From the NCBI GenBank assembly GCA_006384855.1, contig VCJN01002337.1, forward strand, positions 62,001-126,000: 64,000 nt of DNA, written 5' to 3'. Position numbers and translations under genes: made by a program. This document shows, in pieces, positions 1 to 64,000 of the stretch. The notes below the pieces were generated by a model, which ran no database searches, was not told where the DNA came from, and worked only from the letters and a program-made list of their open reading frames with translations. The number at the start of each line of letters is the position of its first letter. Within the stretch, counting starts at the first letter, position 1. The stretch comes from Tetraselmis striata (taxonomy: Eukaryota > Chlorophyta > Chlorodendrophyceae > Chlorodendrales > Chlorodendraceae).

Positions 1-451
1 GCAAAACATGGCAGCCAAACCGCCCATCTGATGACCTTTGATCGGACGGTTGGCAGGCCCGATCAGCAGTACTAGTACTACAAATTCCCCAGTGTTACCA
101 AGTACGTACGGCTGCGATTTGCGCTCCCATGTACTAACAGTCGTAGTTATCCACAGGACGACTAGGGTTCGTACTAGATACCCGGTACCGGCGTAATAAA
201 TATATCGCGTACTACCCGGTACTACACGGACAACCTTGTACCTTGTACGTCAGTGCCATGTACGCTTCACCGGGCTGGTACGACTACCAGAATGATGACA
301 AAAAGGATTTATCGCCCGCCGGCAATAACGCCGGATGTACTCGCACGTAACTGGATGGACGTGCCGCCACCAGCAGCAGCCTTCACGGATAAATAATAGT
401 CGCTAGTAGTAGTGCTTCGTCACCTGTATGTCACATCTGAATCTCACAGTG
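1..451. mobile_element. Terminal part of an EnSpm/CACTA transposon running off the left edge
   Basis: This stretch matches 13010-13490 almost base for base and ends at 451 with the same inverted-terminal sequence, CACAGTG preceded by ACATCTGAATCT. It is therefore the end of a second copy of the CACTA family seen in full at 2751-13490. The rest lies outside the window. The longer stretch at 13010-13490 is mostly explained by extra GGGTACC-type units near 13190-13215. It abuts the retroelement fossil at 452. No gene is seen in it. Confidence 0.8.
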
Positions 452-629
452 ACGAAGCGATTCCATATGTAGGCATAGCCACGATTTGAGCCAGTAGCCC
501 ACTGCTGTGGAGCTGAAGAGATCAAAGCATTAAACAAGGATGTGCCGGCGACATCGGCGGAAGCCACCGGGTTACTCGGCCAGGCGGAGGTACACCCACG
601 GGTGATGGCTGACTCATGAGCCGTGACTG

Positions 630-2683
630 TCACACCACTCCGGGTGGAGGCAGCGGTGGTGCGCTGGGGTGCGCCGCGCGCCAGGCCGGCACGCAGTCGA
701 TACGCAGGGCAAGGACGCGCCAGTTCCTGGAGCAGCTCGGGCGGCTGTTACCACTGCCCTCGCCAGAACTGAATAGCTCCTCGCCGCTGTCGAGCATGAC
801 CCAATCGACCACACAGTCAGCCAGGTGTCTACCGTCAAGAGCTACTAAAGTCCACCAGGACTGACTAGGCCATAGGGGTACTATAACTGTAACGACCGCG
901 TGGTCCGTTTTCAGCTTGCGCATAACCCGGCCGATGCAGCTAAAAGGAGCATTAATCCAGTTATTCACACAACCGCCCCAGAAGTGGCTGAAAGCATCGA
1001 CGCCCTCGCATCCAGGGCACCAGAAACGTGAGTAGAATCTCGGTACTTGATGGTTCAGATCAAATGCGAACCGGTCGATATGGTGAATGCCCCATTTCAA
1101 GCTGAGGCGCCGGAAAACTTGGGCAGCAGTTGCATGTCATCTTTGTCGAGCATCTTAGAAATCTCGTCGGAGTCCGGATTCTCATCTCGGGACGCCCACA
1201 GAATAGAGAGTGACGCTCCCACGGAGAGACACAGGAGGTAGACTTGTTGAGCCACATAGTTCAGCGACAGGCTCGAGCGAGAGCCGTGCCGGCAAATTGG
1301 TAGCATACTCTTATTATCTACATGGACCTGCACTCGTCTGCCTGCGATCAGGTGTGACAGGGACTTCAAAACGAAGAGCAAACCACGAGTCTCACGGTGT
1401 GTCGAGGACTCTACGCGTTTCCACGGAAGGAAGAAGCCGTGAGCTTTCGCGACGGGGTCTGAGCTGCCATCGGTCGGTCTGGCCAAACATCCAGCCGATG
1501 CCTGAGGCATCACACTCCAGAAAAAAACGGACAGTTTGCTGTCCAAGTCAGGGACGATGCGCCAAGTAAACTGCTGCCTAGACACTTGTGCCCAGAACCG
1601 TAGCTCCTCACGGGATTCCTCAGAGAGGGCAACGTGGTGACCCCACCGTTCTGCTTGCGCAATGTTGGCATACAGACCTCTGGAGAAGAGGCGAGACACT
1701 GGGCCCAACGCCAGCCCCATGGAAATCAATTTCCCAGTACAGCTGGCTAAGAACTTGACTTTGTGGCGCTTACGGTGGCCATGCAGCAGGGACTGGATGT
1801 CGAGCTGAAGAGCATCCCATCGCTTCTGAGGCACAGAGAAGGTGCCAGCCACAGTGTCCAGATCAAACCCCAGGTGGGTGATAGTGGTGCTGGGGTTCAG
1901 ACTGGATTTTTTGAAGTTGATGTTGACATGAGCGCGCTCAACATCGGCCAGCACTTGCTGAGTAGTTAAATGTGCCTTTCTGATAGAGCCATAGATGAAC
2001 AACCAGTCATCCAGGTAGCAGAGCATCCTGGTGCCTCTACTGCGCCAGTGTCGCACCAGAACTCCCATGACTTTAGAAAAGTAGCGGGGGGCATTAGACA
2101 GCCCAAAGCATAGCACCCGCCATGAGTAGAATCTACCTCTCCATTCAAACCCGCTGTAAGGAGCAGCTGAGTCATGGAGGCAGACATGGTAATAGCCCTG
2201 AGTCAGATCCATGCTGGTCAGTATGTCGCCGGGATTCACCAGGTCTGACAGTTTAGATAACGACCCCATCTTGAAGGGAGTGTAAACCAAGTGTTTGTTG
2301 ACATGACGCTGATCGCAGATCAGCCTGAGTCCCCCATGAGGTTTGGGGACCACACCCAAAGGGTTCAGCACCACAGGGCGCAAAGGTTCTTCTCTGATAT
2401 GGCCCAGAGGCAATAGCAGAGCGATCTGCCCATCAATGAAATCGGGGTGCTGTAGCGCGGAAGGATGATTTGGTAGATGGCTGGGTGGCGCAGGACCATC
2501 AGCCCAGTTCAAACGGTAGCCATGCCTGACCCAATCTCTGACCAGACTGTCTCTGACTGAGTCAGTGATGCTGTCCCAAAATTGCCAGCCTTTACGGATA
2601 ACACCGGCCGATTCCACAGGAGAATTGGCGTCCAGAGCCGGCTCATGAGGGAGCTCAAAAATAGCTGACGATAAAACTGTCAC
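630..2683 (-). pseudogene. Reverse transcriptase/RNase H region of the DIRS-like fossil
   Basis: The main open stretch is 2683-1097 (about 528 residues). It shows the RT palm motif LTQGYYHVCLH, the fingers/palm sequence FGLSNAPRYFSKVM, the catalytic YLDDWLF, and FDLDTVAGTFSVPQ after it, as in DIRS/Ngaro RTs. RNase H-like sequence follows, with SSTHRETRGL and VHVDNKSML. The region to about 630 continues with VPRFYSRFWCPGCEGVDAF, the segment that follows RNase H in this superfamily. These motifs are seen directly; the assignment to DIRS-like elements rests on family knowledge. It is part of a fossil interrupted by transposons. Confidence 0.85.
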
Positions 2684-3205
2684 AAAATGCCAATGCCACA
2701 GACAGCATCATAGTGGTCAGCAAGCATCCTGGATGACTGCTGCATGAATCCACTGTGAGATTCAGATGTGACGTAAATGTGCCCTACTGGTGACGAACGA
2801 CGACATACGGGGACGATACGGGACGGACGAGGGACGTGGATTTCATACCCAGTAGCGACGACTATCGCGCGCGACCTGTAAAGTACTATATGAATTTCTC
2901 GTTTCCATAATTTCATCAAATTGATATGCGCACGCGGGCTCGCGTGTCGCCCGCCGACGCGGAGCACCCGGGCTAAGTACATGCGGATGTACGCACTCAT
3001 TGCACATCGCCGCACATCGCTGACCGCACATCGCTGACCGCTGACCCCGCGGTGTGCGGCGATGTGCGGCACGACGGGCGGAGGTGTGGGCGGATGTAGG
3101 TGGTACGGTAGGTGGTAGGCGGTAGGTGGTGTTCGTAGGTGCGCGTTTTAATGCAGCCGCCCTAACTGCTGATGATTGTGTAACGCCCCAGCACGCGCAT
3201 GAAGT

Positions 3206-4858
3206 ATGGGGTCGCCTCACGGTCACCGCCGCTCACCGTTGAATCAAGCGCGGACAGCCGCGCACTCGCATCTGTGTTGCCTGCCGGTGGTGGGTTACAT
3301 CCACCCCAACTCTCAACCCCCCCCCCCCCCCCCCGGCCCCCCGCGCGCGGCAGCAGGCATGCCGGCAAAGGGATGGATAGCGAGTGTGTCGAAGGATGGC
3401 GTGTACTCATGCAAGCACTGCCGGGGCAACGTGACGGGCACTTGTGATAAGATGGCGCGAGAGCGGCACTTCCTAAAATTCCCGAACTGTAGCCACTCGT
3501 TGAAGCGTGCGGCTAAGTTGCGCCGCAAGGCCGCCTTATCACAAGCAGCAGCAGCAGGGGCGGCAGCAGCAGCAACAACAACAACAGGGGCGGCAGCAGG
3601 AGTAGCTGCAGCCGTCGGAAACGGCCCGCCGGCGCCGGTCTCGGACGACGGCGGCTCGAAGGTGGACGATGTGATGGGCGTGGGGGAGGACCCCGTTGGC
3701 GAAGACGGTATGGACATCGACGCGCCTGCGTGGCCGCCGGCGGGCGTGGAACCCGCGATGAGGGCGTGATATGGAAAGGCGATCCCGGCGACTTCTACAT
3801 GAAGGTCATCGCCAAGAAGTTCCGGGGAGTATGGCACTACGGCGTGATAACCGGCGTCGTTACCGAGTGGGTGTTGGAGGACTACGGCGGGGCGACCCAG
3901 TGGCGCGCTGTTTTCGAGGACGGGGGCATTGTGGGCCTTCTGCGTTCAGAGGTGAGTGGGCCCGGCCTGCGTGCTGGTGGCACCACTCAACTGCGGTTGT
4001 ATGGAATCACACGCACCCGCCCGGTCGGCGTGGCAGGTTGTGGAGGCTATGACGGCTGCCCAGGAGCACCCCCCTGTGGATGCGGACGGGGAGGCTCGCT
4101 TGGTAACCGTCCATGAAGGCGATGACTTGTCCAGTGAATCACGCACCTTGCCCGGCGTGCGGTAAACACAACCCGGCTGGCGGAGGCCAAGCAGAACACT
4201 GGCTGCCATGGCGTGTGCCATGTGCATGTGGTCCGGGGCTATGTCAGCATAGTCAACCTCTTCCCCCTCGCGCCGTTCCACCTGTTTTTTTTTGGCTTGG
4301 GAAGGGACTTTTGGAGGAAATTTGTCACCGTGCAGGGCCACATTGGATTCCGAGCTATGAAGCAGGAAGACCGGCGCCAGGCTTTAGTCCCGATACCCAG
4401 CAACTTTGAACGCGGGTTGCGCCCTTCGTTTGCAGTGTCCAAGAATCGAAAGGTAAACCCCTCCCCCCCCCCCCCCCCCCCCCGGGCGTGGGCGTGGGCG
4501 TGGGCGTGACGGCATTCCCCTCCATGACTGCAGGGTCAGGCAAGGTGACGGTGCAGCCCGGCTGGGTCATGGAGGACTGCTTGCACCACATGGAAACGTT
4601 TTCCATTCTTAACGCCGGTCCGCTCCTCGAGGAGGCCCGGGTGAAGGCGATCATGCCCGAGAAGGAGCTCGCGTCCCCAGCGGTGGTGCGTTCGGTGTCA
4701 CGACTGGCGGTGCTTGGGCACATGTACAAGCGCCTGCAAGGAGCTGCGTGGTTCGTCACGCGGTGGGGGTTGCAGAATGTGGTGACGGAGGAGGACGGCC
4801 CCGAGCGCAAGGCGCAGGTGGACGCGCTCACTAGGGAGGGGAGGACTCGATACCCAGC
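3206..4858 (+). pseudogene. CACTA TNP2-type transposase, 5' exons, interrupted by a minisatellite
   Basis: The exons match the better copy on the minus strand at 32.88-29.6 kb. First comes a BED-like zinc finger (about 3358-3520: YSCKHCRGNVTG, then a conserved NCSH). Next, 3770-3950, is a Tudor-like segment (KKFRGVWHYGVITGV then WRAVFEDGG). A TNP2 segment follows (4210-4440: HLFFFGLGRDFWRK and FRAMKQEDRRQALV), then 4490-4850 (VTVQPGWVMEDC to REGRTRY). C-runs at about 3320 and 4460 lie in probable introns. The match to the other copy ends at about 4858, where the repeat array begins. The CPECN-containing TNP2 N-terminal part present in the other copy is missing between 4140 and 4210, so this copy is deleted as well as interrupted. 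Confidence 0.75.
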
Positions 4859-7707
4859 GCGGCGCCAAGGCGCGGCGGCCGGGGCAGCGCGACGCCAAGG
4901 CGCGGCGGCCGGGGCAGCGCGGCGCCAAGGCGCGGCGGCCGGGGCAGCGCGGCGCCAAGGCGCGGCGGCCGGGGCAGCGCGGCGCCAAGGCGCGGCGGCC
5001 GGGGCAGCGCGGCGCCAAGGCGCGGCGGCCGGGGCAGCGCGGCGCCAAGGCGCGGCGGCCGGGGCAGCGCGGCGCCAACGCGAGTGGGATGGGCGGGGCA
5101 GCGCGGCGCCAAGGCGCGGCGGCCGGGGCAGCCCGGCGCCAAGGCGCGGCGGCCGGGGCAGCGCGGCGCCAAGGCGCGGCGGCCGGGGCAGCGCGGCGCC
5201 AAGGCGCGGCGGCCGGGGCAGCGCGGCGCCAACGCGAGTGGGATGGGCGGGGCAGCGCGGCGCCAAGGCGCGGCGGCCGGGGCAGCGCGGCGCTAAGGCG
5301 CGGCGGCCCGGGCAGCGCGGCGCCAAGGTGCGGCGGCCGGGGCAGCGCGGCGCCAAGGCGCGGCGGCCGGGGCAGCGCGGCGCCAACGCGAGTGGGATGG
5401 GCGGGGCAGCGCGGCGCCAAGGCGCGGCGGCCGGGGCAGCGCGGCGCCAAGGCGCGGCGGCCCGGGCAGCGCGGCGCCAAGGCGCGGCGGCCGGGGCAGC
5501 GCGGCGCCAAGGCGCGGCGGCCGGGGCAGCGCGGCGCCAACGCGAGTGGGATGGGCGGGGCAGCGCGGCGCCAAGGCGCGGCGGCCGGGGCAGCGCGGCG
5601 CCAAGGCGCGGCGGCCCGGGCAGCGCGGCGCCAAGGCGCGGCGGCCGGGGCAGCGCGGCGCCAAGGCGCGGCGGCCGGGGCAGCGCGGCGCCAAGGCGCG
5701 GCGGCCGGGGCAGCGCGGCGCCAAGGCGCGGCGGCCGGGGCAGCGCGGCGCCAAGGCGCAGCGGCCGGGGCAGCGCGGCGCCAAGGCGCGGCGGCCGGGG
5801 CAGCGCGGCGCCAAGGCGTGGTGGCCGGGGCAGCGCGGCGCCAAGGCGCGGCGGCCGGGGCAGCGCGGCGCCAAGGCGCGGCGGCCGGGGCAGCGCGGCG
5901 CCAACGCGAGTGGGATGGGCGGGGCAGCGCGGCGCCAAGGCGCGGCGGCCGGGGCAGCGCGGCGCCAAGGCGCGGCGGCCCGGGCAGCGCAGCGCCAAGG
6001 CGCGGCGGCCGGGGCAGCGCGGCGCCAAGGCGCGGCGGCCGGGGCAGCGCGGCGCCAAGGCGCGGCGGCCGGGGCAGCGCGGCGCCAAGGCGCGGCGGCC
6101 GGGGCAGCGCGGCGCCAAGGCGCGGCGGCCGGGGCAGCGGGGCGCCAACGCGAGTGGGATGGGCGGGGCAGCGCGGCGCCAAGGCGCGGCGGCCGGGGCA
6201 GCGCGGCGCCAAGGCGCGGCGGCCCGGGCAGCGCGGCGCCAAGGTGCGGCGGCCGGGGCAGCGCGGCGCCAAGGCGCGGCGGCCGGGGCAGCGCGGCGCC
6301 AAGGTGCGGCGGCCGGGGCAGCGCGGCGCCAAGGCGCGGCGGCCGGGGCAGCGCGGCGCCAAGGCGCGGCGGCCGGGGCAGCGCGGCGCCAAGGCGCGGC
6401 GGCCGAAGCAGCGCGGCGCCAAGGCGTGGTGGCCGGGGCAGCGCGGCGCCAAGGCGCGGCGGCCGGGGCAGCGCGGCGCCAAGGCGCGGCGGCCGGGGCA
6501 GCGCGGCGCCAACGCGAGTGGGATGGGCGGCGCAGCGCGGCGCCAAGGCGCGGCGGCCGGGGCAGCGCGGCGCCAAGGCGCGGCGGCCGGGGCAGCGCGG
6601 CGCCAACGCGAGTGGGATGGGCGGGGCAGCGCGGCGCCAAGGCGCGGCGGCCGGGGCAGCGCGGCGCCAAGGCGCGGCGGCCGGGGCAGCGCGGCGCCAA
6701 GGCGCGGCGGCCGGGGCAGCGCGGCGCCAAGGCGTGGTGGCCGGGGCAGCGCGGCGCCAAGGCGCGGCGGCCGGGGCAGCGCGGCGCCAAGGCGCGGCGG
6801 CCGGGGCAGCGCGGCGCCAACGCGAGTGGGATGGGCGGGGCAGCGCGGCGCCAAGGCGCGGCGGCCGGGGCAGCGCGGCGCCAAGGCGCGGCGGCCCGGG
6901 CAGCGCAGCGCCAAGGCGCGGCGGCCGGGGCAGCGCGGCGCCAAGGCGCGGCGGCCGGGGCAGCGCGGCGCCAAGGCGCGGCGGCCGGGGCAGCGCGGCG
7001 CCAAGGCGCGGCGGCCGGGGCAGCGCGGCGCCAAGGCGCGGCGGCCGGGGCAGCGCGGCGCCAACGCGAGTGGGATGGGCGGGGCAGCGCGGCGCCAAGG
7101 CGCGGCGGCCGGGGCAGCGCGGCGCCAAGGCGCGGCGGCCCGGGCAGCGCGGCGCCAAGGTGCGGCGGCCGGGGCAGCGCGGCGCCAAGGCGCGGCGGCC
7201 GGGGCAGCGCGGCGCCAAGGTGCGGCGGCCGGGGCAGCGCGGCGCCAAGGCGCGGCGGCCGGGGCAGCGCGGCGCCAAGGCGCGGCGGCCGGGGCAGCGC
7301 GGCGCCAAGGCGCGGCGGCCGAAGCAGCGCGGCGCCAAGGCGTGGTGGCCGGGGCAGCGCGGCGCCAAGGCGCGGCGGCCGGGGCAGCGCGGCGCCAAGG
7401 CGCGGCGGCCGGGGCAGCGCGGCGCCAACGCGAGTGGGATGGGCGGCGCAGCGCGGCGCCAAGGCGCGGCGGCCGGGGCAGCGCGGCGCCAAGGCGCGGC
7501 GGCCGGGGCAGCGCGGCGCCAACGCGAGTGGGATGGGCGGGGCAGCGCGGCGCCAAGGCGCGGCGGCCGGGGCAGCGCGGCGCCAAGGCGCGGCGGCCGG
7601 GGCAGCGCGGCGCCAAGGTGCGGCGGCCGGGGCAGCGCGGCGCCAAGGCGCGGCGGCCGGGGCAGCGCGGCGCCAAGGCGCGGCGGCCGGGGCAGCGCGG
7701 CGCCAAG
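4858..7707. repeat. 30/34-bp GC-rich minisatellite inside the CACTA transposase gene
   Basis: The basic unit is 30 bp, GGCGCCAAGGCGCGGCGGCC followed by GGGGCAGCGC, repeated without gaps. About twelve units are replaced by a 34-bp variant starting GGCGCCAACGCGAGTGGGAT. The 30-bp unit has no stop codon in any frame and its length is divisible by three, so very long open frames appear on both strands; these are not genes. Point variants (GCGTGGTGG, GCCGAAGCA, CAGCGCAGC) recur 916 bp apart (5985/6901, 6405/7321, 5815/6731), showing a higher-order duplication of roughly 5.8-6.6 kb to 6.7-7.53 kb. Confidence 0.95.
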
Positions 7708-8293
7708 ACAGCGCATACAGCGGAATCGGCGGAAAGGGATGCATTACAAGCTGTGGACGGCAGCCGCTGAAAACTATGCGGTCATGCCGCAACAACCCCA
7801 ACACTGGCTTCTGGATTCCTCTGATCTGGCTGGCGGCGGCGGGCTGCGGGATGCAGGGCCGCATGACTGAGGTGGCGGTGCTGATGAGCCCGGAGAGTCT
7901 GCATGCGGCGGAGGCGGCGCAGCCGCATAGGCACTAGACAATGCTCTGAAGCGAGCCCCAATTGTCTGCCCAGCGCCTGCCCCAATGTAACGCACCAGCT
8001 TGGCAGCAATTGGCAGCTCTTTTGCCCCCCCTCCACCCCACAGACACACTACCAATACCAGTTTCTCATCCCGGCGGGCAGTTGATGCGTATACCCAGGC
8101 TTGTGCGTACGCGGTGCGGGGGGGGGGGGGGGAATCACTATAGCTAAGCTAGTGATGTGAGATATGAGTGCAGCAACAGATATTGTGCAAGATATAATAC
8201 GATGGCATGCAAGCGGGTCCCCGCTCTTCCACAATCATTGGCCCTGCTCCCTCTTGCCCCGCCCCCGGTGCCCTTTAGCTGCTCTCAGCATCC

Positions 8294-8615
8294 CGAGTGG
8301 GATGGGCGGGGCAGCGGTTGCTACCGAGTGAGGCGTAGCATCGTTTGCAGTAGCAACGCAGCCTTTCCGGTGTGACGCCGCCTGGATGTAACCCAGCAGT
8401 ACGCGCAAAGTGCAAGTGCAAGCTGCTGATGGCGGGGATCCCGCGCGCGGGGGGGGGGGGGGGGGGGCAGCGGCTGTGGGATAGGCAGGGCAGCGGTTGC
8501 TACCGAGTGAGGCGTAGCATCGTTTGCAGTAGCAACGCAGCCTTTCCGGTTGCATAGTGTGACACCGCTTGGATGTAACCCAGCACTACGCGCAAAGTGC
8601 AAGTGTTACACGTCC
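8294..8615. repeat. Tandem pair of about 180 bp downstream of the minisatellite
   Basis: Two copies contain GCAGCGGTTGCTACCGAGTG followed by AGGCGTAGCATCG, at about 8311 and 8491, then a GGATGTAACCCAGCA segment. Inside each copy GTTGCTAC and GTAGCAAC can form a stem. A G-run separates the copies. The first copy begins with CGAGTGGGATGGGCGGGGCA, which is also the core of the 34-bp minisatellite variant. Confidence 0.8.
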
Positions 8616-8647
8616 GTGTGCCCCACCCAATGACATTGCGCCCGACC

Positions 8648-9751
8648 TCACTGACGGCATGTCTCGCTCTCCTTCAGCTCCTGGGCCGTCCGCCGCCTCA
8701 CCCTGCGCACCCTACCAGCCGCGCGTGCCTTCTCGGAAGCCTCACACACGGCGGCGCGAGTCGCGTCGTGGAACGCGTCCCTGACATGGCGGAACTCCGC
8801 CCTCACCGTGGCCGTGGTCGGGCAGAGGACTGCCCGCTGATGGGTCGCCATGCATGGGTACTTGGGGCCGCACAAAGCCGGGGTGCCGTCGCAGCAACAC
8901 TCCCAGTCCGTCCGTTGGCCGCAGTCCACGCATGACGGGCGTCCGGCCAGGACACGCACATGATAGTGCATGTGGCCGCCTCCCGCCACTGCTCGTAGTG
9001 CTCCGGTCAACATGGCGACGAGCAAGTCGGCATGTCCCGCAGGTGGCTGCGGGGCGGGTGGCGCGAGCGCAGCCTCGCTCGCCTCGACAACCCCCCCAGC
9101 CCGATCAGTCGCCTCGACCACGGCCTCCTCCGCCTCCTGACGCGGCGCACCAGGCGCATCATCGTCGCCTGGCAGGGCGTCCCCCCCCGCAACGGCGCCG
9201 TCGGCGGTGGCCGACGCCGTCGTGGCGGGGTGTTGTGAGGAGGTGGCCCTAGACATAGGTGGGGCCGGCACCGCCATGTGTTGCTCCACATGCGGTGCGG
9301 TTCCTGACGCGACAGCTCCGTCGCACCAGTACCGGCGCCGGCACCCCACGCCTGCTGGGATTACCACCAACCGGCATGTTTCCTTTGGGAGGCGGTTCAT
9401 CCGCGTCGGAGGTGAGCGGCGGTGCCTGCGTGGGTGTCGATACTGCCCGGCCATTAGGGCTCCCGCCGCCTGCCGCTCCGCCGACCCACGCCGCGGCGTG
9501 TGCTGCGCCCCGCATAGTCGCCTCGAATATAATATACATGACGCGGGGACGGGGGGGGGATTCGTGCGTTTCGTATGTCGGCGGAAAGGCGTGCGAAGCT
9601 GCGGCTGGCGAAGGTGGTGGAAATAAGCGTGGCGGCGTCGGCGGCGTATTACCGTGCGTGCATGCGTGCGCAACCCCGCGGCAGCAAGCGCCGGACTCGG
9701 CGTGTGCCGGCGGCAGAGCTGCGAAGCCATGGACACGGTACGGGATGCCAA
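8648..9751 (-). CDS. Cysteine-rich ORF carried by the CACTA element
   Basis: A 367-codon open frame runs against the transposase direction. The N-terminal half is low in complexity and may be non-coding; a likelier start is the ATG giving MAVPAPPMSR (about residue 159). The C-terminal half looks like real coding sequence. It has an acidic/alanine linker, a hydrophobic stretch (HADLLVAMLTGALRAVAGG), then a cysteine cluster CVDCGQRTDWECCCDG and CGPKYPCMATH with one more Cys downstream, which suggests a zinc-binding module, and a basic tail (RVRRVRRRTAQEL). CACTA elements often encode a second, DNA-binding protein, but no family is recognised here and the role is inference. An ATG-initiated plus-strand frame at 9575-9877 (MSAERRAKLRLAKV) starts nearby and could be the first exon of a gene in the other direction. 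Confidence 0.45.
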   Translation of the reverse strand: MASRTVSMASQLCRRHTPSPALAAAGLRTHARTVIRRRRRHAYFHHLRQPQLRTPFRRHTKRTNPPPVPASCILYSRRLCGAQHTPRRGSAERQAAGALMAGQYRHPRRHRRSPPTRMNRLPKETCRLVVIPAGVGCRRRYWCDGAVASGTAPHVEQHMAVPAPPMSRATSSQHPATTASATADGAVAGGDALPGDDDAPGAPRQEAEEAVVEATDRAGGVVEASEAALAPPAPQPPAGHADLLVAMLTGALRAVAGGGHMHYHVRVLAGRPSCVDCGQRTDWECCCDGTPALCGPKYPCMATHQRAVLCPTTATVRAEFRHVRDAFHDATRAAVCEASEKARAAGRVRRVRRRTAQELKESETCRQ

Positions 9752-10384
9752 GTTTGGCTAAGCAACTGCCGAGGCTGGCGGCTTAACCCCCATGTCCGGC
9801 GGTTGAGGGACGGAAAGTGCGTAGAAGTTGATCGGCAAAGCGGGCATATACGCCTTGCTGTGCTAGGTTCCTATTAAGTAATGGCGGTTTGTGCTAAGTA
9901 ATTCGTAGGGGTGGACCATGCAGCGCAGGTAGGGGGCGGTATAAATGAGGCCGGGCACATATACTGCTCCACGAAACGACACTGTCGCACGTGTAGTTGA
10001 ATAGACCCCCCCCCCCCCCCCCCCCCCGCCGGGTCGGCCCGCCGGGTCGGCCCGCCGACCCGCCACGGCATGTAATATCTGTCATGCATCGCCGGGGTAT
10101 GTGTAAGTGGATGCCCCGCCGCCACACACCCCCCCCCCCCCCCCCCCCCATTTACACTTGTGCACTCATTAAGTTTGGGCTGGTTTCGGAGCAGTACATG
10201 TACGTATGTATATACATACAATGGAACGTAGGACCTGCGCGGAAAGAGGCGGGGCTGGCGGAGTGCGTTGGGGGTGCGTAGAGTAGCGTGTTGGTGAGAT
10301 TCGGGGTGCATCGGACGCCGGATGCCCATCCACCCAGCGTAAAAGACGCGTACGTAATATTCACACTATATATATTCACACGCA

Positions 10385-11768
10385 AATGTGTGAAAACCGG
10401 ACATTCCGTGCCGGATGGGTGGGAATACGGCGTCCGATGCAGCCAAAACCCCAGGGACACGCTATTCTATGCACCGCCAATGCACTCCGCCAGCACCGCC
10501 TCATTCTCTGTCGATTTCGAAAACGCCTTCACATTGTCCACCGCTAATTGCAATTGCCACCGTGTAATGTTGTCACGATGTGCGCACACAACAACACTTA
10601 CTACCGGTTCCGACGCGGATGGAGGCGAGGCTTGCGGAGTGCGTTGGGGGTGCGTAGAGTAGCGTGCTGCAAATAATTGGGGTGCATCGGACGCCGGATG
10701 CCCATCCACCCGGCGTAAAAGACGCGTAATATTCACACTTTATTAACACACAAATGTGTGAAAACCGGACATTCCGTGCCGGATGGGTGGGAATACGGTG
10801 TCCGATGCAGCCAAAACCCCAGCACCACGCTATTCTCTGCACCGCCAATGCACTCCGCCAGCACCGCCTCATTCTCTGTCGATTTCGAAAACGCCTTCAC
10901 ATTATCCACCGCTAATTGCAATTGCCACCGTGTAATGTTGTCACGATGTGCGCACACAACAACACTTACTACCGGTTCCGACGCGGATGGAGGCGAGGCT
11001 TGCGGAGTGCGTTGGGGGTGCGTAGAGTAGCGTGCTGCAAATAATTGGGGTGCATCGGACGCTGGATGCCCATCCACCCGGCGTGAAAGACGCGTAATAT
11101 TCACACTTTATTAACACACAAATGTGTGAAAACCGGACATTCCGTGCCGGATGGGTGGGAATACGGTGTCCGATGCAGCCAAAACCCCAGCACCACGCTA
11201 TTCTATGCACCGCCAATGCACTCCGCCAGCACCGCCTCATTCTCTGTCGATTTCAAAAACGCCTTCACATTATCCACCGCTAATTGCAATTGCCACCGTG
11301 CAATGTTGTCACGATGTGCGCACACAACAACACTTACTACCGGTTCCGACGCGGATGGAGGCGAGGCTTGCGGAGTGCGTTGGGGGTGCGTAGAGTAGCG
11401 TGCTGCAAATAATTGGGGTGCATCGGACGCCGGATGCCCATCCACCCGGCGTAAAAGACGCGTAATATTCACACTTTATTAACACACAAATGTGTAAAAA
11501 CCGGACATTCCGTGCCGGATGGGTGGGAATACGGCGTCCGATGCAGCCAAAACCCCAGCAACACGCTATTCTATGCACCGCCAATGCACTCCGCCAGCAC
11601 CGCCTCATTCTCTGTCGATTTCGAAAACGCCTTCACATTATCCACCGCTAATAATTGCAATTGCCACCGTGTAATGTTGTCACGATGTGCGCACACAACA
11701 ACACTTACTACCGGTTCCGACGCGGATGGAGGCGAGGCTTGCGGAGTGCACTGGCGGTGCACAGACTA
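10385..11768. repeat. Four tandem 368-bp repeats in the CACTA element
   Basis: AAAACCGGACATTCCGTGCC recurs at 10393, 10761 and 11129, and almost unchanged at about 11497: an exact 368-bp period and very high similarity between units. Each unit carries CCGGATGCCCATCCACCC, TTAATATTCACAC-like and CTAATTGCAATTGCCACC segments. The array ends at about 11768, where the last unit diverges (GTGCACTGGCGGTGCACAG). No coding potential is convincing. In CACTA elements such subterminal arrays often bind transposase, but that is not shown here. Confidence 0.92.
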
Positions 11769-12192
11769 GCGGGAGACTAGATCCATTGTCGCTTATTTAC
11801 AAGCACGGGCGGTGCTGCCAGACCTGATCGTCTACGGCCGATATAATATTCACACTATATTAACATCGGTGCACACCGCCGCACACCGCCGCACACCGCC
11901 GCACAACGATGCGCGCGCACATTCGTCGCACACATTATCCCGGATTCACTCGCCGTATCCATTACGCCGTGCTACTTCAACAATAAACATTGCGAAATTA
12001 CACCGACACAATGCCGCACCGACTAGCTCTTGACAATACGTGCATATAAATAGTAGTGGCGCGCTGCTCCTCGCCTCCGATGTGTCGTTGACTGCTGCGG
12101 AAGGCGGTCGTCGACTGGGTGTTAGTTTCTCCACCTCGGCCGCCCCCCCCCCCCCACCCCCCCCCCCCCCCCCCTTCACCGCTCACAGCGCC

Positions 12193-12769
12193 ATGGCCGA
12201 CCTCGCCCCCCCGGGCAAAAGTGGGCGGCGAGCCTTGTTGTTTCGCGTGTCCGCGCCGCCGGCATCGAGGAGGACGAGAAAGACATGAGGAAACGCGTGA
12301 CAAGGTGGGCGCGCAACAAAACACTCCATCCTCCACATTAGCACGCACCCACTCGTGGCTAACTTGTGGCGCGCGCAGGTTCGTCCGGGAGCGCCGTAAG
12401 GCCCACCTCAACGCCAAGGCTTCCACAGTGCCAGCGGCGCAACTCGTGGTGGCCGAGGAGGCCGCATCCTCAGCCGCTTAAAGGCGAAACGATTGTGGCT
12501 TGTTGTGGGTGTATGGGCACAGGGGGCGTCCCGACGCGAAGGTAAGGAAGCTCATGGCGGCGTCGTCGACGGCACAGCCTCCCGGGGTGGTGAAGACACT
12601 GAGGGATGACAAGAAGCGGAAGAGGCCAGTGAAGAAGCGCCCAGGTAAGAAACTGACGGTCGCGGAGTCGGAGGCGCAGGCGGAGGCGGAGGCGGAGGCG
12701 GAGGCGGAGGCAGCGAGATCGTCGAAGCGGAGGGTCCCCCGGGCACGCAAGAACAAGAACAAGCAGTAG
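12193..12769 (+). CDS. Possible small basic protein gene near the CACTA right end
   Basis: This is a spliced-looking plus-strand region. The ATG at 12193 gives MADLAPPGKSGRRALL. The region about 12260-12330 reads best as EEDEKDMRKRVTRWARNK. After a GCGCAG acceptor at about 12378 comes FVRERRKAHLNAKASTVPAA. The region 12540-12769 reads DAKVRKLMAASSTAQPP, then a lysine-rich part (DDKKRKRPVKKRPGKKL), an alternating Ala/Glu run and a basic end (RRVPRARKNKNKQ, stop at 12769). The composition suggests a nucleic-acid-binding protein. The exon joins are not certain. Long G-runs follow at 12818-12840. Confidence 0.35.
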
Positions 12770-13881
12770 CCCCCGCCCCCTTACCCCCCTCCCCTCACTC
12801 CCCCGGCGGGAGCGGCGGGGGGGGGGGGGGGGGGGGGGGGCGCGGGGGCGGCGGGGGGACCACGCCCGCCCGCCCCCCCACCCCCCCCGCCGGGCCACAT
12901 TCCCCGATGGCAGCTGTCGCGAATATTGTAATTCAATCATTCTTCGGCAAACCGCTGCCTGCCCCCGCCCTCCCCCTCGCGAATATTTATGTAACGTGAG
13001 CACTCTTTGGCAAAACATGGCAGCCAAACCGCCCATCTGATGACCTTTGATCGGACGGCTGGCAGGCCCGTTCAGCATTACTACCTATAATGTACACAAA
13101 ATTCCCCACTTTGGCCGAATAGTACGGCTGCGATTTGCGCTCCCATGTACTAATAGTCGTAGTTATCCATAGGACCACTGTCCATCGTGCCCGGGTACCG
13201 GGTACCGGGTACTAGATACCCGGTACCGGCTCAATAAATATATCGCGTACTACCCGGTACTGCACGGACAACCTTGTACCTTGTACGTCAGTGCCATGTA
13301 ACATTTTACCGGGCTCGTACGACTACCAGAATGATGACAAAAAGGATTTATCGCCCGCCGGCAATAACGCCGGATGTACTCGCACGTAACTGGATGGACG
13401 TGCCGCCACCAGCAGCAGCCTTCACGGATAAATAATAGTCGCTAGTAGTAGTGCTTCGTCACCTGTATGTCACATCTGAATCTCACAGTGATCAAACAGT
13501 GAGTATGAACTCAAAATCGTCTGAAACTGAAAATAACAGTATTTTCAAATTAAATATCGCTCCGACACAACGGGAGATACGAATCGTCACACAGGGTGTG
13601 CTATTCTTAACACGAATGCATCGCCGGCCAACTTAAGGAAAGTTGCGGAGGCAACTGCCAGGGGCAGCACAGAGTCGCAGGGGACATCATATACATTACA
13701 AACGAGGAATCTCTCGGAGATACGCTACCTAACAGGTGACTCTCCCTGAGGAGATCAGAGTTGTCATGACACGAGCCTGAGCTCAGCTCCCGGAGGAGGG
13801 CTAACAGCTGCCCGGAGGCTTAACTGCAGCTACACGAACACCATCATTGGCTAGGCCAGGAGGATTGCAGACTCCACGGCT

Positions 13882-14876
13882 TCAGCGACGAGCACTCGGG
13901 CAGTCCCTACTGAAGTGTCCTTTCCTCTGGCAACGATAGCAGGTGATGTCTGCAGCAGAAGACCGACCAGGAGGGGACTTCTCCTCGCGACGGCCGCCCT
14001 CCCTCCGGTTGTCGCTCCCGCGGCGAGAAGGCTTGCGAGAAGAGGAAGAAGGCTTCGCACGCGAAGAAGAAGAGGAAGGTTTCTTGGCCTTGACCTTCTC
14101 AAGCGCCTTCTTCAGCTCCTTGTTGTCCGCTGAGCCCTTCTCGCCGAGAGGATCCACTGCATCGAACTCCTTAGCGACTTCCGCGCCGTACTCGTGCTCC
14201 ACATGCAGCTTCTTGCCACGCTTGTTAATCCGAAGAGCCACAGTGGTACACAAAGCCAGCGCCGCGGTAATCGTCTTGAACAGCTCCGCAGACGAAGCTG
14301 GAGAGGAAGCATGAAGGTCGGTGCCGTCCTCCACCAAGTCACGCAGAGGTTCCTCCGCCGGTGCCAAAGGTCATAGATCTGGAAGACGTCGTCTAGGTCG
14401 CGCTGAAGAATACGAGCATCAGCGGCATGGCGGCGGTGAAACTTACCATCTTTGTCTAGCCAGCCATCCTCGGGAGCGTGGATAGTGCGAGACGGAGCTT
14501 CCACAGCTGCGGGTTGAGCTGGCCTCTTGCCCTTGCGGTCGTAGTCGGCGTCCCCCTCCGCAACGCGTTTCGAAGCCGAAGCCGAAGTGGACGGACCGCT
14601 CGACGACGCGACCGCCTGCCTAAGCTCAGAGACCTCACGTTCAATACGGAGTAGAGCAGCAGAAGGATCAGCTACTGCCTGTCTAGCGGCGACGAGAGGG
14701 GGAGATTCAGCTACCCCGTCTACAGGTAGAGTGTCACCACCTAGGACAGTGAGATGATTTTCGCGCGTAACGAGTTGCTCACGAAGAGCTTTGCGAGAGT
14801 CCAGTAACTCGTTCCAAACGAGTTCAAACTTGTCTACTGTTAAAACAGAGACGAGAAAGCATGGCGACAGCACCAC
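13882..14876 (-). pseudogene. Gag-like region of the DIRS-like fossil, with zinc knuckle
   Basis: Two overlapping minus-strand open stretches lie here. The upstream part has heptad-like sequence (IEREVSELRQAVASSS) and DDVFQIYDLWHRR. The downstream part reads LFKTITAALALCTTVALRIN, a Lys/Ser/Arg-rich linker, and a C-terminal CCHC knuckle CYRCQRKGHFSRDC. A coiled-coil part followed by a basic tail and knuckle is the usual build of a Gag-type protein. It lies upstream of the RT region of the same fossil, from which the CACTA insertion separates it. Confidence 0.75.
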
Positions 14877-15350
14877 AAGCGAGACAAGGAGCCACGCCCA
14901 AGCAAGACGGACTCGCGGAGCGAGCCATGGTGAGCGCCGAGATCAAACACACTACAGAACGCAGAACAAGTTTGAATTTTGTAGTTGAAGAAGAAACGAA
15001 AATGTACCAGTCGTAGAAGACAATATAGTCGGGTGCCTTCCAACAACTCAAGGCGCCCCCGGTCCGCGGCCGCCCTTTATACTCGGTTAAAGGGCGCCGC
15101 CGGACCGGCGCCGGCCGGTACTGGCGTACCGGGCCGGCAGGGTCGTCACTTAACCCTGACGGCGCTGCGAAAACCAGGGTTTCCTAGGTCGTTCCTCTCA
15201 AGGAAACCCTACAGTTTTTTACGAGTACGTTAGCTACCCGTTACGATTACGAATCGAAAAGTTGGTCCTTCTTTTTTGCGAGAGGTCCCTAATAGCCCAG
15301 CCTGCCTGCCATCTTCCACTTTCGCTGTGTTGAACACAGTAGCGCAAAGT

Positions 15351-16047
15351 GGAGCCTCTCTGGCGCTCCTTCCTGCCAATTTCGGCTCTTGTCCGTGTAA
15401 CACACCCTCTGCTGGGGTCCTGTCCTGCTGGGGGCCGGGGAAAAGTGCGTGGGTGTAAATCCTTGGATAGTACTAGCAGAAATAATCTCGTGTTACATTC
15501 GTTGAGCGTGCGCAATTTCGTCATGTACCAGGGCCAGTAAAAGTAAAGTAAAGTTCGCCAGGGCCAGTACTTGGCAATGTTAAGTGCACATCATCATTGG
15601 CCGAGAAGTTACAGCTGGCACAGATATGCGATCAGAATGCGCTGACGTGGATTTACAGTATTTCGATGTCGACTTACTCTCCAGCGTGGCCATCTACTGG
15701 ATATTCAGGGAGAAAGGGGTGCTGTTATTTTAACACCAAATACGCACATCTTCGCACATGCAACTGTGCATCCCTGATGATATCGTCTGGTATCCGGTTG
15801 ATTCATTTCCAGATAGCCCCACATGCCAGGTCACATGATGCAATCGAATCTACGTAGATAACGGCCGGCCCGTGCTCTAAACTTGTTGGCACCCCCGTCG
15901 TCGTGGGCCAGCGAGGGGGTCCAGCACCGCGCGTTGTCGCCTTCAGCCTCGCGCCGACTCGAGTTCACGTCAGTCTTGCTTCCGACCCGCACCAGCTTAG
16001 CCAGCACCCCCTTCACCTCTTCAGCGTCCCAACCACCAATCGCAAAA
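15351..16047. other. Intergenic region upstream of psbW
   Basis: No gene is visible. At about 15535-15560 there is a short AAGTAAAGTAAAGTTCGCC fragment similar to the edge of the SINE-like repeats at 40 and 51 kb. The last 150 bases before the psbW ATG are C/T-rich and probably hold its promoter and 5' leader; no TATA box is obvious. Confidence 0.5.
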
Positions 16048-16783
16048 ATGCAGGCTGTGTGCTCCACCTCTACCATGAAGGGCATGTCCCTGCGCGCTGT
16101 GCGCCCCGCCGCGGCCTCTCGCCAGGCCGTGCGCCCCGTCGGTACGCCCCACCTAACTGTATGCAGACAAAGAAAGACGTCGCCATCGCACGGCATGTAC
16201 TGCACCGAGTCGCCGCTCTCGTTGTCCCGTCGGCGGCTCTCATCTGGGAGGCGCCCTCGTTGCCCCGTCAGTCGCGCCATTCGCTTTCTGATGCCTCTGT
16301 GTCTCTCCCACAGCCCGCGTGGTGTGCAAGGCCCAGGTCGAGAGCAAGGTCAATAAGGCTGCCGCTGCCGCCGCCACCCTCGCCTCCACTGTCGTCGCGC
16401 ACCCCGCCTTCGCCCTGGTGCGACAGTTCCCCCCTCCCCCTCCCCCCCCCCCCCCCCCCTTCCCCCCCCCCCCCCGCCCTCCCCCTTTCCCCCCTCTTGT
16501 TTCCCGCGCATCGACATGCCAGCGTGGCGCTGGCAGCTCATTCCGACCCGACGTCTTAATACCCTACCGTCTCGCTCTCCCGTTAACTCTCTTTTCCGCC
16601 GGGCCGCAGGTGGACGAGCGCCTGAACGGCGACGGCACCGGCAAGATCCTCGGAGTGAACGACTCCGCCCTGGGCTGGGTCATCCTGGGCATGTTCACCC
16701 TCATCTGGACTCAGTTCTACGCCGCACAGAAGGACGTCGATCCCAGCGCCAAGGACGACGAGGATTCAGGCCTGACTCTTTAA
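16048..16783 (+). CDS. psbW: Photosystem II reaction-centre protein W (PsbW), nuclear gene, three exons
   Basis: Exons are 16048-16141, 16314-16417 and 16610-16783, joined by GT-AG introns and giving 123 residues. Exon 1 and the start of exon 2 encode an Arg/Ser/Ala-rich stromal-targeting peptide (MQAVCSTSTMKGMSLRAV...) ending near VVCKA. The next part (TLASTVVAHPAFAL) is the hydrophobic thylakoid-targeting signal. Exon 3 is the mature protein, starting VDERLNGDGTGKILGVND, with a single membrane span GWVILGMFTLIWTQFYAA and an acidic tail. This is the canonical PsbW layout: a one-span thylakoid protein that stabilises photosystem II supercomplexes, with its N terminus in the lumen. Intron 2 starts right at the processing site and contains long C-runs on the coding strand. 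The length is close to that of other algal PsbW precursors. The ATG is preceded by CGCAAAA. Confidence 0.95.
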
Positions 16784-16841
16784 ATGTATAGAAAACAAAA
16801 TTCAGCGAGTACTCTCACCATAAACGTAGAAACCTGCCACC

Positions 16842-16846
16842 TGTAA
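16842..16846 (+). promoter_or_regulatory. Probable polyadenylation signal TGTAA of psbW
   Basis: TGTAA lies 59 bases after the psbW stop codon. It is the usual polyadenylation signal of chlamydomonadalean nuclear genes, and it supports both the gene model and the proposed lineage. Confidence 0.6.
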
Positions 16847-18676
16847 TGTAGGATATCGTGCGCATATTCACTTGATCCTTGGCCTGGGGATATCGTACAG
16901 GCGTTAAATGACCGCCGTGTGTATATTCTTCCTGGGCAGGGGGGGGGGGTGGGGGGGGGGGGATAACCCCCTCCAAGGGGGGCAGGGGGGCGAGTTAATG
17001 CCGTCACAGGCAGATATGTTTTTCACCTTAAATAACTACACCCAGGGGCGCTAGTTTGCTTGTCCTTGCGATGATGGGATATGGCCGGGGACATCTGATG
17101 ATGAATCGGGAAGTACAGCAATGACATTTCAAGTGCAGACCTGTCCTTTTCTGCCTTAGTGGCAGACATAAAGGGCCAGAGCTATTTACAGGCATGTACT
17201 ATTTACAATATCTTCACACACTCGTCCAAGAAGCTAGGGCACCGTACATGACTGCCCAGTCCGGGACGCACTGAAGCTGAGGCTTATCTTCATGGGAAGC
17301 TTTGAGGAGCATGTTGCAAGGGAAATGGCTGTGTGATAACATTAGCTTCGATTATATGCCAGGATGTGGACAGGCTGTAAACACGTTGTTGTAGTCAGCC
17401 ACGATTGGCCGCCAGTGTGTCGTGGCTGCTCCTCTAACTTGATTCACGGCACTGCATGCACCATACTACCTCGACAGCGCACAGCCCCACAGATATTCCG
17501 ACGCAGACAGATGCCTCCCTCCCTGAACCAGCAACTGATACATGAAAAGGAACATCCTTATTGCATGTAAGGTCTAGGTTTTTAGGGTTTAAAAACCCTA
17601 AACCCAGGGGGGGGGGGGGGGGGGGTTGGGAGGTGGGCTTCAGCAGTCTAGGAGCCTAGTGCTCCGCCCTGACGCGCCCTTGCCCTAAAAGACCACAATA
17701 TGGGGTCACGGTGGTACTACTGGTACTACTATGCATCAATAGCGCCCTGTTAACATTTTTCAGCTGAGGGTTCAAGCCCCGTTTGTGCATCATGCGGGCC
17801 GCGCCACCCCGCCTTCGAACAGATGTGCTTGCGGCGAAGAGGCAACGCACACCTTGTAGCGTCAAAAAAAATGAAGTGAGCTGGTAGTCAGGGCATTATT
17901 CCGCATTTACCCCAGTGCGGCCACCCGCAGCCCTTACCCCCGGCCACCCGCATCTGTCCTGATGCCGCACGACTTCCGTGCGCCCAGGTCCAGGCCACTG
18001 ATGAAATGACTGCACTCGCCCAGGCCCACTCGCCCGCGCACGCTTATCCTTGCTTGACCTCCAGCAGGCGTGTTGTCAATCCTCCACGCACGGGAACGGG
18101 AACGACTCGAGGTTGTACGCGTTCTGCCGCCGTTGCGCGGGGGATAGGCTGGCTCTGCGGGCGGGTGCAAGCACATGTTAGCATCAACCGGGGTGCCCCC
18201 GCCCCCCGCCCCCCCCCCCCCCAAATGGTCAGAGCCCACGAGTGATGCCCACATCTCACTTGGCGCCAGCAGACGGGCAACTGCTGCTATCCCCCCGGGG
18301 CGGTCGAGTCCCCCCCTATGCTCGTGGACAGATTGGGGCCAGGCCGCGAGTGCCGGGCAGGCAGTCATTGTGATTGTTTGCGGAAGAGTCGTCGTGACTG
18401 TGCCGCATATTACGCGGGAGAGAATGAGGGCGGTTTGGTGCGACGTCTGCAAGCCAGGCACCGCAGTTCTGTTGCTGCGATGACCAACACCGCATACGGC
18501 ACAGCAGGCCAGGATAATGGACGCTCATTTAGGGTTCGTTGGGAGTGTGCGCAGAATTGGACGCTGATGATGCGATGTTTTGTGCCAAATGAAAGTGGGA
18601 AGGAAGCCAAAGTGGCGCTGGAAGCTGCTACCGATGACACCAAAAGCCCCACTTAGCCAAAAAGACAATCAGCTCA
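16847..18676. other. Intergenic region between two convergent host genes
   Basis: No convincing gene is seen. It contains G-runs at 16940-16962 and 17608-17625, a telomere-like palindrome at 17577-17608, and a C-run at 18207. Short open frames here lack recognisable features. Confidence 0.5.
17577..17608. repeat. Telomere-like inverted motif
   Basis: TTTTTAGGGTTT is followed at once by AAAAACCCTAAACCC, so one TTTAGGG-type unit faces another in opposite orientation. A long G-run follows directly. It is only one to two units per side, so it may be chance or the scar of a repair event. Confidence 0.4.
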
Positions 18677-21600
18677 TTATGGCGCCCTACAGGTAGCGCG
18701 ACGACACCCCCGGACATGGCCCCCGGAAACAAGACATGTTGAACTCCAATCACTGGACGGGCAACCAGGTGGCAGAGCGGTGAGCATGAGTTGGCCGGCG
18801 GTGGCGGTCGGGGCGCACATCCTAGCCTCCTCCTGGCGCTCGCGCTCCGCCTTCTGCCGGGCCGCCTCCGCCGCCGCCCGCTGCGCCGCCTCCTCGGCCT
18901 CGCGCGCCGCGGCCGCCTCGCGCCGGCGCGCCTCCTCTGCGCTGCGCCGCGCCTGGGCCTCCGCCTCCGCTGCTGCTATCTTCGCTGCCGCCGCCTCCTC
19001 CGCGCGCCGCTTCTGTGCCTCTTTCCGCGCCTTCTCCTCCGTTAGAGAGGCCAGCTCCTGCAGCAGCTGGGCGCCCAGGTCCCGCCCCGCCGGTGTGGAC
19101 AGACCCTGTAGGGCATGGGCGGCCATAAGAAGAGGAGGGGGGGGGCGGGGGGGGGCGGGGTGTCAGACGGCGCCATTACCCATCGAGCAAATGCGCCATC
19201 CGCCCATGGTTGGCTGGCAAGGCGGGTGCAGGATACAACAGGGGTGTGCATCAACAATTGGGGGCCAGGCATCAACAGCCGTGATGCATTCAGGGCCGGA
19301 GTAATAATCCCCTGATTAGACCCGGTCTAATTTGACGCGCGATTGATTATACTGAATGTCCACACATCAGAATTGGTCACGGTCCACGCTAACCTGCCTG
19401 ACACATCAAGGAGTCCAGGGCATCTTTCTGCCGCATCAAGGTATGGGTTGAGCCCCGGGCTAACCATCGATTACACCATCGACATATTGCCGGCCTGAAT
19501 TTTATGTAACGTACAATGTGATCATCTGCCTGATCATAGATTATGCCGGTTCGTCGCGATTCCGCTGACGCATCCGATTGTGTGGATGAGCCCGAAAATG
19601 TGTCGATGCTTAAGACTGCTGGACGCGGCTGCCTGGACTCGGCTCTCGGCCGTGATGCCTGGTGCCCACCTGGACTTGCGGCTCCGTAGGGACGCCGCCC
19701 TTGTAAGACGTGGAGGCGGCCTCCTGCACGCACGCACAATCAGGATCCATCCCACCCCACAGTCCTGCCTGGACGCACGACAGTGCCCACCCCCTTGCGC
19801 GCAGTTGGGGGGCGGGGGGGGGGGGGGGGGGGGGGAGGTTCCCTGCCGGCGAGGCTCCGCCTACCTGCAGCTGCTTGCGCTTGGCGGACAGCTCCAGCCG
19901 CAGGGCCTCCGCTTCGTTCATCAGCATAGCCAGCAGCTGCTCGAAGCCCGGGTTGGCGCTGGCCGCGGCAGGGAGGCAGGTTTGCATTGAGATGGGGATA
20001 GCAAAGGGGGGAGATGGGGGGGGGGAGCGGACGCGTGTTGTGCCACGGGCGAGAAAGGCGCCGCAGGAGCCGGATGCACACCACTTGGTGAGAAATCAGA
20101 GCAGGTGGGCGCGTGCATGCGGACGGGGCTCACCCGTGTTGAGGCAGGGCGCCTCCGCCGCTCTGCGGCATGCCATGCATGCGCATAGGCGGCGGCGGCA
20201 TCTGCATGCCTATGCTCATGCCCACGCCGGTTTGGGAGGGGTACATCGACTGTGTTGCCATGCCCATCTGGCTGGGCTGTGAGGTAGAGGGAGGAGGCTG
20301 CTGCTGCTGCGGTGGCGGAATTCCCATCATCGGCATGCCCTGGGGCTGGCGGCTGCCATCACCTGACACAAGCACAGTAAAGGCGAGGCAGGGAGGAGAA
20401 GGGGGGGGGGGGGGGGGGGCGCTAAAGGTGAACTCGGCAAATGACTGCAAGATGACCCAACTTAATGGTGTCGGCAGGCTGTTATCACGTGGACTTAGAT
20501 CGACACCTTCCTTCACATGTAAGGACTGCCTATGCGAAGCCGTCAAGCCATTTCCATCTCAGAAGGCGGTTTTTTTCCCCAGTGCCAACAAACTGATAGG
20601 AACATGAGGTGTCATTTCGTCCGATGTTTGGACGCATTAACGCCCATTAGGAAATATTCAATGCGCCATTCAAGAACAACCCATGAGTGTGAAATGGTAG
20701 CAAACATCAGTGTTCCTCAGAGTGTGCCAGCACCAGTGCATCGAGCGTGCCCAGTAGCGGGGCGGCAACTCTTAGCACCACGCAGGCAAGCCTGGCATGG
20801 CATGCACTGCCAGCGCCCGGGCGGCGCCGTGCTAGCGGCGCATGACGAGGGAGCCCAGAGGGCTGGTGGCAAGGCAGGGCTCTACGGCAAGGAGCGCCAG
20901 CGGCGGGGCGCACCTGCTTGGCTGCTCCCCTGCGTTTGCTGCGACGGCATCCCCATCATCTGTTGCATCTGCTGCAACTGCTGGTCGCCCATCTGAATCG
21001 TGGCGGAGCCGTTGCTCCTCATCGGTTGGCACATCATCTGCTGCGCCTGTTCCGCCATCATTGCGTTGCCATTCCCTCCGCCGTGCTGCCACCCCCTGCC
21101 CACCGGCCACACGCACACCATGCGCGGATCAGCACCCGGCATCCAGAGTGTCAATGCGCTGCAGTGGTGGCAGGGGAGCTTGCCGGGCAGACCCCTGGGC
21201 GCCACACTCCACGTGCAGGTTCGGCACAGGTTTCCCGTTGGACTTGGCGTTCCACTTGAGGATGCGCGCCGCCATCTGCATGGGGTCCACCGGGCCCCTG
21301 CGCAGGCCCTGACTGCAAGCGCGCCGCGCCGCAGAGTCAGCAGGTCCGCTCTGGGTGGGACAGAAGGTGCCAGCGCACTCGTGGCTCATGGCATTACCGT
21401 GACCATGGTGCAGGGTCGCGCTGTATCACTGTTTTTACCCCTCCCCCCCCCGCCCCCCTCACTTAAAAGATAGAAATAACTAAACCCATATGGAAAGATA
21501 ATATCAGACAAGACGCACGTGGTGGGCGTCCGGCCTGGGTGAGAAGACGCAATTGACAAAGCTAGCGAAACCAATGCGCACTGACAACCGATATATTACA

Positions 21601-23347
21601 TGCTTGCGCTGAATATTTTGCCCGTTGACCACGACATCCCTCGCGGGCCTCTGGCCAGCTCGGGGGATCCCATACTCATCTCATCGCTGGTGCGCCACTA
21701 CTGGTGACCATGTCCCCCCCCCTCCCCCGCTCGCCCCTGCTTAACACCCAAGAGCCAAAAAGCCCCTCACCTGTGCCGATGCGCGCGGATCGAATCTGCC
21801 GTCATCACCGAATCAGGGCATCCAGCAGAACCTCAAATACGAATATATACCGAATCCATTGCAGACATGTTGGGCCACTCGTGTGGACGTCTGAATTTCG
21901 GTTAGTTTTCGTGTCTCTGGGCGTTCTCACAGACGAAACAGACAGTCAGACCCCCACACTCAGCGTGTTTTAACCAATTAAAATACACCACAGTTTCTGC
22001 ACGCATGTCCCGACTAAATGTTTCAAAACACTCTCATATTTTGGGGATCCGCCAACTGGAGCGTGTCTGGGGGAATTTGGGGGGGGGGGGGGGGGGGGGG
22101 GGGGAGGTCTCAGTTTCACCAGCCAGTCATCCACGACGTGCGTGTGGATGGCTTCCTCCGTGGATGAGAAGAGCGCAATGGGGACAGAGTACTTGGAGTG
22201 CACGGTCACCACCAGCTGCCCGTCTTGCTTGACGATCTCGGGGTCGCACAGCACCAGGTCAAACTGCTGCCCCGAGCCCTCCACGATGCTCTGGGACACA
22301 CGCAGCCGCGCCCCACCACAGTCAGCCCACCAGTGTGGCCCACCCACCCAGCTTCCGGGACATCAGCGGAGGTGACATTGTGGGTAAAACAATGCCCACC
22401 TTTGCGGCGGTGTTGAGCTCGGCGATGAGGCCAGCCTTGCCGGTAGCTTGCCGGAGTTTCACTTTCATCGGTAGCTGCGAGACCTGTTGGGTGGCAGTCG
22501 GGGCTGCCGGCCGTGAGCACCGCACCCCAAGCGGACGCCCCCCTCTCTATCCGCAGAGGGCCCCTCTCTGTGCGCCGGTAAAAGGGCAGCCACTGAATGC
22601 ACGGCTATCGGGGCACTGTGCGGTGGCGGCGCCCACTATCTGGTGGAAGAGGTCAAAGGTCGCCTGGTCCTGCGCGACAACCAGGATGGCCGCCTCCTCC
22701 GTGAATCTTGCCATCGCCGCACTCACGAGGTTGGGATCGATCGGCGCAGCAGCCTGCGCGGCATTGACACCGCACAGCAAAGGCTCACGGGGCGACGCAA
22801 GCAAGTGCCGCGCTGCATGGGGCCTGGAGCAGCCCATGGACTGGAATGACCGCCGCATGTTGGAGTTGCGATCAAGCAGACGCACGCAGCCGCCCACGCT
22901 GCGCCTTCATACCCGCCCGCCCGGCATCCTGTGCCGGGCTACCAACAGCGCTGGTTGACATCCACGGCGCTGCGGCGGAGGCCCACCTGTGACATCTTGG
23001 GGCCCATCATCAGGTTAGTCTGCTGCACAGGGGCCGGCAGAGCCGCCAACAGCTCCGGCGTGACTGGCTGCAAGTTGGACGGGCACGTACAAAAACATGC
23101 GTTCAACCTCAGAACTTTGCCCAAGCTGCATGGATGCATCTGGCTCGCGGCATCGACTCTCAAAGTTAAGACGGATCTGACTGAGTGCTGCGAGAAAGAA
23201 GCGGCAACCGTGCACGTCTGCCGTGGAGTCAGTGGGCATCAGTGGGCGGCTCTGTGAGGGCCCTACCGTGTCAAGCACTTGCGAGATGGACCGAAAAGGT
23301 TTGCGCTTGCCTCCCCCACCACCGCCGCCTCCGACAGGTGGCGCCAT
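18677..23347 (-). CDS. Unrecognised multi-exon host gene with Q/M/P-rich and coiled-coil parts
   Basis: I do not recognise this protein. The likely start is 23347 (MAPPVGGGGGGGGKRKPFRS, then ISQVLDT and a GT donor). Coding-like segments with plausible splice sites follow: about 23069-22990 (PVTPELLAALPAPVQQTNL...), 22770-22620 (PIDPNLVSAAMARFTEEAAI...), 22490-22390 (QLPMKVKLRQATGKAGLIAE...), 22290-22105 (SIVEGSGQQFDLVLCDPEIV... to VVDDWL), 21310-21150 (MQMAARILKWNAKSNGKPV), 21080-20915 (Q/M-rich: DQQLQQMQQMMG), 20365-20135 (PPPQQQQPPPSTSQP, then GM/P-rich), 19960-19870 (NPGFEQLLAMLMNEAEALRL...) and 19115-18790 (a long charged Ala/Glu/Arg helix starting LLQELASLTEEKARKEAQKR). Q- and M-rich linkers with coiled coils would suit a scaffold or transcription co-regulator, but that is a guess. 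The stop at 18677 is the end of an open frame, not a confirmed end. C-runs on the coding strand fill several introns. Confidence 0.55.
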
Positions 23348-24155
23348 CGTGTCTTGCGCTGTGGGTTCAGTATGTGCCAGCAGCGAGGAATATATGAGCC
23401 ACCGCTGTCGCTAGAGCACCCCCTCCCCACCCACCGCGCTCCATATCCACCCTACACCCGCCCTCAGCCCACCCTTTTAATACGCGGGGGGCGGGGGGGG
23501 GGGGGGGGGGGGGGTAGGAGATTTCTCCATGTGCGGCCTCTGCTTCCGATGTTTGTTAACGTGGGTGGATGGGTGAATGCGGTTAATATATAATAGTTTT
23601 TCACTCCGCCTTTGCCTCGCCGCATGTGGGAGCGGCGCCGTGGGAGACCGAGGCGGAGTGGGGGGGGGTGGAGGGGGGGAGGGGGGGGGGGGGGGGGGGA
23701 AGGGCTTCCAACGAGTAGATCGCGGCCGTAGGGCAAGCCTTTCAGGTGACGATTATGTGAAAGCAAGCAGCAATGGTAGAGTCACAGCTGCGGCAGGATG
23801 GCGTAGTTGTGGGGTTTGCTCAGCCGCTCGGCGAGCCGCTGCTCTGCGAGCCACCACTAGGCAGCACAACCTCAGTGGGAAAAGTAGCAAACCCACCAAA
23901 GAGCAGCACTCGTAGAAAACCTCGGATCCAGTCAGGGGTATTGCCGGGAGGTCATCCTTTACGAGGAATACGGACTGCTTGGCCACGAGGAATACGGACT
24001 GCTTGAAGGGCAACGATGTGATGCGGTGGCTGCATCCATGAGCGACGGCCGCGGCGCGCTCTTCACTAGGCCCCAGCGAGGCCCTGCGACGGCCTTTGCT
24101 CTCGAGATCTTGCTGCGTCGAAAGTACTGTGGAGTACAAAAACGCGACCTGTATT
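23348..24155. other. Intergenic region between the Q-rich gene and a recombinase element
   Basis: It has G-runs at 23487-23515 and 23660-23700. A 25-bp tandem duplication (ACGAGGAATACGGACTGCTT) lies at about 23960-24005. No supported gene. Confidence 0.5.
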
Positions 24156-24544
24156 CGCAAGTTTCAAAGTTGAGTCTAGTTTTGCCAAAAAGGTCGCGCA
24201 GGCTGTTTTACACGGTCAAGAGCCGAAATTGGCAGGATGGTTTAGCGAAAGCGTGGAGGGAAAACGGAGTCAGGGGGGGCGCTGCGTGGAACGCAGCGAA
24301 AACTGGAAGATGGCAGGCTCAGCTGTTCTAGCTGCTTTTATATCTACTCTTGCTGCACCCAAAAAGGGCGCAACAACAGATGCCTAATTCCCGTACCACT
24401 GAGCAGGACTTGTAGCTAAAAGCGGTTAGGTCAAGGGAGGAAACCCCATAAACTAGTTTAGATCATTTCAAAGTTGAGTCTGGTTTTGCCAGTCTTGAGC
24501 GAACGGAGAGAGCGGTGGATTGACGGAGAAGAGGTAGCGCCAAG

Positions 24545-26131
24545 TCATGAAGGAGGCACTGGGAAGGCCACCGCTGCGGAGTCCTGTTGGACTTGGAAGT
24601 GGCGGAGGGGGGCGATGTGTCCAAAGAAGAACCACGCGCCAGGTGAAGGAAGAACGTTGGGGTCGATGTAGTCCAGAACGACGTCAGAGTTAGTGGCCCA
24701 ACCGCCTTGGTAGCGAATGTGGGACAATGGCACTCCGATGGCGTTCGCTGCAGAGGCTGCGCCCTTGCGAAGACTGTGTGAAGTCCAGGAAGTGCCAGCA
24801 GGGGGGGCAGGGTTGACTAGACTGATGGATGCAGACAGCCAGTCTGGCATTGTAGCCGCAGTCCAAGGTTTCGATTGCTCGGCCGCAGTGACAGCCCAGA
24901 AGTTTGATGTAGCCAAGCCAGCAGTAACCAGGGGGACAGATTGGACGTTGTCGATGAAGTGGTGCAAGAGACGTGCCACTCGAGGGTGCTCGGACACTGG
25001 AAGGAGAAGTACGCGTAGGTCGTCGGGTCCCCGTCGGCTAGCGCGACCCTTCTCGCGGTACACTTGCAAGGTGATGTTGTAGGTGTCGACATGCACATCT
25101 CGCACTCGACAGGAGACGCCAGTAAGGCCCCTGGCGAAGAGCATGAAGTTGACAACCGAGGCCAAGAGGGCTCGGAAGTCGAGGTGGTACTCTAGGTAAG
25201 GAGCAGACACAATTAGCTCGGCCTTTGTGACGAAGCGGTAGGCTACATCCGCAAGCAGAGGGACACGCAAAGGGGCAGCGTCTAGCCGGCGCTGACGCAG
25301 CATCAGGCCACGCCTTGCTGAAGTTAGGTGTAGACTGTCCTTGGCGATTTGGACGAGGTTGTGCAGTTCGAAGAACGTGTTGATTGCGGACAGGCATGGT
25401 TGCAGCGACTTAACTGCGATGTGCCCTCGCTCTCCGATCCAGGCAACATACCGAACGACAGTAGCAGTAGTCGCCTCCAGCGGGCTGATGTTCTCAGAGT
25501 CGTGGCAGAACTCCGCGAACTGAGACAGTCTGCCGGCGTAGCTCTTGAGTGTCTGAGCGCTGAGGGAGCTTGAGAGCAGGTCGAGCGTTCGCTGGCCCAA
25601 CTCGTCCGAGCCGAACGCCTCCTGCACCCGGGATCGCAGTGACGCAGCCCACGGGGCGACAGCTGCGGGCTCGTCAATTACGTACGTGCGTCGTTTTACC
25701 GACAGAGTTCCACCAGTACGACTACTGTTCGCAAAGTACTCGGCAGCAGCGGTTCGGTTTCCGGCGGTTAGCCGGTAGCTGCTGGACGGGTTTGCAGTAG
25801 CTTCAGTACGGGTTTGCGGGGCTAGGTTCAGGTAAGAGGGCCGCCCCGCGCGCCCTTCGCGCTCGTAGCGCATGTCTCGTGCATAACGTACACGCGCGAA
25901 ACTTGGTCGTTGCGAACTAGTTGTGACACGTAGTGTAACAACCAACGGACGCAGGGATGGGGTGGTAAGGAAGGCGGTTGGTTGAGCCGCCATGTGCAGG
26001 TGTGCGGATGGTTGAGCCGCACTCGGCTGTAGCTGTAAGAAGCGCCGCACCGAGGAAGGTCTAAATGAAGTCTGTAAGGTGGGGGGGGTCAGGTCCTGAC
26101 ACAAGGCGCTCATCTCGCCGTTGCGCTGCAA
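24545..26131 (-). CDS. Tyrosine recombinase of copy A
   Basis: The frame has 528 codons. The N-terminal third is basic and low in complexity. The middle has a core-binding-like region (LSAQTLKSYAGRLSQFAEFC, typical of the SAM-like domain of tyrosine recombinases). The catalytic part shows FARGLTGVSCRVRDV, the HxxR box HSLRKGAASAAN, GGWATNSDVV and a terminal LDYIDP that would provide the nucleophilic tyrosine. In DIRS-like elements such an enzyme integrates a circular DNA intermediate. Here it directly follows the Gag-like gene. The length fits the family. Confidence 0.88.
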   Translation of the reverse strand: MQRNGEMSALCQDLTPPTLQTSFRPSSVRRFLQLQPSAAQPSAHLHMAAQPTAFLTTPSLRPLVVTLRVTTSSQRPSFARVRYARDMRYEREGRAGRPSYLNLAPQTRTEATANPSSSYRLTAGNRTAAAEYFANSSRTGGTLSVKRRTYVIDEPAAVAPWAASLRSRVQEAFGSDELGQRTLDLLSSSLSAQTLKSYAGRLSQFAEFCHDSENISPLEATTATVVRYVAWIGERGHIAVKSLQPCLSAINTFFELHNLVQIAKDSLHLTSARRGLMLRQRRLDAAPLRVPLLADVAYRFVTKAELIVSAPYLEYHLDFRALLASVVNFMLFARGLTGVSCRVRDVHVDTYNITLQVYREKGRASRRGPDDLRVLLLPVSEHPRVARLLHHFIDNVQSVPLVTAGLATSNFWAVTAAEQSKPWTAATMPDWLSASISLVNPAPPAGTSWTSHSLRKGAASAANAIGVPLSHIRYQGGWATNSDVVLDYIDPNVLPSPGAWFFFGHIAPLRHFQVQQDSAAVAFPVPPS

Positions 26132-26207
26132 GGGTGCGACTTGCGGCGGTCACCGAAAGGTGGCCTCGCAAAGCTCCAGCAGCTCCGGCGAAAGGCGCCC
26201 TACACCG

Positions 26208-27116
26208 TCACTCGTGCTCACCTTCGCGGCCACGCCCACGCCCGCCGCCACGTCCTCGCCCACGCCCGCGACCTGCAGCTGCAACTGCTACTCGGGCAGT
26301 AGCGGTTGCCTTTGCGCTGATGGCAACGGTCGCCTCGAAGACACAACGCTCGTAGTCCTTCATGAGGTCCCCAAAAATCGCGGAACCCAGATGCTCCGAA
26401 GCAGGCTGAAAATGCTGGGCTCGCAGCACGTCCAGAACACCTTGGTCACCGTGCACACGCTTGATCTCATTTAGCCTCCGCAGGAAAGCCAGACGAAAAC
26501 GAAACGCCTTGTCGATGGCCTCGGCGTGATTCCGAGCTCTCGCGAGGTAGGGGGTGAAGTCCTCGTTAGCGGCAGGGACATAAGGTAGCAGCTCGTCGAG
26601 AGCTACGAAAAGTGCGGCCATGTGGGCCCCGAAACACGACATCCACAAATACTCCTCCTGGGCCAGTAGACGCCGGTCGTCCTGCTTGAGGTAGTCCTTC
26701 GTTAGGTCGGTGCTCAGGGGGAAGAGTCCAGGCACTCGGCTGACCGGTCGAACGGCCTCGTAACCAGACTCTGCTCTCTGCAGTAGCTCTGGCACCGCGA
26801 GGTAGTCGTCCTCGACACTCACGGATTTTGCTCCGACACGGCCGCTCTGGGCTAGCTCTAGCAAGTCGGGGCGCTCTGCGGCTCCCCCGCTGCCTGTCGG
26901 CTGTCCCGCGAAGCGCTGCCCGGAGCCGGAGCCATGTGCCCCTTCCCCACCAACAACGCGATCACGAGCCGTCAGTTGTGCCACAGCTGTAGCCAACTCT
27001 CGCAGTAATGAAGACTGGGCCCTCATATCTGCGTTCAGCGACTCCAACGTCGGCTCGGCGACGGGTTCTTCTCCATCTGGCATGGTAACGCACGGACGTA
27101 CGGACGAGAATATCAC
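26208..27116 (-). CDS. Gag-like protein of copy A
   Basis: The frame has 302 codons. It begins with a short acidic stretch and a heptad-like segment (LNADMRAQSSLLRELATAVA). A Gly/Ser-rich linker follows, then a globular helical part (LDELLPYVPAANEDFTPYLA, NHAEAIDKAFRFRLAFLRRL, ASEHLGSAIFGDLMKDYERC). The tail is rich in RG repeats (GRGRGRGGGRGRGRE) rather than a zinc knuckle. Its position before the recombinase and the RG tail suggest a nucleic-acid-binding structural protein; the Gag label is inference by analogy with DIRS elements. An internal start at PDGEEPVAEP (about residue 12) is equally possible. Confidence 0.65.
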   Translation of the reverse strand: MIFSSVRPCVTMPDGEEPVAEPTLESLNADMRAQSSLLRELATAVAQLTARDRVVGGEGAHGSGSGQRFAGQPTGSGGAAERPDLLELAQSGRVGAKSVSVEDDYLAVPELLQRAESGYEAVRPVSRVPGLFPLSTDLTKDYLKQDDRRLLAQEEYLWMSCFGAHMAALFVALDELLPYVPAANEDFTPYLARARNHAEAIDKAFRFRLAFLRRLNEIKRVHGDQGVLDVLRAQHFQPASEHLGSAIFGDLMKDYERCVFEATVAISAKATATARVAVAAAGRGRGRGRGGGRGRGREGEHE

Positions 27117-27260
27117 ACTCGGGTGGTGAGCCGGGTGTGGTCTTGAACAACCTGGGGTGACCTTGCTCGCAACGGGTTACGAGACAGTTTTTTACATCGC
27201 TGCGTGGAACGCAGCGAAAATTGGAAGATCTAAACGTGTTTATGGGGTTTCCTAACGGAC

Positions 27261-29111
27261 TATAGCTGTCCTAGTGCGACCCGTACGGTCTGTAGTGGTT
27301 TCGAGCCGTTACCATGCATCGGGTTTTGGTACGGGCTACCCCATCGCCCGGGAGCCCTGCGCTCCGGCCCGGGGAGCTACTTAGGACAGCCAGCCGCAGC
27401 TCGTCTGCCATCTTCCAGCTCGCTGCCTTCGGCAGCGCCTTCGCGTACTTGTGCGCGCGAGGGTCACTGAGGCTGAACAAGTCCGCACCGGGGTTCATCC
27501 ACCCGGTAGTGAGTCGTCGTGCCGCGCACATGCGTTACAACATCATGCAGCGACAGACAACCCCTCGGTAGTGTGGTTTTCCCTACTCGTGCGCCCGAGG
27601 TCGTTTTCCGTTTTTGCCCTGGCTTTGCAGCTGGGACGTTTTCGGATGGCGATGCGCACGGCAAGGAATTGGAGCTGGGGGGTCCCCGTTGGGGGGGTTT
27701 AAACCTCAACACCCGAAGTCGAGTCGCAGTACAGGCCTTCGGGGCTCCCGCAGTGGAGCGCCCTCTCGCAGTAGTCAACTCTTGAGGTTTAGGTGAGGTG
27801 GACGCGCTCGGCACCATGGCCGCTGCTCGTCACGGTTGTCAACGACAACAACTACGCCCACCGCAACAAATCGGCGCGGACGGAGGAGGACGTCCGTGTC
27901 GTCGGGGCGACCACTTGTTGTCCCGCAAGACACTGCAACCCAGTCCGCGTGTCCTCGCAGCAGGGCGCCGTGGCATCAACGGTCGTTACATGCTGTGGTT
28001 TTCCGGAACTACTCGCGTAATTGGCATGTTACATGGGTGGCGCCGCTCATGCGCCGGTGTTTTGAGAGGGCTCGTTGCCCTCGCCCCAATGAAGCTTCAG
28101 CAACGTTTGCTGTGGTCGCAGTGGGAGGCGTTTGTGCGGCCCGTGCCGATGCGTCTCCGACGTCTCCTACTCCAGCGTCTTCGTCACAAGGACCACGACA
28201 ACCTGCAGCTGCCCGCCGGGGGGCAGCTCTACCACCTGGCGTGCCTGGCGTCTCGTGGTGTACGTAACTACGCTTGGCCAACTATGGGTTGGGACTTGGG
28301 CGGCCGTCGATGGTGCAGCAGCAGCGGCCGCCTCGTCGTCACCCTCGCCCCGACATCATTGGCATCGTTACGGGCCGGCATTGGCTACAAGGGCCTCTAC
28401 GCCGGCCAACCCGCTTCCAACGTCACGGCAACACATCTGTGACAACACGAGCTGCCCGCCGGGGGACAGCTCCGCCACCTAACGCGACTTGTGCGTTTCG
28501 TGGCATCATCCTAAGCCTGCGCTTTGTGGGTTGGTCAGCAGCCGTCGCTGGTGCAGCAACGGCGGTCGGCTCACCGCTCTCCGCGAAGAAAGACCCACGG
28601 CGACAGCTAACCGAGTCGGCGGGTCTGCTGCGACGTCGCCGACAACCGACCCCGACACACATGAGCCGGTACGGCACGACCACACAGGGTCCCACAGGGT
28701 TCCGCCGCTCTTCGCGCAAGGGGGCGAAACAACCACCGCTGGTGATGACAACAGCAGTACATCGCTGTCATCGCGAGTTGTTGCGTGTCCACCCCTCGTA
28801 ACGTGCATCGCCAGTACAGGTACAGGGTACGAGTTACCATCGCGTCGGGTACAGTGCACCAGTACTTCACCTGACTGTACTCGGCGCGCTGGCGCGCTCG
28901 TGCGCGCAGATGTACTCGTCCTACTCGTGCCTGTGCCGCTGCTTTGCTGGGCGCTCGTCGCCAACTTGGGCTTTGCTACCCATGCTGCTTCTACTGGCCT
29001 GCAGTTCCGGCTCGTGCCGCACGCCACCATGGCGTGCAACCAATGCTATAGGGCGCCGTCGGGAGACGGCGCCTTAATTCCGCGACACGTCCGGCCTATG
29101 TCATGCCGGCG
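27261..29111. repeat. Diverged tandem repeat region between two elements
   Basis: Parts recur with a period of about 240 bp: AGCTGCCCGCCGGGGG.CAGCTC at about 28207 and 28450, and TGGGTTGG...GTGCAGCA at about 28286 and 28528. Short open frames on both strands (for example 27798-28442) lack recognisable motifs and change frame between repeats, so I call no gene. At about 27400, CTGCCATCTTCCAGC resembles a terminal motif of the recombinase elements. Confidence 0.5.
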
Positions 29112-29559
29112 TCAACATCTCCCGCCCGCGTCTGATGCGCCTGCGCCTCGATCGAGGTCCTCTTGGCGCGAGACCCCTCTACAACTCAAGACATCTTCCG
29201 TCTTCGTCTGGTCGGCACGCCTGCCGACTGCCCACGCTCGCAGTCGTAAACGAACCGCGTGTAAACTGGCAAAACCAGACTCGAAGTGCATACGAGTGCG
29301 AGCCCTGCACCGTACGTCGGACGTCGTCAAGCTGCTTCTCCAAATGGTCCTTGAAGTCCACCGCGTCCTCCCACGCAGCGGATGCGCTCCCAACCAACCG
29401 GATGGGCGTCTCCACGGCGCCGGGGCCAGCGTCGTCTGGGGCCATGTACCCCTGTGTGTGTGGGTGGATCGCTGTGAGTGCGAGTGTGAGTGTATGTGTG
29501 TGTGGGTGGGTGGGTGGGTATGGGTGCACGTGGCTGAGGAGGCAGCAAGAGGCGGGGGG

Positions 29560-32500
29560 GGGGGGGGGGGGGGGGAGACCTTCTTGTTGGGGTTGGGTTC
29601 CCGGTAGAGGCGATGCGCCTTCATGCGGTTGATCTCATGCGCGAAAAGGAGGTCCCTCATCATGGTCTCGCAGACATTCTTCGGCAGCACGCGCTTGGCG
29701 CCCGCCTTCAAGAAGCCCATGAGGTTCTCCATCCACAGCTCCGCAAGCGGGTGCCCGCAAGCCAACATCTGGTGGATCATGCGGCACACCGCCGAGTGCA
29801 AGTTGGAGACGAGGAGGGACACGAAGCCGTTTCCCTCAGCCAAGCGGACAGACACGGTGATGTCCGCTAGGTATCGAGTCCTCCCCTCCCTGCTGAGCGC
29901 GTCCACCTGCGCCTTGCGCTCCGGGCCGTCCTCCTCCGTCACCACGTTCTGCAACCCCCACCGCGTGATGAACCACACAGCTCCTCGCAAGCGCTTGTAC
30001 ATGTGCCCAAGCACCCCCAGCTGCGACACCGCACGCATCACCGCTGGGGACGCGAGCTCCTTCTCGGTCATGGTCGCCTTCACCCGGGCCTCCTCGAACA
30101 ACGGACCGGCGGTAAGAAGGGAAAACGATTCCGTGTGGAGCCAGCATTCCTCTATGACCCAGCCGGACTGCACCGTCACCTTGCCGGACCCTGCAGTCAT
30201 GAAGGGGAATGCCGTCACGCCCCCGCCCCCGCCCACGCCCACGCCCACGCCCATGGAGGGGGGGGGGGGGGGGGCTTCCCTTTCGACTTCTTGGACACCG
30301 CAAACGAAGGGCGCAACCCGCGTCCAAAGTTGCTGGGTATCATGACTAAAGCCTTGCGCCGGTCTTCCTGCTTCATAGCCCGAAATCCAACGTGGCCCAG
30401 CTCGTCGAGGAAGTTCCTCCAAAAGTCCTTTCCCAAGCCCAAAAAGCACAGGTGGTCCGGCGCGAGGGGGAAGAGGTTGACCATGCTGACATATATAGCC
30501 CAGGACCACAGGCACCTGGCACACGCCATGGCAGCCGGTGTTCTGCTTGGCCTGCTCCAGCCGGGTTGTGTTGAACGCACGCCGGGCAGCGGGGCTCACT
30601 TCGCCGTCCTCATCCCCATCGAGGTCCGACTTGGCCAAGTCCTCCTCTATCTGGCCGATGACGCCCATCTGCTCCAGCATCTGGTCGCCGGAGAGCAGGA
30701 GGCAGCTCGCGCCTGTGCGCACAGCCTGCAACTCTACGCCATCCACCTTCTGGAGGACGTCCTTTGCATACCCCGCAGGCGCCACCTTCATCGTGCCGTC
30801 CGGGCACTCCACACGGCTCACCAGACGGCACCAGGGGCAACCTCTGAGCTGGCTAGGCCCCCCCCCGCACAAAGATGTTTCGTCTGCCCTGGGCGTCGCA
30901 CACCCACATACCGAGGAAGACCTTGTGCACGAATTGCACCCCCCCCCCCCCCCCCCGTCGGCGGGGGTGACCCTCACTCCATGCTCGCCAAGCACCGCGA
31001 GCTCGTGCAACACCTCTAACAGTATTTTGCCCAGGTTGGGCGGCTCCGGGGGGCCAATGAGTGCGACTGGGTGCCAGTTGCTCCTGAAGGTCAGCATGTG
31101 GGGCGGCATGTCCTCACACCTGATCCCAACCTCGGTGACAGACTGGGTGGTCCGAAGGTGCGGCAGGAAGCCATCATCTGTGAGTGTGTAGATCCCGTTG
31201 TCGGCATGGAGGAAGTCTCCCGCGGTGAGGCCCGTGCCGTGCCCGCCTTCATTCAGGCGCTCCGCCTCCGACGAGGCGCGGAAGGCGTTGATAGACACGT
31301 CCGTCCCCTTCTTCCAACAAGCGTACCACACAGGGTCTCGGAACCAACCCTTGATGATGTCCGTCACGCTCAAGACGTACCAAACCCGTGCAGCCGTGAG
31401 CTTCAGGGACTGCGGTATGCGGATAAACCTGTCGGCATTGCACTCCGGGCAGTGCTGGTCGGGGAGGTTCGCCCATCCGCCAGCCTTCCCGGGCGCCCCG
31501 TTGAACGCCACGCACCCCTTGGGGCACATGTGCCGGACATATCTGGATGTATCACGCACCTGCATGCATCGGGAGGCGAGGAGCGTCAGGGGCATGACAC
31601 CCCAAGACGCGCCGCGTCAAGCACGCACCCAGGCACATCCCGGCCGTACCCGCAGGAACTTCCGCATCGCCTTGTGGCTGCGTGGCACGGCCATCCCACC
31701 CCAGGTGAAGCCGGCGGGCATGATGTCATGCAACAGCTGCCACTTGCTGTCAACGGAGTTGTTGGAATTCTTGCTCTTCACCTGGGCCGAGCACTTCATG
31801 ACTGCAAACGTGAGGGCATTCGTGTCGGACCCCGGCACAGCAGCAGACTCCCACGCCCGGAGGTGCGCCTCCTCCTCCTCCTCCTCCTCCTCCTCATCGC
31901 TCGTCCACCCGGCGCCAGCCGCGTCCCCCTCCCCCGCCCCCCCCCCCCTTCCCAACCCTCCTCTTCGGATTCACTAGACTGGTCATCGCCTTCAGAGACG
32001 GTTACCAAGCGAGCCTCCCCGCCCGCATCCACAGGGGGGTGCTCCTGAGCAGCCGCCATAGCCTCCACAACCTGCCACGCCGACCGGGCGGGTGCGTGTG
32101 ATTCCATACAACCGCAGGTGAGTGGTGCCACCAGCACACAAGCCGGGCCCACTCACCTATGAACGCAGAAGGTCCACAGTGTCACCGTCCTCGAAAACAG
32201 CGCGCCACTGGGTCGCCCCGCCGTAGTCCTCCAACACCCACTCGGTAACAACGCCGGTTATCACGCCGTAGTGCCATACTCCCCGGAACTTCTTGGCGAT
32301 GACCTTCATGTAGAAGTCACCGGGATCGCCTTCCCGTATCACGCCCTCATCGGCGGCTTCCACGCCCGCCGGCGGCCACGCAGGCGCGTCGATGTCCATA
32401 CCGTCTTCGCCAACGGGGTCCTCCCCCACGCCCATCACATCGTCCTCCTTCGAGCCGCCGTCGTCCGAGACCGGCGCCGACGGGCCGTTTCCGATGGCTG

Positions 32501-32879
32501 CAGCTACTCATGCTGCCGCCCCTACCGCTGCTGCTGCTGCTTGTAATAAGGCGGCCTTACGGCGCAACTTAGCCGCACGCTTCAACGAGTGGCTACAGTT
32601 CAGGTATTTTAGGAAGTGCCGATCTCGCGCCGTCTTATCACTACTGCCCGTCACGATGCCCTGGCAGTGCTTGCATGAGTACACGCCATCCTTCGACACA
32701 CTCGATATCCATCCCTTTCCCGGCATGCCTGCTGCCGCGCGCGCGGGGGGTGGGGGGGGGGGGGGGGGGGGGATGTAGCCCACCACCGGCAGGCAGCACA
32801 GATGCGAGTGCGCGGCTGTCCGCGCTTTATTCAGCGGTGAGCGGCGGTGACCGTGAGGCGACCCGTACTTCATGCGCAT
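29560..32879 (-). CDS. TNP2-type CACTA transposase with BED-like finger and Tudor-like segment
   Basis: Exons in order: 32879-32508, the BED-like finger (YSCKHCQGIVTG, DRHFLKYLNCSH) and an alanine-rich linker; 32438-32157, a Tudor-like segment (KVIAKKFRGVWHYGVITGVV, WRAVFEDGDTVDLLRSE); 32150-31970, an acidic linker (SEGDDQSSESEEE); 31900-31620, EEEEEEEEEAHLRAW and SKWQLLHDIMPAGFTWGG; and 31595-29600, the core. The core opens with MCPKGCVAFNG and DQHCPECNADRF, the cysteine pattern at the start of TNP2 transposases, then GWFRDPVWYACWKKG. Later segments include VTVQSGWVIEECW, WFITRWGLQNVV and ADITVSVRLAEGNGFVSLLV. G-runs at 29550 and 30250 and a C-run at 30940 sit in or next to introns. I inferred the joins by comparison with the first copy. 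The end near 29560 is uncertain. Confidence 0.72.
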
Positions 32880-33351
32880 GCTGGGGCGTTACACAATCAA
32901 CAGCAGTTAGGGCGGCTGCATTAAAACGCGCACCTACGAACACCACCTACCGCCTACCACCTAAGCTACCGGACCACTTACATCCGCCCACACCTCCGCC
33001 CGTCGTGCCGCACATCGCCGCACACAACGTGCCGCACATCGCCGCACACAACGTGCCGCACATCGCGCGCACATACGTCGTGGGGGCGTGCGCGCGGTAC
33101 TGCACCGATACATCGTACTACTACTCCGCGCTGCGACTATGCAAATTAGCGTCAATACACCGGGCTAATGTCGGGTGTATATCGCCGCTTATCTTTATGT
33201 TCACGCACACCTAGCGACGGCAGCATTTGCCCACTCCGCGATATGTATATCGCGCAGCAGCGCCGCGACGGTACGTACGCGCGACGCTGCCTGCTTCGCA
33301 AGGATATCCATCACACGAGGCGATGAAGTGTCACCAGTTGCACCACCCACC

Positions 33352-34179
33352 ATGGCACTATCGATGACACCCCAGAAAAGGGCCAGGATGGTGGAGCGCT
33401 GTACACGAACCCAACTAGCATACGCGAGCGTGGAGGAGAACACGCTACAAAATAGACTCACCGACGAGGACAGAAGAGGGGAATACATCCATCTCCCCGG
33501 CGGCTGGACTCCCACCAAGTCCAGCAACCCAGCCCTCTACCGCTCCCTGCGCCACGCTTGGCGCTGGCACACGTTGCTGGATGTCGGCGCGGGCGCGCTC
33601 GCATAGTACAAGCTCTTCCTGCTTGACCAGCCCGATCTGGACGGGGACATCGTCGACGCTGATACGCGTCTCACATACCTCCACGGTTCGGATTCGGTGT
33701 GGCTGCAAGGCGCCGAGGATATGCTCGAGATCGCTGCGAAGCAGGCCACTGTACTCGTCGAGAACGATGACGACGGGGCTATGGAGCCTTTCCTCGCTGG
33801 GGCCCACGGAGAGCAGTTCCCGCTGTTCCAACTCATGCGGCTGACCGCGCGCGTGGTGCAAGAAGCCCTCACCCACACATGGATTCAGACGGACAGATTC
33901 AGCCGGTTCCTGTCCGACATCACAAAGGAAGCCCACAAGTGGGAGACAGACAGAGCGGCAATCCCCGGGAGCACGCACCACGTCGGGTCTTTCCTCCCCT
34001 ATGCCCCTTTGACGTGGACCGCGACTTCCCCGCCAAGGCTTGCGCACATGGAACCCATTCATAAGTGGCGCGAGGGGTATTTCCCAACGGTAAGCCCGGG
34101 GAGGCGCAGTATCCTCACAGCTTCCAGGGAACACTTGGCGCGGCTTCCAACTGTGGCAGACCTCACGAAGGTGCCCTAG
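33352..34179 (+). pseudogene. Divergent ORF of unknown function inside CACTA copy 2
   Basis: The ATG at 33352 (context CACCATGGC) opens a frame running to 34179 with one in-frame TAG at 33604-33606: 84 codons before it and 191 after. The sequence on both sides looks like one protein: RRGEYIHLPGGWTPTKSSNP before, and LDQPDLDGDIVDADTRLTYL, AEDMLEIAAKQATVLVENDD, FPLFQLMRLTARVVQEALTH and FLSDITKEAHKWETD after. It is transcribed away from the transposase and lies in the segment the first copy lacks. No family is recognised. It could be a second transposon gene, a captured gene, or a gene whose TAG lies in an unrecognised intron. A long minus-strand frame over the same bases is less protein-like. 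Confidence 0.45.
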
Positions 34180-34867
34180 CCGCCCCCCTAAAGTCTAAAT
34201 CTCAAATGTGTAGAAAATTAGACAGGAGCAGTTTTGTGGTGGGCACCGCCCACAACGGCGAAGTGATGCCCCGCCAGTGTAATAAAAGCATCCACTGGCC
34301 CAGCGCCTCCGCGACACCGGCCCACACCTCCGCCGCGACTGCCGCGCAAGCCCTGATCGCATGCCGGCAGCCTGCGATCATGATTTGCCAGGCACTCCTA
34401 GCACCCTGCCGGCACATGCATGCTGTGCCGCAACGCTACGCGCGAACTAAGCACCATTGCTGTGCGGGCACGCACGGGCTTCGCGAGAGTCGGCCGCCGC
34501 ACCGTGCCAGTACTTATCGTGAATACTCCTTGGCAGGGGCCGGGGACGCGGCCCGCCAGCGTGGCGCACCGCGACGCCAGCGACCCCGTGTTGTGCAGCG
34601 ATGTGCGGCGATGTGCAGCGAGTACGTGCAGCCGCATGTACTTAGCCCGGGTGCTCCGCGTCGGCGGGCGACACGCGAGCCCCCGTGCGCATATCAATTT
34701 GATGAAATTATGGAAACGAGAAATTCATATAGTACTTTACAGGTCGCGCGCGATAGTCGTCGCTACTCGGTATGAAATCCACGTCCCTCGTCCGTCCCGT
34801 ATCGTCCCCGTATGTCGTCGTTCGTCACCAGTAGAGCACACTTACGTCACATCTGAATCTCACAGTG

Positions 34868-35747
34868 ATGCGAGCAAGAAGTTGTTGTGAGAGCTGCCAG
34901 CGTCAGCGCATGCCGACATCGCGGAGCTACTGCACTACTTTGATGCAGCCCGATAGGTGTTCGCCGGCGGGCGCGTGCCAGCGGCACGATGGGCCATCAG
35001 CCAGCGCGAGGGCAAGCAAAATGGACGGCAGATACTGTTATACTCCATTTTCCCTTTAGCCATAATGTTTTGCTATGCTAGCAGGTATATATTATTCCCT
35101 GCTAACATGGCACATGCAGACAACGTTCTTGGCGGGGTCGCGGCCGCGCGTGCGGCACGTGATGGTGCTCCTGCGCCTGCGTCGCGTCGCTCGTCGGCAT
35201 GTGTTGCTATGACCCGGGTCATTGGCTGCAAGCGTCCTCGCCGCGGTTGATAGCCTACCCCGGGGCGGGGGTCCCTTACTATTTGGCAGCTATTTGGCAG
35301 CTAAATAAGCGACTTCGTGGTTCCCTTGGCTCCTTCTTGGTTCTTGGCTCCCTGTCCTCCTGCTCGACCTTGGTTTCAGGCTTATGTCTCTCTTTTGCTG
35401 GCAACCTTTCGTAGTTGCTGTTAGTTCTGTTTGTAGTGCGCATTTGTGATGAAAGCCCCGATGTAATAATAATAATAACTATAATTCCCCGCTACAGTAG
35501 AACCGGTACGACTACGCATCCGCGGAGTCGTTGTATATATTAGCATTGCGGGTATAAATACTAGTAGTATAAGGCCGACGACTTTTCTGGAATTCTCTAT
35601 AGTTCTCTGACTCAAGCCTTACGTGGCTAAGTAACACAGCACGGGTATCCCACGACACCCGGCTAACATAGCACAGGTACGACTGACCTCGACGGATATA
35701 AATACCGCCGGCAAGTCTAGTAGGTAGAATTCAGAGACAGACGACGA
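34868..35747. other. Gene-poor stretch between CACTA copy 2 and the Harbinger-like element
   Basis: The first 170 bases have weak coding character on the plus strand (SAHADIAELLHYFDAAR-like), perhaps debris of the element into which the CACTA inserted. The rest shows only short AT-richer segments and no gene. Confidence 0.4.
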
Positions 35748-35750
35748 TAA

Positions 35751-36520
35751 GGCCAGTGAGATTTAATTGTCGGTTTTAGGGTCCTTTTCTGGCCGAAATC
35801 GGAGGGGGGGGGGATTTATTCAGTATCCCCCCGATAATTGTGTAGCCAGTACATTGGCAGTACTTCCCCAACCGTACTGCAACCGGGCTAAATATTGTAA
35901 ATTTGTATGTTAATGGTTACATGGCCAACTGTTGTCGTGCGCACACTCAGACAGAGAAGTGTGGGTATGTACGCGCCGCCACCTCCATGCCGCTGCAACC
36001 CTGAGCAGGAAACACCATTACACTAACCTGTGCCAGTTCCTAGCGCCGGAGGTAGGGTCCGTAAGCGGCCGCGTCGTCGAGCTAGTACCAAATGCGCGCT
36101 GGCAAGCAACGCCAACTGCACTGTGAAAGTGGCCGTTACCTCGGATGGCAGGCTACTCGGTGGGCAGGCAGCGCTGCATGTCTTTGACGAGCACTGGCTA
36201 CAAGCACACACTTGCTCTGAGCTGATGCGGCATGTGGCGAAGGACATAGACCCGGAGCTGTCCTTTGATCTCGTGGAGCAAGTGACGATGGTGTGCGTGG
36301 AGCACGAGGACATAGTCACCGGCTCGGGGCGAAAGCGACGGCGGCACTCAGCCATCCCTAAACTGAACACACAGGCGCTTGCAACGCAGTTTGCGGGCTG
36401 GCAGTACGGTGCACAGTACTTTAAAATATAATATTACCCAGCTACAGAATTTCTGGAGGGGGGGGGGGCAAATCGGAGGGGGGGGGGGGACCTAAAACCG
36501 ACAATTAAATCTCACTGGCC
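35751..36520. mobile_element. PIF/Harbinger-like element of 770 bp
   Basis: The left end starts GGCCAGTGAGATTTAATTGT and the right end is its exact reverse complement; the inverted repeat is about 30 bp. TAA flanks both sides (35748-35750 and 36521-36523). A 3-bp TAA duplication and GGCC-starting termini fit the PIF/Harbinger superfamily. G-runs lie just inside both ends. No DDE transposase is visible, so it is non-autonomous. Confidence 0.85.
36030..36431 (+). CDS. ORF inside the Harbinger-like element
   Basis: The open frame covers about 133 codons to a stop at 36431, with no ATG near its left end, so it is at best a partial exon. It reads as ordinary protein: a basic start (RVRKRPRRRAS), NANCTVKVAVTSDGRLLGGQ, LRHVAKD-type helix (CSELMRHVAKDIDPELSFDL), VTMVCVEHEDIV, a nuclear-localisation-like GRKRRRHS, and FAGWQYGAQYF near the end. 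I do not recognise it. It may be the remains of the element's DNA-binding protein or a captured exon. Confidence 0.4.
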   Translation: MPVPSAGGRVRKRPRRRASTKCALASNANCTVKVAVTSDGRLLGGQAALHVFDEHWLQAHTCSELMRHVAKDIDPELSFDLVEQVTMVCVEHEDIVTGSGRKRRRHSAIPKLNTQALATQFAGWQYGAQYFKI

Positions 36521-36639
36521 TAACCCAGGAACCCCTGTAACCAGAAGAGATTGGCCATACTTTCTAAATCCTTACGCAGCATCCAACAGGGCCTGAAGAA
36601 CAGGCTTAAGACACCCTAACAGACACCCTCACCAGTTGG

Positions 36640-36670
36640 CTGCAACTGGTGCTGACTACATCCGTGCAAG

Positions 36671-36705
<35 letters not shown>

Positions 36706-36945
36706 CGGGTTTTGCGTGGACGTCCCTCTCTCTCCGGAAGGGGGGCACTACAACCGCGTACGTGATCGACGTGAAGATGGAGAAGATACATCGGCGGCTG
36801 GGCAATGGAGTCCAGCATACTACTCGACTACATCGACCCAACAGTGCTGCCGTGGTCGGCAACATGGCACCTCTTTGGCAAGAAAGTGGTCAACCAGCCA
36901 TGTTGCCGCGCCAAGTGGCGACATAATGGCAAAACTGTGAGCCCC
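36640..36945 (+). pseudogene. Tyrosine-recombinase C-terminal fragment, retroelement fossil
   Basis: The stretch contains the recombinase box WTSLSLRKGG, RRLGN and, close by, DYIDPTVLPWSATWHLFGK. These correspond to the C-terminal catalytic part of the enzymes at 24.5 and 37.4 kb but are clearly diverged from them. It is a short broken piece preceded by a long C-run (about 36674-36704). It is older than copies A and B. Confidence 0.7.
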
Positions 36946-37392
36946 CTGCTTTGTTTGCTAATCATATTGATAATTATAGAGGTTTGAATTACACGGGCAA
37001 ATATTCGACGGGTGTTTCCCGACGTTACAAATTCCGCCGCACGCGGCTAGGACGCTAGTGCCGTGTGCCCACGTCCATTCCTCACCCCCATATGACGCCC
37101 TGCGACGTAGCGGAGTCTCCACCTTTGCGCCAGCTTCCAGCTAGCGCAACCCACCCTTCCCGACCCTTTCTTGCGTGATATGGGGCGCGAGCCCCTGTGC
37201 CAAACTTTGTAAGAGACCTAACAACTTTTTGGCATGACTGCGAGCCCCCTGCCTCGCTCATTCGGCGGGTCGTCGTGTGCGCGTACGCGAGAAGTCCCGG
37301 TTTCAAAGTTGAGTCTGGTTTTGCCAAAAAGGTCGCGCAGGCTGTTTTACACGGTCAAGAGCCGAAATTGACGGAGAAGGGGTAGCGCCAAG

Positions 37393-39018
37393 TCATGAAG
37401 GAGGCACTGGGAAGGCCACCGCTGCGGAGTCCTGTTGGACTTGGAAGTGGCGGAGGGGGGCGATGTGTCCAAAGAAGAACCACGCGCCAGGAGAAGGAAG
37501 AACGTTGGGGTCGATGTAGTCCAGAACGACATCAGAGTTAGTGGCCCAACCGCCCTGGTAGCGGATGTGGGACAGTGGCGCTCCAATGGCGTTTGCTGCA
37601 GAGGCTGCGCCCTTGCGTAGACTGTGTGAAGTCCAGGAAGTGCCAGCAGGGGGGGCAGCGTTGACTAGGTTGACTGCTGTAGACAACCAGTCTGACATCG
37701 TAGTAGCAGTCCAAGGTTTCGACTGCTCAGCCACATTGACAGCCCAGAAGTTGGAGGTAGCCAAGCCAACAGTAACCAGGGGGACAGACTGGACGTTGTC
37801 GATGAAGTAGCGCAAGAGACGTGCCACTCGAGGGTGCTCGGACACTGGAAGGAGAAGTACGCGCAGGTCGTCAGGTCCCCGCCGGCCGGCGCGACCCTTC
37901 TCGCGGTAGATCTGCAAGGTGATGTTGTAGGTGTCGACATGCACATCTTGCACTCGACAGGAGACGCCAGTAAGGCCCCTGGCAAAGAACAGGAAGTTGA
38001 CAACCGAGGCCAAGAGGGCTCGGTAGTCGAGGTGGGACTCTGGGTAAGGAGCAGACACAATTAGCTCGGCCTTTGAGACGAAGCGGTAAGCTACATCCGC
38101 AGGCAGAGGGACACGCAAAGGGGCAGCGTCCAGTCGACGCTGACGTAACATTAACCCACGTCTTGCCGAAGTGAGGTGTAGGCTGTCCTTGGCGATCGGG
38201 ACGAGGTTGTGCAGCTCGAAGAAGGTGATGATGGCAGACAGATAGGGCTGTAGAGACTTAGCTGCGATATGCCCTCGCTCCCCGATCCAGGCAACGTACC
38301 GAACAACAGTAGCAGTAGTCGCCTCTAGCGGGCTGATGTTCTCGGAGTCGTGGCAGAACTCAGCGAACTGAGCCAACCTGCCGGCGTAGCTCTTGAGGGT
38401 CTGAGCGCTGAGGGAGCTGGAGAGCAAGTCGAGCGTCCGCTGGCCTAGCTCGTCTGAGCCGAACGCGTCCTGTAGTCGGGATCGCAGTGACGCAGCCCAC
38501 GGAGCGACAGCTGCGGGCTCGTCGATTACGTAAGTGCGTCGTTTTACTGACAGAGTGCCACCGGCACGGCTACTGTTCGCAAAGTACTCGGCAGCAGCGG
38601 TTAGGTTCCCGGCGGTTGGCCGGTAGTTGCTGGACGGGTTTGCAGTAGCTTCAGTACGGGTTTGCGGGGCTAGGTTCAGGTAGGCGGGCCGCCCCGCGCG
38701 CCCTTCGCGCTCATAGCGCCTGTCCCGTGCGTAACGTACACGCGCGAAACTTGGTCGTTGCGAACCGGTTGTAACTCGTAGTGTAACAACCGACGAACGC
38801 AGAGATGGGGTTGTAAGAAAGGCGGATGGTTGAGCCGCCATGTGCAGGTGTGCGGAGGGTTGAGCCGCACTCGGCTGTAGCTGTAAGAAGCGCCGCACCG
38901 AGGAAGGTCTAAATGAAGTCTGTAAGGTGGGGGGGTCAGGTCCTGACACAGGGCGCTCATCCCGCCGTTGAGCTGCAAGGGTGCGTCTTGCGGCGGTCAC
39001 CGAAAGGTGGCCTCGCAA
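37393..39018 (-). CDS. Tyrosine recombinase of copy B
   Basis: The frame has 541 codons and is collinear with the enzyme of copy A. It shares the SAM-like region (LKSYAGRLAQFAEFC), the arginine region FARGLTGVSCRVQDV, the HSLRKGAASAANAIG box, GGWATNSDVV and the terminal LDYIDP tyrosine. Differences from copy A are mostly single substitutions, many in the low-complexity N terminus and near TAVNLVNAAPP. Conserved catalytic positions in two independent copies suggest the enzyme was under selection until recently. The start is uncertain; MQLNGG-like sequence downstream does not give an in-frame alternative. Confidence 0.87.
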   Translation of the reverse strand: MRGHLSVTAARRTLAAQRRDERPVSGPDPPTLQTSFRPSSVRRFLQLQPSAAQPSAHLHMAAQPSAFLTTPSLRSSVVTLRVTTGSQRPSFARVRYARDRRYEREGRAGRPAYLNLAPQTRTEATANPSSNYRPTAGNLTAAAEYFANSSRAGGTLSVKRRTYVIDEPAAVAPWAASLRSRLQDAFGSDELGQRTLDLLSSSLSAQTLKSYAGRLAQFAEFCHDSENISPLEATTATVVRYVAWIGERGHIAAKSLQPYLSAIITFFELHNLVPIAKDSLHLTSARRGLMLRQRRLDAAPLRVPLPADVAYRFVSKAELIVSAPYPESHLDYRALLASVVNFLFFARGLTGVSCRVQDVHVDTYNITLQIYREKGRAGRRGPDDLRVLLLPVSEHPRVARLLRYFIDNVQSVPLVTVGLATSNFWAVNVAEQSKPWTATTMSDWLSTAVNLVNAAPPAGTSWTSHSLRKGAASAANAIGAPLSHIRYQGGWATNSDVVLDYIDPNVLPSPGAWFFFGHIAPLRHFQVQQDSAAVAFPVPPS

Positions 39019-39054
39019 GGCTCCTGCAGCTCCGACGAACGGCGCCCCACACCG

Positions 39055-39963
39055 TCACTCGTGCTCACCTTCGCGGCCACGTCCACGTCCGCCGCCACGT
39101 CCTCGCCCACGCCCGCGACCTGCAGCTGCAGCCGCCACTCGAGAAGTAGCGGTCGCCTTGGCGCTGCTGGCGACGGTCGCCTCGAAGACACGCCGCTCGT
39201 AGTCCCGCATGAGGTCCCCAAAGATCGCGGAACCCAGATGCTCTGAAGCAGGCTGAAAATGCTGGGCTCGCAACACATCCAGAACACCTTGGTCACCGTG
39301 CACACGCTTGATCTCATTGAGCTTCCGCAGGAAGGCCAGACGAAACCGAAACGCCTTGTCGATGGCCTCGGCGTGGTTCCGGGCTCTCGCGAGGTAGGGG
39401 GTGAAGTCCTGGTTAGTGGCGGGGACGTAAGGTAGCAGCTCGTCGAGCGCCACGAAAAGGGCGGCCATGTGGGCCCCGAAACACGACATCCACAAGTACT
39501 CCTCCTGGGCCGGCAGACGCCGGTCATCCTGCTTGAGGTACTCGTTCGTTAGGTCGGTGCTCAAAGGGAAAAGTCCAGGCACTCGGCTGACCGGTCGAAC
39601 GGCCTCGTAACCAGACTCTGCTCTCTGCAGTAACTCTGGCACCGCGAGGTAATCATCCTCGGCACTCACGGATTTTGCTCCGACACGGCCGCTCTGGGCT
39701 AGCTCTAGCAAGTCGGGGCGCTCTGCGGCTCCCCCGCTGCCTGTCGGCTGTCTCGCGAAGCGCTGCCCTGAGCCGGAGCCATGTGCCCCTTCTCCATCAA
39801 CAACGCGATCACGAGCCGTCAATTGTGCCACAGCTGTAGCCAGCTCTCGCAGTAATGAAGACTGGGCCCTCATATCTGCGTTTAGCGACTGCAACGTCGG
39901 CTCAGCGACGGGTTCTTCTCCATCTGACATAGTAACGCACGGACGTACGGACGAGAATATCAC
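39055..39963 (-). CDS. Gag-like protein of copy B
   Basis: The frame has 302 codons, the same length as in copy A and very similar throughout. It has the same helical core (LDELLPYVPATNQDFTPYLA, FLRKLNEIKRVHGDQGVLDV) and RG-rich tail. Equal length with substitutions but no length change supports a functional reading frame in both. Role and family assignment are as inferred for copy A. Confidence 0.65.
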   Translation of the reverse strand: MIFSSVRPCVTMSDGEEPVAEPTLQSLNADMRAQSSLLRELATAVAQLTARDRVVDGEGAHGSGSGQRFARQPTGSGGAAERPDLLELAQSGRVGAKSVSAEDDYLAVPELLQRAESGYEAVRPVSRVPGLFPLSTDLTNEYLKQDDRRLPAQEEYLWMSCFGAHMAALFVALDELLPYVPATNQDFTPYLARARNHAEAIDKAFRFRLAFLRKLNEIKRVHGDQGVLDVLRAQHFQPASEHLGSAIFGDLMRDYERRVFEATVASSAKATATSRVAAAAAGRGRGRGRGGGRGRGREGEHE

Positions 39964-40226
39964 ACTCGGATGGCGAGCCGGGTGTGGTCTTGAACAACCT
40001 GGGGTGACCTTGCTCGCAACGGGTTACGAGACAGTTTTTACATCGCTGCGTGGAACGCAGCGAAAACTGGAAGATGGCAGGCTCAGCTGTTCTGGCTGCT
40101 TTTATGTCTACTCGTGCTGCACCCAACAAGGGCGCAACAACAGTTACTAGTTCCCGTACCACTGCGCAGCACTTGTAGCTGAAAAGCGGTTAGGTCAAGG
40201 ATGGAAACCCCATAAACTAGTTTAGA

Positions 40227-40440
40227 TCAGACATCGGCCGAATCCGCCCCAGCACTTGACATCTTGCGCCAACTGCAGTCGTAGGGTTGGCACAGCCCGT
40301 AGACCACTGCCTCATTCGAACCCTGAAGGGCTAATGGGCATCAACCGGGTAACCTCAGGACACGCCGGGACGATATTGCCGAAATAGCGCGACAACATGG
40401 ACCAGGAGTCGATCCCGGGGTGAACTTTACTTTTACCTAT
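40227..40440 (-). repeat. SINE-like repeat fragment
   Basis: It matches the repeats at 50.8 and 51.7 kb (CCAGCACTTGACATCTTGCG, then CCTCATTCGAACCC and a B-box-like GGAGTCGATCCCGGG). It starts where copy B ends and lacks the A-box side of the tRNA-like head. Confidence 0.65.
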
Positions 40441-40627
40441 TTTCCTTCATCAGTCTTCACGATGAGGCGGTAGGGCCTGCCGCCAGGTTGACCGCGGACC
40501 TGGGTTGCCCAATAATTTCTAATCTTGCCTGCGGAGCGAGGCTGGGATGCACCGGGAGTCCTGTCCCGACCTCATGGCGTCCTGTCCGGTCTGGTCCTGT
40601 CCTGTTCGACCTGGCCTGCCGGGCCGG

Positions 40628-40659
<32 letters not shown>

Positions 40660-41942
40660 GCTGGACGCAGGCAATTAGTCGTTGGTTTTCTATCTGCGCG
40701 ACCGATCGCGGGATCCTCGCCGCCGCACGCAACCGCGACGGCCGGTAAACCCCCCGAAGATGCGCGGCTAGCCCCGGGGAGGGCCGTTGGAGTGCTGACG
40801 ACCGGCTGGCTGGCTGGCTAACTGGCTGGCTGGCGCTCGGGGGCTGGCGACTGCTGGGCTGGCGGGCCGTCGTCTCGTCGGCGGAGCGGGCGGTATGGCG
40901 AGTACTTAAGGGCAGTCCTGCCCTTAATTCAGCCACACAGGGGAAAAGCGACTGAGATGTAAGGATGATGACGAAGTGTGATATGGTTCGTACTGCCGCC
41001 GCGTCTCGTGTATTGACTATTATTGCGTGTAACCAAACCCATCAACTACACCCGCATCACTACACACACTCACACCCAGGTGTAAGCAGCAGCGGCAGCC
41101 CGCGCTCCGGAGTCTTCGTCAGCCTGTCGGCTGCTTCGCCACTTTCGGGAAAGTCGGGGAACAGGGCCTGGAGGTGGGCGCCGAATCGTCCGCTGTTCTC
41201 CAGGCAAGGTACGAAGAGGTTTCGGCCCTGTGCTTCGAGTCACGCGGTCGTTCTTCGCGAGCTGCTCGCGTCGGAGGGCGGCGTAGCCAGGCTGCTTGGA
41301 GGCCTGGGCGAGGCAAGAGTTACGGTTCAGTCCGGTGCAGGCGAGTGTCGCGTCAGGGACAAGGTGACGGCCAGGGACCTCGTAGTCGAGCTGCACGACG
41401 TCGCGAGGTCGGGTGGCGTCGCGGTATCGGAGGTCCGAAGGTCGGTGACGATTGCCGACTTCGCGGCGTCAGGCTCCAGTGTAACAGTGAACAGGGCGCC
41501 CGCGATCTTGGCTTGCATGGCGTGCTAGACAGGCGGTAGTCATTAAGACTGCGCTAGCGTGATGATATGCGCTTAGTGCAATACTGTGCAATCAGTACCG
41601 CATCCGCGCCACCAATACCCAGTCAGCCACTTGCACCGCCTCTGCCCGCACTAGGCCACGCGCCACCGCCGGTCAAGGTCAACCTACTCGGCGCCCCGAA
41701 CACTTGCCGCCCACACCTGAAGCTGCCCGAAAGTAGTGCAAATAATCCGCCCGTGATCGCGCGGGGAGCCCAGCGTGGTGCTTTGCTGACAGAGCTGCCG
41801 CCGCGCCAGGTCCCCTTGAGCCACCTCAAGGCGCCGCTCTTTGACCCAGCCTCCCTCGCCGCCCAGCGCGCTTACGTGCCCGCGCGTTTTGTTCCGCTGC
41901 GCGCCGAACAGATACACGCGTTGAGCTGCGGGTTCTTTTTCG
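40441..41942. other. Region upstream of the sulfotransferase gene
   Basis: It contains a G-run of over 30 bases (about 40630-40660) and a GGCT microsatellite (about 40800-40850). Open frames with some coding character lie at 40965-41528 (+) and 41567-41940 (+; ARFVPLRAEQIHALSCGFFF), the latter running into the next gene in another frame. Neither is recognised. The second could be an upstream exon. Confidence 0.35.
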
Positions 41943-42984
41943 ATGAGACGTGCGATGGTCGGAGCTGGGCGCTCTTCGGGTTGCGCGCCAGCCAGTGTGT
42001 ATGCCCAGCTTCTGGTGCTCCTGCTTCTGGGGCCAATCTGCAAGGCTCAACAGGAGTCGCCCCACAGGCTTGCCAATTCCCGCGCCGCCGCTGGTGTACT
42101 ACAATCGAGTGCCGAAGGCAGGAAGCTCGACCGTGTTGGGCCTTATTGCCTCACTGCAAAAGCAAAACGGCTTCACTCACGTCCACAAGTTGCAAGATTT
42201 CTATTGGGATCGGCCTGGCCCCGCAGCCAACGAGCAGGCGGTCGCAGAGCTATTTAACACTGCACGTGCGGCAGGCGAGCCTGCTGCATACGATTGCCAC
42301 ACCTACTTCATCGATTTCTTCGGCTCCCCGGCTGTGCGAGCGCGCCTCGGCGGTGACGTCTCTGACGTGCACTTTATCAACGTGCTCCGCAACCCGTCGC
42401 AGCGCATGCGGTCACTATTCTACTATGCAGTGGACCCTGTTGCAAGGGGCGGTGAGAGGGCTGAGCAGATTCAGCGGCGACGGCGCGCGGATCCATGTGG
42501 GTGCGGAGACATCTCATACAACGAATGCATAGAGCAGGCGCACACCACCAACTGCAGCGCTGGCACAAACATCGCAACGCGCGGCAGGTCGGCTGTACGG
42601 CACTTCCTGACCGCGGAGGACTCCGCAGCATATCACAAGACAGAGTGCACTGTAGAAGCCCGGGCGCCGCTGGTGCTAAAGGCGATGGCAAACATGCAGT
42701 TGTACACTGTCATTGGGCTCGCCGAGCGTATGGACGATACGGTGAAGCTGCTCGAAGCCCGCCTGCCGGCAGTGTTTCGCGGTGCGTCACACCGCCTGGC
42801 CATGCGAGGGAGAGACAGAGTGACAACTGTGCCTTTCAAATTCAGCACCCAAGGCCCACTTGTCAGCTCAAAAGCTGATGCCATCCTCCGGGCCAACCCG
42901 TGCAACATGGGCGAGTATGCAATATGGGAGCATGCAAAGCGCCTGTTCCACAATGCCACCGGGGTGGATGTGCGGGGGCTGTAA
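41943..42984 (+). CDS. Carbohydrate 2-O-sulfotransferase-like protein
   Basis: The catalytic frame (about 42080-42984) reads PLVYYNRVPKAGSSTVLGL, the 5'-phosphosulfate-binding loop of the HS2ST/uronyl sulfotransferase family (PF03567). It then has FINVLRNPSQRMRSLFYYAV, the 3'-phosphate-binding motif with conserved Arg and Ser, and RAPLVLKAMANMQLYTVIGL, EARLPAVFRG and a C-terminal CNMGEYAIWEHAKRLF. Such enzymes move sulfate from PAPS to hexuronic acids in the Golgi lumen. A signal-anchor-like stretch (VYAQLLVLLLLGPICKA) starts at the ATG at 41943 but lies in another frame than the catalytic part. An unrecognised intron, a sequencing indel or a real frameshift must lie near 42050-42080. The stop is at 42982-42984 and TGTAA follows at 43123. 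Confidence 0.8.
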
Positions 42985-43122
42985 AGCTGCGCGGCTACGT
43001 GACCCTTTGTTTGGCTGGAGAAGCCGTGTGGTTGTTGGTCAACCCCCGAGGCGGCTTGTAGGTGTTAGAGGCCTGGCTGCTGCCAGTTTTACGGCGTGTC
43101 TGCTCTCTAATGTTGGTTGCAA

Positions 43123-43127
43123 TGTAA
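43123..43127 (+). promoter_or_regulatory. Probable polyadenylation signal TGTAA of the sulfotransferase gene
   Basis: TGTAA lies 139 bases after the stop codon, a normal distance for this lineage. Confidence 0.5.
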
Positions 43128-43279
43128 GCATTAAATACATTACATTGCATGCATGTAGGAACCGCAGCATTCCCCAACTTTGGGAGCTTGGATGTTGGAC
43201 TGGCACATTTGCAATTGGGCAGTCCTGGCACTGCGTAGCTGGCGAATTTGGCTGATGATGCGGCTGAAATACGTACATA

Positions 43280-43829
43280 TCATGCCTGCCAGAATTTTAA
43301 ATTATGTGTTGAATTCATAGCAACAACTACGACGGGTGAATCGGCTTGAACAAGTGTGCTATGCATTCCTTTGAATATCATGTGCAGCATTGCCTTGGCT
43401 GGCGGCGGTGTGGATATGATGTGTTTGAGGTCATCTTCCTGCATACCGTGTGGTGTAGCGCATGTACCTGCTCCTGAGGTAAGGGTATTGGATTGACGCG
43501 GAAAACGGCGGTCCGTGGAAACCGAGCTCACTCTGTGCTTTATCTTCGCATAGGGGCCCACGATTGAGCCGTTCATGGTACGTGTGCCTTCTAAGCCTCC
43601 GCATCAAGTATCGACGATATATTGGTGAAGCAGACAGGTCAAGATCATACATGTTCATATCAACGATTCGAAAAATCAAGAACCGCCAGCATGTGCTCCG
43701 GAAGTACACCAAGTAGTAGGCGGGGCCCAATTGCCCAAGGTGAACACCACCGTGGTTGCTTTCATGGTCATGGCTGGCATCGCCATCGTGCCAGTTGACA
43801 AACGATGGCGGATGAATTCGTTCAGTCAA
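43280..43829 (-). other. Coding-like minus-strand region, unknown
   Basis: Two overlapping open frames (43829-43431 and 43576-43280) have natural-looking composition: SHDHESNHGGVHLGQLGPAY, AYYLVYFRSTCWRFLIF, then LKHIISTPPPAKAMLHMIF and SPVVVVAMNSTHNLKFW. They may be parts of one decayed or spliced gene, tail to tail with the sulfotransferase gene. No family is recognised. Confidence 0.3.
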
Positions 43830-43969
43830 ACTATGTGTTTCAGGATGCTTTGCAGCACATATTTAGCTCAGTGCCAAGCCGTCGCCACAAAGTTATTTGC
43901 CAGAAGGTAGATATAGATTGTGGGTCTCTGCCTGATATTTCAACCCGTGGTAAACCATGCACAATTTAT

Positions 43970-44085
43970 ATGAAAATGTATATATATATATATAATACAT
44001 ATATAATATATAATATATATATATATGAAATTTCTCATTTTTTTATATGAAATTTACAATGTATATATATATGAAATTTCTCACA
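43970..44085. repeat. TA-rich microsatellite
   Basis: It consists of (TA)n tracts interspersed with ATATGAAATTTCTCA repeats in an otherwise GC-rich region. A C-run follows at 44241-44262. 44086-44580 holds no supported gene. Confidence 0.8.
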
Positions 44086-44583
44086 ACTTTATTCCCGCTT
44101 AGTCTCTGATGCTAAACGGGCCAGCTGTCTTACGGCACGGCGGCACGAACCCGCATAGGCTCCACTATGTGAACAGTGCGTAGCGTGCAACCCTCTGAGG
44201 GCCGGGTCCCTGTTCTTGGAGAGATTGGTGCCATCCTTGCCCCCCCCCCCCCCCCCCCCCCTCCCCGTGCCCCGGCCCTCCGGGCGGAGGGGTTGTCGTG
44301 GTTTAGGCCGCGAGTGTCAATCTAACCCGGGGTTTTCGTTTGCCGGTGCGTTTGTTCTTGTGTCTTTATCTGCCGCAGGCACTGCTTGATTTTATACACT
44401 TGGAGTGGTCTGTGTAGCCATTGCACTGCATGTATATGCATACATTTGAGGAGGGCAGTGACCTCCATTGGGTTTGGTTCTGGCGGGTTTGTACGGCCTG
44501 GACGCACGAGCTGCATTAAACACGTGACTGTAGATTGGTGCGGGGTGCCAGTGCGGCTCATGACGACTGGGACGATGTGCACC

Positions 44584-47500
44584 TCACACCCCCTGCCAGT
44601 GTTCTCGCAGGGCATGCACGAGCAGTTCATATGATGTGAATATCCCGCCGTGTACCGCCTCCATATTGTTGTCGGTGCAGAACTTCACTTCCCCAAGTTG
44701 AAAGCTCTCTGCCTCGGCGAAGTCCGTGTCTTCCATGGATTTTCCTCTGACTGGGTTGACAGCACGTAGCATAACTGGCTTGCAGTGCCGGTGTTGTTCA
44801 GAACGAGGGAGGACGGACTATACCGGAGTATGTGGACCGGTACCCGGATTAGGCTGCCGTCGTCCTCGTAAGGAGGCGGGCGTAAAAATGCTTGCATACA
44901 TCGATGACTGCCTATTGGCTGACGAGAAGGCCAAAAGAGCGCGCGCAAGGCTGGGCGGCTTCATGGACTACATGCTATAATTTGCCCTTGGGTGAGGAGT
45001 GAGCATGGACAAAGCCCAACCTCTACCGCTCAACAACGGCACGTTCATAGGGCTTGATATCGACCTGACAGCATCCACATTGAAATTCCCCGCAGCCCGC
45101 ATGGATGCGATCACCAACAACATTTGTGCAGTGTTGCGAGCATGCCGAATAACCCCGAGAGATATATCTCAAGCAACATGCAGGGTGCTCAGCTGCTCGC
45201 ACCTTTATTTTACAGGGAGCTTATATGGCAGACCTTTATATGGCAGACCTCCGCGGCCGGGCGGGCCTGGACGAATCATACGGCCTCCCGCCCACACGCA
45301 TTCCATGTCATGACAGCGCTGTGGCTAACTGTGCCGCGCCTTAAGGACGAGCTAGAGGAAGCGGTTTTGCGTACCGGCGAGACGCGGCCTGCAAGCAGGC
45401 AATAGAGGACATGATGTCCGAGATGGCAGTGGTAGCCTCGAAGGCATAGCAGGTAGTCAAGACAGATGAACTGCTCCTTGGCCGCGTCCGGGCACGCGCA
45501 GAGCATCAACAGGTTAAGGCCTCAGTAGTCACGCATGCCGTTCACCATGCATGGTCGTTCGAATGCAGCCACCATGACATGGTCGTTCAGCATCACGGCA
45601 AGCGTGTGGCCGTCTGCCTAGTCACCATGAAGAACGGCATTGTACAGTTGCGCATTTTATGCGATGATTGAAAAGCAGCCAAGAAGCGTGATGTCTATCA
45701 CACTGAGGACTATCAATTGCAGTGCGTGAACAACAAAGCTGACCTCCGGTTGGCTGCCGGTAGTGGACGCGGTGGTGGCCGCCGCGGTGGTTTTAGTGGT
45801 GGCCGCGGCGGCGCCGTCACCCGGGGGTGTTGGAATTGTGGCAAACCGGGCCACATGTACATCGAGTGTGACCAACCCCTTGGCGTTGAGAATCCCCTCT
45901 GCGACCGCTTGACACGCAACGCTCAAGATCGTTCCCGCCGTGTAGCCTATGGTCAGAAACGCTGTTTGATGATGGACGTTGCCACCGGTCTCTCGCGGGT
46001 AGCGAAGGGCGGCAGCACTCACATTGGGCAGGCAGCGGCTGCTGTTAAGCAGCCAACCATCCAAAGCATGCAACAGCCCATTGAGACCCTGACGGCTACC
46101 CTTGCCGCTGTGAGCGCCAACTCGCAGAACAGCGGTGGCAGTGCGTCCTTCGTACAACACATGCCTGATCCGTTTTTGGCAGGTGCCAACAGTGATGGCG
46201 ACGACCAAGGTGAGATGGCGCTGGCTAGCGCTGTCGCCGTTGAATCCATGGAGCAAAGCGGCCCGGGGCTGCAGGATGTCTTGGCGTCCCTTCACCACAC
46301 ATTCCAGTAGCTGCCAACCAACGCCGCCGGCGCGGCGGCGGCGGCGCTAGCCAACGCCCCCGTGGGCGCCCCAAAAAGGTCAACGCTGCCAAGCCACTGC
46401 AGCGCATGCATGAGCAACATTGGGATCAGGTGCGAGAGCACCTGCCTCACAAGCCACTTGGCTGTGAGCCAGCCCTACAGCAGGAGCAACCCTCTTTCTA
46501 CGGCGGACAACAGCCGCTCATGATGACAACAGGGCACCTAGGCCTGCGCATGCAGCAGATGCATCAGCATTTGCCGACAGCCTTGCAGCACGCTAATTCC
46601 CCCCGCGTCCCGGTGTCGGCGTTGTCCGACTTGTCTCCGGATCAGGCGCAATGGTGGAATCAGGCTCGTGAAGCAGCGCTGAATGGCAAACTGGATGTAC
46701 GCAGCCCAGAGTCAGTCGCTTGGGATGCATCGCTGCAGCATGCATTGCAGCGCTTCCGCGCCTGACTGCGCCTTACATGGACAGACTTTAGCCAGTTGGC
46801 CACGCCGTTGATATGGCAGTCAACCGTCAAGAGTGTGTTTGGCGTGACGCTGCAGCGGGTGTCAGCACCAGCCCTTGCTGTTGAGTTGCCGACGCCAGTT
46901 GAGCCCATACATCGGGTGGTGAGCAGCAGCGCGCCCATGGCAATCAGCCGCAAGCGCTTTGATGCTGGCATCATGGACACCATTGCGAAGCTGGAAGCCT
47001 AGAGTTATATGCCTCTGGCACATAGACCGAATCTGCCAGATAGCGACCCGTACCTGCAAGCTATCAGGCAGTCTCAGTGGGTGCACTGGGGCGCCAACCC
47101 GGCGCAGTGGCGCCCCGGGGCATGTCACCTGGATAGTGCGAGAACCGCCATCCCCGAAGTGGGGGGGGGGGGGGGGGGGGGGGGGGAGGTCGTGCTCAAC
47201 ACCTTGCTGGGCACTAGCGCCGACTTCTCGGGCATTCACGCTCGTGTATTTTGCTCAAGTAGCTTCAAGCGGCGCATGCGAGGCTCGCGGTAGCACCCAT
47301 GACCATGAATGGCATTGGCGGTCCTATGCAGACACAGCGTGCCAACGGGCGTGTCCGAATCGCCATCAAACCCAACATCAATTGGAAGTCGAGCCTTCAG
47401 TGGCCTTACATGTGCATCTGTACAGACCCGGCCATGCCGGAGTTTCTGGTGGACACGTTCACGATGGACGCCTTCCACATTCACTTCCCATCAACGGATG

Positions 47501-48490
47501 TGGCAGCGTACAAGTATGCGCTAGACCTGTTTGCGCAAGACCAACATGGTCTCATGCCAGTAGTGCGCCTTGCCGGCCAGCTCACCGTCACAGCGCCCCC
47601 CCTTGACTCATCGTTAACCATTGTGTTTGAGCCAACTCCTGGGCATTCTGTGCCTAGAGTTTGGAAGGGGGGGGGGGGGGGGGGACAGGACATGCACTAG
47701 CCAGCCATCGCACTCCCACTTGCGCAGAGCCTGAGCCCGAATGTCTGTCGGATGGCGTAGCCGGAGGGGCTGCTGATACAGCTGATGGTGAAGGGCCGCC
47801 GCCCAACGGTGTGTGCCACCCGCAGCGGTGCCACAGCGTGCCACCCGCCGAGCTGCACTGCCACTGAGCGGCCCGAGACTAGACTCAGTCAGACAGCTGT
47901 CACACACATCCGCGGAGCATGTCCATGTCGTTGACTTGGACTTGATTGGCGGCAAGGACGGCAACGGGCCAAGAGCGGGGCACGCATGTTGCTCATCCCT
48001 GATCTCCCTATACGGGAAGCCGGCGGATGGTTTCCACTACACCGAGATCAACCCACTAGAGCTGAGCGAACGGCTCAGGGCAACAGCGATCTAGCAGCTG
48101 GAATACATGCACTCCAGATTTCCTGATCAGCTGCCCAAGTCGGCCTATGACAATTGCTTCAAGCTTGGCGACCGCACGTGCCACGACATGTGCCAGCTCA
48201 CCGCTGAGGTGATGCTGCAGGTGTGTGGAGAAATTCAAGAATTTATAGCATAGCCATCATGCCAGGATTTTCCAGGCACGTGTCTACAGCTTGATCTTCT
48301 AAGCAGCCGCAGTGGCATCATTGTGCCCATGGCGGAGGCACTGGTGGACTACCAGCGCCTGCTTGCCAAGCGGCGGGGGCTGACTGACATAGCACCGCCT
48401 ACATTCAAACCCCAACAAAAATCAGAGGCAACATTCAATGTTGAGCCGGGTCTCTACACCCGCCACGTACCACCGATGCAAAATTAATGC
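44584..48490 (+). mobile_element. Decayed retroelement cluster with RT and zinc-knuckle fragments
   Basis: This is a fossil. The plus-strand parts are: an RT piece at about 44885-45260 (MLAYIDDCLLADEKA, then NNGTFIGLDIDLTASTLKFP); a Gag-like open frame at 45717-46310 with an RG-rich start and a CCHC knuckle CWNCGKPGHMYIEC; a Gln/His-rich segment at 46406-46765; and further coding-like segments at 46790-47000, 47299-47690 (MPEFLVDTFTMDAFHIHFPS, ALDLFAQDQHGLMPVVRLAG) and 47880-48480 (DGFHYTEINPLELSERL, LPKSAYDNCFKLGDRTCHDM). An RNase H-like piece may lie on the minus strand at 44780-44590 (FCTDNNMEAVHGG). The cluster is broken in many places and is clearly older than copies A and B. The parts after 46.4 kb do not match any Gag or Pol domain I know. 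Confidence 0.55.
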
Positions 48491-48795
48491 ATGTACTGCA
48501 ATATAGCCACGTGGCCTACAAACGCGCCGCCGTACGCGCGCGTTAATTATAAGCGGACCCTTGGCAGGTTGGTCAGGGCGGGCCGTTCCCTGATGCTGGG
48601 TAGCGGCTAGTTTGACCGGTAGAGCTGTTCCCGTGTCATACCGTTCTGAGGGCTCAAAAAGGAACTGAAAAAGTGAAAATACTACATGGTGATTGGCTAG
48701 TCGCCATTTGCTTTTTGCGACGTGGCGCGCTGTGCGTGTAGAAATCACGGCGGTAGAGCGGTCTACCGGTAGAGCATGTCCCGTGTCATACAGGC

Positions 48796-49032
48796 CTAAT
48801 TAAGGGCCGTGGGTGGGCGTGCGGGCGGACAGGCGGGCGGGCGGGCGGGTGGATTATAGTACTTAGTAGTAAATTCCAGTAGATAAGCGCTTTGGTCATG
48901 CACCTATACGCCCGATCCGCTGCACTAAACGGGTAACCGTACGGCAATAAAGCTCACCGCCGAAAAATCGACGCTTCGCTGGAGAATCCACCCGCCCGCC
49001 CGCCCGCCCGCCCACCCACGGTCCTTAATTAC
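48796..49032. repeat. Fold-back (MITE-like) inverted repeat
   Basis: TAATTAAGGGCCGTGGGTGG followed by GGGCGG-type repeats (48796-48853) is mirrored at 48985-49032 (CCCGCCC repeats, then CCACCCACGGTCCTTAATTA). The arms are about 45-55 bp and the loop about 130 bp. It has no coding content. Just upstream, ACCGGTAGAGC..TCCCGTGTCATAC recurs at about 48617 and 48767. Confidence 0.75.
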
Positions 49033-49069
49033 ACAGCCGTCCGATTACGATCTCACGGTTGGGAGGCTT

Positions 49070-49310
49070 TGAGTACTGGTACTCGCTGCTGGTAATTGAA
49101 AAAAAAAACTCTGGTACTTCAAAGCGCTGGCAATGCGAACGCTCGCTGCTGGTACTGGTACTCGCTAGCTGTTGCTGGTACTGCTGGTACTGGTACTGGT
49201 ACTCGATACTCGCTGCTGGTAATGGAAAAAAAAACTCTGGTACTTCAAAGCGCTGGCAATGCAAACGCTCGCTGCTGGTAGCGACTACTTCAAAGCGCTG
49301 GCAATTCAAT
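49070..49310. repeat. Tandem repeat of about 128 bp with CTGGTA satellites
   Basis: CTCGCTGCTGGTAAT, an A-run, ACTCTGGTACTTCAAAGCGC and TGGCAATGC recur at about 49082 and 49210, with a partial third unit at about 49280. Short TACTGG repeats fill the middle. The pure A-runs are unusual in this GC-rich DNA. Confidence 0.75.
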
Positions 49311-49879
49311 TCATGGAACTGTAGGCCAGTGGTATAGAACCCGTTCTTTTAAGATTTTCTGAAAAATCGACGCATCGCTGATTCAACTATCAGGTTACTT
49401 CATATTTATATAAACGTATCTATGTCAGAATGATTTGTGACTGGGTAGTCGGCGGCTTTGCGGTGTTGCGCTGATTGCTGCCACGCACAGGGCATTGCCT
49501 GCCCGCGACGTAGCCCGGAAGAAACTCATGCCGCAAACTACTGGTGATGCAGCCGCTGTGCATCCATACTCGACCCGCCACGGCAAAGTGTGGGCGACTT
49601 CCGGAGCGGGTGGGCAGGTATGCTGGCGCACCAAAAGGCACCGGATCATTCAACAGCGGACCCCCCCCCCCCACCCCCCCCCCACCCTCCAACCGGACGC
49701 CAACAGCCGAGCAAGCAAGTTGTTATTACATCCAGAGCCTGGCGCGGCTGCCTTTACCATCGCCCTCCGCTGCTGGGGTTAATAGGCAATATTTGCAATT
49801 CAGGCGATACGATTGGAGGGAAAGACACCGGTGAGGACGCCCTCTGTTTGTGCCGTGCGGCGCCCTTCCTCTTTGCCGG

Positions 49880-59860
<9,981 letters not shown>

Positions 59861-60540
59861 GAAAGGGGCAGATGGCCCGTCAGAGGCGCCAAAAGGGGAT
59901 GGGCACTGGGGGGGACGGGCGCCTGACTACGGAGTAGTGGCTCCGCCGAGGGCAAATGCGGGCAGCGACGCGGGCCAATCGGGCACTGCCTTGGGTCGGG
60001 CCCCGTCACAGTGCGGTACTTGGCTGCTCCCCTTGAGGCCGCCAGTGTAGCGGTACCAGCAGGGCCGCGGCGCGGCAGCGCGGGGGGGGCGGTGGCCGCA
60101 CCTGCAACGGCATGGCCGCCCGTTTGGTCGCGCCGACGACGACGGCGGCAGCCAGAGTCTTGCAAGCCCCGCTGGCCAACAATTGTCGGTCACCGTCTTG
60201 ACGTGTCTGTACCGCCGTTGCTGCCGGACGACCCCTTGTTGTCAGGCCAGGGGTCGCCCTGCGCGTTGACTACACAAATGGTCGCTGCCTGTAGTAGTGG
60301 TGGGATTACATGAGCTAGACGCAACATTCAAGAAATCCACACAGAAATCCAGAAGGAAATCCAGAAGTAGTAGTGGTGGAAGTAGTAGTGGTGGTGGAAG
60401 TCGATATTAATAAAACGGTACGACTGGTTCACTGGTACCTACTGCACATTTTCCTCTCCGAATACTGTACGGTACCTTCCGTGCGCATTCTCTGGACGCT
60501 CTCCCTGTAAACATCATTAATAAATGCTACTGTATGTCGG

Positions 60541-61649
60541 CACCCCGGAACCCGCCCCTTCGGCTTCAGAGGCATATCAGTTAGAGGCATTTCATACGGA
60601 CATCGCGTCATCAGATAATCCTGTCATCGGATAAATACTCGCACCGGAGCGTGCCACGTCGTAACTGATGACATGCCCCGCGCCGCTATCTGATGACAGA
60701 CCCGCGTGTATACTGTACACGGGGGCATTTCCATTTGGAAATGCCCCCGTGTACAGTATACACGCGTCATCAGATAGCGGCCTCGGCCAGCCCATTTTCA
60801 AAACATTTTCGCCCAGTCTACCTACCTGCCCGGCACCCGCCGACGCCATGGCAGGCTCCACCGAGCAATCTCCGCAACGGACAGCCAGGCGGGGCGAACC
60901 CACATGAGAGACCCGCCCTCCCCGCACTATGGGGGGTCATGTTTCCCCTGGGTTCACGGTTTCGCCGCGGGAGCTACGCGCGAAGGCCCGTGCACTGGCG
61001 GGGCGCAGCGGCCGCAGCCCTGGCGCCTCGCCCGCCGCCACCGCGCTGCGCCCGTCTCGCCCGCCCGCGCGTGGTCATCCCTCGACAGCCGGCGCAGTGC
61101 CTGATCCTTGTCTCGCTTCTCGTTGCCTGCACGGTTAGGATGGCGTGCGCTCGCGTGGCCATGGGGCGTGGCCCCGTTGTCATCCTCATCGGTGTACGCT
61201 TCGTCTGTATGCGGTGTGTCCATGTCTATGTCCAGTGCGGCCCCGGCAATGGCCAGCATCCGAGGGTACGCGCTGCCCTCCGACTGCGCGTTGCCGTAGG
61301 TAAGTGCAAGCCCTTTAACTTCGTCTACGGCAAAGCTGGGACGCTCCATGATTGTCCAGTGTGGATGGGCGGGACGGACGGGGCGAGAGACACGAGGGAA
61401 AAGATGGTGTTTGCGGGCCCGATGGGGCGGCGGAACTAGAAGCGCCGGTCGATTTCTTGCGATATCTGATGACAGACCAACGCATCTTGATATTTGTCCG
61501 TATGAATCACATCTCTTGTCATGCGTTAGCGTTGTCGACGTGGCAGCCCGCGGTGCGCGAACGGTAGATGATGACAAGGATTATCTGATGACGCCATGTC
61601 CGTATGATATGCCTCTCATCGGCGGAAGGTTTTTTGGGCCGGTGGGGTG
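60541..61649. mobile_element. Inverted-repeat DNA element of about 1.1 kb, family unknown
   Basis: CATACGGACATCGCGTCATC continuing into AGATAATCC (60593-60621) is mirrored at 61579-61607. Weaker similarity extends outward to CACCCC/GGGGTG at 60541 and 61649 and inward through GCCACGTCG. The motif ATCTGATGAC recurs in both orientations near 60610, 60640, 60690, 60767, 61468 and 61585, like transposase-binding repeats. No clear target duplication was found. A minus-strand open frame (from about 61350: MERPSFAVDEVKGLALTYGN, then DIDMDTPHTDEAYTDEDDN) is plausible coding sequence without known relatives. Confidence 0.6.
60703..60766. repeat. Nearly perfect 64-nt palindrome
   Basis: The arms of 31 nt (starting CGCGTGTATACTGTACACGG) pair perfectly around a TT spacer. 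CCGCTATCTGATGA and TCATCAGATAGCGG flank it as outer inverted repeats, separated from one arm by a 6-nt gap. It could form a long hairpin or cruciform. It lies inside the left part of the inverted-repeat element. Confidence 0.95.
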
Positions 61650-61689
61650 TCAATTGTCGGCAACCCCGTCAGGCCCCGCGGCCAGGCGC

Positions 61690-62860
61690 TAAGTGAGTTC
61701 TGCTTTTTTTTAAATACAGGCTTGCTCCTTTTCCGCGTACTTTCCGCGCGTGGGCGCGAGGCGCGCGGAAGTTGGCGGGCCGAATAAATGATGTACCCGG
61801 GTACATCGGTTTCGGCCGGGACCGCCACGGCGGCCGGCCTGCTGCTCGCGGGTGGAGGCAGCGGCTGCTACGGCGGCCTGGCCCCGGGCCCCGCGACCCG
61901 ATCGCCCCACCGCCCGCCCTGGCCCCGGGCCGGCACTCCAGCCGCTGGCTTGGCGGATTGCTTGGCCTTCTTGGCCGGGGGCTCCGGGCTACTACCCTCG
62001 TCGACATTGTCGCCGGGGAAGGCTTGCGTGGCGGCCGGGTTCTTGACCGCGGGTTCTTGACCGTGTTGTGCTTGCTGATGCCGCCCGCCCTCTTCCGCTG
62101 CTGCTTCAGCACGCCCACCAAGCCGTGGAGCTTTGGCGACGCAGCGGTGCCTGCCAGCGGCAGCGCCTTGACCTTGTTGCGTTGAACACTCGATACGATC
62201 GGCTTACCGCCAAACGTAGGGAATGGACAGAGGTCAGACACCGCAACTACTACAAAAGTCGGTATCCGTGTTGATTGCTTGTCGCGGTGGTGGCTGTGTA
62301 ATCGAACAAGCAGTGCGAAAACAAACGCGACTCACCGGCGGCGGCGTCACCTCGCAAACCTCCTCCTCGCCCTTGAACATCACGTTAGAAGGCAGGGGGG
62401 ACTTGCCGCCTTGGGAGTACCTCGAGAGCTCGCTCTGCTGACATGCCTCTACATGGTCGAGGGCCTTTGCGCGTCGGTCCTCGCCCAACGGCAATGATCC
62501 CTTCTTCCTACCTTGGGTGTCATTGCCCTCATCTTTGACGTAGTACCGATCGAGGTAGTTCCTCGCGTCCCCGTGCTTCCTGGCGGATAGCAAAAGGTCC
62601 ACCCTCAGCACAAGCCACAAGGATGGTCGCAGTGGAATTGGGAGGAAGGAAGAGGGTGGTGTACTCTCGTAATAACGCGGCAATGACGGTCTCCTTGCCG
62701 TAGGTGTGGTTTTTGGCTGTGTAGCCGCCGGCACGGTAGTTGAAGGTAGGTAGCGTAGCAGATCCGCTCGATTACCTACGGGGGCGCGGCGATGGGAAAC
62801 CTCGCTCGGCGCGTCTTCAAAGGGTAAGGGATCCCCGTATGAGGGTCGCGTGGCCAACAT
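61690..62860 (-). CDS. Coding-like minus-strand gene of unknown function
   Basis: Several protein-like stretches on one strand suggest an exon-intron gene or a decayed one. 62760-62560 reads FNYRAGGYTAKNHTYGKETV, LREYTTLFLPPNSTATILVA in one frame. 62600-62330 reads RKHGDARNYLDRYYVKDEGN, ALDHVEACQQSELSRYSQGG and MFKGEEEVCEVTPP in another, ending at a GTGAGT donor (about 62335). After an AG at about 62202 comes IVSSVQRNKVKALPLAGTAA and KLHGLVGVLKQQRKRAGG. Then, past a 14-bp tandem duplication at 62036-62063, DEGSSPEPPAKKAKQSAKPA looks like a nuclear-localisation tail but lies in a shifted frame. The function is unknown. Confidence 0.4.
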
Positions 62861-63325
62861 TCGTCAAAAGACAGCCGACAGCACCGCCATGTCTTCAGCT
62901 GCAGGAGCAACCGCAAAAACGCAGCACGTGGCGGTCAACGCCTATGAAATTCAAATCCTCTACGCAGTCATGTCAGCCACACGCCGACTCGCTGTACCTT
63001 TCAGGGCGGGCTCCAGCCCCCCGCTCGTGGCATCGACGGTCGACGGAGGCTTTCTTAACGCCAGTGCCCATGTTACATCCTGCGGCGGGGGGGGGGGGGG
63101 GGGGTTTGGGGGCAATTATTGAGTCAAAATGGGCACATTTCTGAACTCAAAATTACCCCCCACCCCTTTACTCAATTTTGTACCCCTTTTAGGGTGCAAA
63201 TTTGAGTTACGCCTAGTACTGTACGAATGTATTGTGAATCTGAGCTTTGACACATTCCTCTTCTTGCCAACACTGTACGAGGTATTGTTCAATACTCTCA
63301 CACGCCAATACCCACGACCCAGCCC
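62861..63325. other. Region between two weakly supported genes
   Basis: It contains a G-run at 63087-63103 and an AT-richer stretch (63110-63260). No supported gene; open frames on both strands are short. Confidence 0.4.
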
Positions 63326-63940
63326 ATGAGGCCCCAGCAGCCGAGTGGTGGGCAACATCGAAGCGGACCGCCATGGCCTGGGTCCGGAGATTCGCAGCCT
63401 TCGCCTCACCGCGAGCCTCAGCCTGACCCCCAGCCTCAAGGTGTGCCACCTTTGGACCCTCTCCTAGGAGCGACTCCAACGGTACGCGGACTCGCATCTT
63501 CGCTCGCATCTCTCATCACGGCGCCGTGGGCTGCGTTAAGCGCACCTCGCCGTCGCGCATCTCGACATGAGTGGTGACGACACCCGCCCCGTTTCCCGTC
63601 TCGTGTTTTCATGCATCCTTATTTTTGTCTGCCAGCGACATGTAACACCTCACCACATGCAAGACCCGATGCCCTCAGACTGCAGGGGAGGGGCGGGGAC
63701 GAGAGCACGGTGAACATGCGGGCCTTCCTGGTCTCCGAATACCACCGGCTTGTGTACAACGAGCTGCGGGGGATTTGCAACGAGTATGTCCAAGAAGCTC
63801 ACCGGCAGCTGCGAAACTCGTCCCCTGGTTACATTGCCCGGCACAAGGCCCTCGTCATGGCAGACCCGGACTGCGGCTCGGGTCCTGCCCATGTCGACGG
63901 CGTGGCGGGGGGGCTGCTCCTCATCATCTTTCTCAATTGA
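63326..63940 (+). CDS. Probable partial gene at the right edge, unknown
   Basis: Two plus-strand open stretches. 63326-63577 starts with an ATG (MRPQQPSGGQHRSGPP), is Pro/Gln-rich and ends after ITAPWAALSAPRRRASRH. 63611-63940 contains the convincing segment MRAFLVSEYHRLVYNELRGI, NEYVQEAHRQLRNSSPGYIA and VMADPDCGSGPAHVDGVAGG, and ends with the hydrophobic LLLIIFLN. They could be two exons of one gene. No family is recognised; the second part is probably helical and soluble up to its short hydrophobic end. Confidence 0.4.
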
Positions 63941-64000
63941 TGCGCGCCACTCACTGCCGTCCGGAGGAGGCGGGATGTGACAATTGTCGACGCCTTGAAG

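Follow-up and report, generated by a model that had tools for sequence, protein, structure and literature searches.

The window, a stretch of 64,000 nucleotides from Tetraselmis striata (contig VCJN01002337.1), holds two copies, A and B, of a tyrosine-recombinase (YR) element that has no reverse transcriptase (RT) gene. As an earlier note on this DNA had reported, each copy pairs a Gag-like frame with a YR frame. Both copies lie on the minus strand (Table 1). The reading that we consider probable is that this is a PAT-like element without RT, which would produce Gag and Gag-YR itself and rely on RT in trans. Element RNA would be translated into Gag, with some Gag-YR made by readthrough of a UGA-CGG stop, aided by a downstream hairpin; Gag and Gag-YR would package the element RNA, and RT from an RT-bearing element would copy the packaged RNA in trans. 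The ends would be rebuilt from the internal B1-A2 junction to give a circle, which the YR would insert where there is a short match (core A|TG). RT alone would be borrowed, with the particle protein and the recombinase self-supplied.

Table 1. Positions, within the window, of the parts of copies A and B and of a neighboring relic
Feature	Position	Strand	Remarks
Copy B, whole (A1 start to B2 end)	37301..40229	-	2929 bp; tail without B1-A2 part
Copy B, A1 repeat	40043..40229	-	
Copy B, Gag-like frame	39055..39963	-	302 codons (codon 12 is the first ATG); TGA end; Arg-Gly-rich C-terminus
Copy B, UGA then CGG, candidate readthrough site	39055..39057	-	
Copy B, predicted stem-loop	38950..39048	-	Prediction; onset 6 nt past UGA
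Copy B, YR frame	37393..39054	-	In gag phase after UGA; listed ORF 37393-39018
Copy B, B2 repeat (right end)	37301..37370	-	
Copy A, whole	24162..27229	-	5' A1 reduced to last 33 bp
Inverted A1 piece at broken 5' end of copy A	27227-27252		
Copy A, Gag-like frame	26208..27116	-	302 codons
Copy A, stem-loop region	26103..26201	-	By alignment; the folded sequence is another copy of the same subfamily
Copy A, YR frame	24545..26131	-	Off gag phase via C8 run
Copy A, B1 repeat	24466..24491	-	
Copy A, A2 repeat	24280..24465	-	
Copy A, B2 repeat (right end)	24162..24231	-	
Relic of RT-bearing relative	36639..37252	+	YR end 36639-36879; tail 36888-37252, 84.8% identical to L062

The family is large: in the 224-Mb genome, the pattern of the internal B1|A2 junction occurs 477 times forward and 477 times in reverse (as printed), against 0 for the control, and a complete element measures about 3.22 kb. 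The gag-YR junction is crossed in one piece at 40/40 DNA places (38 with the full or nearly full query and two partial; the window copy is included, and the places are best matches, not a random sample), which bears out the earlier claim that no RT lies between the two frames. No examined copy carries RT at this junction, where the note had considered that most copies might. With no gag-to-YR alignment filter applied, the distance from gag to the downstream YR end is 1043-1067 bp for 34 of the 38 gag stretches read, a few of the 38 being counted twice since loci L036 and L037 overlap; three of the remaining four run into the end of the locus, and the fourth (L046) is broken. A survey of frames in 33 copies (31 distinct) is excluded as evidence for the missing RT, because a single alignment spanning gag to YR was the condition of entry. 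None of the 130 Gag matches listed has a listed RT within 5 kb, either of the L061 type (150 RT matches listed, at least 151 existing) or of family N (92 RT matches listed). In contrast, among the matches listed for divergent YR relatives, RT lies 0.5-4 kb upstream in 63/150 and downstream in 0/150. Besides gag and YR, the window copies have no third long sense-strand frame between the repeats, and a Pfam scan of both ORFs, possibly insensitive to this domain, found no methyltransferase; the element has no space for RNase H or methyltransferase genes. A bolder version, possible though we hold it only tentatively, is a long-lived split retrotransposon that kept its readthrough Gag-YR pair and gave up reverse transcription for good, either drawing RT proteins from other families into particles it has made itself or being copied with no RT at all; the particle, the copying enzyme and the integrating enzyme would then be encoded apart.

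The earlier note described two separate frames, of 302 and 528/541 codons. The Gag-like frame is indeed open over 302 codons, a count that begins at a GTG, with no ATG before codon 12, and the YR frames exist; their separateness does not hold for copy B, where the YR follows the UGA in gag phase, while that of copy A is shifted. Both the difference in YR length and the look of separate frames arise partly because copy A has a C-run of 8, not 7. In 27/27 parsed copies (4/31 distinct copies were dropped for missing exact anchors), gag ends in UGA-CGG. The YR runs onward in gag phase, and a hairpin is predicted 6 nt downstream of the UGA (z -3.36, -2.94 and -4.22). This looks like the type II readthrough arrangement, whose signal is UGA followed by CGG or CUA with a stem-loop 6-12 nt downstream (PMC11166343). 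Recoding of UGA was rejected: intact copies have a single inner UGA, at codon 302.

For the translation step only, a rival to readthrough is that the YR is made from its own internal start, at the first ATG after the UGA, or through splicing. After about 60 codons of the YR frame comes an in-frame ATG, ahead of the SAM-like domain, and the hairpin shows no covariation: no two-sided change occurs in 40 pairs, and pairing and covariation stay within column shuffles (238/500 and 147/500) over 16/18 distinct segments, with L039 (insertion) and the second L046 copy (broken) left out. Against this, the stretch before the ATG is in gag phase and appears to be coding, with five synonymous changes to one nonsynonymous between L004 and B (the ratios are weaker, 5:4, for window A vs B, and 6:4 for L007 vs B), and the stop context and the spacing of the predicted hairpin agree with the type II signal. 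We think an internal start or splicing rather unlikely.

Full copies carry split direct repeats in the order A1…B1-A2-B2, and the B1-A2-B2 tail is complete in 21/28 elements outside arrays. Insertion occurred without target-site duplication at two empty sites, where the joined flanks equal the target exactly: the target of L035 is the A1 of another copy, and that of L041 is the end of a family N element. The right flank starts with TG in 9/22 ends and with T in 13/22. The YR itself combines a SAM-like domain with R, HxxR, W and Y, which we take to be the catalytic residues and which are invariant across four YR sequences; a PF00589 search gave seven matches and missed this YR family. The YR of this element is 38-40% identical to the YRs of L060 and L061, both of which have RT upstream in the same genome, and the B1-A2-B2 layout recurs in the RT-bearing relative L062. 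At the ends, similarity to L062 is local only (5/300 shuffles equally good), an end-free global alignment being no better than shuffles (185/300). Among RT-bearing elements, none turned up whose ends are nearly identical or whose Gag is homologous, the sequence read in the relatives stopping short of their Gag. Of the two explanations in the earlier note, a DIRS-order family that would live on the RT of a relative fits the split repeats, the duplication-free insertion and the YR identity with RT-bearing relatives in the same genome; there is no need to invoke a new kind of recombinase element.

The rival to RT in trans is a DNA-only YR transposon, whose YR excises and reinserts a circle, gaining copies via excision during replication or rolling circle, and whose Gag-like protein has another role, for example in DNA or RNA binding. 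Such an element would need no RT, would retain its catalytic residues and would also be expected to insert without duplication, and it would suit the tandem arrays found here, with a period of 2916; we do not take the arrays to prove circles, since the same 2916-bp period results when A1 and A2 cross over unequally. The A repeats bear on both readings. Differences that distinguish subfamilies are present in both A repeats of the same element, one L047 copy has a private substitution common to A1 and A2, and L032 has an A-run lengthened by one A, a private change again common to both. However, homogeneity of A1 and A2 within elements is weak: unshared private changes are common, and because the own A2 is nearer to A1 than every other element's A2 in only 3/19 elements, our main reading is weakened and the DNA-only one strengthened. 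What nevertheless makes a DNA-only element unlikely, in our judgment, is the private substitution common to A1 and A2, the kinship of the YR with those of RT-bearing elements, the high copy number and the retention of split direct repeats, a hallmark of RT-bearing YR elements (PMC4157794).

The earlier note's view that A and B are recent copies is not borne out: they are about 93% identical, with a dS of 0.19-0.24, and belong to two different subfamilies, each with further copies in the genome. Between them, dN/dS is 0.131 for gag and 0.151 for YR, not near 1, and by this measure both ORFs are under selection across the subfamily split (a YR value of 0.374 for L004 vs B was set aside, being distorted by an indel in L004). 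Both frames are kept in 16/31 distinct copies, a fraction biased upwards because the loci are best matches, mostly by Gag; the other 15/31 have stops, frameshifts or an unclear end. The 130 Gag matches listed are 98-100% identical, and 129/130 of those scored are free of stops. The damaged copies would suit a dead by-product, in which a single internal deletion stripped a DIRS element of its RT and the resulting copies spread passively, but the low dN/dS at this divergence, the intact frames and the near-identical Gag matches make that highly improbable.

We infer that the 302-codon product is a Gag. A Pfam scan of its frame gave no family, its fold prediction was a poor model (mean pLDDT 42), a Gag profile matched only Arg-Gly-rich tails in the PDB, and viral contigs searched with both the Gag-like protein and the YR gave no relative.

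In elements that depend on borrowed enzymes, most genes are usually lost. TR-GAG and other Gag-only plant LTR retrotransposons encode Gag and borrow RT and integrase; the present element resembles them in encoding Gag and, as we propose, in borrowing RT, but they are LTR elements that borrow integrase too, whereas this one has its own recombinase. In contrast to the usual loss, selection here has retained Gag and YR but not RT, over two subfamilies and hundreds of copies. The element makes it testable which proteins of a YR retrotransposon must act in cis and whether sharing can be limited to RT, and the UGA-CGG-hairpin readthrough, if true, would be a means of setting the ratio of Gag to recombinase.

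Among described systems, PAT-like elements (PAT, Toc and Kangaroo, in the DIRS order) share the A1 / B1-A2-B2 split direct repeats, the YR and the lack of target-site duplication, and a Gag without zinc finger is described for Toc (PMC4157794). Unlike them, this element has no RT, and no RNase H or methyltransferase was found in it; its only genes are the Gag-like one and YR, which share one phase on either side of a UGA. Ngaro elements have a YR and the same repeat order (PMC6681497), but retain RT. Crypton DNA transposons likewise have a YR without RT, yet are characterized as a YR domain only (PMC4157794), whereas this element adds split direct repeats and a Gag-like gene, and its YR is akin to those of RT-bearing elements. 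SIRE is also a shortened version of a YR retrotransposon (a short VIPER), but consists of two ends with about 30 bp between them and does not have two conserved genes (PMC6681497). We recognized no description of such an element in titles and abstract openings, most subscription papers being outside this scope.

The window also contains an RT frame at 1097-2683 (minus strand), considered as a partner and rejected: the frame is a fragment of family N, which is probably not the parent. The Gag of family N has no match to the Gag of this element, the part of its YR examined gave no tblastn match with queries P0001 or P0003, and its ends resemble those of this element no more than shuffles do (126/200 equally good locally, 139/200 globally). 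In the window RT frame, Pfam finds RVT_1 and nothing else. Family N (L051-L055, L058 and L059) has its own A/B repeats, an RT frame, a YR and a Gag with a zinc-knuckle-like motif.

The two frame pairs that the earlier note had claimed, each a 302-codon Gag-like frame followed by a tyrosine recombinase (YR) frame, are present on the minus strand of the window.

Coordinates of the two Gag-YR copies and of a related relic in the window
Feature	Position	Strand	Basis or remark
Copy A, gag-like frame	26208-27116	minus	ORF listing
Copy A, YR frame	24545-26131	minus	ORF listing
Copy B, gag-like frame	39055-39963	minus	ORF listing
Copy B, YR frame	37393-39018	minus	ORF listing
Relic of a PAT-like relative bearing reverse transcriptase (RT)	36639-37252	plus	Frameshift in the YR frame; L062 and the tail of the relic are 84.8% identical

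The genome searched comprised 224 Mb in 2903 contigs, with the window at 62001–126000 of contig C1884; there, copy A as a DNA query gave 41 rows at 40 places, the window copy included: 38 of these span the full or near-full query (≈2.53–2.57 kb), and the remaining two (contigs C464 and C2385) are partial, yet span the gag-YR junction. With the Gag of copy B as the query, all 130 matches listed cover the full 302 residues at 98–100% identity, and 129 are stop-free. The claimed absence of RT between the frames holds in the loci read, which were the best matches and not a random sample of the family: the YR end lies 1043–1067 bp downstream in 34 of 38 gag stretches, and, of the other four, three extend beyond the locus and one, in L046, is broken.

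A full copy is ≈3.22 kb long and is composed, in order, of A1 (186–187 bp), gag, YR, B1, A2, a short spacer, and B2. Such split direct repeats are characteristic of YR elements that bear RT (PMC4157794). The B1-A2-B2 tail is complete in 21 of 28 elements outside arrays and partly missing in seven (L031, L043, L045, two in L046, L048, and window copy B); the 5′ end of window copy A is damaged. Head-to-tail tandem arrays with a period of 2916 are found in L036, L037, and L039 (contigs C2249 and C348). Genome-wide, a pattern spanning the B1|A2 junction gave 477 forward and 477 reverse matches as printed (control, 0); because identical numbers in the two directions are odd, we take 477 as the safe figure. 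At L046 (2132–5704), two copies adjoin in opposite orientation, the second broken directly past its gag, and at window 15304–15408 (plus strand) short stretches match the end of A (28 bp) and the start of B2 (32 bp) and may be what decay has left of a solo A-B2.

Purifying selection acts on both proteins: in the comparison of A with B, proposed earlier as a check, dN/dS is 0.131 (gag, dS 0.19) and 0.151 (YR, dS 0.24), and gag of locus L004 against B gives 0.077. YR matches SAM-like integrase N-terminal domains (Pfam E 7e-6 to 2e-7), matches Phage_integrase below the Pfam cut-off, and is matched weakly by Cre chains (best E 0.004); aligned with the RT-bearing relatives L060 and L061, it has R, HxxR, W, and Y invariant. 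No Pfam family was assigned to the 302-codon product, its Arg-Gly-rich end is the sole part matching PDB chains, and its structure model is of low quality (mean pLDDT 42); we infer that it is “Gag-like” from its RG tail, the layout, and where it lies in the element.

The gag stop is a candidate for readthrough. Stops in the gag phase occur only at codons 302 and 856 in 15 of 31 distinct copies (302 and 850 in one more), and the gag stop reads TGA-CGG in all 27 parsed copies. From this stop to the C run, L004 differs from B by 5 synonymous changes and 1 nonsynonymous change; past the gag stop the ratio is 5:4 for window A and 6:4 for L007, each against B. Folding predicts a long hairpin that starts 6 nt past the UGA (−68 kcal/mol, z −3.36, 0/200 shuffles equally stable), and likewise in two further variants (z −2.94, 2/200 shuffles; z −4.22, 0/200). 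UGA-CGG with a predicted hairpin at this distance fits the type II readthrough signal as described in PMC11166343. Against the hairpin, none of 40 pairs changed on both sides among 16 sequences, and neither pairing nor covariation was higher than in column shuffles; support for the predicted hairpin is from energy only.

A search for RT-bearing relatives sharing the element's termini had been proposed as a check: RT-bearing relatives exist, and the tail of one has short motifs in common with the element. The YR piece of the window relic retrieved at least 150 relatives, and the two that were read, L060 and L061, carry frameshift-broken RT-like sequence upstream of a YR that is 38–40% identical to that of the Gag-YR element over 374–380 residues. 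Among the matches listed for the L061 RT piece, RT lies 0.5–4 kb upstream on the same strand in 63 of the 150 YR relatives, downstream of none, and within 5 kb of none of the 130 Gag hits; the same null holds for the 92 listed RT matches of family N, a separate RT-bearing family. L062, the tail of the L061 element with its own B1-A2-B2, shares with the Gag-YR element TGGCAAAAC in B, an A2 starting TGATC, and GCCATCTTCCAG; local similarity of the ends was matched by 5/300 shuffles, and global similarity is not beyond chance (185/300). Beyond the element itself, an RT-end relic lies ≈0.5 kb to the right of the L040 copy, and window 44861–45148 (plus strand) weakly resembles RT (25% over 96 residues; E 9e-5 against protein P0005).

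Flanking sequence varies from copy to copy. Insertion into repeats reveals two empty sites: L035 lies inside the A1 of a different copy and L041 inside the end of family N. In both, the flanks put together are identical to the target without the insert, with no target-site duplication. The element begins TGATC and ends GAAA, and therefore insertion probably uses a short A|TG core; the right flank starts TG in 9 of 22 ends and T in 13. For DIRS1-like elements, the published model, as outlined in PMC3266345, is insertion without duplication through a 3-bp match. Differences that separate the two subfamilies are present in both A repeats of an element, one L047 copy has a private substitution common to A1 and A2, and L032 has a private extra A in both, but within an A-run, in which the two repeats could readily have changed independently. 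Against copying, A1 is nearest to its own A2, rather than to that of every other element, in only 3 of 19 elements (L006, L032, and one L047), and unshared private changes are common; the repeats lean slightly toward one A having been copied from the other at transposition.

The best reading, we believe, is of a PAT-like element without RT that would make its own Gag and Gag-YR, be copied, presumably in particles, by RT supplied in trans, and insert as a circle through its own YR. The main rival, a DNA-only route of transposition, is made less likely by the retained split repeats, the relatedness of YR to that of RT-bearing elements, and the copy number. The RT-less element would operate as PAT-like retrotransposons do but lacks their defining RT-RNaseH and, judged by Pfam, their methyltransferase, and because of this we class it as a non-autonomous variant allied to the PAT-like group and not as a full member. 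A literature search, with most subscription papers outside its scope, turned up no account of an RT-less Gag-YR element. Toc1 of Chlamydomonas is an incomplete element.

In family N (L051–L055, L058, and L059), YR is accompanied by a Gag that is zinc-knuckle-like and by an RT frame of 696 codons (580 in L052), with a 200-bp A and a 68-bp B in an element of ≈5.9 kb by coordinates; neither its ends nor its Gag match those of the Gag-YR element. A family N piece at window 421–2781 (minus strand), its RT frame broken near 1100, has at its borders inverted repeats of 31 nt that are 90% complementary, and its flank recurs, very similar, near 34840, so that the piece may lie within another repeat.

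Elsewhere in the window, GC is 69% in the first 8 kb, and 4355–7937, with long open frames on both strands in several phases, two of which were scanned and have no Pfam match, is probably a repetitive stretch. A 15-nt match recurs four times at 10589–11710 with a spacing of ≈368–371 bases, suggesting a tandem array; a sulfotransferase-like frame at 41950–42984 (plus strand) scores 21.4 bits against a Pfam cut-off of 22; and runs of C or G, ≈20 or longer, occur at several places (e.g., 23690, 40640, and 36690).
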